Positions 1-64,000 of a stretch of 64,000 nucleotides of DNA are shown one piece after another. The notes beneath the pieces were generated by a model. The model was not told the DNA's origin. It was given only the letters and a program-made list of their open reading frames with translations, and ran no database searches. Every line of letters begins with the position of its first letter. Positions within the stretch are counted from its first letter, which is position 1. Where the stretch lies: the NCBI GenBank assembly GCA_004010835.2, contig CP030868.2, positions 1-64,000 on the forward strand, in the 5' to 3' direction. Both the position numbers and the translations under genes were made by a program. This DNA comes from Oenococcus sp. UCMA 16435. GTDB taxonomy: Bacteria; Bacillota; Bacilli; Lactobacillales; Lactobacillaceae.

Positions 1-1
1 A

Positions 2-1737
2 TATGGGAAAAGCAATTCTATTAATATTGATGATCAATACAAAACTGATGATTTTTTTAAGGGGTTTACTTTTGTACTTGGTGTAAATAACCAGCTTCGA
101 TTTAATAAAACAATTAATACTGATTTAGATTATGTGCCAGTACTTTTTAGTGACTGTCATGCTTGTTACGATGATGGAGATAAGTGTAGATGCTATATTC
201 CAAGGCTTGCACTTAAAGGAACTTATATTTCTGTTGAAAAAGTAGATTTTTCGGAAATCAAGGAAGTTTTAAAGGAAAAAAATTGCGTTTCTGTTAATCC
301 TGATCAATTGGACAAAATTTTTCAAATTTCTGTTGATAACTTACCGGTTAATGTTTCTAGTAGGCTTAATTTAGTGGTAGGCAGAAGGGGCACTGGTAAG
401 AGCACATTTCTTGAAAGTATAAAAAAGCAATTTCAAAATGAAGAAAATGTTTTTATGATTAAACAGTTCCAGTCGGCTAGTGAAACTGATGATTATTTGA
501 GTGAACAACAAAATAGAATTGGAAATTTATGTATTGAAAATTGGGTTAATAAATACGAAGTTGAATTATATCAAATTAAAAATCATTATCAAAAAACCTT
601 CATAAGGAAGAGCTGAACAATTATATAGAACAGTTAAAAGAATATGGAAATCAAACTGTTACAAATGGCGAAGCCAGCAAAGTTAAAATTTTCAAAGAAA
701 ATGTATATGAAATATTTGAACATCAACAATTAAAAAAAGGTGAAAATGAATTATTAGATGTAATTAATAATCGAAATTTTTGGGATGAGTTGAATAATCC
801 TGTTATTAGAAAAAAATTTATCGATGCATACAACACAATTAGAAATAAACTAATAAATTACGATAAAGAAAATAAATTAAAAAAACATGTAAATGATCTT
901 CTTAAGGATATCAAACAAATTGTTAAGGAAAATACAGGTGTTAATCCACCACCTGAAATCAATTTATCCAAAATATTTATTTATCAAAAAGAGAAAGATA
1001 TGATTTCGACTTTTTGTAATATGGTTGTGAATAAAGAAGAATTAAGAAAAGAAAACAAGGGCCTTTTTTCGCTTAAGGTTGAAAAAAGGCCATGGAAGAA
1101 TGCTTCTGAGTTTAAAGATGCTCATCATATATCAAGGAGTTTTCCGATTAAGGAAGATTTAATTGATTAGTATCTTGCTGCTACCAATTGTAAAGAAAAG
1201 TATGACGCTTTTTTTAAAAAAATATTTAGTTCACCTTATTCTGAGAAATTAAAAATTTTGAACGAGACTGATGTTGCGAAGTATTTGTTAAATTTCGTGA
1301 CTGTATTAACCACTGCTGCAGGTAAAAGCCCTTCAGGAGGACAAAAGGTAGCTTTTGGATTAATGCTGAAATTGGAAGAGGCGAAAAAATCAACCATAGC
1401 GTTAATTGATGAGCCTGAGGCCTCCTTGGATAATCATTTCATTAATTGTGAGCTCATTGATGAACTCAGAGAGATTTCACAAAATATTCCTATTTTTGTT
1501 GTTACGCATAATTCAACACTTGGGACACTATTAAAACCAGACAGACTAATAGTAACTAAATATGATGAATCAAATGATAAATATCGAATCTTATCTGGTG
1601 ATTTTAAATCAAAGAAAATAATAGATGCGGAAAATAATGGACAGATTCCTAGTTTTGAAGATTTTCTTGATTCTATGGAAGCTGGTTTTGACACTTACAA
1701 GGAAAAAGGCGACAATTATGAGTTTCTTAAAAATTGA
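2..1737 (+). pseudogene. Broken PHP-AAA ATPase gene (TrlF/Spaf_1101-like), 5' end outside the window
   Basis: This was one long ATPase gene. The reading frame is open from base 2, so the start lies upstream. An SDCH segment at 149-160 resembles the end of a PHP phosphoesterase domain. A Walker A motif (GRRGTGKST) lies near 380-406, an ABC-type SGGQ signature at 1333-1344, Walker B (LIDEPEASLD) from 1402 and a switch histidine (VVTHN) near 1507. Two lesions break it. At 591-596 a run of six A needs a seventh to keep frame, and an in-frame TAG stands at 1168-1170; coding continues past both. Proteins with a PHP domain and a split-ABC ATPase are known as TrlF or Spaf_1101-like and are suspected defence factors; that assignment is from memory of the family. 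The product is presumably inactive here. Confidence 0.72.
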
Positions 1738-2016
1738 AGAAAACATTTTGAAGATTTCTATAGATAAAAAAATTACATCAATATTGACAATATTTCAAAA
1801 AACGATTTGTTAAAGATTATGAATAATATCTATAGTGATCAGAATTTTTATGGAAATTTAAATGATCTTGATTCTATCCTTGACGATACTAATAATCCAG
1901 TTCAAAAAGAGATTGGAAAGCAAGTAATTAATAAAATTAAAGATTTTAAGGAAATTATACCAACGATTAAATCGGAAATCTCCGATGAATTTCCAACTGT
2001 TAAAGAGGACGATTAA
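1718..2016 (+). pseudogene. Broken small partner gene of the PHP-AAA ATPase
   Basis: An ATG at 1718, with AAGG eight bases upstream, overlaps the end of the ATPase gene, as expected for a coupled second gene. The frame starts MSFLKIEEN and runs into a stop soon after a run of seven A at 1766-1772. With eight A it would continue to the stop at 2014-2016, giving about 98 residues rich in Asp, Asn and Lys. I do not recognise the family. The ATPase gene upstream is also broken by a missing A in a homopolymer, so the whole cassette seems to be decaying. Alternatively the segment from 1807 is a short independent gene, which I consider less likely. Confidence 0.45.
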
Positions 2017-2611
2017 GCAAATTGTTTTTGGTATTTTTCTGTTGGAAATATATTTTAAATATTTGATTTAAATTATCTCAGGTATCTGTTAAATTAATGA
2101 TTTTTTTATTTTATTAGGGAAACAAGTTATTCAAATCGGGATATTTGGTTATTTTAAATTGCAATATCAAGATATCATATGCCTTACGGATTTAGATTCA
2201 TTGATTAAAAATTCGTTTCTTAAAAATAAGCTGTTAATATTTACTTAGATGAGGATTAAATGATGAGTATATTTTGAAGATTTTTTGTCTACTAATTTAA
2301 ATAGAAATAGGGTTTTATGTCGGAGATTCCAGTGACTTTTAAAGATTTAATGTGTGAAGTTTCAGAATCTACAAAAAATTTTTTCTGGGGTTAGCCGTAT
2401 TGAACAGAAAAAATTGGCCAATATACAACGCCTCTGTTGGTAGTAGATTATATATAGCGGAAAGGCTATTGGATAATGCGATCATTACTAAAGATACTAT
2501 CAATATACTTTATCCGGGAACCATTACTGGAACTCTCGGATTGTCAGTTGTGCAGCATTTATTAAAGATATGTAAATCACCCAACAGGCTTATCATTGTG
2601 CTTCGAAACAG
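2017..2611. other. AT-rich gap with unassigned reading frame
   Basis: The stretch to about 2390 is very AT-rich, with stops in all frames beyond 25 codons. From 2400 a plus-strand frame beginning with TTG stays open to 2741, but its last 130 bases are antisense to the MerR gene and it has no ribosome binding site. Its first 70 residues (LYIAERLLDN, LYPGTITGTLG) look more protein-like than the rest and may be a gene remnant. I could not identify a family. No tRNA or terminator was seen. Confidence 0.3.
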
Positions 2612-3064
2612 TTATGCATTTCGGTCCTTATTGAGATATGAGCTAGAAAGAGATTCGGATGTCTTTTCTTCAGTTGCACTCTTAATGTCTGCATTCACCT
2701 TTTTGGTTGCATCCGGATCGCGGTATCTATTTAGTTTATAGTCGATTTCACTCAAATTTTCAGCAATTTTCTTTTGCTCCTCTAGCACTGCTGCACGATG
2801 TTCCCCAAGAAGCTCAACACGGTCAGGAATCGTATCAGGACCGGCCATTATCTGATTGACGTATCGACGGATATTTCTGATTTTCATTCCGGTATTTTTT
2901 AAACAGCAAATTGTGTGTATTATTTTTAGATCGCTATCTGTAAAATCACGATATCCAATTCTGTTTCTTGAGACGAAAGGCAAAAGTCCTTTTTTATCAT
3001 AGTAACGAAGGCTGGAAGCAGAAAGACCCGATTTCTTAGCAGCCCGCTTAATCGTATATGTCAT
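2612..3064 (-). CDS. MerR family transcriptional regulator
   Basis: A 150-residue one-component regulator. Residues 1-70 form the winged helix-turn-helix typical of MerR proteins, starting MTYTIKRAAKKSGLS and followed by LRYYDKKGLL. A dimerisation coiled coil (about 80-115) follows, then a polar tail. The effector domain is short and has no obvious metal-binding cysteine cluster, so an AdhR/NmlR-like or drug-responsive subtype is possible; I cannot decide. The gene diverges from the dehydrogenase at 3169, and the gap carries a 19-bp-spacer promoter of the kind MerR proteins activate. That makes the dehydrogenase its likely target. Confidence 0.88.
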   Translation of the reverse strand: MTYTIKRAAKKSGLSASSLRYYDKKGLLPFVSRNRIGYRDFTDSDLKIIHTICCLKNTGMKIRNIRRYVNQIMAGPDTIPDRVELLGEHRAAVLEEQKKIAENLSEIDYKLNRYRDPDATKKVNADIKSATEEKTSESLSSSYLNKDRNA

Positions 3065-3080
3065 TTTTTCTCCTTTGTCC

Positions 3081-3111
3081 TTGCATTAAACCATGGTTGA
3101 ACGTTTATGCT
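3081..3111 (+). promoter_or_regulatory. MerR-type promoter and operator of the dehydrogenase gene
   Basis: TTGCAT at 3081-3086 and TATGCT at 3106-3111 are separated by 19 bp, longer than the normal 17 and characteristic of promoters that MerR proteins untwist. Between and across them lies an inverted repeat, TAAAC (3087-3091) and GTTTA (3103-3107), separated by 11 bases. The regulator gene itself is transcribed away from this site. The activator role is inferred from spacing and position. Confidence 0.6.
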
Positions 3112-3168
3112 ATTGATTGTAGCGAGTGAGTCGCTTCTAATCAACGATTTTTGAAAAGGAGTTTTCAT

Positions 3169-3879
3169 ATGTCGACTATTTTAATCACTGGTGCGAATAA
3201 AGGCATTGGATTTGCGCTAGCAAAAGTTCTAGCCCAACATGGTAATCAGGTCTTAATTGGTGCGCGAAATGAACAACGCGGTAATGATGCGGTCCAGCAA
3301 TTAGCAAAAGAAAATGTGAAATCTGTATATATTCATATTGACTTGGATGATATTAATTCATTAGAGAATGCTATTGAGTCAGTAGAAAAGAATTATGGTG
3401 ACTTATCTATACTTGTCAACAATGCAGGGATTTCTGGAGATATGAGTCAAAGACCAGACAATACTGATCTTTCACAGCTTCGGGAAACAATGCAGTCAAA
3501 TTTTTTTGGCCCGTATGCATTAACAAAAGCATTAATTCCAACACTCAAAAAGAACAATGGTAGAATCGTTAATATTACAATCCCTGCTGGTGGTAACGAA
3601 TTCTTTAATCCTTTAGCGTATAAAACTAGTAAGGCAGCATTAAACTCAATGACTGAGTCTTTGGCAGCGTATTTTAAAAAGAATAACTTGCCTGTTCGAA
3701 TTATGAGTATTCATCCAGGCCCGACTACAACTGATTTGAATGGAAATGCTGCTACTAAAGGTTTTAGTTCACCCGGCGATGTCGCTGGCAAAATTGTAAA
3801 AATTCTTACTGATGGAAAAGAACATCAAGGTGATTTTATTGAAGTTAACAAAGAATTGTTTAAAAAACCTTCTGTTTAA
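3169..3879 (+). CDS. Short-chain dehydrogenase/reductase
   Basis: A 236-residue NAD(P)-dependent oxidoreductase of the classical SDR family. The cofactor-binding glycine motif TGANKGIG is at residues 7-14, the NNAG motif is near residue 83, and the catalytic Tyr-Lys pair appears as YKTSK near 154-158. The ATG at 3169 follows GGAG by seven bases; an in-frame TTG at 3151 lies on the ribosome binding site and is rejected. The sequence is carbonyl-reductase-like, but the substrate cannot be read from sequence. The divergent MerR gene and its promoter suggest induction by an electrophile, alcohol or drug. Confidence 0.88.
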   Translation: MSTILITGANKGIGFALAKVLAQHGNQVLIGARNEQRGNDAVQQLAKENVKSVYIHIDLDDINSLENAIESVEKNYGDLSILVNNAGISGDMSQRPDNTDLSQLRETMQSNFFGPYALTKALIPTLKKNNGRIVNITIPAGGNEFFNPLAYKTSKAALNSMTESLAAYFKKNNLPVRIMSIHPGPTTTDLNGNAATKGFSSPGDVAGKIVKILTDGKEHQGDFIEVNKELFKKPSV

Positions 3880-4214
3880 AAAGCAACCGGTTTTTATCAA
3901 ATGATGGGTCTGAATTTATCGGTTTGATGCTGTTAAAAAAATAAAATAGGGATTGGTTAATTTGTCTAAGACATGTTTAGAAGAATTACACTGATTTGGC
4001 TAAGATTTAAATGGTTCTACAGGGATCACAGACCAGGTAGGCAGATGATTGCGGGATCATAATCTTCAACGCGAATCCATGACTATTTTCGTTGCTGAGG
4101 TTGTAGTTTACCAATATTTCCCAAATGCCTTCAAGTTGTAGATTTCTAGACATTTTTTGTTTTTCTAGATGTTGAGTGAGAATAACTTATTTTATATTTA
4201 ATCAACTTGATATT
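3880..4214. other. Non-coding stretch, no recognisable gene
   Basis: No frame longer than about 26 codons looks protein-like and no RNA fold was recognised. It precedes a terminator hairpin at 4215-4260 and a region of gene remnants, so it is probably decayed sequence. Confidence 0.4.
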
Positions 4215-4260
4215 CAAAAAACTTGAGCTTTATCTGAATGAAGAAAGCTCAAGTTTTTTT
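4215..4260. terminator. Intrinsic terminator, active on both strands
   Basis: A stem of about twelve pairs (AAACTTGAGCTTT with AAAGCTCAAGTTT) surrounds a short loop. It has a T run on the plus strand and A/T flanks on the minus strand, so it could end transcription both ways. On the minus strand it lies just downstream of the 58-codon frame at 4292-4468. Confidence 0.75.
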
Positions 4261-4291
4261 GCAGTTTATCAACTTCACCTATTTAATTTAA

Positions 4292-4468
4292 TTAATGCAC
4301 ATTGTCTTCAATAGGATTCGTGGAGTCAATACGAGCAGATAAATTGATCCTTTGATTTACAAGTCGATGGCGGATTAATGACTGTTTCACCCATAGGTGA
4401 TTTCCCCAATGAGTAATACTTGCCGCTATCTTATCATTGTTAAAGTCTTGGTGTTTGAACATTCGCAT
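4292..4468 (-). CDS. Small hypothetical protein (58 aa)
   Basis: A minus-strand frame of 58 codons (MRMFKHQDFN... ending PIEDNVH) sits directly upstream of a terminator. A second ATG at 4462 has AAGGG five bases ahead and is the better start, giving 56 residues. The product is basic, with several His and Trp residues (THWGNHLWVKQ), no membrane segment and no family I know. It could be a genuine small gene or the tail of a decayed one; the neighbouring DNA contains a clear gene remnant. Confidence 0.35.
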   Translation of the reverse strand: MRMFKHQDFNNDKIAASITHWGNHLWVKQSLIRHRLVNQRINLSARIDSTNPIEDNVH

Positions 4469-4507
4469 CCCTTGTTAAACTGGATAAGAGGAACTAATCA
4501 AAATTAA

Positions 4508-4702
4508 AAAAATATTTTTCTATGGGGCAATAATCGTTTGCCGAGTTTTCAAGTTAACAACATGGAATTATTGCTGAAACGGATTAATGAGTTGAACGCT
4601 CTTATCGGATTTCCCTTGACAAAAATAGGGTAAAGCCTGGTCTTAGAGTTTAAAGATAGTGAAGGAAATTACATCGAAGCGTATTGCAAACAGAAGAATT
4701 AG
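4508..4702 (+). pseudogene. Remnant of a VOC/glyoxalase-like protein
   Basis: One plus-strand frame from 4508 reads as about 64 residues interrupted by a TAA at 4631-4633. Its end, EFKDSEGNYIEAYC, matches the C-terminal signature of glyoxalase/bleomycin-resistance (VOC) proteins, in which the Glu is a metal ligand. The upstream part of the gene is missing, with a stop at 4505. It is therefore a 3' fragment of a decayed gene. Confidence 0.5.
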
Positions 4703-4750
4703 TTTTCTACTGGTCTTTTTTAGAATGATAAAATTTTTTTACGATAAATG

Positions 4751-4790
4751 GTTAATCGTTTAACACTTTTAACTTAAAATCGGGTAAAAT
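4751..4790 (+). promoter_or_regulatory. Operator-like dyad and promoter before fructokinase
   Basis: A perfect dyad GTTAA-TCGT-TTAAC lies at 4751-4764, followed by TAAAAT hexamers at 4775-4780 and 4785-4790 that could be -10 boxes. LacI-family sugar repressors often bind such short dyads with a central CG, so sugar-responsive control of the fructokinase is plausible. No repressor gene is adjacent. Confidence 0.35.
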
Positions 4791-4823
4791 AATTCTTGTT
4801 ATTTTTTTGTCCTTGGGGGAAGT

Positions 4824-5726
4824 ATGATTGCAAAAAGCAAATTACTAGGATCTATAGAGGCTGGTGGAACAAAGTTTATTTGTGCTGTTGCTGATACCAA
4901 TTTCAATATTGTTGATCAAATCAAATTTAAGACATCTAATCCGCATGAAACCTTACTGCAGACAATTAATTTTTTTCAAAAATTTAAGGTGTCTGCAGTT
5001 GGCGTTGGATCTTTTGGTCCAATCGGAATCAAAGAGGGTTACGACGACTATGGATTTATTACAAAAACACCAAAAGTCGGCTGGTCCGATTTTGATTTTA
5101 TTGGAACTTTAAAAGCTGCAATTAATGTTCCAATATTTTTTACGACAGACGTTAATTCTTCAGTCTATGGAGAATATCAATTCGGTACTGTTAAAAAGGA
5201 TCGGGCGCTGGTTTATTTTACCCTTGGGACAGGTGTTGGTGTCGGTGTTATTCAAAGCGGCCTATTTGTTGGTGGACGCTCACATCCGGAAATGGGACAT
5301 ATTATTTTGCGCAAACACCCTGACGACGCTAATTTTGCCGGAGTTTGTCGTTTCCACGGAGACTGTCTTGAAGGCCTCGCCTCTGGTCCTTCATTAGAAG
5401 CACGAACGGGAATTCGGGGAGAAAATATTTCCGATGATGATCCGGTTTGGGATATTATTGCTTATTATATTGCTCAAGCTGCTTGGTCGGTGACGTTGTC
5501 ATTTCGGCCCGATAAAATCATTTTTGGTGGTTCTGTTTCCGGTCGACCAGGTTTATTGTATAAAGCTCGTCAACAGTTTGAACAAATGAATAACGATTAT
5601 TTGCCACTTCCATCGTTGGATGAATATATTGTTCGTCCAACGATTGAAAACAACGGTTCGGCAACTTACGGAAATTTTGCTTTGGCTCTTTTTGCTTTGC
5701 AAAAAGAAGAAAATAAAAGTTGTTGA
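4824..5726 (+). CDS. scrK: ROK family fructokinase
   Basis: A 300-residue cytoplasmic sugar kinase that phosphorylates fructose (or a related hexose) with ATP. The N-terminal phosphate loop is GSIEAGGTKF (residues 9-18). The ROK zinc site appears as His, then GVCRFHGDCLEG around residues 172-183, the pattern typical of ScrK/GmuE fructokinases; the glycine-rich FTLGTGVGVG segment is near 132. Length is normal. The start ATG has GGGGGAAG just upstream. The gene is monocistronic; the operator-like dyad at 4751 suggests sugar control. The fructose preference is inferred from the zinc-binding subgroup. Confidence 0.88.
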   Translation: MIAKSKLLGSIEAGGTKFICAVADTNFNIVDQIKFKTSNPHETLLQTINFFQKFKVSAVGVGSFGPIGIKEGYDDYGFITKTPKVGWSDFDFIGTLKAAINVPIFFTTDVNSSVYGEYQFGTVKKDRALVYFTLGTGVGVGVIQSGLFVGGRSHPEMGHIILRKHPDDANFAGVCRFHGDCLEGLASGPSLEARTGIRGENISDDDPVWDIIAYYIAQAAWSVTLSFRPDKIIFGGSVSGRPGLLYKARQQFEQMNNDYLPLPSLDEYIVRPTIENNGSATYGNFALALFALQKEENKSC

Positions 5727-5857
5727 TTAAACTATTTTTTTATTTTTTTAATTGAATTGATATTAAAATATCTTAAATTGGATCTTTTAAAGGTGAAATA
5801 TTTATAAATGTTCGAGTTTTGCTGCTTTTATCTTTAAAAAATTGTATTCTAGTTTGT

Positions 5858-6511
5858 ATGAAGCGAATTTTTATCGTTAGACACGGGCGAACTGAATGGA
5901 ATTTAGAAGAAAGATTTCAGGGAGCTAATGGAGATTCGCCACTTCTGGAATCAAGTAAAGACGACTGTAGGAACTTGGCTAATTTTCTTGACAAGTTTGC
6001 ATTTGCGGCTGTTTATACCAGCCCAATCAAGCGTGCTAGAAGAACAGCTGAAATAACCTTGGCTGATTCCAAGAAACATTCTAAAGAAAAAATTATTATT
6101 GATGAAAGTTTTCGGGAACTTGCTTTTGGTGATTGGGAAGGTCTTACAAAAGCACAAGTCGTTGCTAAGCATCCTGAACTTTTTGCCAAATTAATTGCTA
6201 GAGAAGATGATCCGCGATTTTTGAATTTTGGCGTTGAGAATTTTGTCAAAGCGAGGGACCGTTTTAAAGCGGGAATTATCAGACGCAGTAAAGAAATTCA
6301 CGATGATGAAAATCTTTTAATTTTTTCTCATGGATCAATTATTCAACTCGGGATTAAAGCTTTAACTGGAAATGAAAATATTTCTTCGTTAAAAAATACT
6401 TCGACTTCGATTCTGCAAACAGCAGATGACGAGCATTTTACAATTGAAAGTTATAACGAAGTCGCTTATTTAAATGAAATTAATACTAAGGGAAGTACAA
6501 CACTTATTTGA
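5858..6511 (+). CDS. Histidine phosphatase (phosphoglycerate mutase family)
   Basis: A 217-residue member of the histidine phosphatase superfamily. The catalytic motif IVRHGRTEWN is at residues 5-14, and the second histidine is in FSHGSI, near residue 161. The family covers cofactor-dependent phosphoglycerate mutases and broad phosphatases (GpmB, PhoE); the sequence does not decide. The chosen ATG has no ribosome binding site but lies eight bases after a -10-like TATTCT (5845-5850), suggesting a leaderless message. The upstream in-frame start at 5819 is rejected because it adds residues the family lacks. The stop abuts the next gene's AGGAGG. Confidence 0.85.
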   Translation: MKRIFIVRHGRTEWNLEERFQGANGDSPLLESSKDDCRNLANFLDKFAFAAVYTSPIKRARRTAEITLADSKKHSKEKIIIDESFRELAFGDWEGLTKAQVVAKHPELFAKLIAREDDPRFLNFGVENFVKARDRFKAGIIRRSKEIHDDENLLIFSHGSIIQLGIKALTGNENISSLKNTSTSILQTADDEHFTIESYNEVAYLNEINTKGSTTLI

Positions 6512-6519
6512 GGAGGAAT

Positions 6520-7941
6520 ATGTTTCAGTTAGAAAAGTATCACACGAATGTTAAAAGAGAAGTAATTGCCGGTTTTACGACTTTTTTGTCAATGGTTTAT
6601 ATTTTCTTTTTAAACCCGCAGATTTTGGGGCAAACAGGCATGCCGAAAAAAGGTGTCTTTTTGGCCTCGATTATTGTTTCAACAATCGGAACTTTATTTA
6701 TGGGATTGTTCGCCAACGTTCCTTTTGCTTTGGCTCCTGGAATTGGTATGCAGGCCTATTTCACCTATACAATCGTTTTCGGTTTTCATTTCAAATGGCA
6801 ACAGGCTTTAGCGATTGTTTTTTTGGTTGGAACTTTTGATTTAATTATTACTTTGACTCATGGAAGGCGGGCAATTGTAAAAGCTATACCCGAGGAATTA
6901 AAAGCAGCAATCGCCGGTGGAATTGGCTTGTTTGTTACTTATATTGGTTTGAAAAACGCTGGTTTTATTAATTTTATTATCGATAAAGCAGATGTTATTT
7001 CCGGCTGGGGAACTTCTTCGATGATTGGTAATGGTAGCGTTACACCTGAGATGGCTAATTTTAACCAGGCACCGGTAATTTTAGCTTTGATCGGTTTATT
7101 GATTTTGATTGTTTTGCTTTTGCGGAAAATTCCCGGTGCTTTTTTGATTTCAATGATCTTGACAACGTTGATTGGTATTCCAATGGGCGTTACTAGTACA
7201 GATATCTCTTGGGGCCAATCGCTTTCAGAAACTTTTTCTGATTTTTCAAAAGTCTTTTTGGCTTCTTTTTCAAATCAAGGAATGCCAACACTTTTTACTA
7301 GTTGGCACGCTTTCCTATTAACACTTGCAACTGTTTTCGCTATGGGCTTGACAGGATTGTTTGATGCGATCGGAACCCTACTTGGAATCGGTGAACAAAC
7401 TCAAATCTTTACAAAAGAAGATCAGCGTGAGTTTGCTGAAAATCGTGCTGGATTTAAAACTCGAATGGATCGCGCTCTTTTAGCTGATACCGTGACGACA
7501 ACCAGTGCCGGTCTACTTGGCACCTCTAACACAACAACTTTTATCGAATCTGCTTCTGGAATTGCGGCTGGTGGAAGAACCGGTTTATCCAATCTTGTTA
7601 CGGCAGCGGCTTTTTTGCTGACAATTTTCTTTGCTCCTTTTGTTTCTGTAATTCCGAATGCGGCTACTGCACCAATTTTGATTCTGGTTGGTATTTCAAT
7701 GATGGGAGAATTTAAAAAAATCGAATGGGGCGATCTTGAAATTGCTATTCCGTCATTCTTTACTTCTGTATTTATGGCCCTGTCTTATTCTATTTCTTAC
7801 GGAATTGCGGCCGGATTCATCTTTTATATTTTTGTAAAAGTAATCAAAGGAAAATTCAAACAGATTAATCCGGTTGTTTTGATTATTAGTTTGATGTTTT
7901 TGGTCAACTTCATTCTGATTGCCTTTAGATTTGCTGATTAA
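6520..7941 (+). CDS. Purine permease, AzgA/PbuG subfamily (NCS2)
   Basis: A 473-residue inner-membrane transporter with about twelve hydrophobic segments, importing hypoxanthine/guanine or adenine with protons. Family signatures include the start FQLEKYHTNVKREVIAGFTTF, the PGIGMQAYF segment near 75 and GLFDAIGTLLGIG near 285. The GTSNTTTFIESASGIAAGGRTG region near 345 is part of the substrate site. The ATG at 6520 follows AGGAGG by four bases, directly after the previous stop, so the two genes are probably co-transcribed. Purine salvage also appears at 62111 (apt). Confidence 0.9.
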   Translation: MFQLEKYHTNVKREVIAGFTTFLSMVYIFFLNPQILGQTGMPKKGVFLASIIVSTIGTLFMGLFANVPFALAPGIGMQAYFTYTIVFGFHFKWQQALAIVFLVGTFDLIITLTHGRRAIVKAIPEELKAAIAGGIGLFVTYIGLKNAGFINFIIDKADVISGWGTSSMIGNGSVTPEMANFNQAPVILALIGLLILIVLLLRKIPGAFLISMILTTLIGIPMGVTSTDISWGQSLSETFSDFSKVFLASFSNQGMPTLFTSWHAFLLTLATVFAMGLTGLFDAIGTLLGIGEQTQIFTKEDQREFAENRAGFKTRMDRALLADTVTTTSAGLLGTSNTTTFIESASGIAAGGRTGLSNLVTAAAFLLTIFFAPFVSVIPNAATAPILILVGISMMGEFKKIEWGDLEIAIPSFFTSVFMALSYSISYGIAAGFIFYIFVKVIKGKFKQINPVVLIISLMFLVNFILIAFRFAD

Positions 7942-7965
7942 AGTTTTATTTTGTTAATAAATATG

Positions 7966-7978
7966 ACAGAATATCTGT
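7966..7978. promoter_or_regulatory. Dyad upstream of arcA
   Basis: A perfect inverted repeat ACAGA-ATA-TCTGT lies about 60 bases before the arcA start. A TTGTTA at 7951 and TATGAT at 7991-7996 lie nearby but are not spaced as one clean promoter. It may bind a regulator of arginine catabolism (ArgR or a CRP/FNR-type ArcR); the identity is unknown. Confidence 0.3.
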
Positions 7979-8038
7979 AAGTGTTACCTTTATGATGTTT
8001 AATCAATTACAAAAGATTTGATTAAAGTAGGAGCAAAA

Positions 8039-9283
8039 ATGCTGACAGAAAAAAGACCAATCCACGTAAATTCAGAAATTGGCAGATTGAAAACGGTTAT
8101 ACTTCATCGACCTGGAAAAGAAATCGAGAATTTGACGCCTGATACAATGGGATCTTTGCTGTTTGATGATATTCCTTATTTATTGATTGCCCAAAAGGAG
8201 CATGACGATTTCGCTGATACGCTTCGAAAAAAAGGCGTCGAAGTCTTATATCTTGAGAAATTAGTTGTTCAGGCTTTGGATACAAGCAAACAAGTCAAAT
8301 CTTTTTTTATTGATAAAATGATTGCTGAATCAGGATTTAAAAACGGGACCATACACAGAGAATTGAGAAATTTTTTAGCCAGTTTATCGACTAGAGAGAT
8401 GGTTGATAAAATCATGGCTGGTGTTCGTTTTGATGAAATTGATCTTACGCCAAAAGATTTACAATTTTTTGCCTTTGACCAAACAAAGCCTTTTTTAATG
8501 GCACCAATGCCCAATCTTTATTTCACTCGTGACCCATCGGCTTCAATCGGCGATGGTTTAACGATCAACCGGATGACTTTCAAAGCTCGGCGGCGGGAGT
8601 CGATGTTTACTGAATTAGTTATTAATTATCATCCGCGTTTTGCAAATAAAAATATTAACGTTTGGCGCGACCGAAATCAGACTAGCAGACTGGAAGGCGG
8701 CGATGAGCTGGTTCTTTCCGACCATGTACTGGCGATCGGTCTTTCACAAAGAACCAGTTCTGAAGCGATCAAGGACGTTGCTGAAAATTTATTTGCTGGA
8801 TCGAATTATGATACGGTGATTGCGATTCAGATTCCCCAAACACATGCGACAATGCATTTGGATACAGTTTTTACAATGGTTAATTTTGATCAGTTCACTG
8901 TTCATCCGATGATTCTCAACAGCAATGGAGAATTGCCGATTCTTGTAATGCATAAAGACAAAGACAACCAGATTAAAATCGAGTCCTCAAACAACCTTAA
9001 ATCAGTTCTAAAAGAACAACTCGGTTTAAGCGAACTCGATCTGATTTCAACCGGTGATGGCGATCCGATAATTTCAGCCCGCGAGCAGTGGAATGATGGA
9101 TCGAATACTTTGGCAATTGCACCTGGATCAGTGGTTACCTATGATCGAAATTATGTTTCAAATGAAGCTTTGCGTAAACACGGAATTCAGGTTTCTGAGG
9201 TTCCTTCAAGCGAGATTTCCCGTGGACGCGGGGGCCCACGTTGCATGAGCATGCCGATTTATCGCGAAGATATCGAAAAATGA
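8039..9283 (+). CDS. arcA: Arginine deiminase
   Basis: A 414-residue cytoplasmic enzyme that hydrolyses arginine to citrulline and ammonia, the first step of the acid-protecting, ATP-yielding deiminase pathway. The EGGDE motif (from residue 219), the catalytic His in TMHLDTVF and the nucleophile Cys402 in GPRCMSMP are present; length is normal. The ATG at 8039 follows AGGAG; an in-frame TTG at 8018 overlaps that site and is rejected. No arcB, arcC or arcD flanks it, so the pathway is either dispersed or incomplete. The last 169 codons lie inside the tandem duplication and recur at 12837-13345. Confidence 0.95.
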
Positions 9284-9290
9284 AATATTT

Positions 9291-9328
9291 AAAAAAGGTT
9301 GCATCAAATAGTCAATGCAGCCTTTTTT
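9291..9328. terminator. Terminator between arcA and the SufT-like gene
   Basis: AAAAAAGGTTGCAT pairs with ATGCAGCCTTTTTT around a ten-base loop. It follows the arcA stop and, read on the minus strand, follows the convergent SufT-like gene, so it serves both. It recurs at 13353-13390. Confidence 0.85.
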
Positions 9329-9352
9329 AAATTAATTGTTAATTCGTTGTTT

Positions 9353-9709
9353 TCAAGAAATTCCCAAAGAGATTCGGGCGATTCGAGAAATTCGATTTGG
9401 ATCCCAAACGATTGTTGGATCGATTTGTACCAGGACATTTGTAAAGTCACTGTATGTCATAATCGCGTCTTCGATAATTGTCTGTAGTTCGGCAGTTAAA
9501 GGGCATCCGAGGATTGTTAAAGCCATTAAAACGCGTAATTGCCGTTTCTTGTCTTTTTCAACAACTTGCAAACTGTAAATCAAACCGAGGTCCTGGACAC
9601 TAACTCCCATTTCCGGGTCAATCGCCTGTTTTAAAGCTTCTATGACTGCAGAAAACTCTGCTTCCGTCAAAGATTTTTCAACATTTTCAACTTGTGTATT
9701 TTTATTCAA
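9353..9709 (-). CDS. MIP18/DUF59 (SufT-like) Fe-S assembly factor, copy 1
   Basis: A 118-residue protein of the DUF59/MIP18 family, small factors that help mature iron-sulfur proteins. It shows the family signatures DPEMGVSVQDLGLIY (about residues 32-46) and TILGCPLT near 65-72, the latter holding the conserved Cys. Start is TTG at 9709; the only strong ribosome site, GGGAGG, is about twelve bases upstream, and an in-frame stop precludes earlier starts. It diverges from nrdD and lies near the suf operon, supporting a role in loading Fe-S clusters, for example into NrdG. Identical to the copy at 13415-13771. Confidence 0.85.
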   Translation of the reverse strand: MNKNTQVENVEKSLTEAEFSAVIEALKQAIDPEMGVSVQDLGLIYSLQVVEKDKKRQLRVLMALTILGCPLTAELQTIIEDAIMTYSDFTNVLVQIDPTIVWDPNRISRIARISLGIS

Positions 9710-9860
9710 AGCTTGTCACCAACCTCCCGATAAGTTTAATAAAAGTTTAATAAATTCTCACTTAAAATTAATTTTTTTCAACGGCTCCAGATTAGCATGA
9801 TTCAAGCAAAACATCTATATTTTCGCCTCAAAAAAACTAACTCTAAGACACTTTTTTAGA

Positions 9861-9889
9861 TTGAACCTTGTTGGAGAATCCGTTATTAT
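9861..9889 (+). promoter_or_regulatory. Promoter of nrdD, copy 1
   Basis: TTGAAC (9861-9866) and TATTAT (9884-9889) are separated by 17 bp. Transcription would start near 9896, leaving a leader of about 30 bases with AAAGGAG before the nrdD ATG. The same promoter recurs at 13923-13951. I did not find convincing paired NrdR boxes. Confidence 0.6.
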
Positions 9890-9924
9890 TGGCGTTAATC
9901 AAAAAGATAAAGGAGTTGAATAAA

Positions 9925-12126
9925 ATGATAAACCAAGATAATGATTCACCAGCAACATTAACCGCCATTAAAATCAAGGAAGACGATGGAAGTATCTCTG
10001 AATTGAAGGACGACCAAATAGAAAAAGTGCTTTTACACGCCAATGACAAAGTTGATCAACCGCTTGACAGCCAATTAATCAAAAATATTGTTGATCAAGT
10101 CATGACAAAAATGCCGCTTTCAGATGATTCTGTAGTAACCCGTCAGGGCTTGAACACAGCTATTTTGCGTTCTTTAAAAGAGCAAGGCAATCCACAATTA
10201 GCACAGGTCGCAAATAACCAATTATTGTCGGCAGAAATTAATTCTAGCAAAGCAACAGATATCAATTTTACGATTCAAAAACTGCTCAATAAAGACAAAA
10301 CGGTTGTCAATGAGAATGCGAATAAAGATAGCCATGTTTTCAATACTCAACGAGATTTAACCGCGGGAACCGTTGCGAGGTCGATTGGACTAAAAATGCT
10401 TCCGCCAAGGGTTGCCAAAGCACATATGAGTGGTGATATTCATTGGCACGATTTGGATTACCAACCATACAGTCCGATGACCAATTGCTGTTTGATCGAT
10501 TTTAAAGAAATGTTGACTAATGGATTTAAAATCGGCAATGCTGAGCTTGAATCACCAAATTCAATCCAGACTGCCACGGCTCAAATGGCACAAATTATTG
10601 CCAATGTTGCTTCCAGCCAATACGGAGGTTGTTCAGCAGACCGGACCGATGAATTTTTAGCGCCCTTTGCTGAAAAAAATTATCATAAGAATTTAGCTGA
10701 AGCAAAGGAATGGATCGAAGACGAAGACAAGCAAGAAGCTTTTGCTCGCCAAAAGACCGAAAAAGACATTTATGATGCTATGCAGGCTTTGGAATATGAA
10801 ATTAATACTCTGTATTCTTCTCAAGGACAAACACCTTTTACAACTGTTGGTTTTGGATTAGGGACAAGCTGGATCGAACGGTCAATTCAAAAGGCGATTT
10901 TGCAAGTCAGAATTAAAGGACTGGGTAAGGAAAGGCGGACAGCAATTTTTCCAAAACTAGTCTTTACTATCAAACGCGGTTTGAATCAAAAACCCGAGGA
11001 TCCTAACTATGATATTAAAGAGTTGGCAATCGAATGTGCTACTAAGCGTATGTATCCAGATGTTTTAATGTATGACAAAATTGTTGAACTGACTGGTAGT
11101 TTCAAGGCTCCAATGGGTTGTCGTTCATTTTTGCAAGGATGGTGGGACGAAAACGGTCGCGAGGTTAATGCCGGCCGAATGAACTTAGGCGTTGTTACAG
11201 TTAATCTGCCTAGAATAGCTATGGAATCAAAAGGCGATCAGGCAATGTTTTGGAAGATATTCGAGGAACGTTTGGATGTTTGCAAAGAGGCACTTGTTTT
11301 TAAGATAAACAGGGCCAAAGAGGCTAATCCGGAAAATGCTCCAATTCTTTATGAATACGGGGCCTTTGGAAAACGCTTGAAGCCAAATGATTCAATCGAC
11401 CAACTCTTCAATAAATCTCGCGCAACTATTTCTCTGGGATATATTGGTATCTATGAGGTTGGAACTGTCTTTTTCGGTCACGCTTGGGAACATAATCCTG
11501 AAGCTAAAGCATTTTCTGTTAAGATTGTAAAAACCTTATGGGAACATTGCAAAGCTTGGGAAAAGGAATATGGCTATCATTTCAGTGTATACAGTACCCC
11601 GAGTGAAAGCTTAACTGACACATTCTGTCGGCTTGATACAAAGAAGTTCGGTATTGTTAAGGATATTACTGATAAGGAATACTACACAAATAGTTTCCAT
11701 TATGATGTTCGAAAGAAAGTTACTCCTTTTGAAAAGATTGATTTTGAAAAGGATTATCCAAAATACTGTTCCGGTGGTTTTATTCATTATTGTGAATATC
11801 CAAATTTGAAACAAAATCCGAAAGCCTTGGAAGCGGTTTGGGACTATGCTTATGACAAAATTGGATATTTAGGGACTAATACCCCAATCGACCAATGTTT
11901 TAAATGCGGTTTTAAGGGCGAGTTTGAAGCCACAGCGCGTGGTTTTAAGTGCCCGAAGTGTGGTAATACCGATCCTGCAACTTGTGATGTTGTCAAGCGG
12001 ACTTGTGGATATCTTGGCAACCCATTGCAGCGGCCAATGATTCATGGACGTCATCAGGAAATTATTTCTCGTGTTAAGCACATGTCGTTAGGAAACGATA
12101 ATACGACTAGTGCCCGCCAAGGATAA
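9925..12126 (+). CDS. nrdD: Anaerobic (class III) ribonucleoside-triphosphate reductase, copy 1
   Basis: A 733-residue glycyl-radical enzyme that makes deoxyribonucleotides from NTPs without oxygen. The C-terminal zinc site is Cys658, Cys661, Cys676 and Cys679; the radical glycine, Gly695, lies in RTCGYLG. An N-terminal ATP-cone-like segment comes first. The ATG at 9925 follows AAAGGAG; the longer frame starting TTG at 9868 runs through the promoter and is rejected. nrdG follows after 11 bases. This copy lies wholly inside the duplicated unit and its protein is identical to that of copy 2. Confidence 0.97.
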   Translation: MINQDNDSPATLTAIKIKEDDGSISELKDDQIEKVLLHANDKVDQPLDSQLIKNIVDQVMTKMPLSDDSVVTRQGLNTAILRSLKEQGNPQLAQVANNQLLSAEINSSKATDINFTIQKLLNKDKTVVNENANKDSHVFNTQRDLTAGTVARSIGLKMLPPRVAKAHMSGDIHWHDLDYQPYSPMTNCCLIDFKEMLTNGFKIGNAELESPNSIQTATAQMAQIIANVASSQYGGCSADRTDEFLAPFAEKNYHKNLAEAKEWIEDEDKQEAFARQKTEKDIYDAMQALEYEINTLYSSQGQTPFTTVGFGLGTSWIERSIQKAILQVRIKGLGKERRTAIFPKLVFTIKRGLNQKPEDPNYDIKELAIECATKRMYPDVLMYDKIVELTGSFKAPMGCRSFLQGWWDENGREVNAGRMNLGVVTVNLPRIAMESKGDQAMFWKIFEERLDVCKEALVFKINRAKEANPENAPILYEYGAFGKRLKPNDSIDQLFNKSRATISLGYIGIYEVGTVFFGHAWEHNPEAKAFSVKIVKTLWEHCKAWEKEYGYHFSVYSTPSESLTDTFCRLDTKKFGIVKDITDKEYYTNSFHYDVRKKVTPFEKIDFEKDYPKYCSGGFIHYCEYPNLKQNPKALEAVWDYAYDKIGYLGTNTPIDQCFKCGFKGEFEATARGFKCPKCGNTDPATCDVVKRTCGYLGNPLQRPMIHGRHQEIISRVKHMSLGNDNTTSARQG

Positions 12127-12137
12127 GGGAGATTTTA

Positions 12138-12758
12138 ATGAGTGAAAAAGAAACGAAAACTGTGGCGAAAAGACAGCATCAACATCGGCAACGTTTACCA
12201 AAAAATCCAAAACCTAAAGAATGGTTAGCCAAGGATTTAAGCTTAAATTATGTAGCTAGTTATAAGCCGTTTAATTTTGTTGACGGCGAAGGGGTTCGTT
12301 GCAGCTTATATGTTAGTGGGTGCAAGTTTGATTGTCCTGGTTGCTATAACAAAGTCGCTCAGAGTTTTCATTATGGTCAACCATACACAAAAGATTTAGA
12401 AGATCAGATCATTGCTGATCTTGGCCAGTCCTATGTTCAAGGCTTGACTTTATTGGGTGGCGAACCCTTTTTAAACACTCATGTATGTTTGCAATTAATT
12501 GATCGAATTCATAAAGAATATGGGCATAGCAAAGACATTTGGTCTTGGACCGGCTATACCTGGGACGAACTGCAGCTAGAATCGGATGATAAAAAAGAAA
12601 TGTTGAGCAAGTTAGACATTTTAATTGATGGCCGTTTTTTGGAAGCACAAAAAGATTTGACGCTGCAATTTAGAGGCAGTTCGAATCAGAGAATCATTGA
12701 TGTTCAAAAATCCTTGCAGCAATCCAAGGTGGTTATTTGGGACCGTTTAGTTCGATAG
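12138..12758 (+). CDS. nrdG: Anaerobic RNR activating enzyme (radical SAM), copy 1
   Basis: A 206-residue radical-SAM protein that cleaves S-adenosylmethionine to place the glycyl radical on NrdD. The 4Fe-4S ligands are Cys62, Cys66 and Cys69 (CKFDCPGCY), and the SAM-binding TLLGGEPF follows near 113. It has an unusual basic N-terminal extension of about 35 residues. GGGAG precedes the ATG. In this copy the next frame downstream is not sufC but the SufC-ArcA chimera at 12776. Confidence 0.96.
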   Translation: MSEKETKTVAKRQHQHRQRLPKNPKPKEWLAKDLSLNYVASYKPFNFVDGEGVRCSLYVSGCKFDCPGCYNKVAQSFHYGQPYTKDLEDQIIADLGQSYVQGLTLLGGEPFLNTHVCLQLIDRIHKEYGHSKDIWSWTGYTWDELQLESDDKKEMLSKLDILIDGRFLEAQKDLTLQFRGSSNQRIIDVQKSLQQSKVVIWDRLVR

Positions 12759-12775
12759 GAAGGTGAGACTGATTA

Positions 12776-13345
12776 GTGACAACTTTAGAGATCAAAAATT
12801 TACATGTCCAAGCAGAGGGACAACACATTTTAAAGGACGTTGCTGAAAATTTATTTGCTGGATCGAATTATGATACGGTGATTGCGATTCAGATTCCCCA
12901 AACACATGCGACAATGCATTTGGATACAGTTTTTACAATGGTTAATTTTGATCAGTTCACTGTTCATCCGATGATTCTCAACAGCAATGGAGAATTGCCG
13001 ATTCTTGTAATGCATAAAGACAAAGACAACCAGATTAAAATCGAGTCCTCAAACAACCTTAAATCAGTTCTAAAAGAACAACTCGGTTTAAGCGAACTCG
13101 ATCTGATTTCAACCGGTGATGGCGATCCGATAATTTCAGCCCGCGAGCAGTGGAATGATGGATCGAATACTTTGGCAATTGCACCTGGATCAGTGGTTAC
13201 CTATGATCGAAATTATGTTTCAAATGAAGCTTTGCGTAAACACGGAATTCAGGTTTCTGAGGTTCCTTCAAGCGAGATTTCCCGTGGACGCGGGGGCCCA
13301 CGTTGCATGAGCATGCCGATTTATCGCGAAGATATCGAAAAATGA
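12776..13345 (+). CDS. Chimeric SufC(1-20)-ArcA(246-414) frame at the duplication join
   Basis: This 189-codon frame starts with the sufC GTG and ribosome site (GAAGGTGAG), reads the first 20 SufC residues, then crosses in frame into ArcA from residue 246 to its natural stop. It keeps the catalytic His and Cys of the deiminase but lacks the EGGDE motif and the N-terminal half, and it lacks all SufC ATPase motifs. It should be transcribed behind nrdDG copy 1 and translated as well as sufC. It is almost certainly not a working deiminase; it may be degraded or could interfere with ArcA oligomers. Confidence 0.85.
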
Positions 13346-13352
13346 AATATTT

Positions 13353-13390
13353 AAAAAAGGTTGCATCAAATAGTCAATGCAGCCTTTTTT
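13353..13390. terminator. Terminator after the chimera, copy 2 of 9291-9328
   Basis: The same hairpin with T run as after arcA. It should stop transcripts from nrdDG copy 1 after the chimera, so copy 1 does not feed sufCDSBU. Confidence 0.85.
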
Positions 13391-13414
13391 AAATTAATTG
13401 TTAATTCGTTGTTT

Positions 13415-13771
13415 TCAAGAAATTCCCAAAGAGATTCGGGCGATTCGAGAAATTCGATTTGGATCCCAAACGATTGTTGGATCGATTTGTACCAGGACAT
13501 TTGTAAAGTCACTGTATGTCATAATCGCGTCTTCGATAATTGTCTGTAGTTCGGCAGTTAAAGGGCATCCGAGGATTGTTAAAGCCATTAAAACGCGTAA
13601 TTGCCGTTTCTTGTCTTTTTCAACAACTTGCAAACTGTAAATCAAACCGAGGTCCTGGACACTAACTCCCATTTCCGGGTCAATCGCCTGTTTTAAAGCT
13701 TCTATGACTGCAGAAAACTCTGCTTCCGTCAAAGATTTTTCAACATTTTCAACTTGTGTATTTTTATTCAA
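13415..13771 (-). CDS. MIP18/DUF59 (SufT-like) Fe-S assembly factor, copy 2
   Basis: Identical in translation to the gene at 9353-9709, including its TTG start and the DPE...DLGLIY and GCPLT signatures. It is transcribed towards the chimera and away from nrdD copy 2. Confidence 0.85.
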   Translation of the reverse strand: MNKNTQVENVEKSLTEAEFSAVIEALKQAIDPEMGVSVQDLGLIYSLQVVEKDKKRQLRVLMALTILGCPLTAELQTIIEDAIMTYSDFTNVLVQIDPTIVWDPNRISRIARISLGIS

Positions 13772-13922
13772 AGCTTGTCACCAACCTCCCGATAAGTTTA
13801 ATAAAAGTTTAATAAATTCTCACTTAAAATTAATTTTTTTCAACGGCTCCAGATTAGCATGATTCAAGCAAAACATCTATATTTTCGCCTCAAAAAAACT
13901 AACTCTAAGACACTTTTTTAGA

Positions 13923-13951
13923 TTGAACCTTGTTGGAGAATCCGTTATTAT
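13923..13951 (+). promoter_or_regulatory. Promoter of nrdD, copy 2
   Basis: Duplicate of 9861-9889: TTGAAC and TATTAT with a 17-bp spacer. Through nrdD and nrdG this copy is also the most obvious promoter for the suf genes downstream, because no terminator or promoter separates nrdG from sufC. Confidence 0.6.
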
Positions 13952-13986
13952 TGGCGTTAATCAAAAAGATAAAGGAGTTGAATAAA

Positions 13987-16188
13987 ATGATAAACCAAGA
14001 TAATGATTCACCAGCAACATTAACCGCCATTAAAATCAAGGAAGACGATGGAAGTATCTCTGAATTGAAGGACGACCAAATAGAAAAAGTGCTTTTACAC
14101 GCCAATGACAAAGTTGATCAACCGCTTGACAGCCAATTAATCAAAAATATTGTTGATCAAGTCATGACAAAAATGCCGCTTTCAGATGATTCTGTAGTAA
14201 CCCGTCAGGGCTTGAACACAGCTATTTTGCGTTCTTTAAAAGAGCAAGGCAATCCACAATTAGCACAGGTCGCAAATAACCAATTATTGTCGGCAGAAAT
14301 TAATTCTAGCAAAGCAACAGATATCAATTTTACGATTCAAAAACTGCTCAATAAAGACAAAACGGTTGTCAATGAGAATGCGAATAAAGATAGCCATGTT
14401 TTCAATACTCAACGAGATTTAACCGCGGGAACCGTTGCGAGGTCGATTGGACTAAAAATGCTTCCGCCAAGGGTTGCCAAAGCACATATGAGTGGTGATA
14501 TTCATTGGCACGATTTGGATTACCAACCATACAGTCCGATGACCAATTGCTGTTTGATCGATTTTAAAGAAATGTTGACTAATGGATTTAAAATCGGCAA
14601 TGCTGAGCTTGAATCACCAAATTCAATCCAGACTGCCACGGCTCAAATGGCACAAATTATTGCCAATGTTGCTTCCAGCCAATACGGAGGTTGTTCAGCA
14701 GACCGGACCGATGAATTTTTAGCGCCCTTTGCTGAAAAAAATTATCATAAGAATTTAGCTGAAGCAAAGGAATGGATCGAAGACGAAGACAAGCAAGAAG
14801 CTTTTGCTCGCCAAAAGACCGAAAAAGACATTTATGATGCTATGCAGGCTTTGGAATATGAAATTAATACTCTGTATTCTTCTCAAGGACAAACACCTTT
14901 TACAACTGTTGGTTTTGGATTAGGGACAAGCTGGATCGAACGGTCAATTCAAAAGGCGATTTTGCAAGTCAGAATTAAAGGACTGGGTAAGGAAAGGCGG
15001 ACAGCAATTTTTCCAAAACTAGTCTTTACTATCAAACGCGGTTTGAATCAAAAACCCGAGGATCCTAACTATGATATTAAAGAGTTGGCAATCGAATGTG
15101 CTACTAAGCGTATGTATCCAGATGTTTTAATGTATGACAAAATTGTTGAACTGACTGGTAGTTTCAAGGCTCCAATGGGTTGTCGTTCATTTTTGCAAGG
15201 ATGGTGGGACGAAAACGGTCGCGAGGTTAATGCCGGCCGAATGAACTTAGGCGTTGTTACAGTTAATCTGCCTAGAATAGCTATGGAATCAAAAGGCGAT
15301 CAGGCAATGTTTTGGAAGATATTCGAGGAACGTTTGGATGTTTGCAAAGAGGCACTTGTTTTTAAGATAAACAGGGCCAAAGAGGCTAATCCGGAAAATG
15401 CTCCAATTCTTTATGAATACGGGGCCTTTGGAAAACGCTTGAAGCCAAATGATTCAATCGACCAACTCTTCAATAAATCTCGCGCAACTATTTCTCTGGG
15501 ATATATTGGTATCTATGAGGTTGGAACTGTCTTTTTCGGTCACGCTTGGGAACATAATCCTGAAGCTAAAGCATTTTCTGTTAAGATTGTAAAAACCTTA
15601 TGGGAACATTGCAAAGCTTGGGAAAAGGAATATGGCTATCATTTCAGTGTATACAGTACCCCGAGTGAAAGCTTAACTGACACATTCTGTCGGCTTGATA
15701 CAAAGAAGTTCGGTATTGTTAAGGATATTACTGATAAGGAATACTACACAAATAGTTTCCATTATGATGTTCGAAAGAAAGTTACTCCTTTTGAAAAGAT
15801 TGATTTTGAAAAGGATTATCCAAAATACTGTTCCGGTGGTTTTATTCATTATTGTGAATATCCAAATTTGAAACAAAATCCGAAAGCCTTGGAAGCGGTT
15901 TGGGACTATGCTTATGACAAAATTGGATATTTAGGGACTAATACCCCAATCGACCAATGTTTTAAATGCGGTTTTAAGGGCGAGTTTGAAGCCACAGCGC
16001 GTGGTTTTAAGTGCCCGAAGTGTGGTAATACCGATCCTGCAACTTGTGATGTTGTCAAGCGGACTTGTGGATATCTTGGCAACCCATTGCAGCGGCCAAT
16101 GATTCATGGACGTCATCAGGAAATTATTTCTCGTGTTAAGCACATGTCGTTAGGAAACGATAATACGACTAGTGCCCGCCAAGGATAA
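13987..16188 (+). CDS. nrdD: Anaerobic (class III) ribonucleoside-triphosphate reductase, copy 2
   Basis: Identical in translation to nrdD copy 1 (733 residues), with the same zinc cysteines, glycyl-radical segment, ATG and AAAGGAG site. It is followed by nrdG copy 2 and then the intact sufC, so this is the copy in the ancestral downstream context. Copy 1 is the one in the ancestral upstream context beside full arcA. Confidence 0.97.
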   Translation: MINQDNDSPATLTAIKIKEDDGSISELKDDQIEKVLLHANDKVDQPLDSQLIKNIVDQVMTKMPLSDDSVVTRQGLNTAILRSLKEQGNPQLAQVANNQLLSAEINSSKATDINFTIQKLLNKDKTVVNENANKDSHVFNTQRDLTAGTVARSIGLKMLPPRVAKAHMSGDIHWHDLDYQPYSPMTNCCLIDFKEMLTNGFKIGNAELESPNSIQTATAQMAQIIANVASSQYGGCSADRTDEFLAPFAEKNYHKNLAEAKEWIEDEDKQEAFARQKTEKDIYDAMQALEYEINTLYSSQGQTPFTTVGFGLGTSWIERSIQKAILQVRIKGLGKERRTAIFPKLVFTIKRGLNQKPEDPNYDIKELAIECATKRMYPDVLMYDKIVELTGSFKAPMGCRSFLQGWWDENGREVNAGRMNLGVVTVNLPRIAMESKGDQAMFWKIFEERLDVCKEALVFKINRAKEANPENAPILYEYGAFGKRLKPNDSIDQLFNKSRATISLGYIGIYEVGTVFFGHAWEHNPEAKAFSVKIVKTLWEHCKAWEKEYGYHFSVYSTPSESLTDTFCRLDTKKFGIVKDITDKEYYTNSFHYDVRKKVTPFEKIDFEKDYPKYCSGGFIHYCEYPNLKQNPKALEAVWDYAYDKIGYLGTNTPIDQCFKCGFKGEFEATARGFKCPKCGNTDPATCDVVKRTCGYLGNPLQRPMIHGRHQEIISRVKHMSLGNDNTTSARQG

Positions 16189-16199
16189 GGGAGATTTTA

Positions 16200-16820
16200 A
16201 TGAGTGAAAAAGAAACGAAAACTGTGGCGAAAAGACAGCATCAACATCGGCAACGTTTACCAAAAAATCCAAAACCTAAAGAATGGTTAGCCAAGGATTT
16301 AAGCTTAAATTATGTAGCTAGTTATAAGCCGTTTAATTTTGTTGACGGCGAAGGGGTTCGTTGCAGCTTATATGTTAGTGGGTGCAAGTTTGATTGTCCT
16401 GGTTGCTATAACAAAGTCGCTCAGAGTTTTCATTATGGTCAACCATACACAAAAGATTTAGAAGATCAGATCATTGCTGATCTTGGCCAGTCCTATGTTC
16501 AAGGCTTGACTTTATTGGGTGGCGAACCCTTTTTAAACACTCATGTATGTTTGCAATTAATTGATCGAATTCATAAAGAATATGGGCATAGCAAAGACAT
16601 TTGGTCTTGGACCGGCTATACCTGGGACGAACTGCAGCTAGAATCGGATGATAAAAAAGAAATGTTGAGCAAGTTAGACATTTTAATTGATGGCCGTTTT
16701 TTGGAAGCACAAAAAGATTTGACGCTGCAATTTAGAGGCAGTTCGAATCAGAGAATCATTGATGTTCAAAAATCCTTGCAGCAATCCAAGGTGGTTATTT
16801 GGGACCGTTTAGTTCGATAG
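16200..16820 (+). CDS. nrdG: Anaerobic RNR activating enzyme (radical SAM), copy 2
   Basis: Identical in translation to nrdG copy 1. It ends 17 bases before the sufC start, with the sufC ribosome site (GAAGGTGAG) directly after its stop, so nrdD-nrdG-sufCDSBU probably forms one transcript. That makes sense functionally, as NrdG needs a 4Fe-4S cluster built by the SUF machine. Confidence 0.96.
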   Translation: MSEKETKTVAKRQHQHRQRLPKNPKPKEWLAKDLSLNYVASYKPFNFVDGEGVRCSLYVSGCKFDCPGCYNKVAQSFHYGQPYTKDLEDQIIADLGQSYVQGLTLLGGEPFLNTHVCLQLIDRIHKEYGHSKDIWSWTGYTWDELQLESDDKKEMLSKLDILIDGRFLEAQKDLTLQFRGSSNQRIIDVQKSLQQSKVVIWDRLVR

Positions 16821-16837
16821 GAAGGTGAGACTGATTA

Positions 16838-17608
16838 GTGACAACTTTAGAGATCAAAAATTTACATGTCCAAGCAGAGGGACAACACATTTTAAAGGGC
16901 GTTGATTTAACTATATCTACCGGTGAAATTCATGCTATTATGGGTCCGAACGGCACCGGAAAATCGACTTTGTCCGAAACGATTATGGGCAGAAGCGGAT
17001 ATCAAGTGACCGAAGGCGACATTTTATTGGATGGCGAAAGTATTTTAGACTGGACAGTCGATAAACGTGCTCGGCACGGTCTGTTCCTCGCGATGCAGTA
17101 TCCTCAAGAAATACCCGGAATTACGAATATGGAATTTATTCGAGCAGCGGTTAATGCTGGTCGGCCAAAAGAACAGGCAATTAAGGTTCGTGATTTTCTT
17201 CAACAGCTGGATGAGAAAATGGCTTTGTTAAAAATACCGGAAGAAATGGCTGAGAGGTATTTAAACGAAGGTTTTTCCGGTGGCGAGAAAAAACGTAACG
17301 AAATATTGCAACTTTTGATGCTGAAACCTCATTTTGCAATTCTTGATGAGATTGATTCCGGTCTTGATATCGATGCGTTAACGATTGTCGCTAATGGGGT
17401 CAACTCTTTGCGCGGATCTACTTTTGGTTCTTTGATTATCACTCACTATCAGCGACTTTTAAAATACATTGTTCCTGATGTTGTCCATATTATGATGGGT
17501 GGACGTATTGTAAAAACGGGTGGTCCTGAGTTGGCAGCCGAACTAGAAAAAACCGGATATGAGGGTCTCGCAAAGACTCTTGGCTTAGAGACTGCTGCCG
17601 ATGATTAA
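16838..17608 (+). CDS. sufC: Fe-S assembly ATPase SufC
   Basis: A 256-residue ABC-type ATPase that partners SufB and SufD in the cluster-building scaffold. Walker A is GPNGTGKST (about residues 36-44), the signature FSGGEKKR lies near 148, Walker B is FAILDEIDSGLD near 168, and the H-loop ITHY is near 202. GTG start with GAAGGTGAG eight bases ahead. Its first 20 codons belong to the duplicated unit. First gene of sufCDSBU; sufD overlaps its end by eight bases. Confidence 0.97.
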   Translation: MTTLEIKNLHVQAEGQHILKGVDLTISTGEIHAIMGPNGTGKSTLSETIMGRSGYQVTEGDILLDGESILDWTVDKRARHGLFLAMQYPQEIPGITNMEFIRAAVNAGRPKEQAIKVRDFLQQLDEKMALLKIPEEMAERYLNEGFSGGEKKRNEILQLLMLKPHFAILDEIDSGLDIDALTIVANGVNSLRGSTFGSLIITHYQRLLKYIVPDVVHIMMGGRIVKTGGPELAAELEKTGYEGLAKTLGLETAADD

Positions 17609-18881
17609 AACGAGACATTCTGAATTTTTTAAACGCCAATTGGATAATTTATCAGATCTTCACGAAGTTGAATGGTTGACCGAGAATCGTAAAAAAGCTT
17701 TTTCTCTGAGCCGAGACTTGAATTGGCCGGATTATCCACGAGTTTTAAAGACGACTTTTCAAGCAATTTCAGCGCCATCAAGATGGTCAATCGAAGAAGA
17801 AAAATATTTTTTTACTGAAAAATCACAAATTAGGATCGAACAGCTTAATTTATCCAGTTTAAAGATTTATCTTTCTTCAAAGCTTCAAAAACTTGGCGTC
17901 ATTGTGATGGATCTTTTCGAAGCGGCAGAAAAGAAACCTGACTTGGTCCAGAAGTATTTGCAAAATGATCCGGATAATCGTTTGCTGGCCATGCACCAAG
18001 CTTATTGGAATTGTGGATTATTGATTTATTTGCCAAACGATCTTCATTTAAAACAGCCAATTGAAATTTCTTTAATTGTAGATGATTATGCTTCGGCGAT
18101 TGAACAGCATATTTTATTTATTGCTGGAAGCAACGTAAAGGCAACAGTTGTCCAAACGACAAAGTCTTCAGCTGATTTGAACAAAGTTCAGCTTAATTCT
18201 GTTTTTGATTTGATTGCCGGTCCGGGAAGCCATCTTGATTGTTTTGCGGTCGACCAATTGAATCATTCCCGGATTAGCTATTTTAATCGTTTTAGTCGTC
18301 TTGGAACAGATGCACAAGTCAATTGGCTTTTGGCCGAAATGAATTTGAATAATTTAGTCGGTGAATGTTCAGCAATTTTAAACGGCAATGGTTCACAAGC
18401 AAATTTAAGAGTTGTTAGTTTAGCCGATCGAGAACAAAAACAGGCTTTAATGACAAAATTAACTCACATCGGTCAACATACAACTGGGAATATTAATCAA
18501 CGCGGGGTAATTCTTCAAAGGGGCCGTTTGATTTATAACGCTGTCGGCAAAATTGTTAAGGGTGCCCATGGTGCAAATTCGGAACAGACCAGTCGAATTT
18601 TATTATTGTCTCCCACTGCGACAGGTGATGCCAATCCAATTCTTTTAATTGATGAAAATGATGTCGAGGCCGGCCACGCTGCAAGTATTGGTCGAGTTAG
18701 TCCCGAGCAGCTTTATTATTTAATGAGCCGAGGCTTGACAGTTGATAGGGCTCGCCAACTACTTGTTAAAGGCTTTTTCGATGATCTGTTGGATCGTTTG
18801 CCGATTAATGATTTAAGAGTTGAATTGGATCAGGCATTAGAAAGGAGATTGTTAACGAATGCCAAAAAATCAATTTCGTGA
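17601..18881 (+). CDS. sufD: Fe-S assembly protein SufD
   Basis: A 426-residue scaffold subunit with the right-handed beta-helix fold of the SufB/SufD family; the conserved C-terminal segment around AHGANSEQTSRILL and [15 protein letters not shown] is visible near residues 315-380. It forms the SufBC2D complex. Start overlaps sufC; the gene is normal in length. The resemblance to SufB is clear at the C-terminus, but the gene order and the lower conservation mark it as SufD. Confidence 0.93.
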   Translation: MIKTRHSEFFKRQLDNLSDLHEVEWLTENRKKAFSLSRDLNWPDYPRVLKTTFQAISAPSRWSIEEEKYFFTEKSQIRIEQLNLSSLKIYLSSKLQKLGVIVMDLFEAAEKKPDLVQKYLQNDPDNRLLAMHQAYWNCGLLIYLPNDLHLKQPIEISLIVDDYASAIEQHILFIAGSNVKATVVQTTKSSADLNKVQLNSVFDLIAGPGSHLDCFAVDQLNHSRISYFNRFSRLGTDAQVNWLLAEMNLNNLVGECSAILNGNGSQANLRVVSLADREQKQALMTKLTHIGQHTTGNINQRGVILQRGRLIYNAVGKIVKGAHGANSEQTSRILLLSPTATGDANPILLIDENDVEAGHAASIGRVSPEQLYYLMSRGLTVDRARQLLVKGFFDDLLDRLPINDLRVELDQALERRLLTNAKKSIS

Positions 18882-20112
18882 TGACTTTCCTATTTTGAAT
18901 AACATAAAAATGAATGATGAACCTTTGACCTATCTGGACAATGCTGCAACGAGCCAAAAACCTCAACTTGTGATTGATAGAATTAGCAAATATTATGCCT
19001 ATGAAAATGCTAATATTCACCGGGCAACACATACTTTGGCTTTAAAAGCAACTGACGATTACGAACAGGTCCGTGATCAGGTTCAACATTTTATTAATGC
19101 AGAATCCCGTGATGAGATAATTTTTACCCGCAGCACGACTGAAGGCCTAAACTGGTTGGCTCAACGGTGGGGCGAGGCAAAACTGAAACCGGGAGATGAA
19201 ATTGTTCTTTCAATTTTAGAACATCATAGTAATCTTGTCCCCTGGCAGCAGGTAGCCAAAAAAACGGGTGCCCGCTTACATTTTTTAGATTTTAATCGAG
19301 AAGGTGTTATCGATTTAAATTCTGCTAAAGAGATAATTAATTCAAAAACAAAAATTGTTAGTATTACCCAGGTTTCCAATGTGCTTGGCAGCATTCAGCC
19401 GATTAAAGAGTTGGCAATCATGGCGCACAGCGTTGGTGCAGTTATGATTGTCGATGCTGCTCAGAGTGTTCCCCATTTTGCGATTGATGTCCAAAATCTG
19501 GATTGTGATTTTTTGGCTTTTTCTGCCCATAAAATGTTGGGACCAACAGGAGTTGGCGTTTTATACGGAAAAAACGAACTATTAAATCAAATGGACCCTG
19601 AGTTTTTTGGTGGCGAGATGATTGAAGAGGTTAGCAAAACTAAAGCAAGCTTCAAAACCGGAGCTTTGCGTTTTGAAGCTGGCACGCAAAATATTGCCGG
19701 CGTAATTGGCTTTGGCGCAGCTCTAACATATTTACAGAAAGTTGGTTTTGATAAAATTACCGCACAGGATAAATCTTTGATGGAAGCTGCCATGTCCGGC
19801 TTGCAAAATAGCCGGAAGGTAAAGATTTATGGATCTGTTGATCCGGCCAATCACACTGGAATCATCTCTTTTAACGTTGATAAGATTCATCCTCATGATG
19901 TTTCGACAGTCTTTGATCTAGACGGTGTTGCGATTCGAGCGGGCCATCATTGTGCCGAACCTTTAATGGATCGTTTGGGCGTTTCGGCGACCTGTCGGGC
20001 AAGCTTTTATTTTTATAACAATTTAGATGATGTTGAAAGATTTTTAATTGCTTTAAAAGACACCGAAGATTTTTTTAATCGTCATCCTTCAAAGGAGTCT
20101 TCAAATGGCTAA
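18859..20112 (+). CDS. sufS: Cysteine desulfurase SufS
   Basis: A 417-residue PLP-dependent class V enzyme that takes sulfur from cysteine for cluster assembly. The PLP lysine is in [11 protein letters not shown] near 228, the catalytic cysteine in GHHCAEPLM near 367, and EHHSNLVPW near 122 is typical of the SufS group. AAAGGAG lies upstream of the ATG, inside the end of sufD (23-base overlap). Together with SufU it forms the sulfur-transfer pair. Confidence 0.96.
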
Positions 20113-21493
20113 TACAGTACAAAGATCCGGCACAGAATTTCATGATCAGTTCAAACCGATATACTCTACTGGAATCGGTCTTAATGAAAAGGTTGTTCGC
20201 GAAATTTCGGCTGCCAAACACGAACCGGATTGGATGCTTGATTATCGTTTAAAATCATTAGCAATTTATAATAAAATGCCGATGCCTGATTTTGGACCTG
20301 ACTTAAGCAGCCTGCAACTTGATCGTTTACATTATTTCCAACGTGCGACTGACAAAAAGTATCGTAATTGGGACGATGTGCCCAAGACTATTAAAAACAC
20401 TTTTGATCGTTTGGGCGTTCCCGAGGCAGAAAGACAGTACCTGGCAGGCTCGAGTGCCCAATATGAGTCGGAAGTCGTTTATCACAATATTAAAGATCAA
20501 TTTGCCAAACAGGGAATTATTTTTACCGATACAGATACGGCCTTACAGAAATATCCGGAATTATTTAAAAAATGGTTTGGTAAATTAGTTAGCCCGGCAA
20601 CAAATAAATTTTCGGCATTGAATGGAGCCGTTTGGTCTGGTGGAGCTTTTATTTATGTTCCAAAGGGTGTTCGCGTTAAAACACCAATGCAGTCTTATTT
20701 TCGAATTAATGAAATTAATACTGGACAATTCGAACGAACTTTAATTATTGTTGACGAAGGCGCCAGCGTGAACTATGTGGAGGGTTGCACAGCTCCACGC
20801 TATGATTCCGATAGTCTTCATGCGGCAGTCGTGGAAGTAAACGTCCAGAGGGATGCTTATTGCCGCTATACAACGATTCAAAACTGGTCGACTAATGTTT
20901 ACAGTATGGAAACAAAAAAGGCTTCAGCAGCTGAAAATGCGACGATGGAGTGGGTTGACGGTAACCTAGGCTCAAAAATTACGATGAAATATCCGTCTGT
21001 TTATTTAAACGGCCCGGGAGCAAGAGGAACGATGCTGTCAATTGCAGTTGCTGGCGCAAACATGGATCAGGATACTGGAGCCCGAATGATTCACAATGCT
21101 CCGAATACTTCTTCAAGTATTGTTTCAAAATCAATTTCCAAAGATGGCGGAGCAGTCGACTATCGTGGCACGGTCCGTTTTGGCGAACACTCCCAGGGCT
21201 CAAAAGCTCATGTCGAATGTGACACAATTATTATGGATGATAAGTCATCTTCCGATACGATTCCGATTAACGAAATTCATAATGGCCAAATCAGCATGGA
21301 ACATGAAGCCCGTGTTTCAAAAATATCGGAGGAACAGCTCTATTATTTAATGAGTCGCGGAATTTCTGAAGCAACAGCTACTCAAATGATTATTATGGGT
21401 TTTATTGAACCCTTTACCAAACAACTGCCAATGGAGTATGCGGTTGAGCTTAATCGTCTGATAGAATTTCAGATGGCAGGTTCAATCGGTTAG
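20105..21493 (+). CDS. sufB: Fe-S assembly scaffold SufB
   Basis: A 462-residue scaffold subunit. Family marks include [15 protein letters not shown] near 185, VEGCTAP near 222 with a conserved Cys, and [17 protein letters not shown] in the C-terminal third. The ATG overlaps the sufS stop by eight bases with AAAGGAG ahead. In many lactobacilli sufU precedes sufB; here the order is sufB then sufU. Confidence 0.96.
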
Positions 21494-21502
21494 GAGACTT
21501 TC

Positions 21503-21946
21503 GTGGGATTAGAAGGATTAAATCAGTTATACCGCCAAGTTATTTTAGACGCTGCGGTTAATCAAAGATATCACGGGAAGTTATTAAACCCAACGGCGGT
21601 GCAGCTTGCTCATAATCCGAATTGTGGCGATGTTATAGAGCTCCAGATTAAAGTTTCTGATAAGCGAATTACCGAAATCGCTTTTCAAGGACAAGGCTGT
21701 ACAATTAGTCAGGCTTCAGCGAGCATTCTCGCTGATTTGGCGCTCCATCATTCACTTGAAAACGTTAAAACAAAAATTTCCCAATTTCAAAGCATGATTA
21801 CTGGAAAAGAAATCGGGGAAATCGATCAGCTTGGTGATGCTTCGGTTTTTTCTAAAATAAGTCAATTTCCAACTCGTGTGAAATGCGCCGGTTTGGCTTG
21901 GGATGCCTTAGAACAAATACTAAAAAATAATCAATTTGATCAGTAG
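21503..21946 (+). CDS. sufU: Sulfur-transfer protein SufU
   Basis: A 147-residue zinc protein that accepts persulfide sulfur from SufS. The three conserved cysteines are seen in NPNCGD, GQGCTIS and RVKCAGLAW, with the Asp of the first motif completing the site. GTG start with TAGGAG ahead, nine bases after sufB. Last gene of the suf run, followed directly by a terminator. Confidence 0.95.
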   Translation: MGLEGLNQLYRQVILDAAVNQRYHGKLLNPTAVQLAHNPNCGDVIELQIKVSDKRITEIAFQGQGCTISQASASILADLALHHSLENVKTKISQFQSMITGKEIGEIDQLGDASVFSKISQFPTRVKCAGLAWDALEQILKNNQFDQ

Positions 21947-21948
21947 AA

Positions 21949-21977
21949 AAAAAGGAGGAATAATTAACCTCCTTTTT
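21949..21977 (+). terminator. Terminator of the suf operon
   Basis: AAAAAGGAGG pairs with CCTCCTTTTT around a nine-base loop, three bases after the sufU stop. Its T run leads directly into the -10-like TATTAT of the next gene. Confidence 0.85.
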
Positions 21978-21990
21978 GTATTATTAAGCT

Positions 21991-22302
21991 ATGTCTTTAA
22001 AAGACAAGATCAACAATTGGGTCGAAAAAAGAAATGCTGAGGATGAACTTGAGGATCGTTTAAAAAAACGAAAGGCGGTTGAAAGACAGTATGCCAAGGA
22101 CCATCCGACGCAAATAACTCCGGTACAACCAGAATATAAACAAGAATTTAAATTAACTCATAATGGTAAGTTCGAACTTGGTTCAGACGGAAAACTAACA
22201 AGTAAAGGAAGAACCAAAAGACTAAAATTTCGCTTAAACATCGCTATTTTAGTATTTGCAATTTTGATTGTCCTTTTGTATCTATATTTTATTTTTTTAT
22301 AA
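21991..22302 (+). CDS. Small protein with C-terminal membrane anchor
   Basis: A 103-residue protein of unknown function. Residues 1-75 are highly charged and probably helical (many Lys, Glu, Arg); residues 80-103 form one hydrophobic segment (LNIAILVFAILIVLLYLYF). It is therefore a tail-anchored protein with its body in the cytoplasm. There is no ribosome binding site; TATTAT (21979-21984) ends seven bases before the ATG, so a leaderless message is likely. mtn follows 12 bases later. Confidence 0.75.
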   Translation: MSLKDKINNWVEKRNAEDELEDRLKKRKAVERQYAKDHPTQITPVQPEYKQEFKLTHNGKFELGSDGKLTSKGRTKRLKFRLNIAILVFAILIVLLYLYFIFL

Positions 22303-22314
22303 GGAGCTCTATAA

Positions 22315-22989
22315 ATGAAGATTGGAATAATTACGCCAATGGAACAGGAAAAGCGCCAATTATTGGCTGCTTTGGATAATATTCAAACAAAAAAAATTGC
22401 CGGACAGAATTTTTCCGAAGGACAAATTTATGGCAAAGATGTTATTTTGACGGAGTCCGGGATTGGCAAAGTTCAAGCTGCGATGGCAACTGGTGTTCTT
22501 TTGGACCGCTATAAACCTGATTTTGTTGTGAATACCGGGTCTGCCGGTGCTTTAGCTGGTGGATTGCATATTGGGGATCAAGTAATCGCTAGTAAATTGG
22601 CTCACCATGATGTTTACAATACTAAATTCGAGGGTTCTGTTGGTTATGTACCTGAAAAACCACGTTTTTTTGAATCTAATCTTCAGTTGGTAAAGGATTT
22701 TCAGAAGGTTAATCCGGATGCTAAGACTGGCTTGATTGTTACAGGTGATTCTTTTGTTATGGGTAGTATGAAGAATACAATTATGAAAAATTTTCCTGAT
22801 GCCCTGGCTGTTGAAATGGAGGGTGCGGCCGTTGCCCAAGTAGCTTATGATTTTGAAATACCTTTTGTTATTCTAAGAGCGATTTCTGATGCTGCCGATG
22901 ACCAGGCGGCCATTAGTTTTGATGAATTTCTTATTCAAGCTGGTGAAAAGTCGGCCAAGTTGCTTTTAAACTTTATTCAGTCGATTTAA
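22315..22989 (+). CDS. mtn: 5'-methylthioadenosine/S-adenosylhomocysteine nucleosidase
   Basis: A 224-residue enzyme that removes adenine from MTA, SAH and 5'-deoxyadenosine. It starts MKIGIITPMEQE, with the catalytic Glu pattern, NTGSAGALAG near 75 and the VEMEGAAVAQVAY segment near 165 where Glu binds the ribose; the catalytic Asp is in RAISDAAD. AAGGAG precedes the ATG. Radical SAM enzymes such as NrdG generate 5'-deoxyadenosine, which this family clears. Confidence 0.95.
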   Translation: MKIGIITPMEQEKRQLLAALDNIQTKKIAGQNFSEGQIYGKDVILTESGIGKVQAAMATGVLLDRYKPDFVVNTGSAGALAGGLHIGDQVIASKLAHHDVYNTKFEGSVGYVPEKPRFFESNLQLVKDFQKVNPDAKTGLIVTGDSFVMGSMKNTIMKNFPDALAVEMEGAAVAQVAYDFEIPFVILRAISDAADDQAAISFDEFLIQAGEKSAKLLLNFIQSI

Positions 22990-22991
22990 TT

Positions 22992-23021
22992 TTGATAGCC
23001 AAGTACTTTGCTTGATATAAT
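22992..23021 (+). promoter_or_regulatory. Promoter of the DUF1831 gene (leaderless)
   Basis: TTGATA (22992-22997) and a perfect TATAAT (23016-23021) are 18 bp apart. The expected start point, seven bases after the -10 box, is the A of the ATG at 23028. This is the cleanest case of the leaderless arrangement in the window. Confidence 0.7.
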
Positions 23022-23027
23022 TTAAAC

Positions 23028-23369
23028 ATGGCGTTTGAAAATACAATTTTAGTAAAAGGTGATCAGGAATATCGAATAAGCCCTGAAATAAAAGCTTTTA
23101 CTCTTCGGGATCTTGGTTTTGTTTTAAATAATGCTGGAGCTTTTGTCCAAACAGACATGCTAGAACCGGAAAAAGGTTACTCTGCTTCGAGAAAATTAAA
23201 AATAACTTTTGCTAAGGACTTGACTGCTTTTAAGGTTTCTTTGCTCAGTGGAAACGAGGCAATTAATATTGACATATTTGCAAATCCTAAAGACAAAGCC
23301 TTAGTGGAACAATATCGTTTTTTTATGCAACAATTAATTGACCGAAAGGTTCTCCAAACAATTAGCTAA
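23028..23369 (+). CDS. DUF1831 family protein
   Basis: A 113-residue soluble protein matching the DUF1831 family, found in lactobacilli near desulfurase and recD2 genes. No catalytic motif is visible and the function is unknown. The message should begin at the ATG itself (see the promoter entry), as no ribosome binding site exists. Confidence 0.75.
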   Translation: MAFENTILVKGDQEYRISPEIKAFTLRDLGFVLNNAGAFVQTDMLEPEKGYSASRKLKITFAKDLTAFKVSLLSGNEAINIDIFANPKDKALVEQYRFFMQQLIDRKVLQTIS

Positions 23370-23439
23370 TTGTTTTTTAATATTCAAATCTTAATTAAGC
23401 GCCGTATGACGCTATTTATTTTGAGTTAAACTGATTGAG

Positions 23440-25740
23440 GTGGCGCAATTAGTAGCAAGCATAAAAAGATCTTTTTTTAAAAACAGTGGTAATAATTACG
23501 CCGTTTTTTTGGCGAAAGTATCTAATGACGATTTTGATTGGGAAGAAACAGAAATTACTCTTACAGGTGAAATTGCCGATTTAAAGGTTGGCGAGTCTTA
23601 TGAATTTTCGGGACAACTGACTGTACATCCGAAATATGGAAAACAGTTTAATGTTTCTGATTATCAAACCGTTCTGCCGGACGATAATGACGGATTAATA
23701 GATTTTTTAAGTTCTGATCTTTTTGAGGGAGTAGGGAGAAAAACAGCTGAAAAAATCGTTGATAATTTCGGCGGCGAATCTCTTGATACTATTGTTAATG
23801 CTCCTGACCAAGTAAAATCTCTCGGTTTGAAGAAAAAACAAATTGAAAATATACGAACCGTTCTTTTAAGCAATAAAGAGAAAACCAAAGCGATTGCACA
23901 AAGCAGTCAATATGGTCTTAATCAATCTTTAATCGAGCGTTTGTTTGATCAATTTGGTTCCGATTTTACAAATCTTTTGTCAGAAAATCCATATCAGTTG
24001 ATCGGGCAGGTTGATGGATTTACTTTTCAAGATGCTCAGCAGATTGCCAGATTCAATAATTTGAACAATCAAAAAGATCAGATTGACGGAGCGATTATTT
24101 TTAGTTTGCTGACAGCAGCTCAAGAAAGTGGTGATACTTATTTAAGCAAAGATCAAATTATTATTGCTGTTTCAAAGCTTTTGGAAAGTGGACCCGGCTT
24201 CTTTGACCAGGAAATTTTTACTGAAATTGAAAGTTTGCAGAGTGGCAGCAAATTGATTATTTCCGAAAATCGTATTTCTCTATCTGAATATTATCGTTTG
24301 GAAGAATCGGTTATTGATGATTTAAAACGTATTTCAAAAAACACCCAGCGTTCCTTCACTGGAAAGCTAAAACTTTCCAGCAAATCTTTACTTGATGATA
24401 AACAGAAAAAGGCTGTGGAATCGGTTTTCAAAAATCAGATAACAATTCTGACTGGAGGACCGGGAACCGGCAAAACTACTGTTATCAAAACTGTCATTCA
24501 GCAATGGGAAAGATCGGCTGATAATGCTAATTCGGAAAAAAATTTCAATCAGACAAAAAAATTGGTTTTATTGGCTGCTCCCACTGGTCGCGCTGCGGCC
24601 CGTATTACAGAAGTGACTGGCCGGCAGGCCGTTACGATTCATCACTTGCTTGGAGCAACTTCCGATGGATACTTTGATTTTGATGAAAATAATCAATTAC
24701 AGGCCGGACTGATTGTAATCGATGAAATGTCGATGGTTGATTTACAACTTTTTCAACATTTTTTAAGAGCACTACCCAACGGTTGTCGTTTATTGCTGGT
24801 TGGTGATAAAGATCAGCTTCCATCTGTTGGCGCCGGGCAAATTTTGACCGATTTAATTCTTAGCGATCAATTTAAAACAATTGAGTTGCAGATTAATCAT
24901 CGACAGACAAAAGGATCTGGGATTGATCTTTTATCGCAAGATTTAAAACGGGGAATTGTCGATCAAAAAATGTTTGAAAATGGTAATGACATCTCTTTCT
25001 TTTCACTTGAAGAATATCAATTGGAAAAAGGAATCAGTCGAATTTTGGCTGCAGCAATGCGTTTTGGAATTAAAAAGGAGGATTTACAAATCATCACTCC
25101 GACTAATCGGCTTGTTGAACTGTTGAACCAACTGGCGCGGCCATATTTAATTGATCGGGATATTCAAATTGATGATTTGTCGACTGCTTTTTTGGCTGGG
25201 GATCGGGTTATGCAACAAGAGAACAATCCAGAGAAAAGTGTTAACAATGGCGATATTGGCTATGTGCTTGCGGCTCATTTGACCGGGCCACTCCGTTCAC
25301 GTTTTCTATCGGTCGATTTTTTTGGCAATACGGTCATGTACAAAGAAAACGAAATTAATCAGTTGCGGCTTAGTTATGCATCAACGGTCCATAAGGCTCA
25401 AGGCAGTGAATTTAGAAACGTTATTTTTGTTTTAACGAGTACTTTCAATAATTTTGTGACGAGAAATCTGGTTTACACCGGTGTTACGCGTGCTGAGAAA
25501 TCGTTGATTTTAATCGGCAGCCAAAAAGCTTTTACCGATGCAATCAATAATCCGACCCCTTTACGACAAACGAATCTAGTAAAATTACTAAACGGTGTCG
25601 ATAATCCTGTAACACTAACGACCAAAAAAGAGACAGATAAGTCTCCCGATTATGTTTTGAGCAAAGAATTGATTGAAAATAATCAGATCGATCCAATGAT
25701 TGGGATGAGTGGAATCAAACCAAGCGACTTTATTAAATAA
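23440..25740 (+). CDS. recD2: RecD2-type DNA helicase
   Basis: A 766-residue superfamily 1B 5'-3' helicase involved in replication-fork and repair work outside RecBCD. Helix-hairpin-helix repeats lie around residues 85-190; Walker A is GGPGTGKTT near 343, Walker B is VIDEMSM near 427, followed by GDKDQLPSVGAG. The C-terminal YASTVHKAQGSEF and YTGVTRAE motifs complete the motor. Start is GTG, with -10-like TAAACT ending eight bases ahead and no clear ribosome site. The SGNH esterase gene follows after two bases. Confidence 0.94.
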   Translation: MAQLVASIKRSFFKNSGNNYAVFLAKVSNDDFDWEETEITLTGEIADLKVGESYEFSGQLTVHPKYGKQFNVSDYQTVLPDDNDGLIDFLSSDLFEGVGRKTAEKIVDNFGGESLDTIVNAPDQVKSLGLKKKQIENIRTVLLSNKEKTKAIAQSSQYGLNQSLIERLFDQFGSDFTNLLSENPYQLIGQVDGFTFQDAQQIARFNNLNNQKDQIDGAIIFSLLTAAQESGDTYLSKDQIIIAVSKLLESGPGFFDQEIFTEIESLQSGSKLIISENRISLSEYYRLEESVIDDLKRISKNTQRSFTGKLKLSSKSLLDDKQKKAVESVFKNQITILTGGPGTGKTTVIKTVIQQWERSADNANSEKNFNQTKKLVLLAAPTGRAAARITEVTGRQAVTIHHLLGATSDGYFDFDENNQLQAGLIVIDEMSMVDLQLFQHFLRALPNGCRLLLVGDKDQLPSVGAGQILTDLILSDQFKTIELQINHRQTKGSGIDLLSQDLKRGIVDQKMFENGNDISFFSLEEYQLEKGISRILAAAMRFGIKKEDLQIITPTNRLVELLNQLARPYLIDRDIQIDDLSTAFLAGDRVMQQENNPEKSVNNGDIGYVLAAHLTGPLRSRFLSVDFFGNTVMYKENEINQLRLSYASTVHKAQGSEFRNVIFVLTSTFNNFVTRNLVYTGVTRAEKSLILIGSQKAFTDAINNPTPLRQTNLVKLLNGVDNPVTLTTKKETDKSPDYVLSKELIENNQIDPMIGMSGIKPSDFIK

Positions 25741-25742
25741 TT

Positions 25743-26708
25743 ATGAATACTTTTCCTTTAACAATTAAATCAAATGCCTTTTTTGGCAGCTGGATCGAGA
25801 ATTCGGCAAATAAACAAATTTTTTCAACAAATCTTGGTGCTGAAATTTGGTTAAAAAGTAACCACTGTTCAAAAATTATCTTTGATTGGCCGAATAAGAC
25901 TTTAGGCAAAGATCGATCAAGAATTCTTATTTCAATTGATGGAGACGATTTTTACTCGCAGACTTTGTCTGATCATAGTATTCAAATTGATTTAAATCCT
26001 AATTCAGATCATTTAATTAGAATTATGACTCAAGCGATCACTTTTGTGAGAGCACAAAGTTGGAATCTTTCTGAATTTTTCCTTTTAAAAAAAATCAGTT
26101 TTGATGGTGAATTGTTTGGGGCGGTTCCCACTAGAAAAAGCTTGGTTTTTATTGGCGATTCGATTATTAATGGCCAAAAAGTTTTACCGGATAGTTTTGA
26201 TACTTCTGCTCACCGACCTGATAAAAGCTGGGCTTACTTGATTTCAGAAGAACTTGATTTTAACAATCTTAGAATTGCCTACGGTGGCACTGGAATAACC
26301 CAACGGGCTAATATTTATCCGCCGACTGCAATTGATTTTATTTGGAACTCAGCTTTAAATGTTTCCCGACCAATTGATTATTCGCAATCCTTAGCCGGAG
26401 TAATTGTTAATTTAGGGACAAACGATTGTTCTGCAAGCTCTGAAGAATTTTCTTTTTCTCTGAAAGCTTTGTTGCGTGAATTAAAAAAACGTTTTCATGA
26501 AACAAAAATTATTGTTATTGAACCTTTTAACGGCTGCTTTAAGGATGTTTTTCGTAGAGTCTTTAAGACTGAAAAACATATTTCTTTAATTGAAAATAAT
26601 CATTGGGATTTTGAAATAAGCGATCATGGCGTTCATTTGAGTGCTACTGGGCATCAACAAGCCGCCAAAACTCTTCTGCCACTTATTAAGGAAAGATTGA
26701 ATGCTTGA
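25743..26708 (+). CDS. SGNH/GDSL hydrolase with N-terminal jelly-roll (CE2-like)
   Basis: A 321-residue serine esterase. The catalytic blocks are FIGDSIING (Ser, near 139), the Gly of YGGTGI (near 181), NLGTNDC (Asn, near 226) and DHGVHLSATGH (Asp and His, near 301-304). About 115 residues before the first block look like the beta-sandwich domain of carbohydrate esterase family 2. There is no signal peptide, so it acts in the cytoplasm, perhaps deacetylating sugars. It overlaps rsmF by eight bases. Confidence 0.82.
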   Translation: MNTFPLTIKSNAFFGSWIENSANKQIFSTNLGAEIWLKSNHCSKIIFDWPNKTLGKDRSRILISIDGDDFYSQTLSDHSIQIDLNPNSDHLIRIMTQAITFVRAQSWNLSEFFLLKKISFDGELFGAVPTRKSLVFIGDSIINGQKVLPDSFDTSAHRPDKSWAYLISEELDFNNLRIAYGGTGITQRANIYPPTAIDFIWNSALNVSRPIDYSQSLAGVIVNLGTNDCSASSEEFSFSLKALLRELKKRFHETKIIVIEPFNGCFKDVFRRVFKTEKHISLIENNHWDFEISDHGVHLSATGHQQAAKTLLPLIKERLNA

Positions 26709-28077
26709 ACTGCCAAGGGGATTCATAGAAAAATATCAACGTTTACTTGGAAACGAAGCTGATAGTTTCTTAGCTAGTTTTCAATTAGAATCCAATAACG
26801 GCTTTCGTTTAAATCCTTTAAAGGATCTTCATAAATATGATTCTTTAAAAAAGAAACCTTCAATTGCTTGGAACCAGAAAAATGGGCGTTATGGCAAAAT
26901 TTTTGGTGAGTCAACGGCTTTTTTGAGTGGAATTGCTTATTCGCAGGAACCGAGCGCACAATTCGTTGCCCAAGTAGTTGATGCACAGCCTGGTGAAAGG
27001 ATTCTTGATCTAGCAGCTGCCCCTGGAGGAAAAAGTACGCAGATTGCCGCTGATATGAATAATCAGGGGCTGCTGATAGCTAACGAAATTAGTTTTTCCA
27101 GAGCGAAAATTCTTAGTGAAAATATCGAAAGATCGGGAATTACTAATTGCATCGTTACTAGCCATCGTCCTGATGAATTGGCTGAGCACTTTGAAAATTA
27201 TTTCGATAAGATCCTTTTAGATGCTCCCTGCAGCGGCGAGGGGATGTTTCGAAAAGACCCTCAGGCAATCAAATATTGGCATTCTGATTATAGTTTGGAA
27301 TGTGCCAAACGGCAAAAAGAAATTCTCAAATCGGCTTTGTCGATGCTTCGTCCGAATGGTCAACTGATTTATTCGACCTGCACCTTCGCTCCGGAAGAAG
27401 ATGAACAGATTATAGCTTGGCTTTTGGATAATTATTCAGAATTATCTCTTTTAAAAATTAAGAAAATTGATGGAATTGAAGATGGCCGTCCAAAATGGGC
27501 CGATGGCAATCGTGAATTAATAAATACAGCCCGCCTCTGGCCGAATAAAATTAAGGGTGAAGGACATTTTGTCGCTCGATTAATTAAATCGGACAGTCAG
27601 GATCAAAGAAGCAAAGTTAATGAATTAAATAGTAACTTAAGCGGAAACGATTCCCAAAATATTAAAAATGCTTTTGAAAAAAATCAACTTGATTTTCCAA
27701 TTAAACAAATTTATAAATTTGGCGATTATCTTTATTTATTTCCTGAAAAGTGTCCCGAAATTTCTGGTTTGAGGGTACTCCGTTTGGGCCTTCAAATCGG
27801 CCAACTAAAAAATAAACGTTTTCTTCCAGCTCATTCACTTGCTTTAAGTAATCTAGGCAAGGAAATCTCCCAAACTTATGAACTTTCGGATTACGAATTC
27901 AAACAATTTATTCATGGTGATGTAATTACTGACTCGGAAAAAGATTTTGTCAAGGGCTGGATCCTTATGACAAAACAATCTAATGGCATTGGTGTTGGCC
28001 GCTATTCTGACAAAGTAATTAAAAATTTTTACCCAAAGGGTTTAAGAAAGACAATCCATGATCAACCAAGGTCATAA
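26701..28077 (+). CDS. rsmF: rRNA (cytosine-5) methyltransferase, RsmF/NOL1-NOP2 family
   Basis: A 458-residue SAM-dependent enzyme that places m5C on 16S rRNA. Motif I is LDLAAAPGGKST near 101-112; motif IV LDAPCSGEGMFRKD holds the release cysteine near 179; motif VI STCTFAPEEDE holds the catalytic cysteine near 229. A C-terminal PUA-like region follows. The ATG overlaps the end of the esterase gene. Its last 16 bases overlap the end of fni on the other strand. Confidence 0.9.
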   Translation: MLELPRGFIEKYQRLLGNEADSFLASFQLESNNGFRLNPLKDLHKYDSLKKKPSIAWNQKNGRYGKIFGESTAFLSGIAYSQEPSAQFVAQVVDAQPGERILDLAAAPGGKSTQIAADMNNQGLLIANEISFSRAKILSENIERSGITNCIVTSHRPDELAEHFENYFDKILLDAPCSGEGMFRKDPQAIKYWHSDYSLECAKRQKEILKSALSMLRPNGQLIYSTCTFAPEEDEQIIAWLLDNYSELSLLKIKKIDGIEDGRPKWADGNRELINTARLWPNKIKGEGHFVARLIKSDSQDQRSKVNELNSNLSGNDSQNIKNAFEKNQLDFPIKQIYKFGDYLYLFPEKCPEISGLRVLRLGLQIGQLKNKRFLPAHSLALSNLGKEISQTYELSDYEFKQFIHGDVITDSEKDFVKGWILMTKQSNGIGVGRYSDKVIKNFYPKGLRKTIHDQPRS

Positions 28078-29166
28078 GGATCGATTTCTTTTAGTTGACT
28101 GATTTGTTCGCTCTTGGTGACCCCGTATGCTGCATATAGCAAAGGCAGCTGTTTTTGCCAGCTCTCAATTGTTTTTTCGAGTTTGTTTTGACTTAGTTGA
28201 AATAAGAAATAACCGGCAATACCGGCCATTTTTGCGCCAAGAGCCAGTGCATTAAAAACTTCTAAAGAATTTGTAATTCCACCGTTTGCAATAATTGGCA
28301 GACCGGTATTGGCTTGTTTTGCAAAACGAAGAGAATCGCTTGTGATGATACCAAGATTTGTATTACTGGTTAAAATGCTTTGAAATTCAGGGTCATCAAT
28401 TTCTTCTTCTTGGTCCTGCTCGTTTTGATCTTCTTGATCAATTGTTTCCCAAAAGGATTGACGATTTCTCGTTTCTTCGATTCTGCCAAAATCTGTTCCG
28501 CCAGCACCTGCTACATTTATAGCGGCAGGATGCAGACCGGCTAAGTCGGCGACTGATTTTTTCGACATACCGAAACCGACTTCTTTAAGAATGACAGGGA
28601 CATTGACCTGCTCAATGATATTACTTATATTTTTCTTCCAAGAGGTGAAGTCACGATCTCCTTCACTCATTGATAATTCTTGAACTGCATTTAGATGAAT
28701 CTCCAACGCATTTGCATCGACAATTCTGATAGCTTCTTTAGCGTCTTCTACGGAATGTCCTGCTCCAATATTGGCAAAAATGAAACCATCGGGATTTTCT
28801 TCGCGAACAATTGAAAAACTTTTGACTGTTTTTTTTTTCGCTAATAGATATAGATTCTGACCCAACCGCCATTGCAAGATTGTATTTTTTAGCAATACCG
28901 GCCAACTTTTGGTTAATTACACCGGTTCTAAAGCTTCCACCGGTCATTGCTTCGATATAAAACGGCCATTGAAAATGATTTCCAAAAAGATTAACCGAAT
29001 GGTTAACATCGTCAGCATTAACATTTGGTAAAACAGGACGATCTAAGCGAACAAATTGTAGTCCGCTTAAAGGCAACTTATGACGCCATTGCCAAATAAC
29101 CAGACTTAAATGTTCGTCTTTACGATGCGCATGAGCCGATTCAATTTTTTTAGAGTTTTCTGTCAC
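28062..29166 (-). pseudogene. fni: Type 2 isopentenyl-diphosphate isomerase, frameshifted in a run of ten A
   Basis: The gene for the FMN-dependent enzyme that interconverts IPP and DMAPP. The first part (from GTG 29166) reads to AMAVGSESISISEKK; the rest (TVKSFSIVREENPDGFIFANIG... to 28062) continues in another frame. The break is a run of ten A on the coding strand (plus 28829-28838); nine A would restore a normal 367-residue protein. Everything downstream is well conserved, including the INVAGAGGTDFG and ANGGI segments, so decay is very recent, or expression relies on slippage, or it is a sequencing error. GTGA overlaps the mvaK2 stop. Confidence 0.85.
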
Positions 29167-29912
29167 TTTTTATAGTATACGTGCAAATCAAGTGGAATAA
29201 TTCCGGCCGCCTGCCAATTATTTTTAATTTGTTGACTAATTTTCGGGTCTTTTGTAAAAGCGATCACGTTATCACCGCCACCTGCACCGGAAATTTTGGC
29301 TTCAATACCGAACTTTTTTGCAATCGCAATTGCTTTAATCAGCTTGTCTGTTAAAACGCCACTCAACTTTTCAAGATTTTTTTCAGCCAAAAAAATTTGT
29401 TGACTAAATTTTTCAAAATTCTTTTCTTTAATCAAGTCAGCCATTTTTCTAACAATTATATCGGATTCCTTAACAAAGGAGGGAGATAATTGATTTTTTT
29501 CGACTAGTTCGCTGGTGATAGCCGGTTTTCCAGTCCAACCTACAATTAAGTTCCAATTTTCAGGGAAAATAATTCTCTCTGGAAAACTGCCGTTTTTATA
29601 GAGCAATAAACCGGAATAGGTTGAAGCTGCTATGTCGGCACCAGAATTTTGCGGCTGCGTTTGTCGCGATAAAATTAGTGCCTGCTGGAAAATATCTTGA
29701 TTCGAAAGCGATGGATTTTTCAGCTTAGTCATTAAAACGGCGTAAGCGCCTGATGATCCTAGGCCGTATTTAACTCCCTTTTTGTTTACAAGCTCCGAAT
29801 AATTCTCTGAAATAAATCGGTCAACCGAAAAAACAAGTGCTAAATGATTTGCGAGCGTTACGGCATATTCTCCCGCTAGCATCAATTTTCCCGGTATTTT
29901 TAATTCAGACAT
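29163..29912 (-). CDS. mvaK2: Phosphomevalonate kinase, unusually short
   Basis: A 249-residue GHMP kinase making diphosphomevalonate. GHMP motifs are intact: KIPGKLMLAGEYAV at residues 4-17, GLGSSGAYAV near 51-60, the GADIAAS segment near 94 and KISGAGGGDN near 216. Known relatives are about 330-370 residues; here the stretch between the first two motifs and parts of the middle are shortened. Start overlaps mvaD by eight bases and the stop overlaps fni. Third gene of mvaK1-mvaD-mvaK2-fni. Confidence 0.88.
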   Translation of the reverse strand: MSELKIPGKLMLAGEYAVTLANHLALVFSVDRFISENYSELVNKKGVKYGLGSSGAYAVLMTKLKNPSLSNQDIFQQALILSRQTQPQNSGADIAASTYSGLLLYKNGSFPERIIFPENWNLIVGWTGKPAITSELVEKNQLSPSFVKESDIIVRKMADLIKEKNFEKFSQQIFLAEKNLEKLSGVLTDKLIKAIAIAKKFGIEAKISGAGGGDNVIAFTKDPKISQQIKNNWQAAGIIPLDLHVYYKK

Positions 29913-30849
29913 TTGATATGCCCCGACCGGGTCTTTGAATCAATATTTCGCCATAGTCTTTTAGTGAATTTATAATCTTTTCTTGATATTCCGAGTTGGT
30001 AATGACTTTAACGTTTGGACCGGCATCAACAGTTGCAAAGGCTAATGTTCCTTTTCTATAAAGTTCGTTAACTTTTGCGATAATTTGTCGAGTATTATCT
30101 GTGAAATAATCAAACGGTATTTTTGCGGTTCTGTTCAGTTCGTGCATTGATAAAGAATTATCTTCGGCAATTAAACCGATTTTTTCTAGATCATGATCTG
30201 AAATTGCTCTTAGCATTTCACTGATTTGGTTATCATTTTTTTTAAGCCAGTCGCTGTAATTCAAGGAAGTTTGGGCGAGCTGCATTCCTTCACTTGAAGA
30301 TATTTTTTTAATCCTTTTGTCGGCCAAAATATCGATAACTCGAATATCGAAATCTACCGGGTTCAAAATTGATTCGGCAAAAGAGTCGTTGTTGTTTTGG
30401 CCTTTGTGCCAAATGGAAAAACCACCGAAAATTGATCTGCTGGCCGATCCAGATCCGATCCTGGCAATTTTTGAAAGTTCTCGATCATCTAATTCGAGGT
30501 CAAAAGCTTGACTGGCAGCTTTTGCCAAAGCTGCAAAAGCTGAAGCCGAAGAAGCCAATCCAGCTGATGTTGGCACATGATTTTCACTGATAACTTTTAC
30601 AAAATTTTCATTGCCGCTCAAATTTCGAATAAAATTGATAATTTTGCTAATTCTTGGCCCTTCAATTTGTTTGCCATTAAGCTGGAAATAATCTTTTTTT
30701 AAAAATTGATCAATTTCGACGGCGGTTTCAGTATAAAAACGGTCTAGAGTAAGCCCAATTGAACTACTGGTCGGCAAATTCCAATTTAGGTCGCTTTTCC
30801 CCCAATACTTTATTAAAGCAATATTTGTATACGCACGAACTTTGCTCAT
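29905..30849 (-). CDS. mvaD: Diphosphomevalonate decarboxylase
   Basis: A 314-residue GHMP-superfamily enzyme yielding isopentenyl diphosphate. KVRAYTNIALIKYWGK lies at the start, and the phosphate loop is VPTSAGLASSASAFAALA near 95-112. The conserved GSGSASRSIFGG segment is near 135, and DAGPNVK near 275 carries the catalytic Asp. I chose the ATG at 30849, which overlaps the mvaK1 stop as TAATG; an in-frame ATG 18 bases upstream would add six residues. Confidence 0.95.
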   Translation of the reverse strand: MSKVRAYTNIALIKYWGKSDLNWNLPTSSSIGLTLDRFYTETAVEIDQFLKKDYFQLNGKQIEGPRISKIINFIRNLSGNENFVKVISENHVPTSAGLASSASAFAALAKAASQAFDLELDDRELSKIARIGSGSASRSIFGGFSIWHKGQNNNDSFAESILNPVDFDIRVIDILADKRIKKISSSEGMQLAQTSLNYSDWLKKNDNQISEMLRAISDHDLEKIGLIAEDNSLSMHELNRTAKIPFDYFTDNTRQIIAKVNELYRKGTLAFATVDAGPNVKVITNSEYQEKIINSLKDYGEILIQRPGRGISNV

Positions 30850-31769
30850 TATATTTTCGAAATCCAACTCTCTGATGCTCCCGACTTGTTTAGGGCGTTT
30901 TTTATCTCTCTCGCTGTTTCTAATTTGTCGCTCAAAGCAACAATACTTCCGCCTAAACCGCCACCGGTTAATTTTGCCCCTAGTGCTCCATGTTTTAGTG
31001 CAATCTTTATTAAGCGTTCCAAATAAGGTGTCGAAACTCCTAATTTTGACAGTAAAAGCTGATTTTCATTCATTAACTGCCCAAAATCTTTTAAGTCGTC
31101 TGCGATAATTTCTTCTCTTCCTTTATCAGCAATTTCTCCCATTTTTTTCAAATAGCCGCCGTAGACAGCTGGATTTTTTTCATAATTGTCAGCAACCAAT
31201 TGAACTGCTTGGGAGGTCAACCCGGCTGTCCCGGAATCAGCAATTACGATATATGCCTGGGTATCTAGTTTTAGGATGGTTGCATCTTTATTACTGTCGA
31301 AAAAAATCGGTCCTTCCGCCATGACGGCATAGGTGTCTCCTCCTGAAGACTTCCCATGATTTTTATTTTCGGCTATCTGAGCAAATTTAAAAACCTCTTC
31401 ATCACTATACTGATAATCGAAATAATCGCAAAAAGCCTTTACAATTGAGACAGCATATGCTGCTGACGATCCAAGTCCTTTTTTAGAGGGTATATTTGAT
31501 TTAACATGCAGTTTGAAAGTTAGATCGGGGCTTTCAAAGAAATTAAGCAATTCGACCAAGAGATTATAGATTCCGCTGAAACGGTAATTTAATTGGTACA
31601 TTGAACCGGAAAAATTATCCGTTTCGATAACCGTTGTGTCAGAATCAATAATTTCCGCTTTATTCGTAAGACTTAATAAAGGTGCGATGATTGCCGGATA
31701 TCCGTAGACAACCGAATGTTCTCCAAGAAGATGTGCTTTAGCGTGTGCTTGTCCAAAACCGAAATTCAT
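30849..31769 (-). CDS. mvaK1: Mevalonate kinase
   Basis: A 306-residue GHMP kinase, first of the ATP-dependent mevalonate steps. Motifs: GQAHAKAHLLGEHSVVYGYP at residues 6-25, KKGLGSSAAYAVS near 94, and KLTGGGLGGSIVA near 274. No ribosome site precedes the ATG; a -10-like TACAAT (31782-31777) ends eight bases ahead, so the whole mva operon seems to start as a leaderless message. It diverges from the exonuclease gene at 31806, 36 bases away. Confidence 0.95.
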   Translation of the reverse strand: MNFGFGQAHAKAHLLGEHSVVYGYPAIIAPLLSLTNKAEIIDSDTTVIETDNFSGSMYQLNYRFSGIYNLLVELLNFFESPDLTFKLHVKSNIPSKKGLGSSAAYAVSIVKAFCDYFDYQYSDEEVFKFAQIAENKNHGKSSGGDTYAVMAEGPIFFDSNKDATILKLDTQAYIVIADSGTAGLTSQAVQLVADNYEKNPAVYGGYLKKMGEIADKGREEIIADDLKDFGQLMNENQLLLSKLGVSTPYLERLIKIALKHGALGAKLTGGGLGGSIVALSDKLETAREIKNALNKSGASESWISKI

Positions 31770-31805
31770 AATATTAATTGTAGTAAAAAAGGTAAAATTT
31801 TGTAG

Positions 31806-33275
31806 ATGGATGAAAATTCAACTTTTGCAATTGTGGATTTAGAAACGACTGCTCCATTCAAAGAGGGTGGCCATATTATTCAAATTGGTATTAGTTTTGT
31901 TAAAAATTGGAAAATAATCAATAATTTCCAGACAATGGTCAATCCCGGCGTTAAAATTCCTGAGCAAATCGTAGATTTAACCGGAATTAAAAACGAAGAT
32001 GTTGAGAATGCGCCATATTTTGAAGATTTGGCCCAAATGATTCATGACCAATTGTCGGGAACTGTTTTTGTTGCGCACAACGTTCGTTATGATTTTCCTT
32101 ATTTGAATGGCGAGTTTGCCCGAATAAAAATGCGCCGTTTGCGTTTGGAATACGTCGACACTGTTCAATTGGCGCAAATTGTTTTTCCAACGATGAACAG
32201 CTATAAATTGGATGAACTTGTTCAAAAACTGGGTATCAACTTGCCTAGACATCATCGAGCGGATCAGGATGCATCGGCCACAGCACAACTTTTTTTGAAA
32301 ATTCACGAGCGTTTGCAGGAATTTCCACAAAATACTTTGGATAATTTAGTTCATAATTCGAAAAGCTTGCTTGGAAATACGGAAGCGATTTTCCATTTGT
32401 CTAAAGGAAAAAAGACTTTCGCCGGTGATCGATACGGTCCCTTTGATATTGCTCGATTAAGTGCAATAGAGAATGAACAACTTGCTGAATGGATCGAAGA
32501 AAAAAAACAGTCTTCAATTTCCAAAACTGTCCCGGCAACGATTTTAAGACCACGTCAAGAATCTTTTGCCAATGTTTTTCAATCAAAAATTCATAATAAA
32601 AATAACAAGATTTTTTCCGTTTTTTCTCGGCCACGTTTTGGAAAAACAAATGCATATTTAGATTTGGCTGTGAAAATGGCTGCTAAAGAATATAAAATTT
32701 TAATCGTTGAGGAAAATTATTTAAGAAGGCGATCGGCTTTTCAAAAGTCTCAATCCTTATTTCCCGAGAATAGGGACTTGTTTCAAATTCCGATTACGAG
32801 AAAGGATTTTATTAGTTTGGATAAATTGGCGAGTGTTCTTTCAATCGAAGATAATCCGAGCCGCCAGTTAGCAAAACTAAGGGTAATTAGTTGGCTGCTT
32901 GAAACCAGGACAGGAAATTTAAACGAATTCGTTAATGGCTTTCCAGAACCACTTTTTAATTTTTTTAGTGATCAGAAATCACCAAGTCAATTTGACTATT
33001 TCAAACGATCAATAGATAATTACGTTTTTCCTTCAATTGGTGTCACCGATCTTGATAGTTTTTTACGAACGGAAAATGAATTTTCTCAAGATTACGATTT
33101 GTTTATCTTCGATGTCGATAAAGAAATATCAAACTTAACTGATATGTTGATGCTTTTCCCAAAAAAGGTTATTCTGTTTACTCAAGCTCAAAGCTACATA
33201 AAAAATTGGTATTCAATCAGGGATTTTTCTGATATGAATTCTGTAATTTTGTCTTTAGATAGTGAATTAAAATAG
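31806..33275 (+). CDS. dinG: DinG-like protein: DnaQ exonuclease with shortened helicase part
   Basis: A 489-residue protein. Residues 5-170 are a DEDDh 3'-5' exonuclease: FAIVDLETT, then VAHNVRYDFPYL and HRADQDASATA. The rest matches the position of the DinG helicase, but only about 300 residues remain of the usual 700. The Walker A is degenerate (SRPRFGKTNA), the Walker B position reads FIFDVDKEISNL, and later helicase motifs are absent. It is followed by a tseB-like gene, asnS and dnaD as in Bacillus. A -10-like TAAAAT ends eight bases before the ATG. Helicase activity is doubtful. Confidence 0.8.
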   Translation: MDENSTFAIVDLETTAPFKEGGHIIQIGISFVKNWKIINNFQTMVNPGVKIPEQIVDLTGIKNEDVENAPYFEDLAQMIHDQLSGTVFVAHNVRYDFPYLNGEFARIKMRRLRLEYVDTVQLAQIVFPTMNSYKLDELVQKLGINLPRHHRADQDASATAQLFLKIHERLQEFPQNTLDNLVHNSKSLLGNTEAIFHLSKGKKTFAGDRYGPFDIARLSAIENEQLAEWIEEKKQSSISKTVPATILRPRQESFANVFQSKIHNKNNKIFSVFSRPRFGKTNAYLDLAVKMAAKEYKILIVEENYLRRRSAFQKSQSLFPENRDLFQIPITRKDFISLDKLASVLSIEDNPSRQLAKLRVISWLLETRTGNLNEFVNGFPEPLFNFFSDQKSPSQFDYFKRSIDNYVFPSIGVTDLDSFLRTENEFSQDYDLFIFDVDKEISNLTDMLMLFPKKVILFTQAQSYIKNWYSIRDFSDMNSVILSLDSELK

Positions 33276-33315
33276 CCGTTTTTATATAATTTATAATCGT
33301 AGTAAGTGAGGATAT

Positions 33316-33828
33316 TTGGACAACTATTCAAGAATACAATATCAAGAGAAATCAAATAAGGCTCATCGACGTTTGATTTATGTCGGTTTGATGATTTTTG
33401 TACTACTTTCGGTTACGCTTTATCTTTTTGTTGTTTTACTGCCAATTAACAGTACTGCTAGTAAATTTTCAAGTTTAGCGGAAACGAAAGCCGGGATTAA
33501 GAAAGTTAAGACTTTTAAAGAGAGCGATCGCAATGGCAGCTACTATTCGGTCTATGGCACTAACAGCAAAGGAAAAGAATATGTGGTCATTTTCAATGCT
33601 AAAGAAAAGATCGTTGATAAGGTTCCGACTTCCAAACAGGTTTCGGACAGCAAACTCGATAAAATTTATGAAAAGTACAAGGTCAAAAATGTTTATTCCT
33701 TTGCTCCATCGATTTATAAGGGTCGTGCTGTTTTTGAATTGAGTTATGAAGGAAAAAAGAATTCGGTGAATTTTCTGACAGTTGATTTAAAAAGTGGCAA
33801 AATTTATCGATTAATTGAAGGATTATAG
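33316..33828 (+). CDS. tseB: TseB/YpmB-like membrane-anchored protein (DUF5590)
   Basis: A 170-residue protein with a basic N-terminus, one membrane segment at about residues 24-44 and an extracellular domain with two weakly repeated halves, as in the YpmB/TseB family that modulates the cell-wall elongation enzyme PBP2A. Assignment rests on topology, size and position between dinG and asnS, as in Bacillus. TTG start with GTGAGGA ahead. Sequence-level recognition is moderate. Confidence 0.65.
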   Translation: MDNYSRIQYQEKSNKAHRRLIYVGLMIFVLLSVTLYLFVVLLPINSTASKFSSLAETKAGIKKVKTFKESDRNGSYYSVYGTNSKGKEYVVIFNAKEKIVDKVPTSKQVSDSKLDKIYEKYKVKNVYSFAPSIYKGRAVFELSYEGKKNSVNFLTVDLKSGKIYRLIEGL

Positions 33829-33851
33829 TAATTTCAAGGAGTTTTAAGTAA

Positions 33852-35156
33852 ATGGGAGAAGTTAAAGTAATTAGAATCGAAGACGTTTCTAAATTTGTCG
33901 GCCAAACGGTCAAGATTGGTGTTTGGCTTAGACAAAAAAGAGGCAGCGGAAAAATTGCGTTTTTACAGCTTCGTGATGGAACCGGCTTTATGCAGGGAGT
34001 TGTTTCGGCCGGTGATGTTGACGAAGCCATTTTTAAGTTAGCTGAACATTTAAAGCAGGAAAGCAGTTTTTATGTAACTGGAGAAATTAACAAAGATACA
34101 AGAAGCGAATTTGGTTTTGAAATGGCTGTTTCCAATATTGAGCTTGTTGGCGAGTCGGAAGATTATCCGATAACGCCAAAGGAACATGGCACGGATTTTC
34201 TGTTTGACGAAAGACATTTATACTTGCGCCATCAAAAACCATACGCAACAATGAAAATTCGCGATGAAATTATTCGTTCGATTTATGACTTTTTTTATAA
34301 AGACGGTTTTTTGAAGTTGGATTCGCCAATTATTACCGATTCGGCACCGGAAGGAACGACCGAGCTGTTTCCGGTTAAATATTTTGACAAAAACGCTTAT
34401 TTATCTCAAACCGGTCAGCTTTATGCTGAAGCAGGAGCGATGGCTTTTGGAAAGGTTTATGATTTTGGCCCTACATTCCGTGCAGAGAAGTCATCGACTC
34501 GCCGACATCTCACTGAATTTTGGATGATTGATGCTGAAATGGCTTGGATGCATCAAGAAGATTCGCTAGATATTCAGGAACGTTTTATAGCTTATTTGAT
34601 TCAAAGAGTTCTTGATAATTGTCAAATAGAATTAAAAATGCTTGGTCGGGATATCGAAAAATTGCGCTCGTATACGAAGCTCCCATATCCCAGAATCGGT
34701 TACGATGATGCAGTGAAAGTATTACAGGATAACGATTTTCAAATTGAATGGGGTGTCGATTTTGGTTCACCTGAGGAAACTTTTTTGGCAAATCGTTTTA
34801 ATTCTCCGTTTTTCATTGTCAATTTTCCTAAAGCGATTAAAGCGTTTTATATGAAACGTCATCCAAGTCGCGATGATGTTGTGATTTCAGCGGATATGTT
34901 GGCTCCAGAGGGCTACGGAGAAATAATAGGTGGTTCCGAACGTGATACCGATTATGATTATTTGAAAGAGCGTATTATTGCTCAGCATCTTGATCTTTCT
35001 GAATACAGTTGGTACTTGGATCTTCGTAAATATGGGGCCGTGCCGCACTCTGGCTTTGGTCTTGGTTTAGAGCGTTTGATTCGTTTTATAGCAGGCGAAG
35101 ACCATATTCGCGAGACAATTCCGTTTCCAAGGACCTTGAATCGATTGCATCCCTAA
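33852..35156 (+). CDS. asnS: Asparaginyl-tRNA synthetase
   Basis: A 434-residue class II synthetase charging tRNA-Asn. An OB-fold anticodon-binding domain occupies about residues 10-110; class II motif 2 is [19 protein letters not shown] near 205-223, and motif 3 [12 protein letters not shown] lies near 405-416. Gly-Ser-Glu (GGSERD) near 355 is typical of the Asp/Asn group. AAGGAG precedes the ATG. The stop overlaps the dnaD start by one base. Confidence 0.95.
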
Positions 35157-35884
35157 TGGACGAAGATGAGAAACAATTTTTTGCCGAAGGGAATGTTGAT
35201 ATTCCAATTCGACTTTTAAGGAATTATCATCAAATTGGGTTGAGCAACGAAGACTTAATTGTTGTTATCCAACTTTTCACTTTCTCAAGAGAAGGGATTA
35301 AGTTGCCAAGTGCCGAGTTGATTTCTGCACGAACTAATTTTTCTCAGAATTCAATCCAAAGAATTCTTGAAAAATTGCTTAATCTTAAATTTATTTCCTT
35401 TTCAACAAATAATGATGCATATGAGTTAAGTGGTTTAATCGAAAAACTCGTTGCTGGCGGTCAGGTTGATTCACATTCTTTATCTGCCGATAAAAGTCTT
35501 AATCAGGTTGGTACGCAAAAGCGTCTTTATCAGACCTTCCAAAGAGAATTCGGTCGAATGTTAACACCGATGGAATTGCAGACAATCTCTGAATGGCTGA
35601 AAAAGGACCAATTTAGCCCTGAGCTGGTTGTTACTGCACTTAGCCAGGCTGTTAATGCCCAAATCTTAAATCTGCGTTACATCGAAAGAATACTGCTTAA
35701 TTGGAAACATAATAATGTTCATACGAAAGAACAGGCTGAAGCCGATAATTTGCAACATCGACAGAAATACTCCATCGATTCTCCTGATAGGGACCAAGAA
35801 TTCAAAAAAAATCCTTCTGCTTCTTCCGGAGCAGAAAAAATTAAGATACCTTTAAAAAAAATCGGCGAAAAAAAGAAATCTTAG
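35156..35884 (+). CDS. dnaD: Replication initiation protein DnaD
   Basis: A 242-residue primosome protein. The N-terminal winged helix (about residues 15-90) and the C-terminal DnaD/DnaB2 domain (about 125-195, with FGRMLTPMELQTISEW) are both present, then a basic tail. The ATG shares its A with the asnS stop (TAATG). Gene order asnS-dnaD and the facing ponA-recU pair match Bacillus; nth, usual between them, is absent. Confidence 0.92.
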   Translation: MDEDEKQFFAEGNVDIPIRLLRNYHQIGLSNEDLIVVIQLFTFSREGIKLPSAELISARTNFSQNSIQRILEKLLNLKFISFSTNNDAYELSGLIEKLVAGGQVDSHSLSADKSLNQVGTQKRLYQTFQREFGRMLTPMELQTISEWLKKDQFSPELVVTALSQAVNAQILNLRYIERILLNWKHNNVHTKEQAEADNLQHRQKYSIDSPDRDQEFKKNPSASSGAEKIKIPLKKIGEKKKS

Positions 35885-35894
35885 TTTTTCTAAA

Positions 35895-35929
35895 TAAAAA
35901 AAGCGGATATTGAAAATCCGCTTTTTTTC
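35895..35929. terminator. Bidirectional terminator between dnaD and ponA
   Basis: AAAAAAAGCGGAT pairs with ATCCGCTTTTTTT. The dnaD run enters from the left and ponA from the right, so one hairpin ends both. Confidence 0.9.
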
Positions 35930-35949
35930 TGTTTTATTTAAGAACTTAA

Positions 35950-38475
35950 TTAGGGACTGCTGGATGAAGAACTGGATGACTCTGTTGCAGTCGAACTGGA
36001 ACTTGCAACCGAAGAGCTTGAGGATGAACTGCTGCTTTGAACAACAACACTGCTGGATGAACTCGATGTACTAGCAGTAGAAGCCGAAGCTGGTGGATCC
36101 ACAACGGTTGTTTGCGAGCTGGAAGACGATGATGAATAAACGCTTGGTAGACCGCCGTTACTCCATTTTGCCCCCTTGACCTCATATTCGGTAACGCCAT
36201 CTTTATCGACTTTTTCAACTGTATCCGGTGCGGTCCAATTAGTGTTTTCATAACCCTGAATCGCAGTCAACATGAAGTCGCGATAAGCACGTTCAGGCAT
36301 TGAAGATTCCGAAGAATACGGAATATAATTTCCGGTTTTATTCGGTTCATCATATCCAACCCAGAAAGAAGCAGCTAAATATTTTGTATAGCCCGTAAAC
36401 CAAACATCGGATTCTGCTCCATCGGGTTGGCCAACTGATGATGCATAACCAACAATCCCGGCTTTTCCTGCTTGGTAGAGACCGGAAATTTTCGCTCCAG
36501 GGGCAGATCCGTTTGATTGAGGGACGCCTTCAAGCATATTTGTCATCATAAAGGCGGTTGATTTCTTCATAGCTCGTGTACCACTTGGCTCATAGCTGTG
36601 GGTAACACCGTCTGAAGTGACGATTTTTTCGACGTACTCTGGTTTGTAATAAGTACCGCCGTTAGAGAAAGCGGAAAATGCTGTTGCTTCTTCTTCGGTG
36701 GAGACATTAATACCAATCGCTGAAGAGGCGGTTAATTGACTTGCTTTGATTGCTATACCGAGTTTATTTAAGAACTCGGAAGACCTTGTTGTACCAACAT
36801 CCATTAACGTTCTAACTGCTGGGATATTTCTGGAAACAACAATTGCTTTACGCATCGTCATATTGCCTTGGTATTCGTCATCGAAATCGTGGACACTTAT
36901 ATTGGTCCCCGGATACTTATAGGCAGTGTCTTGTACCGTTCGGTATGTCGGCCAGTTCAAATATTCGATTGCCGGTCCATAGTCGACTAAAGGTTTTGCT
37001 GTTGAGCCTGATGAACGATTAGTTTGTACCGCTCGATTAAGGCCAAACATCGTCGTTACGTTTCGGCCGCCGACTTGCGCCAATATGCGTCCGTTTTTTG
37101 GATTAGCAACCGTTGCTGCTGCTTGGATACCTTTTTGCCATGGGACGCCGGTTCCGCCATTCAAAACTTTATAAAGACGTTTTTGCATCTTCATATTCAT
37201 GGCGGTATATATTTTCAAACCATCTTTGCTGGGATTGTAACCAAGCTTTTTAACTTCGTTTAGAGTGGATTGGACATAAGCGTTGACCGTAAGGTTTGAA
37301 CTGACAGAATTCTCAGTATGCTTGCTTTTTGCAACAAGCCCCTTTGTAACTGACTCAGCCTTGGCCTTGTCGGCTTGCGCTTGCGTAATATAACCCATTT
37401 TAACTTCGCCAGCAAGGACTTCGTCTCGACGAATTTTTAGATTTTTTGGATAAACATATGGATCGTAATAAACCGGAGATTGGGGAATTCCCGCCAAAAT
37501 GGCGGTTTGAGAAACGTCAAGCTGCTTTAGATTTTTTCCAAAATAATATTTGGCAGCAGTTTCCATTCCATAAACACCATTGCCCATATTAACTTTGTTT
37601 ATATAAAAAGTAAGAATTTGATTTTTACTGAAATTTCTCTCAACTTTTAAAGCCAACCAGGCCTCTTGGGCCTTTACTTTTAAGGTCTGATCTGAAGTTT
37701 TGGTTGAAAATACCGAAAGCTTAACTAATTGTTGTGTCAGAGTCGAACCACCTTGGAGACCAGCCGAATTACCAGTAATTTTTCCTTTAATATCTGAAAA
37801 AAGTGCTCCAAGAGTTCGATAAATATCAACACCATGGTGCTTATAAAAACGGCGATCTTCAATTGCGACAACCGCATGCATCATACTTTTAGGTATTTCC
37901 GATTGATCCGCATAGTCTCTTTGCTGTTGAGAAACCGAGTAAATTAAATTTCCTTGTGAATCGAAAATTTGTGTAGAATTTTCAGAAGCCAATTCTGATT
38001 CGGTAATTTTTGGTGAGCTGGCTGCGTACGTAAAAAAAACTGCCATTCCGGCTAGAAGAGCAAGAGCAAAAATTGTTGTAAGCCAGGCAATAATTTTGCC
38101 GAAAAGTCTTAGTTTGCTTTTTTTCTTATTTTTAGGCCGATTTGAACCATTATTAGATTTTTTTCGACCATTTTTCAAATTAGAAGAATCCCTTCGATTT
38201 TCTTTAGGAGCTTTATTTACATTATTTTCATGAGAAAAATTTTCTGTACGAAAATCATTTTGTCCGTATGAATTTTGATTATTGCTTATTTTTTTATTTC
38301 TATTCCTGCCAAAATGGATCGGACGCCGTCCATTGGTTTCTGGAAACATTTTATTTGGATCTCCAGAATTCGACGGGGCAGCATCAAAATTTGAATCAGC
38401 TTGATTATTGGAATCATTATTATGACCGTCATAATTACTTCTGAAATTATTTGGATTGTAAGAATTGTCAGACAT
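35950..38475 (-). CDS. ponA: Class A penicillin-binding protein 1A
   Basis: An 841-residue cell-wall synthase. The N-terminal 125 residues are polar and Asn-rich, then one membrane segment (about 128-152). The glycosyltransferase domain has EDRRFYKHHG and GGSTLTQQLVK; the transpeptidase has Ser491 in SGSTAKPL and SRN. The third motif, normally KTG, reads KAG at Lys671 (plus 36457-36465). The last 60 residues are a serine-rich tail. Stop and start of recU abut. The family is certain; the altered motif may change beta-lactam binding. Confidence 0.95.
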   Translation of the reverse strand: MSDNSYNPNNFRSNYDGHNNDSNNQADSNFDAAPSNSGDPNKMFPETNGRRPIHFGRNRNKKISNNQNSYGQNDFRTENFSHENNVNKAPKENRRDSSNLKNGRKKSNNGSNRPKNKKKSKLRLFGKIIAWLTTIFALALLAGMAVFFTYAASSPKITESELASENSTQIFDSQGNLIYSVSQQQRDYADQSEIPKSMMHAVVAIEDRRFYKHHGVDIYRTLGALFSDIKGKITGNSAGLQGGSTLTQQLVKLSVFSTKTSDQTLKVKAQEAWLALKVERNFSKNQILTFYINKVNMGNGVYGMETAAKYYFGKNLKQLDVSQTAILAGIPQSPVYYDPYVYPKNLKIRRDEVLAGEVKMGYITQAQADKAKAESVTKGLVAKSKHTENSVSSNLTVNAYVQSTLNEVKKLGYNPSKDGLKIYTAMNMKMQKRLYKVLNGGTGVPWQKGIQAAATVANPKNGRILAQVGGRNVTTMFGLNRAVQTNRSSGSTAKPLVDYGPAIEYLNWPTYRTVQDTAYKYPGTNISVHDFDDEYQGNMTMRKAIVVSRNIPAVRTLMDVGTTRSSEFLNKLGIAIKASQLTASSAIGINVSTEEEATAFSAFSNGGTYYKPEYVEKIVTSDGVTHSYEPSGTRAMKKSTAFMMTNMLEGVPQSNGSAPGAKISGLYQAGKAGIVGYASSVGQPDGAESDVWFTGYTKYLAASFWVGYDEPNKTGNYIPYSSESSMPERAYRDFMLTAIQGYENTNWTAPDTVEKVDKDGVTEYEVKGAKWSNGGLPSVYSSSSSSSQTTVVDPPASASTASTSSSSSSVVVQSSSSSSSSSVASSSSTATESSSSSSSSP

Positions 38476-39069
38476 TTAAATATTAAAAAGTTTTTTCAAA
38501 GCTGGTAAATAATCCAGACTAGGTATTATTTTACTGTTTATTTTAATTCCTTGCTGAGAGACGATTTCATAAGACAAGGATTTTTCTCCACCAAGCCTTG
38601 CTTTGTCCCAAATTTTGATTAAAAGTGAGGCTGGAAAGATATAATACTCCGATAAAGTTGTAAAGCCAAGAACAAAAAAACCGAATCCTCCATTTTCAAG
38701 AACGTTTTTCAAATGGACAATCTGATGCTGATGAAAGTTTTTTAAGGGCATGTTCGTCTTATTTTTCGTTTCTTTTGCATCAAAATCAATGTATTTTCCA
38801 TTTACAACACCGTTGTAATCGGTTGTCGAGGGTTGAACATAATATGCTTCGGTAATCTTTGCCATACTGCGATCAGGATAATCGACATGAACAACCGTAA
38901 TCGGAGTTGGTTTTTTATGAATCACCGCCTGATGATTCATTAGGTAGTAATCATTCGCTTGATTAATCATTTCTTCAAGACCCATGCCGCGCTTACCATA
39001 ACGAACGTTGTGATTTTTCTTTTTTTTGGAATAGTCGTTTGCGCCTGTTCCGCTTGGATAATTTACCAT
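38476..39069 (-). CDS. recU: Holliday junction resolvase RecU
   Basis: A 197-residue nuclease resolving recombination junctions. Family marks: MVNYPSGT at the start, NRGMG-like RGMGLEEMINQAN near 27-39, and the catalytic cluster YIDFDAKETKNK near 92-103, with Asp and Glu-x-Lys metal ligands. The start at 39069 is set by the family start; an upstream in-frame start would cross into ypsA. It has no ribosome site, and a -10-like TACAAT ends eight bases ahead. Forms the usual recU-ponA pair. Confidence 0.93.
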   Translation of the reverse strand: MVNYPSGTGANDYSKKKKNHNVRYGKRGMGLEEMINQANDYYLMNHQAVIHKKPTPITVVHVDYPDRSMAKITEAYYVQPSTTDYNGVVNGKYIDFDAKETKNKTNMPLKNFHQHQIVHLKNVLENGGFGFFVLGFTTLSEYYIFPASLLIKIWDKARLGGEKSLSYEIVSQQGIKINSKIIPSLDYLPALKKLFNI

Positions 39070-39092
39070 AACAACAATTGTAGAATAAAGAT
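39070..39092. promoter_or_regulatory. 23-bp divergent gap with overlapping -10 boxes for recU and ypsA
   Basis: The two start codons are only 23 bp apart. Minus-strand TACAAT (39082-39077) ends eight bases from the recU ATG, and plus-strand TAGAAT (39081-39086) ends seven bases from the ypsA ATG. The boxes overlap by two bases, so polymerases cannot occupy both at once. Any -35 contacts would lie inside the opposite gene; I see no consensus -35. Confidence 0.55.
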
Positions 39093-39659
39093 ATGCAAAC
39101 ACGTCTTTGGGTTACAGGATACCGAAGTTTTGAATTAGGCACTTTCAGTGACAAAGATCCAAAAATTGAAGTTATTAAAAGAGCTTTAAAGGATAACATT
39201 ATCGATCAGCTGGAAAATAACGAACTCGAATGGATAATTACCGGTGGGCAGATGGGTACTGAACAGTGGAGCTGTGAAACCGCGATTGAACTTAAAAAAG
39301 ATTTTCCACAGTTAAAAATAGCAATTATGCTTCCTTTTTCAAATTTTGCTTCAAACTGGAACCAAGAACATCAAATGAAATTAATTGATTTGAGAAGTCG
39401 AGTTGATTTTTCCGAGCCTCTTTCAAAAGAAAACTATAAAAGTCCAATCCAATTGCGCAATTTTCAAAGTTTTATGCTCCGACACACGGATGGGGCTTTA
39501 ATGGTCTATGACTCCGATAATCCTGGGAAAGCAGATTTTGAATACAAAGCGATCAAAGAATATCAACATGAACATTCGGATTACTTTTTAAAAACAATTG
39601 ATTTCGATATGCTGACAGATATTTCTAATGAGATTGAAGAAGAAAAGAGACCATGGTAG
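39093..39659 (+). CDS. ypsA: YpsA family protein (DUF1273)
   Basis: A 188-residue SLOG-superfamily Rossmann protein, with RLWVTGYRSFELGTF at the start and ITGGQMGTEQW near 49-59, where the glycine loop would bind a nucleotide-like ligand. YpsA affects cell division and stress in Bacillus; its ligand is unsettled. In Bacillus it precedes gpsB and rnpB; here pepF stands in that place and gpsB is not in the window. Leaderless start likely. Confidence 0.88.
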   Translation: MQTRLWVTGYRSFELGTFSDKDPKIEVIKRALKDNIIDQLENNELEWIITGGQMGTEQWSCETAIELKKDFPQLKIAIMLPFSNFASNWNQEHQMKLIDLRSRVDFSEPLSKENYKSPIQLRNFQSFMLRHTDGALMVYDSDNPGKADFEYKAIKEYQHEHSDYFLKTIDFDMLTDISNEIEEEKRPW

Positions 39660-39728
39660 AGCTGGGATTTGCTTTTAATAAAATGATCTTGAAATCGAAT
39701 CTTCAATTGTTAAAGTACTGGTCTGGAT

Positions 39729-41531
39729 TCATTCATTTATTTGATTTGTATATTCAATTATTTTATCGACTGTATCAGATAAAAATTGAATTGTGTTTTT
39801 CAATGGTTGGCCAGTTGTCACATCGACACCGGCGGTTTTAGCAGCTGCAATCGGTGCTTTTGACCCACCTAGTTTCAGGAAATCCAACCAGGCCTTACGG
39901 CCTTTTTTAGGATTATTTTTTAAATTAATGAAACCTTGAGTTGAAATTGTTAGCCCGGCTGAATAAGTATAAGAGTAAAGGCCCATATAATAATGAGCTT
40001 GACGCATCCAGGTTAGGGCAGCATCGTTATCTATTTCAACTGCATCGCCCCAAAAATTCGAAAGAACATTTTTCATAATTTGGTTTAATTTGTCTGCGTT
40101 GAAAGATCCTCCCAGATCGATAATTGTGTAAACTTGGCGTTGGAAGGCTGCTTCAGTCAAATGAGTAATAAAATTGTGAAAATAAGTATCGCTAAGACGA
40201 TGGGAAAGAGCAAACCGTTTTGTTCTTGGATCCTCTGACTGGTTTTCCAAAAAGTCCGATAGCAGTAGCTCGTTAAAAGTCGAGGCAGCTTCAACATAAT
40301 AGGTTGAAGGTTCGTAGTTATAAAAACTTTGATTTTTAGCCGACAGTGCTCCCTGACCAGCATGACCAATTTCATGGATCAGAGTGTAAACATCTGATAA
40401 GCGTCCGGTCCAACTCATTAGAATAAATGGGTGAACTCCATATGGAAATGTTGTATATCCGCCAGAATCTTTACCGATATTTGCCGGGAAATCAACCCAA
40501 CGGTCCTTTAAGAAGGGCTTAATTGTTTTTGTATATTCATCGCCGAGTTTTGCAGTGGCCTTCATCACATAGTCGTAGCCATCTTCAATTGAAGCTTCTG
40601 GATTTAACTCTGAATCCAAATCGAGTTTCCAATCGGCAAAAGTCATTTTGGATAATCCGTTAATTTTGGCGACATGCTTTAAATATTTTTGTGCTACTGG
40701 GGCAAAATCGTTCATGATTAAATCAATTTGTCGGTCAAACATTGTCCGATCAACCTCTTGAGGGGCTAATAAATAATCAAAGACTGAATCATAACCATGC
40801 ATTGTTGCTAGTGTTTTTTCGTTCGTGACCTGATTAAGATAGGCTGCTGCGGCAACATTTTCATTTGCCTTTAAACCGGCCGAAAAAGAACGGAAAGATT
40901 TTTCACGAATTTCGGTATTTTCGTCATTTTGATAGAAATTTTCATATGCAACAAATGAATTTTTATACGTTTTTCCAGCTACTTGAAAATCCTGCATATG
41001 ATAGTCACCGGCACGAAGCTTTGTGTAAACATCGTAGGGCGTATTTAGGGCATTTTGTAAATTTGCAATTGTTTTTTCAACCGTATTTCCTAAATAACTT
41101 TTTTTGTCGAGTTTTGTTTTACGAATTAATTCTGCGTATTTAGGATCTTTATTTATTTCATCTAGAATTTTAATATCCGCATTAATTAACGCGTCATTCC
41201 AAAAACTTAAAGCAACATCGCTTTTAGTTACGAAATCCTGCGCAGCATGGGCAATTTCACCAAATTTTTCATCGGAAAAATCTGATGTTTGAGGCATAAA
41301 GCCATAATTAGCGATTTGATCAATTTCTATTCCGAGTTGCTCGTAAACCTTTAGGGCATTTTGAAAATCTTCCAATTTTTTTAAATGTCCTTCGAAATTC
41401 TTTTGAAAAGTTTTAATTTGGTCCAAAGTATCGCTTATTGCTCTCAGAAAAGCATTTTCATCAGCAAAAAGAGGACTAAGATCCCATTTATATTTTTTCT
41501 CAAATTCCAAACGTGCTTTTAACTCCGTCAT
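39729..41531 (-). CDS. pepF: Oligoendopeptidase F
   Basis: A 600-residue cytoplasmic zinc peptidase (M3 family) that trims peptides of about 7-17 residues. The zinc site IHEIGHAGQ lies near residue 385, with the third Glu ligand in the following YVEAASTFNE. I chose ATG 41531, which has GGAGGGAAC just ahead; the frame upstream to 41594 has no support. It is convergent with ypsA and has its own promoter next to rnpB. Length is typical. Confidence 0.95.
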   Translation of the reverse strand: MTELKARLEFEKKYKWDLSPLFADENAFLRAISDTLDQIKTFQKNFEGHLKKLEDFQNALKVYEQLGIEIDQIANYGFMPQTSDFSDEKFGEIAHAAQDFVTKSDVALSFWNDALINADIKILDEINKDPKYAELIRKTKLDKKSYLGNTVEKTIANLQNALNTPYDVYTKLRAGDYHMQDFQVAGKTYKNSFVAYENFYQNDENTEIREKSFRSFSAGLKANENVAAAAYLNQVTNEKTLATMHGYDSVFDYLLAPQEVDRTMFDRQIDLIMNDFAPVAQKYLKHVAKINGLSKMTFADWKLDLDSELNPEASIEDGYDYVMKATAKLGDEYTKTIKPFLKDRWVDFPANIGKDSGGYTTFPYGVHPFILMSWTGRLSDVYTLIHEIGHAGQGALSAKNQSFYNYEPSTYYVEAASTFNELLLSDFLENQSEDPRTKRFALSHRLSDTYFHNFITHLTEAAFQRQVYTIIDLGGSFNADKLNQIMKNVLSNFWGDAVEIDNDAALTWMRQAHYYMGLYSYTYSAGLTISTQGFINLKNNPKKGRKAWLDFLKLGGSKAPIAAAKTAGVDVTTGQPLKNTIQFLSDTVDKIIEYTNQINE

Positions 41532-41618
41532 GTTCCCTCCTAAGATTCCCAAGTTATAAGTTAATAAAAAGTCTAGCACGGGAAAACTATTCATAAAAAA
41601 GTTTTTTTCTTTTTATTT

Positions 41619-41647
41619 TTTTGGAAAAAATTTGCCATGTGTATAAT
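41619..41647 (+). promoter_or_regulatory. Promoter of rnpB
   Basis: A perfect TATAAT lies at 41642-41647. The -35 region is weaker, with TTTGGA or TTGGAA near 41620-41626 at a 15-16 bp spacer. The predicted start near 41654 is the first base of the P1 stem. Confidence 0.55.
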
Positions 41648-41653
41648 AGTTAA

Positions 41654-42028
41654 GGGCAAATCGGATAATCGCGCGATGAGAGACTCGTGAGGAAGGTCCA
41701 TGCCCGCCCAATCTGAGATGACTGGAGTGTTTGTACTGAGCCTAATAAGCGAAGGCAGTTATTTTAACTGACGGCTAGTAAAAGGACTAAAGCTTAGCCA
41801 TGTCCAATTAGCTTATAAAAGTGCTATAGCGACGAATAACCGGAAAACCGGCGAAGTGAGACGACGTAAACCCTGCAAGCGGGCAACCCAAACTTTTTGG
41901 TAGGGGCGGTCAATTTAGCTAATTGAAGTAAAAATTGACACCGGTTTTATCCGGTAGATAGATGATTGTCGAAGAACTTGATTGCCAATCTCGTTTGGAA
42001 CATAACATGGCCTATAGATTTGCCAAGG
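41654..42028 (+). ncRNA. rnpB: RNase P RNA, type B
   Basis: The catalytic RNA that matures tRNA 5' ends. The P4 element reads GAGGAAGGTCCATGC near 41690; its partner in CATAACATGGCCTATAG is near 42001-42017. GGCAAATC at the 5' end pairs with GATTTGCC (42017-42024) to close P1. The CGACGTAAACCCTGCAAG region and the overall length of about 375 fit the Bacillus-type fold. Exact ends are estimated. Confidence 0.92.
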
Positions 42029-42029
42029 C

Positions 42030-42052
42030 AACCGCAGAAATGCGGTTTTTTT
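42030..42052 (+). terminator. Terminator of rnpB
   Basis: AACCGCA pairs with TGCGGTT around a four-base loop, followed by seven T. It comes six bases after the P1 stem closes. Confidence 0.9.
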
Positions 42053-42515
42053 GTTCCACTGTGAAATTTTTTTAAAGCGTTTCTAAGTGAACTGCAGTGT
42101 TGACAAAGATTAAAGACAGTAAAAATGATTAGCATTAAAAAACATTCAAAACCGATGATATGTTGTTTGTAATGCGATGAAAAGGGTTAATGAAATTGGA
42201 TTTAAAGGACATGCTTAAAGTTAAATCAATCAAGTTGTATAGTTATAAAGAATTTTTGGTATCAGTCAATGGTATTTACGTGGAAACCAAAGTTGCAAAA
42301 TGTTTTCTTTATCCAATAATCGTCATCCTGGCCGGGCTCAGACTTGCGAAAGTATGATTGTTAAAGTTTGCTGTATTTATTTTTATTCAGATTGAATAAT
42401 ATAAATTTGCCTGAATATGATAAAAAATAAAAATACTTATAACTTGCTTATAGACAACGAGTGTTTTGATTACTCTGAATATCAATGAGATAAGATTGAA
42501 AGGAGAGGTTCTAAA
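42053..42515. other. Gap between rnpB and dmkA
   Basis: AT-rich sequence of 463 bases with one small open frame (42190-42357, listed separately) and otherwise no gene or RNA that I recognise. The dmkA ribosome site AAAGGAGAGG is at its right end. In Bacillus, ypsC would lie here directly after rnpB. Confidence 0.4.
42190..42357 (+). CDS. Possible small membrane peptide (55 aa)
   Basis: An ATG frame of 55 codons: a basic, polar first half (KLDLKDMLKVKSIKLYSYK) and a hydrophobic stretch near residues 39-52 (FLYPIIVILAGLRLA). AAAAGGG precedes the ATG, but only three bases away. No family recognised. It could be chance in AT-rich DNA. Confidence 0.22.
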   Translation: MKLDLKDMLKVKSIKLYSYKEFLVSVNGIYVETKVAKCFLYPIIVILAGLRLAKV

Positions 42516-43481
42516 ATGATAGAAAAAAATTACGCTCGATTGACTTGGCCAATTTTTTTTCAGGTGATCAGTCTTCCACAGAAACTTACTGGCTTAATGC
42601 CTCTTTTATTCGGTTTCGTCTATGCGCAATATGCCTTTGGGAGAATTGACTGGATTAATACATCACTCTATTTTATTGCCCAGTTTTGTGTCGCTTTTTT
42701 TGTTTCTGGTTTTAATCATGTTCAGGATTTTAAAAAAGCCAAAGATTTAAATTACTTAAAAACTACGAATGTTGTAAGCTATCAGCGCCTTAATCCAAAA
42801 CACGTTCTTTATTTAATGTTTTTCTTTTTACTAACTGCTTGCTTGATAGGGATTGTGCTGATTTTACGGACGAATTTAGTTCTTATTTTCATTGGCGGAG
42901 CAGCAATTTTGGTTGCAATTTGTTATACAGCCGGTCCAATTCCTTTGTCGAGGCTTCCCCTGGGTGAGGCTTTGTCTGGTCCTGTTGAGGGGTTTGGAAC
43001 AATTTTTATTGCCTCATTTATTAACATGCCGCATCTACCAATTATTTTATCTTTTCATTCCGGCTGGATTGTTAATTTATCTGTCGATCTTGCTGTTTTA
43101 TTTCAGCTTTTGCTTGTTGGTCTACCGTTTGCGATTCTCGATAGTACAGTTATGTACGCTGATAACATCTGTGATTTGGAACAGGACGTTAAAAACGAAC
43201 GCTATACACTGCCTTTTTATCTGGGCAAAAAAAAAGCCGTCCAACTTTATCCTCTTTGGCCGACTGCTGCTCTTTTATTTATCTTAATCTCGGTACTTGC
43301 CGGTTATTTACCAATATTGAGTTTGCTGGTCTTTCTTTTATTGCCTTGGATAATCAAGAATGTTCGTGTTTTTATGCGGTTTCAGGATAAGACAACGACT
43401 TTTCAAACTGTTATAAATAATTTGCTGATGATTGGTACGGCGCAAGTATTAATTATCGCGGTTGCTATTTTTCTATTTTAA
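42516..43481 (+). CDS. dmkA: UbiA-type prenyltransferase, DmkA-like
   Basis: A 321-residue membrane protein with about eight hydrophobic segments that attaches a polyprenyl chain to 1,4-dihydroxy-2-naphthoate, giving demethylmenaquinone. The second Asp motif DNICDLEQDVKNE near 215 is intact. The first reads NHVQDFKKAKD near 68, with His where most relatives have Asp. Strong AAAGGAGAGG ahead of the ATG. It ends convergent with ecfT, overlapping by nine bases. Beside dmkB, eetAB and ndh2 it fits the EET-specific quinone branch; the exact substrate is inferred. Confidence 0.82.
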   Translation: MIEKNYARLTWPIFFQVISLPQKLTGLMPLLFGFVYAQYAFGRIDWINTSLYFIAQFCVAFFVSGFNHVQDFKKAKDLNYLKTTNVVSYQRLNPKHVLYLMFFFLLTACLIGIVLILRTNLVLIFIGGAAILVAICYTAGPIPLSRLPLGEALSGPVEGFGTIFIASFINMPHLPIILSFHSGWIVNLSVDLAVLFQLLLVGLPFAILDSTVMYADNICDLEQDVKNERYTLPFYLGKKKAVQLYPLWPTAALLFILISVLAGYLPILSLLVFLLLPWIIKNVRVFMRFQDKTTTFQTVINNLLMIGTAQVLIIAVAIFLF

Positions 43482-44270
43482 AAAATAAATAGCGTAAGCC
43501 AGAAAAATAGAAATTAAAAGTGCAAACCAGTCGTTTTTTCGTAATTTTAATTGATAAAGTTGCGTTCGTTTTGCAGCTCCACGATAGCCGCGTGACTCCA
43601 TGGCTGTTGCCAATTCATCGGCACGATTAAAACTGGCAATAAATTGAGGAATAAAAATTGGTACCACTGCCTTCATTTGCTGAAAAATGTTTCCTTCGCC
43701 GAAATCAACTCCTCGGGCACGCTGGGCATTCATGATCTTGCTTGTTTCGTCCATGAGGGTTGGTACGAACCTTAGAGAAAGAGAAAGCATTAATGATATT
43801 TCGTTAATTGGAATATGGAAAAACTTCAATGGCTTCAAGAGACTGGAAAGTCCGTTTGCAAGATTTGTAGGTGAAGTTGTTAGAGTTAATAAAGTTGAAA
43901 TAAATATAATCAAAACAAAACGCAAAAAAACGATCATTCCATAATCTATGCCATATTGCGATATCGTTAGCCATCCCCAATGCCAGTAAAGATGTCCGCC
44001 GCTTGAAAACAAAATTTGCATCATAACTGTAAAAATAATCAGCCAAAGCATTGGCTTTAAGCCGTTTAAAAAAAAACTGAAATTAATTTTCGTAACTGCT
44101 ACACATAGAAAAACGAAGGTGAACAACAGCAAGTTGGATTGCCAATTGTCGGCGAAAAAAGTTAGAAAAATGAAAACTACTGTAATCACCAATTTCATCC
44201 GCGGGTCAAGTCGATGGATAAATGTTTTGCCGGGCAGGTATCGACCGATTAATAAGCGATCTATATTCAT
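43473..44270 (-). CDS. ecfT: ECF transporter transmembrane subunit EcfT
   Basis: A 265-residue membrane protein linking the ATPases to vitamin-binding S components. It has about five to six hydrophobic segments and the two coupling motifs, ARG in NAQRARGVDFG near 175 and SRG in MESRGYRGAA near 225. Last gene of the ndh2 run, overlapping ecfA2 by four bases. In many lactobacilli the ecfA1-ecfA2-ecfT module follows rplQ; here it is fused to the EET run. Confidence 0.92.
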   Translation of the reverse strand: MNIDRLLIGRYLPGKTFIHRLDPRMKLVITVVFIFLTFFADNWQSNLLLFTFVFLCVAVTKINFSFFLNGLKPMLWLIIFTVMMQILFSSGGHLYWHWGWLTISQYGIDYGMIVFLRFVLIIFISTLLTLTTSPTNLANGLSSLLKPLKFFHIPINEISLMLSLSLRFVPTLMDETSKIMNAQRARGVDFGEGNIFQQMKAVVPIFIPQFIASFNRADELATAMESRGYRGAAKRTQLYQLKLRKNDWFALLISIFLAYAIYFLK

Positions 44271-45133
44271 TTTTCAGCTTTCTTTATTTTAAATTGTTTT
44301 TTAATTTCTTTTAACAATTGTTGCTTATTTTTAATTGAATTTACAATAGGGAAACCGGTTTTTTGTAGTTGATTCGCAAATTCGATTGCTGATGGTAAAC
44401 GTAATCCTTCTTTGCGAATATAATTTTCATCGGAAAATATTTCTTTTGGACTACCGATTTTTGAGACTCTGCCAGCATTTAAGACAATTATCTGATCGGA
44501 ATAATCGGCAACGTCATCCATTTCATGACTAATCATGACAATTGTTTTGCCTTGTTGATTTAGTCTTTTAAAAAGAGCCATCAGTTTATCCCTGCCACTG
44601 GGGTCCAACCCAATTACGGGTTCGTCGAGCAAAAGCAGTTGAGGATCGGAAATTAAGGTTGCGGCGATTGCCACTCTTCGTCTTTGACCGCCAGAGAGAT
44701 CAAGTTGTGATTTTTGCAAAATTGTTTCTGGCAAATCAACGATTTTAAGAATTCGTCTTGCATTTTCCTTAGCGGTTTTTTCGTCAACGCCAAAATTTTT
44801 TGGTCCGAAAATCAAATCTTTTTCAACCGTTTCTTCAAATAATTGGTTTTCAGAAAATTGAAAAATAAAGCCGATGTTTTTTCGAAAATTTTTTAAGTGT
44901 TTTTGACTACTTTGAGAATTTAGCTGAAAATCTCCGACTTTTATGTCGCCACTTGCAGGTGTCAAAAGTCCATCAATTAACTGTAGGACTGTTGATTTGC
45001 CGCTACCAGTATGGCCAATGATCGAAGTAAAGGAACCACTAGGAATGTTAAAACTAACGTCTTCTAAAGCAACAGTCGAGAAAGGTGTATTCAATTGATA
45101 ATTGAAATTTACGTTCTTGAAATTGATTTCCAT
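44267..45133 (-). CDS. ecfA2: ECF transporter ATPase EcfA2
   Basis: A 288-residue ATPase. Walker A GHTGSGKST near 40, the Q-loop QFSENQLFEET near 94, signature LSGGQRRRVAIA near 147, Walker B LLLLDEPVIGLDP near 165 and the H-loop MISHEMDD near 205. The tail after residue 230 is lysine-rich. It overlaps ecfA1 by 25 bases. The Q-loop sequence is the usual mark of the A2 partner. Confidence 0.93.
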   Translation of the reverse strand: MEINFKNVNFNYQLNTPFSTVALEDVSFNIPSGSFTSIIGHTGSGKSTVLQLIDGLLTPASGDIKVGDFQLNSQSSQKHLKNFRKNIGFIFQFSENQLFEETVEKDLIFGPKNFGVDEKTAKENARRILKIVDLPETILQKSQLDLSGGQRRRVAIAATLISDPQLLLLDEPVIGLDPSGRDKLMALFKRLNQQGKTIVMISHEMDDVADYSDQIIVLNAGRVSKIGSPKEIFSDENYIRKEGLRLPSAIEFANQLQKTGFPIVNSIKNKQQLLKEIKKQFKIKKAEK

Positions 45134-45942
45134 AGAAAATTAACCAGTTCCTTTTGTTGATTGTATTCTTGTGGTGGGTTAATTCCATTATCACGCAAAT
45201 CTTTTTGCATTTGTTGCAAAAATGGGAGCTTAAGGTCGTTTTCTTCTAGAAGCTTATCATTTAAAAAAAGCCGGTTGATTTTTGTATCAGCGGCGATTTT
45301 TCCGTTATTTATCAGAATTACTCGATCTGATAGATCTAATTCGTTTAAATCATGATTAACTGATATGACGGTCAATTTTTTTTGATCCTTCAATTTTTTA
45401 ATTATCTGCCAAACTTCGTCACGTCCGTCAGGGTCAAGCATACTGGTTGCTTCATCCAGAATCAAAATCTTTGGTTCAATTGCCAAGACTCCGGCAAGAG
45501 CCACTCGTTGTTTTTGTCCACCGGATAGACGGGCTGGCTGCTTATCGGAAAAACCGTCCATTCCGACCATTTTTAAAGCCTGGTAAGCACGTTCTAGCAT
45601 TTGTTTGTGTGGAATCTGATAATTTTCCATTCCGAAAGCAACATCCTCAATTACGCTTCCCGATACGAATTGATTATCAGGATTTTGAAAAACAATCCCA
45701 ATTTTTTTTCGGATTTGCCAAAGATTTTTTTCTGAAAGTGCCTGACCATCAATAATAATTTGTCCGGATTTTGCCATAAGGAGCCCGTCCAAAAGACGAA
45801 TTAAAGTACTTTTACCAGATCCATTTTTACCGATTATCGTAAGCCACTCACCGGCAGGAACATTGAAACTAATGTTTTCAATGCTGCTTTTTAAGGATTG
45901 AGGGTAACTGTAACTTATTTTTTCTGTTTCAATTATTTTCAT
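45109..45942 (-). CDS. ecfA1: ECF transporter ATPase EcfA1
   Basis: A 277-residue ATPase paired with EcfA2. Walker A GKNGSGKST near 38, the Q-loop FQNPDNQFVS near 87, signature LSGGQKQRVALAG near 140, Walker B LILDEATSMLDP near 160 and H-loop VNHDL near 199. The ATG is one base after the dmkB stop, so translation of the ECF module is coupled to the quinone gene. Confidence 0.93.
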   Translation of the reverse strand: MKIIETEKISYSYPQSLKSSIENISFNVPAGEWLTIIGKNGSGKSTLIRLLDGLLMAKSGQIIIDGQALSEKNLWQIRKKIGIVFQNPDNQFVSGSVIEDVAFGMENYQIPHKQMLERAYQALKMVGMDGFSDKQPARLSGGQKQRVALAGVLAIEPKILILDEATSMLDPDGRDEVWQIIKKLKDQKKLTVISVNHDLNELDLSDRVILINNGKIAADTKINRLFLNDKLLEENDLKLPFLQQMQKDLRDNGINPPQEYNQQKELVNFLWKSISRT

Positions 45943-45943
45943 T

Positions 45944-46921
45944 TTAGGATTGGCGATCCATTATTTCGTTTGTTATATCAACTAAAGCTTCCTTTGCCGG
46001 CTTATCAGGGAGATTGTTGATTTGCAGGAGTGCTTGTTTAGTATATTTTTTGGCATATTCTTTTGCCATCTTTACTCCGCCAAATTCAATTACCAACTGG
46101 GATACTCTTTTTGTATCTTGATCGGTCATTTGATCCTTCTTTTTTAAAAAGGGCAAAAAAGAATCCTTATGCTGGACCATCGACAAGATTAAAGGAGCTG
46201 AATAAACTCCTTCACGCATATCGTTATGAACTGGTTTGCCAATTTGCTCGCTGGTATCGGTATAATCCAAAATATCGTCCATTAATTGAAAAGAAATGCC
46301 AATGTTCAAACCGATTTTTTCGGCATTTTTTGCAAATTGAACTTTATTACCGCTCTCGTAAGCACCAAGAAAAGTTGCAAGTGAAAATAATTGTCCAGTT
46401 TTTCCGGAAATTTGTTTGAAATATTGATCAATTGAAATATTGAAATTGTAGCGTTCGACCATCTGTGTCATTTCGCCATTTAAAATTGCGTTCATGTGAT
46501 GACCATATTGTTGAATTCCGCGAAAGTCGCTGGCATATTCAGCGAGCAAATTAAAACATACAACGAACAAATAATCGCCTGAATAGACAGCGGTGCTTTG
46601 CCCGAACTGTTGCTGAATTGATGACATTCCTCGACGAGTCGGCGATTGATCAACAACGTCATCATGAATTAAAGTCGCCATATGGAGAATTTCGATAGCG
46701 GCCGCCAAAGCGATAATCTTATTACGATCAGTTTTTTGGAACATAGAAAATAACAACAAATAAGCCGGTCGAAGCAATTTTCCACCAGAGTTAATCATCT
46801 CTAAAATTGCTTTTGAAACCGGCTTATTGTCAGTTCTAATATTTTTTTTCATCAAAGCTAAAGTTAATTCTAATTCCTGTTTGACAAGTGGATACTTATC
46901 CCACATTGGATTTATTTTCAT
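45944..46921 (-). CDS. dmkB: Polyprenyl diphosphate synthase, DmkB-like
   Basis: A 325-residue trans-prenyl synthase that builds the quinone tail from IPP supplied by the mevalonate pathway at 28-32 kb. The first Asp-rich motif is LIHDDVVDQSPTRRG near 90, the second LMDDILDY near 218, and GGKLLRP near 50 binds substrate. Chain length cannot be read. Downstream of eetB and upstream of ecfA1; heptaprenyl-like annotation would also be reasonable. Confidence 0.9.
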   Translation of the reverse strand: MKINPMWDKYPLVKQELELTLALMKKNIRTDNKPVSKAILEMINSGGKLLRPAYLLLFSMFQKTDRNKIIALAAAIEILHMATLIHDDVVDQSPTRRGMSSIQQQFGQSTAVYSGDYLFVVCFNLLAEYASDFRGIQQYGHHMNAILNGEMTQMVERYNFNISIDQYFKQISGKTGQLFSLATFLGAYESGNKVQFAKNAEKIGLNIGISFQLMDDILDYTDTSEQIGKPVHNDMREGVYSAPLILSMVQHKDSFLPFLKKKDQMTDQDTKRVSQLVIEFGGVKMAKEYAKKYTKQALLQINNLPDKPAKEALVDITNEIMDRQS

Positions 46922-46932
46922 ATCTTCACTCG

Positions 46933-47487
46933 TTAAGTCCTTTCTTTAACATTTGAATATTCAAAGCGCAAACGGGATAGAGTACGCACGTGTTCAAAAA
47001 GAAAATTAGCTGCGATTCCAACGGCGATTCCAGCTAAAATTCCAATAAATGAAAGAATTGGCATATATAACATGACTGTCCAAGACCCAGCGATCCAACT
47101 TGCAACACTTAATTGGCCAACATTAAACAATATCCCACCAGCGGCTGAAATTCCGATCATAGAAATGTGCTTTTCGCCCAACTGCTTAATTAGCAGCATT
47201 CCAATCCAAGAAAGAAAAGAACCAGCAGCGGAATACATAAAGGTCGACATTGTTCCACCAAGCAATGTTGTTAGGACTAAACGCATTGCCATCAATAGAA
47301 AACTTTCTGAAACCGGTAGGGTATAGATAGATACAATAGTGATAATATTTGCTAATCCTAATTTAGCTCCCGGCGCAAAAGCGAAAGGAAATGGAATCAT
47401 TCGTTCAATTAAACCGATAATAACTCCCTGAGCGCAAAGCAAAGAAATATAGACATATTGCCGCGTCTTTTCCGAAGAGTAGTTCAA
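46933..47487 (-). CDS. eetB: Gx transporter family protein, EetB-like
   Basis: A 184-residue membrane protein with five to six hydrophobic segments, matching the family once called heptaprenyl diphosphate synthase component I and now Gx transporter; it resembles ECF S components. In Listeria and Lactiplantibacillus EET loci it is EetB, needed for electron export by an unknown mechanism. The segment FPFAFAPGAKLGLANI near 33-48 is characteristic. Start is TTG, with the eetA stop overlapping as TTGA. The adjacent EcfA1A2T would be its natural motor. Confidence 0.8.
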   Translation of the reverse strand: MNYSSEKTRQYVYISLLCAQGVIIGLIERMIPFPFAFAPGAKLGLANIITIVSIYTLPVSESFLLMAMRLVLTTLLGGTMSTFMYSAAGSFLSWIGMLLIKQLGEKHISMIGISAAGGILFNVGQLSVASWIAGSWTVMLYMPILSFIGILAGIAVGIAANFLFEHVRTLSRLRFEYSNVKERT

Positions 47488-47918
47488 TTAACGATTCCCC
47501 CAAAGGTACGACCACTGCTGGATCTTATTTCAACGATTAATTTATGCGGTAGACAAACGATTGATTGTCCTGCTTTATTAATTGCTGCATGGTGGACACA
47601 AATTTGGTCCGGGCAGTTTGCTTCGACTATTCTAACTTTATTTCCGGTCGCGACTACCACGTTATACGCCTTTCCGTTTGTAAAACGATATTTCGTTGTA
47701 CCGGTATGTCCTGTCAGCTTAATTTTATGAACAACTTTCCTTTTGTGGGTGATAACAGCAGTCAATACCTCTTGGGCACCGGCTGATTGTTCTTTTTGTT
47801 CCTTAAGCGAGAAAATTCCTAAAGGTGTAAACGAAAGTAAAACCAAAAAGACCACGATTATCAGATCAAGAGGTTTGATCATCTTTAAATATTTTTTTAC
47901 GCCAGCAGAAATTTTCAT
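47484..47918 (-). CDS. eetA: NusG domain II protein, EetA-like
   Basis: A 144-residue protein with a membrane segment at about 17-34 and an extracellular NusG domain II-like fold. The CPDQICVHHAAI segment with two cysteines and the following SIVCLPHKLIVEI are the family signature. It is EetA in known extracellular electron transfer loci. Three exposed cysteines could bind a cofactor; that is speculation. It lies 20 bases after ndh2 and overlaps eetB by four. Confidence 0.82.
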   Translation of the reverse strand: MKISAGVKKYLKMIKPLDLIIVVFLVLLSFTPLGIFSLKEQKEQSAGAQEVLTAVITHKRKVVHKIKLTGHTGTTKYRFTNGKAYNVVVATGNKVRIVEANCPDQICVHHAAINKAGQSIVCLPHKLIVEIRSSSGRTFGGIVN

Positions 47919-47938
47919 TGATTCAGGTTCTTAACTAT

Positions 47939-49807
47939 TTATTTATAAATTGCTCTTTCTTTTCCATACCACCAATTTACGAAATGCTTTCTTATCCAAG
48001 GAATTACATATTTATCAAGTCCGAAGATTCTTCCAGAACCATTCATGGCTGCAATCGCCATTGGAATCATCCAGATATTCGTCCAATAAAACATTGAACT
48101 TAAGGAAAAGATGACAACGAATCCAACTGATGCAGCCGATGCCAGCCAGGTAAATAAACCAAAAATAAGCGCTAAGCCGATCAGCAATTCAAAAATAGTC
48201 ATCGTCTTTTGCATAATGAAAGCAATATTTGTATTAGGAATCATAAACTTTGTTATATCGTAGTACCATTTCGGCATATGCTTGAATATCAACATTGGTT
48301 GATTTCCGTATTCATACGACAGAGAGAAAGTTGTTTTAGCTGTTGTAGCAGTCGAAGTTGTTGCATCGCTTCCAGCTGCTGAAGCTCCGGAAGTCGTGTT
48401 GACAATTAGCCAGTCAAAACTTGTAAGCCGCAATTTGTTTATAAACCAAGAATCTTTGCCGCCGATCTTTTGGGAAACATCGACGAGCCAAGTAGCACCA
48501 AGAAACAGTCGAGCCGGAAGGGACCAAAGGACATTGCCTTGTCGGCTCAAGTAGCCGTGAAACATGTTTCGTTCGTTACGGGTATTAAAGAATTCGTGCC
48601 GCAGGTACCTAAAGAAATAATAAGCGTTTGTAATCTGCAAAAAATATATGAAATTGATCATATGCTTAACTGCTTGAGCAAAGAAGCCACTCAAGTGCGT
48701 ATTTTTTCCGATATGAGCAACTGCATATTTCGAACCAATTGATACGACGAAACCAGAATATTTACCTTCAAATTCAGCCGTTGTTTTTTGTCCGGCAATT
48801 GCAAGAGAGATATTTTTTGCGGCGACTTTAGCTCCAGCTTCGGCTCCTTGAACCGTTTGTGGCTGGCCTTTTCCCGAACCGTCTTGATCGGTTAGCGAAA
48901 CATCACCAAGAACGTAAATTTTTGAATCATCCAGTGATTGACCCTGCTTGTTAACTAGAATTCTTCCACCGCGGCCTTGCTGCAATCCGAATTCACTTAC
49001 TTTAGTTGGAGCTTTAACTCCGGCCGTCCAAATTAGAGTCGAGGTAGAGAATTTATTTCCGCCTTTAAAATCGATCAATCCGTCACCAACACTTACGACA
49101 TCGGTATTTTTGAGGACTTCAACACCGTGTTTGATTAAGTATCTTTCACCTTTATCAGCATCTTTTCGATCAAGCATGTTCATTAAGGTCGGAGCCATTT
49201 CAATCAATGTTAATTTAATTTCTGATGGATCAATCTTGTTTTCTTTTGCAAGAACTTTTTTCCAATCGACTAATTCGCCAATCATTTCGATTCCTGTAAA
49301 ACCAGATCCAACGACTGCAATTGTCAACAGACTTTTACGTTTATTCAAATCTGTTTCAACTGCTCCAAGACGAACATGCTCTTCAATTGCATGTTTTAAT
49401 TCAATTGCTTGTTCCATTGAACCAAGAGTGTAGCCGAACTTTTCAACTCCCGGTGTTGAAAAAGTATTCGGTTCCGATCCGGCACTTAAAACTAAATAGT
49501 CATAAGGGTACTGACCGTTTTTTGTAATAACCTGCTTCTTTTTGCGATCAATTCCGCTTACTTCGTCAGTAACGATATTGACATTTTTTCTATGACAAAA
49601 CAGTTTTTGTAAATCATATTGAATGGCCTCAGCTTCAACACGATCAGCAGCAACTTCATATAATTCCGTCATGTAAGTCATGTAAGAATTCTTATCGATT
49701 AAAGTAATTTTTACGCCGGAATTCTTTTTGAATTTCTTTGCGAGGTTCTTGACAGTATAAATTCCGCCAAATCCACCACCAACAACGACAATGTTGTTAT
49801 TCGACAT
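47939..49807 (-). CDS. ndh2: Type II NADH dehydrogenase with C-terminal membrane domain (EET-type Ndh2)
   Basis: A 622-residue flavoprotein passing electrons from NADH to the quinone. FAD-binding VVGGGFGGIY is at residues 7-16, the NADH-binding VVGSGFTGIEM is near 165, and GDVSLTDQDGSG near 300 is the second FAD contact. Residues 400-622 form a long extension with a Ser/Thr/Ala-rich linker and four to five membrane segments, DoxX-like, as in the long Ndh2 of Listeria EET. ATG 49807 follows GGAGG; the frame to 49867 runs into the promoter region. First gene of the seven-gene run. Confidence 0.88.
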   Translation of the reverse strand: MSNNNIVVVGGGFGGIYTVKNLAKKFKKNSGVKITLIDKNSYMTYMTELYEVAADRVEAEAIQYDLQKLFCHRKNVNIVTDEVSGIDRKKKQVITKNGQYPYDYLVLSAGSEPNTFSTPGVEKFGYTLGSMEQAIELKHAIEEHVRLGAVETDLNKRKSLLTIAVVGSGFTGIEMIGELVDWKKVLAKENKIDPSEIKLTLIEMAPTLMNMLDRKDADKGERYLIKHGVEVLKNTDVVSVGDGLIDFKGGNKFSTSTLIWTAGVKAPTKVSEFGLQQGRGGRILVNKQGQSLDDSKIYVLGDVSLTDQDGSGKGQPQTVQGAEAGAKVAAKNISLAIAGQKTTAEFEGKYSGFVVSIGSKYAVAHIGKNTHLSGFFAQAVKHMINFIYFLQITNAYYFFRYLRHEFFNTRNERNMFHGYLSRQGNVLWSLPARLFLGATWLVDVSQKIGGKDSWFINKLRLTSFDWLIVNTTSGASAAGSDATTSTATTAKTTFSLSYEYGNQPMLIFKHMPKWYYDITKFMIPNTNIAFIMQKTMTIFELLIGLALIFGLFTWLASAASVGFVVIFSLSSMFYWTNIWMIPMAIAAMNGSGRIFGLDKYVIPWIRKHFVNWWYGKERAIYK

Positions 49808-49850
49808 TTTGACAACTCCTCCAATTGTTATAAAGTTAACTAACTTCCTA

Positions 49851-49880
49851 ATTGTAACCCTTTTCATACAGGCTTGTCTA
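49851..49880 (-). promoter_or_regulatory. Promoter of the ndh2-eetAB-dmkB-ecf run
   Basis: On the minus strand TAGACA (49880-49875) and TACAAT (49856-49851) are 18 bp apart. Transcription should start near 49844, leaving a leader of about 37 bases with GGAGGAG. A short palindrome AGTTAACT lies in the leader near 49835. Confidence 0.55.
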
Positions 49881-50022
49881 GCTGATTTTTTTAAGAAACC
49901 AAATTACTTTAAACGAGTTCAATTGTATGTTTTGGTCACTTTATTTAAAAATAAAAAAGTTTTGTTTTTGTATAATTTGCATCGATTTATTCATATAAAA
50001 ATTGAACAAGTAGAATGAAGTA

Positions 50023-51153
50023 ATGAATCAATTTAATTTAATCGCAACTTCCGGGCAGGGAATCGAAGCACTCGTTGCCAAAGAACTGAATAAGTTAGGC
50101 TATCAAACGCGAACCGAGAATGGCTATGTTCGTTTTTCCGGTAATCAAAGGGACATTTTAAAAACGAATATTTGGTTGAGAACAGCTGATCGTGTCAAAA
50201 TTCTTGTTGGCGAATTTCACACTTTGCGTTTTGATGATCTTTTTGAGTCAGTTAAAGCACTTCCGTGGAGTGAATTCATTAATTGGGATGACCAATTTCC
50301 GGTAATGGAAGCTCACAGTCATGATTCACAACTATTCAGTGTTCCAGATATTCAACGAATTACTAAAAAAGCGATTGTTGAAGCTTTGAGATCGCAAACC
50401 GGTCATGAAGATCTTCCAGAAACTGGTCAACACATCGGAATTGATATACGAATTGATAAAAACAATGTTCGAATTATGATTGATACAAGCGGCGAATCGC
50501 TTTTTAAACGTGGTTATCGTACGGAACACGGTGGAGCTCCATTGAAGGAAAATTTTGCTGCTGCTCTAGTTCTTCTAACGAATTGGTTTACAGATAATCC
50601 TTTTGTTGATCCGGTCTGTGGATCGGGAACAATTCCGATCGAAGCTGCTCTGATCGGAAAAAATATTGCGCCGGGAATTAATCGGACCTTTGAAATTGAG
50701 TCTTGGGGTTGGTTTGATCAAAAACTTAGTCAGGATGTTAGAGAAGAAGCAGACAGCCTGGCAAAATATGATCAGATCCTGGATATTAGCGGTTATGACA
50801 TTGATGGAAATATGATCAGAATTTCCAAAGAGAATGCAAAAAAAGCCGGTCTATATAACGACATTACTTTTAAACAATTAGCGGTTAAAGATTGGCAAAC
50901 AGACAAAACTAATGGAATTTTAGTAGCAAATCCCCCATATGGCCAAAGGCTTGGTGAAATTGAAGATGCACGGCAAATTTATCAGCAAATGGGATATATA
51001 TATAATCAGATGCCAACATGGAGCAAGTATATTTTGACTAGCGACGAAGAATTTGAACAATTTTATGCAAAAAAAGCGACGAAAAAAAGGAAATTGTATA
51101 ATGGACCAATTCGAACAGATCTATATCAATATTGGGGCAAAAAGGTTCGCTGA
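50023..51153 (+). CDS. ypsC: THUMP-domain rRNA guanine-N2 methyltransferase (YpsC/RlmL-like)
   Basis: A 376-residue SAM-dependent RNA methyltransferase. A THUMP RNA-binding domain covers about residues 45-160; the Rossmann core has DPVCGSGTIPIEA near 197 and the catalytic NPPYGQRLGE near 305. The usual target is m2G in 23S rRNA. In Bacillus it lies directly after rnpB; here the EET block separates them. A -10-like TAGAAT (50011-50016) ends seven bases before the ATG and no ribosome site is seen. Confidence 0.9.
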   Translation: MNQFNLIATSGQGIEALVAKELNKLGYQTRTENGYVRFSGNQRDILKTNIWLRTADRVKILVGEFHTLRFDDLFESVKALPWSEFINWDDQFPVMEAHSHDSQLFSVPDIQRITKKAIVEALRSQTGHEDLPETGQHIGIDIRIDKNNVRIMIDTSGESLFKRGYRTEHGGAPLKENFAAALVLLTNWFTDNPFVDPVCGSGTIPIEAALIGKNIAPGINRTFEIESWGWFDQKLSQDVREEADSLAKYDQILDISGYDIDGNMIRISKENAKKAGLYNDITFKQLAVKDWQTDKTNGILVANPPYGQRLGEIEDARQIYQQMGYIYNQMPTWSKYILTSDEEFEQFYAKKATKKRKLYNGPIRTDLYQYWGKKVR

Positions 51154-51159
51154 TTTATA

Positions 51160-51579
51160 ATGAATAAAATGAAAAGCAAGCGCTTAATAACTTATTATCA
51201 AGATTTAACTTTTAAAGGACAGATAGCATTGATTTGGTTAGCAATTTTTGGCTTTTTTGCTTTAATTGTTCAACTAGAATTCTCGCGTTTGGCTCTTGGC
51301 GCCTTTATTGTCTGGGGTTTATTTTTATTTACGGTTATTTTTTATGTTTTTCGTTTGCGTCTGCTGTTGGATGACGATCATATTCTTTTTCAGGGGATTT
51401 TTTTTGGCAGCGATCTTGATATTGAAATAAAAGATATTCGGATCGTTAAAATATTTCCAAAGAAGCGTTTTATCGAGTTTAGTTTTGATAACCGGAATTA
51501 TCGAATTATTACAAGTAAAAAGGCAATTAAATATTTCCAGAAAATAAATGACAGTTCGAACAGTTTAAATGGAAAATAA
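51160..51579 (+). CDS. Membrane protein, possibly EbsA family
   Basis: A 139-residue protein with two membrane segments (about 22-44 and 48-68) and a C-terminal beta-rich domain resembling a bacterial PH fold (HILFQGIFFGSDLDIEIKDI). Size, topology and its place before an rluD gene match EbsA-type proteins of lactobacilli, but I cannot confirm this. It overlaps rluD by 11 bases and follows ypsC after six, so the three are probably one transcript. Confidence 0.55.
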   Translation: MNKMKSKRLITYYQDLTFKGQIALIWLAIFGFFALIVQLEFSRLALGAFIVWGLFLFTVIFYVFRLRLLLDDDHILFQGIFFGSDLDIEIKDIRIVKIFPKKRFIEFSFDNRNYRIITSKKAIKYFQKINDSSNSLNGK

Positions 51580-52480
51580 GCAGATTTTAGAAAGTACAAT
51601 CATTGATCAAACCGGAAGACTGGATAAAGTTTTAGCAATCAATTTTTCCAATTTTTCCCGAAATCAGATAAAAAAATTAATCGATCAAGGTAGAGTGATT
51701 GTTGACGGAGACCCCGCGCTTGCGAAGTATCGTGTTCAGGCTGGAGACCATATTATTATCGAAGTTCCGCCCGTTAAAAAAACAAAGTTATTGCCTGAAA
51801 AAATTACTCTGGATATTCTTTACGAAGATAATGATTTAATCGTTGTGAATAAACCTCAGGGCATGGTTGTCCATCCAAGCGCCGGCCACTGGGAACATAC
51901 GCTTGTTAATGCTTTGCTTAATCATGCTCCTTTATCAACAATTAACGGAGAATTTCGACCTGGGATTGTCCATCGGATTGACAAGGATACCAGCGGATTA
52001 TTGATGGTTGCCAAAAATAATTTTGCTCATGAACATTTGTCCGCCGATTTGAAATCGCATAAAACAGGACGCAAGTATTTAGCGATTGTTCATGGGAATT
52101 TTTCTGAGAAAAAAGGCACGATTAAGGCACCAATTGGCCGTGACCCCAAAAATCGTCAAAAACAAGCAGTTGTTGCTAATGGCCGAGAAGCAGTAACTTA
52201 TTTTCGAGTTTTAGAGAGCTTTTCGAACTATTCTTTAATTGAAGCTGTCTTGGAAACTGGTCGTACTCATCAAATTCGTGTACATATGGCTTATATTGGC
52301 CATCCGGTTGCTGGCGATCCATTATATGGGCCTCGAAAAACTTTGTCGGGAAAAGGGCAGTATCTATTTGCGAGCAGTTTATCTCTGACACAGCCACATA
52401 CAGGAGAGGAACTAAATTTTAGTGCGCCTTTACCTGATTATTTTCAAAAAATGCTTTCAAAATTGAGAAGTGAAAAATGA
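51569..52480 (+). CDS. rluD: 23S rRNA pseudouridine synthase, RluD type
   Basis: A 303-residue enzyme that isomerises uridine in rRNA. An S4 RNA-binding domain (about residues 10-70) precedes the catalytic domain; the active Asp is in VHRIDKDTSGLL near 134-145, and GRTHQIRVH near 230 is conserved. Belongs to the RluA/RluC/RluD group; assignment to RluD is by Firmicute convention. It overlaps the methyltransferase start by four bases. Confidence 0.9.
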   Translation: MENKQILESTIIDQTGRLDKVLAINFSNFSRNQIKKLIDQGRVIVDGDPALAKYRVQAGDHIIIEVPPVKKTKLLPEKITLDILYEDNDLIVVNKPQGMVVHPSAGHWEHTLVNALLNHAPLSTINGEFRPGIVHRIDKDTSGLLMVAKNNFAHEHLSADLKSHKTGRKYLAIVHGNFSEKKGTIKAPIGRDPKNRQKQAVVANGREAVTYFRVLESFSNYSLIEAVLETGRTHQIRVHMAYIGHPVAGDPLYGPRKTLSGKGQYLFASSLSLTQPHTGEELNFSAPLPDYFQKMLSKLRSEK

Positions 52481-53082
52481 AGAAAAACTATGAAAAATTG
52501 AGTCAAAAATATTATGACAAAATTGCTGGTCATTTTGATTTTTCAATCTCGGGATTTTTTTCCTATCCTTTTAAACGTTTAATAAATCATAATTTAAAAT
52601 TGAAAAATAGCGATTGTTTGCTGGATGTTGGCTGTGCTAATGGCCGTTTACTCGGATTGCTCGGAAAACAGGCCGAAATAATTGGAACAGGTATCGATAT
52701 ATCAGGAGAAATGATTTCTATCGCAAAACAAAAATACCCTGAATATCGCTTTGCCTGTGCTTCTTCAGAAAAAATTCCATTCAAAAATGAGCAGTTTGAT
52801 TATATTATCTGTTCGGCATCTTTCCACCACTTTCCAGATCCAGTTTATTTTTTAAATTCGATTAAAAGATTTTTAAAAGCGGATGGCCGTTTAATAATAG
52901 CTGAAATTAATATTCCGATTTTCCACAGTCTCTATAATGATATGATCGTATCTCACTCTAAAGAGGGGGACGTCAAGGCTTATAAAACAAGTGAATTAAT
53001 CAATTTGTTTCAAGAAAACTCTTTTAAAATTTTGAAAAAAGAAATTCTTTTTCAAATCCAATATTACGAACTAAGCCTTTAA
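52477..53082 (+). CDS. Class I SAM-dependent methyltransferase
   Basis: A 201-residue methyltransferase with motif I LLDVGCANGRLLG near 48-60, motif post-I GIDISGEM near 74 and CSASFHHFPDP near 113, as in UbiE/ArsM-like small-molecule enzymes. The substrate is unknown. Length is near the minimum for the fold. Start overlaps rluD (ATGA). Its 3' end overlaps the convergent rqcH by 12 bases with no terminator. Confidence 0.8.
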   Translation: MKKNYEKLSQKYYDKIAGHFDFSISGFFSYPFKRLINHNLKLKNSDCLLDVGCANGRLLGLLGKQAEIIGTGIDISGEMISIAKQKYPEYRFACASSEKIPFKNEQFDYIICSASFHHFPDPVYFLNSIKRFLKADGRLIIAEINIPIFHSLYNDMIVSHSKEGDVKAYKTSELINLFQENSFKILKKEILFQIQYYELSL

Positions 53083-54714
53083 TTCTTCAACTAATTTTCG
53101 ATTCGGAGTTACATAAATTGTTTGCTGCCCTTCGAAAACCACAAAGCCAGGTTTGGAACCATTTGGCTTTCGTAGTCTTCCAACTGGCAAGTAATCAACA
53201 GCGACATTGGCCGAATTTTTTGCTTTGCTGAAATAGGCTGCCAATTTAGCTGCTTCTACCAATGTTTCATCACTTGGATGATTGGAATGGATAATAACAT
53301 GGGAACCTGGTATTTTCTGTACATGAAGCCAAATATCGTCTTTTTGCGCACTTTTCATACTTAGCTGATCATTTTGAAAATTATTTTTGCCGACTTCGAT
53401 CGCGGTTCCGTCATTAGCAGTAAAACGATCTGGTTTAGCTATTTTAGATCTTTTTTTGACAGGCTTTTTTTCATTTTTTTTATCTTTTAAATATCCTTCT
53501 CTTACCAGTTCGATCTTTATTTGACCAAGATCTTTTGGAGAAGCATCCTTTAATTGTTCCTCTATATTTTCAAAGTAATTTAATTCTTCGGTTGCCAGTT
53601 TGATTTGTTTATCAAGATATTTTACAGATTTTTTTAGTTTTTGATATTTTGTGAAATATTTTTGAGCATTTGCGTTTGCCGATATTTTGGGATCCAGAGA
53701 AATATCAATTTCTTTTCCATCATAATAATTATTTAAGGCGACTGAATTGTCACCACGAGTTATTTTATTTTGAAAGCTTGTGAGCAACTCGCCTTTAATT
53801 CGATAATCATTCGCTTGCTCTGTCTTCGCTAAATCATTATTCAAGTTTCGTAATTTTCGTCGGTTTCTATGCAGTTCGTTTTTTACGATTTGATCGATTT
53901 GTGACGAAAGCGCATGAACCCTTGATTGATTAGCCGACTGGGCATAATACGTGTCTAAAAGATCGGATAGCAAAGGAAAGAAAGATTTTTCACCAGTAAT
54001 AGTTTTATAAGGAAAAACCGTGAATTCAGATTTTTTTTCATTGATTTTTGTCAGTGTTGCCTGCGACTTGTCGAATTTTTTAAACCAATCTGTTAGATAT
54101 TCAGCGTTAGCAGCTTCTTTAGCAGATATCATTGACATTCCTTGGTAATGTTCTGCCAGCACATGTTGATCATTTGAAGTAAATTCGCTTGATTCAAAAG
54201 GATTGATTAAATTCTGTTTTGGTGGCCTTTGGTATTGGGCACCGGGCAGGAGAATGCGAACTCGGTTTTCAAAAGCCGGTACATGTTTTATCAATTCGAT
54301 GATTTTATTTTCTGAATCAAGAAAAAATATATTTGAATGACGTCCCATGATTTCGAGCACTAACTTATAAGAAACGGCGTCACCAATTTCATTTGCATTG
54401 GCAACTAAAATCTCGAGAATTCGGTCATTTTCAATTTGCTTAAATGCCAATATTTTTCCGCCCTGGAGGTAACGCCTGAGTACCATGACGAAATTTGGTG
54501 CTGTAAGTGGATTTTCGAAATCAACTTTTGTAATCTGCGCACGGGCCATGACTGGATGAGCCGAAAGCAGAAGTTTTCTGTTTTTTCTAAAAGACCGCAC
54601 CGTCAAAATAATTTCATGCGGAAAAGGGAAGGCAATTTTTGTGATTCTGCCTCCAGCTAGTTCTTTGTTTAATTCTTTTGTCATTGCGTGAAGAAAAAGT
54701 CCGTCGAAAGCCAT
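53071..54714 (-). CDS. rqcH: Ribosome quality control factor RqcH (NFACT/FbpA family)
   Basis: A 547-residue protein that binds stalled 50S subunits and adds alanine tails. NFACT-N domain starts MAFDGLFLHAMTKEL; a long coiled coil occupies about residues 270-400 and the NFACT-R RNA-binding domain is at the end (IWLHVQKIPGSHVII near 460). Older annotations call it fibronectin-binding protein. No ribosome site; a -10-like TAGACT (54726-54721) ends seven bases before the ATG. Confidence 0.93.
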   Translation of the reverse strand: MAFDGLFLHAMTKELNKELAGGRITKIAFPFPHEIILTVRSFRKNRKLLLSAHPVMARAQITKVDFENPLTAPNFVMVLRRYLQGGKILAFKQIENDRILEILVANANEIGDAVSYKLVLEIMGRHSNIFFLDSENKIIELIKHVPAFENRVRILLPGAQYQRPPKQNLINPFESSEFTSNDQHVLAEHYQGMSMISAKEAANAEYLTDWFKKFDKSQATLTKINEKKSEFTVFPYKTITGEKSFFPLLSDLLDTYYAQSANQSRVHALSSQIDQIVKNELHRNRRKLRNLNNDLAKTEQANDYRIKGELLTSFQNKITRGDNSVALNNYYDGKEIDISLDPKISANANAQKYFTKYQKLKKSVKYLDKQIKLATEELNYFENIEEQLKDASPKDLGQIKIELVREGYLKDKKNEKKPVKKRSKIAKPDRFTANDGTAIEVGKNNFQNDQLSMKSAQKDDIWLHVQKIPGSHVIIHSNHPSDETLVEAAKLAAYFSKAKNSANVAVDYLPVGRLRKPNGSKPGFVVFEGQQTIYVTPNRKLVEELKA

Positions 54715-54768
54715 GAATCCAGTCTAGAACAAATTTCGAAGATTTTCTTAAAACGAATTTTTGTTCTC

Positions 54769-54813
54769 TTGTATAGTACAATTACTTTGTTTATAATTTA
54801 TTGCAGTATACAA
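54769..54813 (+). promoter_or_regulatory. Promoter with twin operators of the marR gene
   Basis: TTGTAT (54769-54774) and TATAAT (54792-54797) have a 17-bp spacer. A perfect dyad TTGTA-TAG-TACAA (54769-54781) covers the -35 box, and a near copy TTGCA-GTA-TACAA (54801-54813) covers the start of transcription. The two centres are 32 bp apart, about three helical turns, so two repressor dimers could bind on one face. This is the layout of an autorepressed marR gene. Confidence 0.65.
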
Positions 54814-54822
54814 GGGTCCATT

Positions 54823-55227
54823 ATGAAGACAGAATTGGAAAGTTTAAGAAACGCAAGCGCGTTATATAACGAGAAACTCAGCAAATTGATGAAGTCTTTT
54901 GGCTTAACAATTGCCGAACATCGTCTTCTTTTATTGATCGAATCAGGTCTTGATACTCAAGAAAAAATATCATTGGCAACAAAACTTGATACCTCAACTC
55001 TTAGTCGACAGCTTAAATCTGCCGCAAAAAAAGGACTTTTAGATAAAGTTGCAACTGGTCGCGACAAACGCCAGCTCATTTATTCGGTTACAGAAAAAGG
55101 CCAAACCGACTTAAAAGAAATCGCGGCTGAATTAGCTAGGATTGATGCAGCGGTCTTTTCAGGTTGGAATCAAAACGATCGAGCTCTTTTGGACCAATTG
55201 CTCGATAAATTAGAAAAATCGGTCTAA
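54823..55227 (+). CDS. MarR family transcriptional regulator
   Basis: A 134-residue winged helix regulator. The helix-turn-helix region is LTIAEHRLLLLIESG to LDTSTLSRQLKSAAKKGLLDK (about residues 27-80), followed by the wing GRDKRQLIYSVTEKG. The ATG at 54823 follows AAGGG by six bases; the upstream in-frame start at 54688 crosses the promoter and is rejected. The twin dyads in its promoter indicate self-repression. Its regulon otherwise is unknown; no transporter gene is adjacent. Confidence 0.88.
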   Translation: MKTELESLRNASALYNEKLSKLMKSFGLTIAEHRLLLLIESGLDTQEKISLATKLDTSTLSRQLKSAAKKGLLDKVATGRDKRQLIYSVTEKGQTDLKEIAAELARIDAAVFSGWNQNDRALLDQLLDKLEKSV

Positions 55228-55389
55228 TTACTTCTTTTCTTTGTTAGTAACGGTTTTGTTTTTATTTTCGGGATCTTTTTGACCAAGGGCCTTTTTTCTT
55301 GAACTTTTCTGCTTTTCGTCTTCGGGCATGATAAAGAGATCTTCTAATTTTTTATATGGATCATTTTCCATTTTTTGAATTTTTGCCAT
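55228..55389 (-). CDS. Small charged protein (53 aa)
   Basis: A 53-codon gene, MAKIQKMENDPYKKLEDLF followed by a lysine-rich, disordered tail ending KEKK. GAGG six bases before the ATG is a proper ribosome site, and it starts 14 bases after the DUF1361 stop, so the two are co-transcribed. The acidic DPYKKLEDLFIMPED core slightly recalls the SPJ_0845-type small proteins of lactic acid bacteria; this is only a suggestion. Function unknown. Confidence 0.68.
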   Translation of the reverse strand: MAKIQKMENDPYKKLEDLFIMPEDEKQKSSRKKALGQKDPENKNKTVTNKEKK

Positions 55390-55403
55390 TTTTTCCTCGT
55401 TAG

Positions 55404-56090
55404 TTAAAGTTTATCGGATTTTGTCGAAACATCAAAGATTAGATAAAAGAGCCAGTATAAAGCAAAAGTCATCGTTGAAAAAAGGATTACAAATCCTAAG
55501 GTATGAGAATTAATTTGGTCCAGTGCGATTTTAAATAAATAGCTTGGCCGTTTAATAACGTCCCAAGAATTGAATCTTGGAAAACGTCCAAGGAAAACAC
55601 CGAATCCAGCAAGGAGACTGACGATTATCGAGAATCCCCAAGCTGTTAAGCTACTGAATTTTTCTCTAATTATTTTGAAAACCGTGTAAAAAGAAAGCAT
55701 TCCCATCAAAACTCCGGTAATAATCGCAAAAGTTGCAAAAAGAACTCCGAACCAGGCTGAATGCAAAGTCGAGATATCTAATCCATAAGAAACGTGATAT
55801 AAATTCAAATGGGCCAAATCAGTCACCATATAGGGAGAGTTTGGAAAAAGAATCAACCAAATTATTCCGACTAAAAGCGAAAGAATAGGACTATTTTTTT
55901 CATAGAACAGAAAATCAATTAGAAGGGCGCATAATAGGGGCAGTAAAGCAAGAAAAATATTCCAGATATAGCCATTGGCTAGTGGTATATATTTATGGAA
56001 AATTATTGAAACGACAGCCAAAACGGCATAAGTAAAAATTAGACCGATTGTCAGGCGATATGTTCGATTGTTATTCATGGAGTCAAGCAC
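55404..56090 (-). CDS. DUF1361 membrane protein
   Basis: A 228-residue integral membrane protein with six to seven hydrophobic segments. FPNSPYMVTDLAHL near 84-97 and GRFPRFNSWDV near 168-178 are signatures of the DUF1361 family, function unknown. Two starts are possible: GTG 56090, which lies nine bases after a -10-like TAAAAT (56104-56099), or ATG 56078 with no ribosome site. I prefer the GTG as a leaderless start. It diverges from uvrC, 39 bases away. Confidence 0.8.
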   Translation of the reverse strand: MLDSMNNNRTYRLTIGLIFTYAVLAVVSIIFHKYIPLANGYIWNIFLALLPLLCALLIDFLFYEKNSPILSLLVGIIWLILFPNSPYMVTDLAHLNLYHVSYGLDISTLHSAWFGVLFATFAIITGVLMGMLSFYTVFKIIREKFSSLTAWGFSIIVSLLAGFGVFLGRFPRFNSWDVIKRPSYLFKIALDQINSHTLGFVILFSTMTFALYWLFYLIFDVSTKSDKL

Positions 56091-56129
56091 TAAAATTCAT
56101 TTTAACTTAGATTCGTTTATAATTTTAAC

Positions 56130-57953
56130 GTGGCATCAGAGTTAATTGAACAAAAGTTAGCCTTATTGCCGGCCCAACCTGGTTCTTATCAAATGAAGGA
56201 CAAAAATGGCAAGATAATCTATGTTGGCAAGGCGAAAAATCTAAAAAATCGCGTGCGTTCGTATTTTAAGGCTGAACATACTGGCAAAACAGCTGAGCTG
56301 GTTGCTAATATTCATGATTTTGAATTCATTGTGACCAATTCGGACAAAGAAGCTTTCCTTTTGGAAAACACTTTGATTAAGCGCTATCGGCCTTATTTCA
56401 ATATTCGTTTAAAATTCTCCGGCTCTTATCCATATATCGAGATTACCAATGAACGTGATCCTCGTTTAATTTTGGCAAATACTTTAAAACACGATCATGG
56501 AACTTATTTTGGACCATATCCGAATGTTTATGCGGCTTCAGAAACTTTGCATTTTTTGGAAATGACCTATCCTTTACGGCGCTGTAACGGTTACCAAGGC
56601 CGTCCTTGTTTGTATTATTCGATGGGTCAGTGTTTGGGGGCTTGTTGGCGGACAGTTCCTCAGGAAGAATATCAAAAAAATATCGATGCAATTACTCGTT
56701 TCTTAAACGGTGAAACCAGAAAAGCGATTTCTGACATTAAAAAGAAAATGAAACACGCTTCTGATTCAACTGAATATGAACTAGCGGCCGATTTTCGTGA
56801 TCGCTTAAAATTCATTGATCAAACGGTAGAAAATCAACGTGTTTTGCAAAATGACCATACTCCAAGAGATTTATTTAATTTTTACATGGACAAGGGTTGG
56901 ATGACTGTTGAAATATTTTTCCTGCGTCAGGGCCGTCTATTGCGTCAACAAAAAGAGACTTTCGCTTTAGCGGATTCCGTTAAAGAAGAATTGGAATCAT
57001 ATATTCAACAGTTCTATAGTCAGAAAAATGCTCAAAAACCCAAAGAAATACTTGTGCCCAAAAATATCGATACAAAGTTACTTTCAGAGACACTTGAAAT
57101 TCCGGTTAGAACTCCGGTTCGTGGCGAAAAACGAGATTTGTTGAAACTGGCAGCTAAAAATGCTCAGATTACATTGGAAGATAAATTCCGTTTGATGGAA
57201 CTGAATGAAGAAAAAACCACCGGGGCCATGAAAGAAATAACCGATGCTTTAAAAATTCCTCATGGACATCGCTTTGAAGCTTTTGACCATTCCAATACCC
57301 AAGGCAGCAATTATGTTTCTGCCTTGGTTGTTTTTGAAGACGGTCTGCCAAACAAAAATCTCTACAGGAGATATAAATTAAGGACACCGACAGGGCAAGA
57401 TGAAGCAAAGGCTACTTTTGAAGTTATCACTCGACGTTATACCCGGTTAAGAGATGAAGGACAAATGTACCCGGATTTGGTTTTGATGGATGGTGGCGAA
57501 ATTCAGTTGCATTCTGCTGAAGAGGCATTAAAACAATTGGGTATTAATATTCCGGTAGCGGCAATGGTAAAAAACGATAAACACCAGACGGCCGATTTGC
57601 TTAATTCAAGAGGTGAGAATCTTTTCCTGGATCCTCATTCTCAAGGATTTTATTTATTGCAAAGAATTCAGGATGAAGTGCATCGATTTGTGATTACCTT
57701 TCATCGCCAACTGAGAACAAAAACTAATTTATCATCAAGATTGGATGAAATTGCTGGGATTGGGCCAAAGTCGAGAGTTAAACTGATGCGTCGTTTCGGC
57801 TCGTTACCAAAAATTGCCGATGCTTCGATTGAAGATATTGAGGCTTTAGGAATCGGCGAAAAGGTTGCAACTCTTGTTAAAGTATCGGTTTCGGCAATGG
57901 TAAGATCCGAGAATAAAAAAATAATTGCCAAGCGAAAATTCGAAAAAGAATAG
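56130..57953 (+). CDS. uvrC: Excinuclease ABC subunit C
   Basis: A 607-residue repair endonuclease. The GIY-YIG nuclease domain is N-terminal (GSYQMKDKNGKIIYVGKA), then a cysteine cluster CNGYQGRPCLYYSMGQCLGAC near 150-170, a UVR motif near 200-235, the RNase H-like second nuclease with FDHSNTQGS near 387 and a tandem helix-hairpin-helix end (IAGIGPKSRVKLMRRFGSL). Start is GTG; TATAAT (56118-56123) ends exactly seven bases ahead and there is no ribosome site. Confidence 0.96.
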   Translation: MASELIEQKLALLPAQPGSYQMKDKNGKIIYVGKAKNLKNRVRSYFKAEHTGKTAELVANIHDFEFIVTNSDKEAFLLENTLIKRYRPYFNIRLKFSGSYPYIEITNERDPRLILANTLKHDHGTYFGPYPNVYAASETLHFLEMTYPLRRCNGYQGRPCLYYSMGQCLGACWRTVPQEEYQKNIDAITRFLNGETRKAISDIKKKMKHASDSTEYELAADFRDRLKFIDQTVENQRVLQNDHTPRDLFNFYMDKGWMTVEIFFLRQGRLLRQQKETFALADSVKEELESYIQQFYSQKNAQKPKEILVPKNIDTKLLSETLEIPVRTPVRGEKRDLLKLAAKNAQITLEDKFRLMELNEEKTTGAMKEITDALKIPHGHRFEAFDHSNTQGSNYVSALVVFEDGLPNKNLYRRYKLRTPTGQDEAKATFEVITRRYTRLRDEGQMYPDLVLMDGGEIQLHSAEEALKQLGINIPVAAMVKNDKHQTADLLNSRGENLFLDPHSQGFYLLQRIQDEVHRFVITFHRQLRTKTNLSSRLDEIAGIGPKSRVKLMRRFGSLPKIADASIEDIEALGIGEKVATLVKVSVSAMVRSENKKIIAKRKFEKE

Positions 57954-57971
57954 ACCTGTATAATAGATTGG

Positions 57972-59279
57972 ATGGCATTTGTAGATCAAGCGACAATTGA
58001 AGTAAAAGCCGGTAATGGCGGCGATGGAATTATTTCCTTTCGTCACGAAAAGTTTGTTCCATTGGGTGGACCCTTTGGTGGCGATGGCGGAAAAGGTGGC
58101 AATATTTACTTTATTGTCGACGAAGGTTTGAGGACCTTAATGGATTTTCGTTATAATCGTCATTTTCGTGCCAAACATGGTGAAAAGGGCGGTACAAAGG
58201 GGATGACTGGTGCTTCTGCCAAGGATCTTTATGTAAAAGTTCCGGCTGGAACGATTATTTCAAACGCAGAAACCAACCAACAGATTGTTGACCTTACTGA
58301 AAATGGTAAAAAGTTTTTAATTGCTCATGGTGGTCGCGGTGGTCGCGGTAATATGCGTTTTGCAACACCGTCTAATCCAGCTCCGGAAATATCGGAAAAT
58401 GGCGAACCCGGAGAGATTTTGAAAGTTAAATTAGAGTTAAGGGTTTTGGCAGATGTTGGATTAGTTGGTTTTCCGTCTGCTGGAAAATCTACCTTTTTGT
58501 CCGTAGTTACAGGGGCTCGTCCGAAAATCGCTGCTTATCACTTCACAACGATTGACCCAAACTTGGGTATGGTTCAGTTATCAGATGGTCGCGACTTTAC
58601 AATTGCTGATTTGCCTGGTTTGATTAAAGGCGCATCGAAAGGCATTGGGCTCGGTTTCGAGTTTTTGCGTCATGTTGAAAGAACACGGGTTTTGCTCCAT
58701 ATGATTGACATGAGTGAAGAATCCGGTTTGGGAATTACGCCGTTTGAAGCCTATTTGCAAATTAATCAAGAACTGAAAACTTATGATCCTCGTTTGCTTG
58801 ATCGACCGATGATTGTTGTCGCAACAAAGATGGATTTGTCAAGTTCAAAGGAAAATCTTCAAGACTTTAAACGAGAACTTGCTAGTCATCAAATCGATAT
58901 GCCAATTGCGGAAATTTCGTCAGTAACTCAGACCGGTACGAAACAATTGCTACTAAAGGTCGCTGATTTGCTGGATAAGACTCCACAAATGATTAAAGGA
59001 AAAGAAGAACAATCCGCCGATAATCGACTTTATGAATTTAAAGATGACAAATCAGCAGACTTTCAAATTGAACACGAAGGTGATGATTGGATCATTATTA
59101 GTGATCGCATTTCCAAATTGGCAAAAATGACAAATAAGACAACCGATGAATCTTTACGTCGTTTTGCTCGCCAACTTCGTTCTTTTGGTGTCGATGACAA
59201 GCTAAGAGAAGCTGGTGCCAAGGACGGTGATATGGTTTATATCGATGATGCTGATTTTGCTTTTGAGTTTGAAGAATAA
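57972..59279 (+). CDS. obgE: GTPase Obg/ObgE
   Basis: A 435-residue ribosome-assembly and stress GTPase. The glycine-rich Obg fold covers residues 1-158, the G1 loop is GFPSAGKST near 166-174, G3 DLPGL near 213, G4 ATKMD near 283, and a C-terminal OCT domain (about 350-430) follows. TATAAT (57959-57964) ends eight bases before the ATG with no ribosome site, so a leaderless message is likely. rnz follows after six bases. Confidence 0.96.
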   Translation: MAFVDQATIEVKAGNGGDGIISFRHEKFVPLGGPFGGDGGKGGNIYFIVDEGLRTLMDFRYNRHFRAKHGEKGGTKGMTGASAKDLYVKVPAGTIISNAETNQQIVDLTENGKKFLIAHGGRGGRGNMRFATPSNPAPEISENGEPGEILKVKLELRVLADVGLVGFPSAGKSTFLSVVTGARPKIAAYHFTTIDPNLGMVQLSDGRDFTIADLPGLIKGASKGIGLGFEFLRHVERTRVLLHMIDMSEESGLGITPFEAYLQINQELKTYDPRLLDRPMIVVATKMDLSSSKENLQDFKRELASHQIDMPIAEISSVTQTGTKQLLLKVADLLDKTPQMIKGKEEQSADNRLYEFKDDKSADFQIEHEGDDWIIISDRISKLAKMTNKTTDESLRRFARQLRSFGVDDKLREAGAKDGDMVYIDDADFAFEFEE

Positions 59280-59285
59280 ATAATT

Positions 59286-60263
59286 ATGGAATTAGAATTT
59301 TTAGGAACCGGTGCAGGTCAGCCAAGCAAACAGCGTAATGTTACTTCGATTGCTTTACGTCTTTTAGACGAAAGAAACGAAGTATGGCTGTTTGATGTTG
59401 GCGAGGCCACTCAACATCAATTATTAAAATCGAATACAAGGTCCAGAAAAGTTACAAAAATCTTTATTACGCACATGCACGGAGACCATATTTTTGGTTT
59501 GCCCGGTTTTCTGACTTCTCGAAATTTTCAAGGATCTGAATTAATTGACGGTGGTAAACCGACCGATATAACGATTTATGGGCCTGCCGGCCTGCAACAG
59601 TATGTTTTTTCTGTTTTACGGGCAGCTCAAGTTCGTTTGCAATATCGAATTAATTTTATTCAGGTTCGACCTGGGATTATTTTTGATGATCAGCAATTTA
59701 CTGTTTCAGCATTTCCTATGAATCATGGCATTGAAGATTATGCTTATCGAATAGTCGAAAAAGACACCGTAGGGGAACTGCAGGTTGAAAAACTGCTTAA
59801 GCTTGGTTTGAAATCCGGACCGCTGTTTGGGAAAATAAAGGCTGGTGAAATCGTCAGACTTGAAAATGGTTTAACAATTGACGGAAAGGATTTTCTTGGT
59901 CCGGATCGTCCGGGACGAATCATTTCGATTGTTTTGGATACTAAGGGAACTCCGGAAATTGTAAAAGCTGCCGATCATGCCGATGTTCTTGTTCATGAAG
60001 CAACTTATGGTGCAGAAAATTCCATTATGGCAAAAAGACATGGCCATTCGACTTCGTTGCAAGCGGCTGAACATGCTAAAGAGGCTCATGCTCGTCAATT
60101 GATTTTAACCCACATTTCTGCTCGTTATCTCGGAAAAATGGCTGATCAGTTGGTTAAGCAAGCAAAGAGTGTTTTTCAGAATTCGTATATTGCACATGAT
60201 TTGGAGATTTTCGATATTCCTGCAAAGAAAATTGAAAGGAAAGACAAAATCAATGTTGGATAA
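59286..60263 (+). CDS. rnz: Ribonuclease Z
   Basis: A 325-residue metallo-beta-lactamase-fold nuclease that trims tRNA 3' ends. The metal site FITHMHGDHIFGLPG is near 60-74, further ligands in MNHGIEDYAYR near 142 and HEATY near 238, and the HSTSLQAAEHAKEA segment carries the catalytic His. Typical length. It overlaps recJ by 11 bases. Confidence 0.95.
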   Translation: MELEFLGTGAGQPSKQRNVTSIALRLLDERNEVWLFDVGEATQHQLLKSNTRSRKVTKIFITHMHGDHIFGLPGFLTSRNFQGSELIDGGKPTDITIYGPAGLQQYVFSVLRAAQVRLQYRINFIQVRPGIIFDDQQFTVSAFPMNHGIEDYAYRIVEKDTVGELQVEKLLKLGLKSGPLFGKIKAGEIVRLENGLTIDGKDFLGPDRPGRIISIVLDTKGTPEIVKAADHADVLVHEATYGAENSIMAKRHGHSTSLQAAEHAKEAHARQLILTHISARYLGKMADQLVKQAKSVFQNSYIAHDLEIFDIPAKKIERKDKINVG

Positions 60264-62121
60264 CCAATTTTCTTGGTTTAAGAGAAGTACAGATGAACAA
60301 TTCATCCAGAAAATCGAGCAGCATTTTTCACTTGGCAGGCTGGTTAGCACGGTTCTTGCGGGACGTTTTTCTTCGATTCCAACAATTGAAGACTTTTTTA
60401 GTTTAGATCTAAATAAACTGAATGATCCGAGTCGCTTATATCAGATAGATCTTTTAAAAAAACGATTAATCAAAGCAATTGATCAGCAGGAAAAAATCAC
60501 AATTTATGGCGATTACGATGCTGACGGCATCACAAGTACTTCGATTTTATTAAGGACTTTGCAAATACTTGGGGCTCAGGTCGACTATTTTATTCCGAAT
60601 CGTTTTCGCGATGGCTATGGACCGAATAAACTTGTTTATCAACATTTAATCAATGCAGGTACAAAATTGATTTTTGCAGTTGATAATGGTATTTCCGGTT
60701 TTGATGCGGTTGATTTGGCAAATCAAAATCAAGTTGATGTCCTAATCGCTGATCATCATCAACTTCCGGAAAAATTGCCAGATGCCAAAGTAATTATTCA
60801 TTCCGATCTATCGACGGATTATCCTTTCAAAAATTTATCAGCTGCGGGAATTGCGTTTAAAATTGCTAGATATTTATTAGGGACTCAAAAAGCCCGACAA
60901 TTCCTGCCATTGGTTGCGATTGGCGAAATTGCCGATGTAATGCCTTTGATTAATGAAAATAGAATCCTGATTCAAACCGGCATTGATTTAATAAAGAGCG
61001 GTGAAAATAAAGGTCTCCAAGAGGTAATCAAAAGAGCTGATTTAAAGCTCGAGAGTCTTACTGCCCAGGATATAGCATTTAAAATCGCTCCGCGTCTGAA
61101 TTCTTTGGGAAGGATGGCAGATGGTGGAATCGGTGTCGAATTGCTTACTAGTGATGATCCTGATGAAATATCCAAAATTGCCAAACAGGTTGAACATTTA
61201 AATAAGCAGCGGCAAAAAGAAGCTGATAAAACTTATCGATCTGCGTCAATGCAGGTTTCGCCTCAGCAAAAGGACATTATTATTGTTTCTGGCGAAAATT
61301 GGCATGAAGGAATTATCGGTATCGTTGCTGGTCGTTTGTCTGCACACTTTGGTCGCCCTGCGGTTGTTTTTTCGATTAAAGAAGGAATCGCCAAGGGATC
61401 TGCTCGCAGTATCGGAGATTTCGACCTCTATGCGGTTCTGAATCGAGCTCGTGATCTTTACATTTCTTTTGGTGGGCATAAACAAGCGGCTGGTTTAAGC
61501 TTAAAGGCTGCTGACTTAAAACGATTGAATAAAATTCTGAATGCTGATGATTATCAATTTTCGGTTGGCAAACTTGCGATTGACGCGATGGCAAAAGCAA
61601 AGAACTTATCAATTGATTCCTTTAAACAATTATCGAAACTTGCTCCTTTTGGCGAAGGAAATCCGGAACCGGTTTTTGACTTGGACGATGTTGAATTAAG
61701 CAATTTACGAATTTTAGGATCGGATAAGAAACATTTTAAATTAAAAGTAAAAGGATTTTCGGGTGATATTTTGTTTTTCAATCGACCTGATTTAATTGGA
61801 AAACTTCAATTAGGTGAAAAACTATCGATTGTTGGAACACTTTCTTTAAATGAATGGAATCATAGACAGTCTTTACAAATTATTGGTAAAGACCTTAGAA
61901 GTAAGGACCAAGTTCCCGACCGAAACTCTTTTTCCCGAACTTATCACTATTATTGTTCGGAAAATGTTTTATACTCTCCAAATGATTTCTTCCAAAAAGT
62001 TTTTTTGGAATTAGGATTTGTTAGAATTGTAAATGGCGTTGTTTTTGTCGTTCCTGAAGCAAAGCATGCTGAATTATCTCAATCATATACATATCGAAAG
62101 CGAGCTGAAAATGGATATTGA
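60253..62121 (+). CDS. recJ: Single-strand exonuclease RecJ, compact form
   Basis: A 622-residue DHH-family 5'-3' exonuclease for recombination and mismatch repair. The catalytic motifs are YGDYDADGITST near 82, IADHHQLPE near 160 and GGHKQAAGLSL near 405 with an OB fold after residue 465. Related RecJ proteins of lactobacilli and Bacillus are about 760-790 residues; here a C-terminal middle region of some 130 residues between the OB fold and the final FFELGFV-like helix seems absent. Start ATG 60253 overlaps rnz; apt overlaps the end. Confidence 0.9.
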   Translation: MLDNQFSWFKRSTDEQFIQKIEQHFSLGRLVSTVLAGRFSSIPTIEDFFSLDLNKLNDPSRLYQIDLLKKRLIKAIDQQEKITIYGDYDADGITSTSILLRTLQILGAQVDYFIPNRFRDGYGPNKLVYQHLINAGTKLIFAVDNGISGFDAVDLANQNQVDVLIADHHQLPEKLPDAKVIIHSDLSTDYPFKNLSAAGIAFKIARYLLGTQKARQFLPLVAIGEIADVMPLINENRILIQTGIDLIKSGENKGLQEVIKRADLKLESLTAQDIAFKIAPRLNSLGRMADGGIGVELLTSDDPDEISKIAKQVEHLNKQRQKEADKTYRSASMQVSPQQKDIIIVSGENWHEGIIGIVAGRLSAHFGRPAVVFSIKEGIAKGSARSIGDFDLYAVLNRARDLYISFGGHKQAAGLSLKAADLKRLNKILNADDYQFSVGKLAIDAMAKAKNLSIDSFKQLSKLAPFGEGNPEPVFDLDDVELSNLRILGSDKKHFKLKVKGFSGDILFFNRPDLIGKLQLGEKLSIVGTLSLNEWNHRQSLQIIGKDLRSKDQVPDRNSFSRTYHYYCSENVLYSPNDFFQKVFLELGFVRIVNGVVFVVPEAKHAELSQSYTYRKRAENGY

Positions 62122-62638
62122 TTTACATGATTATATTGCAACTACTCCAGATTTTCCTGAAAAGGGGGTAATGTTTCGAGACATTAATCCTCTAATAGGC
62201 AACGGCCCGGCTTATAAGCAGGCAATTAATGAACTGATTGATTTTGCTCGTCCATTAAAACCTGATATTATCGCTGGTCCGGAGGCTCGTGGTTTTGTTG
62301 TTGGATCGCCAATGGCATATGCATTAGGTATAGGCTTTGTTCCAGCACGCAAATATGGCAAACTGCCTCGAAAATCTGTTAGTTCCAGTTACAGCTTGGA
62401 ATATGGGAAAAATGAATTGCAAATGCATGTCGATTCTATCAAACCGGGTCAGCGGGTGTTCATTGTTGATGATTTGTTGGCAACTGGAGGGACAATTACA
62501 GCAACAATGGATTTGGTTCGTCAATTGGGCGGTCGAGTCGTTGGTACGGGTTTTTTTATCGAATTAGCAGAGCTCCAGGGGCGTGAAAAAATCATGAAAG
62601 TTGAAAACGTTCCTTTTAAGTCCTTACTGGAATATTAA
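62111..62638 (+). CDS. apt: Adenine phosphoribosyltransferase
   Basis: A 175-residue enzyme that makes AMP from adenine and PRPP. It shows DFPEKGVMFRDINPL near 14-28, GPEARGFVVG near 62 and the PRPP-binding VFIVDDLLATGGT near 119-131. The start at 62111 lies inside the recJ end (11-base overlap). Adjacent recJ-apt is a common Firmicute pair. Works with the purine permease at 6520 and with the nucleosidase at 22315 that releases adenine. Confidence 0.96.
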   Translation: MDIDLHDYIATTPDFPEKGVMFRDINPLIGNGPAYKQAINELIDFARPLKPDIIAGPEARGFVVGSPMAYALGIGFVPARKYGKLPRKSVSSSYSLEYGKNELQMHVDSIKPGQRVFIVDDLLATGGTITATMDLVRQLGGRVVGTGFFIELAELQGREKIMKVENVPFKSLLEY

Positions 62639-62640
62639 TT

Positions 62641-62667
62641 AAAACCAGTCATTTGGCTGGTTTTTTA
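62641..62667 (+). terminator. Terminator after apt
   Basis: AAAACCAG pairs with CTGGTTTT around an eight-base loop, with six T, starting two bases after the apt stop. It ends the obgE-rnz-recJ-apt run. Confidence 0.85.
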
Positions 62668-62681
62668 GTAGGCTAGGTTAT

Positions 62682-63773
62682 ATGAAGATTGTTGATTGTA
62701 AATTAGCTCACTATTCAGTTCCTCTAAAAACGACTTTTAAAACTGCCTTACATGCACAAAATTTTGCAAATGGGTGGATTGTTCGCTTAGAATCAGAAAT
62801 GGGTAATTATGGTTATGGGGAGGCAATTCCTTCTTTAAGAGTCACCGGTGATAGCAATGCCAGTATTTCCGGAAGTTTGAAAGAGATAATTTGTCCGGCA
62901 ATTATTGGCAAAAGTTTCGAAAATATTGGAAAATTTGATGATTTCGTTTCCAAGTTAATCACGCAAAATTCAGCTGCCAGAAACGCTGTTAGTGAGGGAA
63001 CTTTGGATTTGTTCATTAAAGATAAAGGAACAAATTTAAGTAGTTTTTTTAATTTAAGCAAAAAAGAGGAGAAAGTTGAGACTGACTATACCTTGAGCAT
63101 CAATGATGAATCGAATATGTTAAGCGAAGCAAAAAAACTTATTGAAAAAGGCTTTTCGACATTAAAAATCAAACTTGGAGATAATCTAATTGAAAAGGAA
63201 ATTCAAAAATTGGTCTATTTGAATAATAATTTAGACAATATTTCTTTTCGAATTGATGCAAATCAAGCTTGGAATGTTCGCCAAAGCTTGCAATTCGATC
63301 AGCTTGCCTTTGAAAATGATTTGCCAATCGAAACAGTTGAACAACCCCTGCCTGTCGGCTTTGAAGACGAGTATTCAAATTTAGTTCATCACTTTCATTT
63401 TCCGCTTGTTTTGGATGAGTCAATTCATGAGTTCAACGATGCTCGTAAATTGACGCCGGGTGTGGACTTTGATGGTTACAACGTAAAGTTAGAAAAAACG
63501 GCTGGTATTTCCCAAGCGAAAGCCTTGTTGGATTACGCAGAATCGATCGATAAAGCGGCGATGATGGGCTGCATGATTGAATCAAACATTGGCATTGCTT
63601 TTGCGGCAGCTTTGGCAAAGGCGTATCCAATTGTTAAATTCATAGATTTGGATTCTCCTTTAATGTTTAAGAATGAAATTTTTAAGGGTTGGCTTAATGA
63701 CGAACAGACCGGCTTCTCTTTTAATTCAAAATTCGTTGAAACAGATGCTTTGAGAGGTCTTTTGTGGCAGTGA
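62682..63773 (+). CDS. Dipeptide (L-Ala-D/L-Glu) epimerase, enolase superfamily
   Basis: A 363-residue enolase-superfamily enzyme. The catalytic lysines are in TLKIKLGD near 165, metal ligands in RIDANQAW near 190, VEQPLP near 218 and LDESI near 243, and the second lysine in GYNVKLEKTAGIS near 268. The MGCMIESNIG segment is typical of L-Ala-D/L-Glu epimerases that recycle peptidoglycan peptides; o-succinylbenzoate synthase is a less likely alternative. No ribosome site; TAGGCT (62669-62674) ends eight bases ahead. Confidence 0.82.
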   Translation: MKIVDCKLAHYSVPLKTTFKTALHAQNFANGWIVRLESEMGNYGYGEAIPSLRVTGDSNASISGSLKEIICPAIIGKSFENIGKFDDFVSKLITQNSAARNAVSEGTLDLFIKDKGTNLSSFFNLSKKEEKVETDYTLSINDESNMLSEAKKLIEKGFSTLKIKLGDNLIEKEIQKLVYLNNNLDNISFRIDANQAWNVRQSLQFDQLAFENDLPIETVEQPLPVGFEDEYSNLVHHFHFPLVLDESIHEFNDARKLTPGVDFDGYNVKLEKTAGISQAKALLDYAESIDKAAMMGCMIESNIGIAFAAALAKAYPIVKFIDLDSPLMFKNEIFKGWLNDEQTGFSFNSKFVETDALRGLLWQ

Positions 63774-64000
63774 ACTTTATCGAAGTAAGTCAGGAAATTG
63801 AAGACATCTTAAAAAGTCTTGATGAACAGTTAAAACTGTCTTTTTGTTTATCGACTAAGGAAAATTATTTTACTTTTCACGGAGAAGAAGCTATGCCGAG
63901 CGCTAGTTTAATCAAACTTATGATTGCTGATTATTATTGCTCAAATTTTTCACTAGTTGATTTGCAAGAACGAATTCAAAAGACTAATCAGCGTGTTGGC
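63764..64000 (+). CDS. Serine hydrolase (class A beta-lactamase-like), 3' end outside the window
   Basis: The first 79 codons of a gene overlapping the epimerase stop; start is GTG 63764 or GTG 63770 (GTGA overlap). SASLIKLMIADYY near residues 47-59 carries the Ser-x-x-Lys active site of the beta-lactamase/transpeptidase-like family. No signal peptide is visible, so it should act in the cytoplasm. Coupled to a dipeptide epimerase, it is probably a peptide or muropeptide hydrolase, not a resistance enzyme. Confidence 0.7.
   Translation, partial: MAVNFIEVSQEIEDILKSLDEQLKLSFCLSTKENYFTFHGEEAMPSASLIKLMIADYYCSNFSLVDLQERIQKTNQRVG

Follow-up and report, generated by a model that had tools for sequence, protein, structure and literature searches.

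A probable recent tandem duplication of a 4062-bp nrdD-nrdG block in an Oenococcus close to O. oeni

A 4062-bp block that carries nrdD and nrdG occurs twice, head to tail, in the genome of a relative of the wine bacterium O. oeni; this arrangement is probably real and recent, the product of a tandem duplication with a short (microhomology) junction. Most simply, it is an instance of a well-known kind of event, for which a benefit, if any, is unproven. The block was studied in a 64-kb window (the whole stretch of DNA that was analysed) and in the assembly to which the window belongs, that of Oenococcus sp. UCMA 16435 (2,030,442 bp in two contigs).

Comparison of the window with itself gives a 4066-bp exact run at an offset of 4062, in which positions 8771-12836 match 12833-16898 with no mismatch and no gap; it is the only exact run longer than 15 bases at that offset, and a repeat of this kind is far beyond chance. 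The run consists of the 4062-bp unit and four bases, AAGG, that are common to the arcA border, the join, and the sufC border. The window thus holds two head-to-tail copies with a period of 4062 bp and no divergence between them, as in short-junction tandem duplications. The coordinates, the unit length, the join at 12,837, and the AAGG shared by both parental borders and the join had all been given in a first-pass annotation of this DNA, and the self-comparison bears them out. The repeat consists of the following elements.

8771-8774, plus strand: AAGG microhomology at the arcA border (self-comparison)
8775-12836, plus strand: unit copy 1, with the 3' part of arcA, the sufT-like gene, nrdD, nrdG, and sufC codons 1-20 (self-comparison, assembly search)
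12833-12836, plus strand: AAGG at the new join; the crossover lies within or at these four bases (self-comparison)
12837-16898, plus strand: unit copy 2, 100% identical to copy 1 (self-comparison, assembly search)
16895-16898, plus strand: AAGG microhomology at the sufC border (self-comparison)

A search of the assembly with the unit returned four matches, two of full length at 100% identity and two of 46 bp, the latter being a self-complementary hairpin; the whole assembly therefore holds two full-length copies and no more. Besides the 4062-bp tandem, the 64-kb window has no direct repeats with a common exact 25-mer.

Each unit contains, in order, arcA codons 253-421, a hairpin, a minus-strand sufT-like gene, an intergenic region, nrdD, nrdG, and sufC codons 1-20. 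Codon 20 of sufC (AAG) starts at 12833 and codon 252 of arcA (AAG) at 8771 when counted from the ORF starts, so that the earlier placement of the border at sufC codon 20 is correct. The genes are as follows.

8018-9283, plus strand: arcA, arginine deiminase, whole, 421 aa from a TTG start (TIGR01078, 530.6 bits, cut-off 489.1)
9353-9709, minus strand: sufT-like gene (SUF-associated family), copy 1 (TIGR02945, 64.2 bits, below the curated cut-off of 143.4)
9925-12126, plus strand: nrdD, class III ribonucleotide reductase, copy 1 (TIGR02487, 622.1 bits, and NF006732, 1142.9 bits, both over cut-off)
12138-12758, plus strand: nrdG, radical-SAM activase, copy 1 (TIGR02491, 177.5 bits, cut-off 126.1)
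12776-13345, plus strand: 189-aa hybrid ORF spanning the join, with SufC residues 1-20 continuing in frame into ArcA residues 253-421 (ORF list, profile search)
13415-13771, minus strand: sufT-like gene, copy 2 (ORF list, self-comparison)
13987-16188, plus strand: nrdD, copy 2, start set as in copy 1 (ORF caller, 13930; ORF list, self-comparison)
16200-16820, plus strand: nrdG, copy 2 (ORF list, self-comparison)
16838-17608, plus strand: sufC, whole, 17 bases past nrdG copy 2 (TIGR01978, 348.4 bits)

The ORF caller starts nrdD copy 1 at 9868, but the likely start is the ATG at 9925 behind AAGGAG (9910-9915), which makes NrdD a protein of 733 aa rather than 752 aa. The translations of the sufT-like gene, nrdD, and nrdG are the same in both copies, and the flanking gene parts complete both outer genes, which upholds the earlier statements that the duplicated products are identical and that arcA and sufC stay whole while nrdDG is doubled. 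sufC is the first gene of sufC-sufD-sufS-sufB-sufU, all whole and reaching 21946 (sufD scores just under its model cut-off, 219.2 against 222 bits). A PF02274 search of the genome gave two matches, arcA and a truncated one at 12833-13327, and arcA at 8018-9283 is the only full-length arginine deiminase gene that was found. As in known class III anaerobic ribonucleotide reductase operons, nrdD and nrdG are adjacent and both exceed their NCBIfam cut-offs; the present locus differs in having two tandem copies beside sufC.

An assembly artefact, in which one block has been written twice through a chimeric read or a mis-resolved graph, was raised in the first-pass annotation and is improbable. A chimeric molecule could also have such a 4-bp homology and no base distinguishes the copies, yet the assembly looks finished, with a chromosome contig of 2,026,464 bp and a further contig of 3,978 bp. 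Comparison of the chromosome ends over 20, 30, and 50 bases shows no overlap, and the open frames at end and start are in phase across a gene, so this single contig resembles a closed circle opened inside that gene. The join, moreover, is new sequence with 4 bp of exact homology, not a repeat of k-mer or overlap size. In 22 stretches, which sum to 423,978 bases or 20.9% of the genome, no other direct exact repeat within a stretch exceeds 92 bp, and the assembly is therefore seemingly not prone to false tandem repeats. Imperfect direct repeats do occur elsewhere in the genome (about 545 bp at 75% identity in the stretch L116).

The state of the locus before duplication can be read from relatives. 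At the locus of O. oeni DSM 20252 (L015), arcA, the sufT-like gene, nrdD, nrdG, and sufC are single and collinear; a second O. oeni locus (L005, from genome G003) shows no difference from it across 7051 bp. Window positions 5683-12836 align to 3820-10958 of the DSM 20252 locus and positions 12833-24191 to 6902-18247 of the same stretch, so that a novel join at little homology (the 4-bp AAGG) stands between parental borders that are unchanged and collinear in O. oeni. The genus sample comprised seven genomes including the present one, five of the seven near complete. In G004, which is a single contig, the same five genes stand in the same order and are single; in G001 and G002 nrdDG is single and sufC adjoins nrdD in the opposite orientation. 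nrdD was found once each in four of the six other genomes and was not found in the incomplete G005 and G006. The single copy is firmest for G004, since the O. oeni genome G003 is a draft of 30 contigs, where assembly could have merged the copies of an exact tandem repeat. With one block each in O. oeni and G004, the simplest account is that the lineage of UCMA 16435 gained the second copy, with the caveat that drafts collapse exact tandem repeats. More widely, none of 83 nrdD loci (76 and the 7 genus loci) showed a second nrdD copy within the fetched flanks, which vary in length and in which drafts would collapse exact repeats; four of the 83 gave two nrdD pieces, each pair coming from separate parts of a single gene. 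Horizontal acquisition of the second copy was rejected, as this copy is identical to the resident one, including the parts of the resident arcA and sufC. Of the records in a plasmid collection, 62 match the unit, with identities of 60-80%, and each covers less than 80% of it.

The identity of the copies bears on their age. Between the unit and O. oeni, 3567 of 4057 aligned bases are identical (87.9%, 490 differences), and 222 of 526 four-fold sites differ (counted over whole arcA, the sufT-like gene, nrdD, and nrdG, and so slightly beyond the unit), against 0 differences in 4062 between copy 1 and copy 2. The 95% Poisson bound (three differences) places the divergence of the copies at about 0.6% of the O. 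oeni divergence at most, assuming no conversion. Mutation rates given for lactic acid bacteria in the available part of PMC12691593 are 1.97e-8 for Lb. acidophilus, which lacks mismatch repair, and 9.01e-10 for Lb. crispatus; with these rates the age bound is about 19,000 and about 410,000 generations, respectively, counting all sites as neutral, and selection against changes would raise the true bounds. MutS_I and MutL domains were found in 11 of 14 controls and in none of the seven genus genomes, and mutS-mutL is reported to have been lost from O. oeni (PMC6498615, in the text accessible); the rate without mismatch repair is therefore a reasonable choice. All seven genus genomes have a PF00488 match in open frames of 794-813 aa; these were rejected as MutS1 and taken for MutS2, since the MutS_I domain is absent in all seven.

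The copies may simply be too young to have diverged. The first-pass annotation had offered extreme youth or gene conversion; youth is favoured, and conversion is not needed. An old duplication held identical by conversion would have RecA at its disposal, which the genome encodes, and 4-kb tandem copies generally make good substrates, but the copies match up to the very last base of either border (8771 and 16898), where conversion is least effective, an argument with little power for moderate ages; nor was the duplication seen in O. oeni or G004. This alternative is accordingly very improbable.

As for how the duplication formed, the features of the junction point to RecA-independent recombination at short homology. 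Under this reading, illegitimate recombination at AAGG, by template switching or unequal sister exchange, would have joined sufC codon 20 to arcA. Among random breakpoint pairs in the window, 2.4% have at least four common bases and 1.8% agree at no fewer than 14 of the 30 bases that surround the breakpoint; in 0.05%, a stretch of ten bases with nine matches (here AAGG[A/G]CGTTG) crosses the breakpoint, a measure chosen after the match had been seen. A similar near-match is present at the O. oeni borders (CAAGGATGTTG and AAAGGGTGTTA), and the recombination substrate therefore probably predates the duplication event. An imperfect inverted repeat stands 10 bases before the arcA border:

8705-8760, no strand assigned: inverted repeat with 13-nt arms at 8705-8717 and 8748-8760, 12 of 13 pairs, 30 nt between (inverted-repeat scan)

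It may promote stalling of the polymerase or fork, or be there by chance; within 300 bases of the three borders, inverted repeats are short ones only. Homologous recombination between long repeats was rejected, as only 4 bp are common. A mobile-element origin was likewise rejected for the scanned neighbourhood, which has no long border repeat and no transposase: no transposase or recombinase was found among 19 distinct proteins (window 134-22986), and the 25-mer search of the whole window revealed no long repeat flanking the unit. A tandem duplication of very recent date, joined at a short homology as first proposed for this locus, is thus supported by the exact copies, the 4-bp AAGG, and the single block in O. 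oeni and G004.

Short-junction tandem duplications of bacterial chromosomes were reportedly treated by Reams and Neidle in 2004. In the excerpt of PMC3411829, duplications are counted among the most frequent bacterial rearrangements, and those described there share with the present one the head-to-tail order, a novel join of few bases, the lack of a long end repeat, and borders that preserve genes; they differ in being rare molecules in a culture, whereas here the duplication is the state of a finished-looking genome. Of eight junctions tested there, five were confirmed (11, 13, 14, 16, and 27 bp) and three were not (7, 9, and 17 bp), and the 4-bp junction seen here is shorter than any verified in that excerpt, which speaks against short-homology formation at this locus. 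According to the available text of PMC11111574, microhomology was dispensable in an earlier selection. Within the genus, the accessible part of the report on the O. oeni AWRIB429 nanopore assembly (PMC8510247) gives ten regions with tandem gene duplications and counts a two-gene block among the duplicates that it names, so that tandem duplication is not new to Oenococcus. The AWRIB429 cases resemble this one in genus, in tandem gene duplication, and in including a multi-gene block; they differ in content, those named in that part being transporters, glycosyltransferases, and UspA with an Fe2+/Mn2+ transporter, and nrdDG not being among them. Among the matches listed in literature searches there was no published account of a duplication of the nrdDG block.

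The join itself created an open reading frame. Both borders read Lys (AAG) in one frame, within Ile-Lys-Asp-Val in arcA and Leu-Lys-Gly-Val in sufC, and the frame of the hybrid is kept as a result; residues 20-187 of the hybrid ORF match TIGR01078 with a score under the cut-off for the whole protein. It is followed by the second copy of a hairpin.

9287-9332, no strand assigned: copy 1 of a hairpin that separates arcA from the sufT-like gene and resembles a terminator on either strand (assembly self-match, folding)
13349-13394, no strand assigned: identical hairpin, copy 2, past the hybrid ORF (assembly self-match, same folded sequence)

The hairpin folds at -19.6 kcal/mol (z -5.8) on the plus strand and -19.0 kcal/mol (z -6.1) on the minus strand, and a similar palindrome is present at the O. 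oeni locus; the hairpin at 9287-9332 is absent from the list of a consensus scan. From its folding we infer that it acts as a two-way terminator, in which case copy-1 nrdDG would run into the hybrid ORF and probably stop at the arcA hairpin behind it, transcribed apart from suf, while copy 2 would retain the ancestral link to sufCDSBU, suf being read with copy 2 only. The in-frame hybrid ORF and the probable separation of copy-1 nrdDG from suf are additions to the first-pass annotation. Promoter-like matches are common here (37 found, 24.9 expected) and none was used; a 16-letter NrdR-box consensus, sought for the region upstream of nrdD, had no match in the whole window, against 4.2 expected by chance, and nothing was drawn from this.

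Since the region upstream of nrdD is whole in each copy, nrdD, nrdG, and the sufT-like gene would be present at twice the dose, while arcA, sufC, and the remaining suf genes would stay single and intact. Class III ribonucleotide reductase works without oxygen, and doubled nrdDG without doubled suf may favour anaerobic growth. Large and small subunits of a class I ribonucleotide reductase are also encoded, each in single copy; the idea that nrdDG is the only ribonucleotide reductase of the genome, its dose being vital, was therefore rejected, and dNTPs have a further source besides nrdDG.

A special case of recent duplication is selected amplification, in which extra class III reductase, and perhaps the sufT-like protein, would aid growth under strict anaerobiosis or Fe-S stress; this is possible and rather unlikely. 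Both nrdD and nrdG lie complete in the unit, together with the region upstream of them, and no gene is disrupted, but a gene-preserving outcome is expected of any tandem duplication. Loss of a 4-kb tandem that is neutral or costly would be expected in a RecA-positive host, and the presence of this one in the clone hints at upkeep. Against selection stand the class I subunits and the absence of the duplication from the six other genus genomes. Neither a higher copy number nor recurrence in independent lineages, the marks of selected amplification, was found: there are two copies here, and the block is single in the four other nrdD-bearing genomes of a small genus sample. Tandem-duplicated genes of O. 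oeni AWRIB429 have been suggested to be relevant to growth in wine, a suggestion untested there and not naming nrdDG in the part available (PMC8510247); a wine setting for the present duplication, offered as an example in the first-pass annotation together with selected amplification, is not supported. For a recent tandem duplication, drift or hitch-hiking in one sequenced clone would suffice as an explanation. Doubtful too is a fuller reading in which a newborn duplication in a genus lacking MutS1 and MutL has uncoupled nrdDG, copy 1 being hairpin-ended and copy 2 suf-linked, with the dose selected for anaerobic dNTP supply and the SufC-ArcA hybrid a possible new protein.

If the duplication is neutral or an artefact, it is of little importance. 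If real, it carries a warning for draft genomes: short-read assemblies of related strains are likely to miss an exact 4-kb tandem repeat. Because RecA is present, copy number should be fluid, with contraction of the pair to a single copy, or its expansion, expected at appreciable rates. If real, the locus would be a clean, base-resolved case of a duplication that preserves genes and is still close to its origin, in a genus that lacks mismatch repair. Its effect (nrdDG doubled, suf single) could be tested, and its join would serve as a natural marker of copy loss or gain in culture.

The opening point of the contig lies within a gene (chromosome end, stretch L120, and window region 1-1737); the first 2 kb of the window have a GC content of 28.5%. 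Window base 1 falls in an ATPase-like frame, for which a protein scan gave weak AAA matches, and the frame left open at the chromosome end is in phase with it. The frame at the chromosome end has a start that we take to be PHP-like (MRKIDFHVHTLST...), a label assigned by eye from the sequence. The ATPase-like frame ends in a stop at 614-616. Beyond this point, AAA-like pieces continue in a different frame, with a stop near 1168; because of this stop and change of frame, the gene looks broken. Further into the window, ORF calling gave two overlapping ORFs that may represent a single frameshifted gene:

28062-28895, minus strand, ORF
28738-29166, minus strand, ORF overlapping the preceding one

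Repeats also occur elsewhere on the chromosome of UCMA 16435. An exact inverted copy of 398 bp, possibly an IS, lies at two distant places (L104, 11990-12387; L117, 1-398); stretches L109 and L115 have 1424 bp in common at 83%, and L116 contains a direct repeat of about 545 bp at 75%. A domain search of the seven genus genomes, two of them incomplete, found the MutS_I domain and MutL (PF01119) in none; their sole MutS-type protein is MutS2-like.

O. oeni genome G003 has two full-length arginine deiminase genes, whereas UCMA 16435 has one (window 8018-9283). The position of sufC also varies within the genus: sufC is 3' of nrdG in the window, O. oeni, and genome G004, but adjoins nrdD in the opposite orientation in G001 (stretch L007) and G002 (stretch L008). 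The nrdDG-suf neighbourhood is thus old within the genus, but has since been rearranged.
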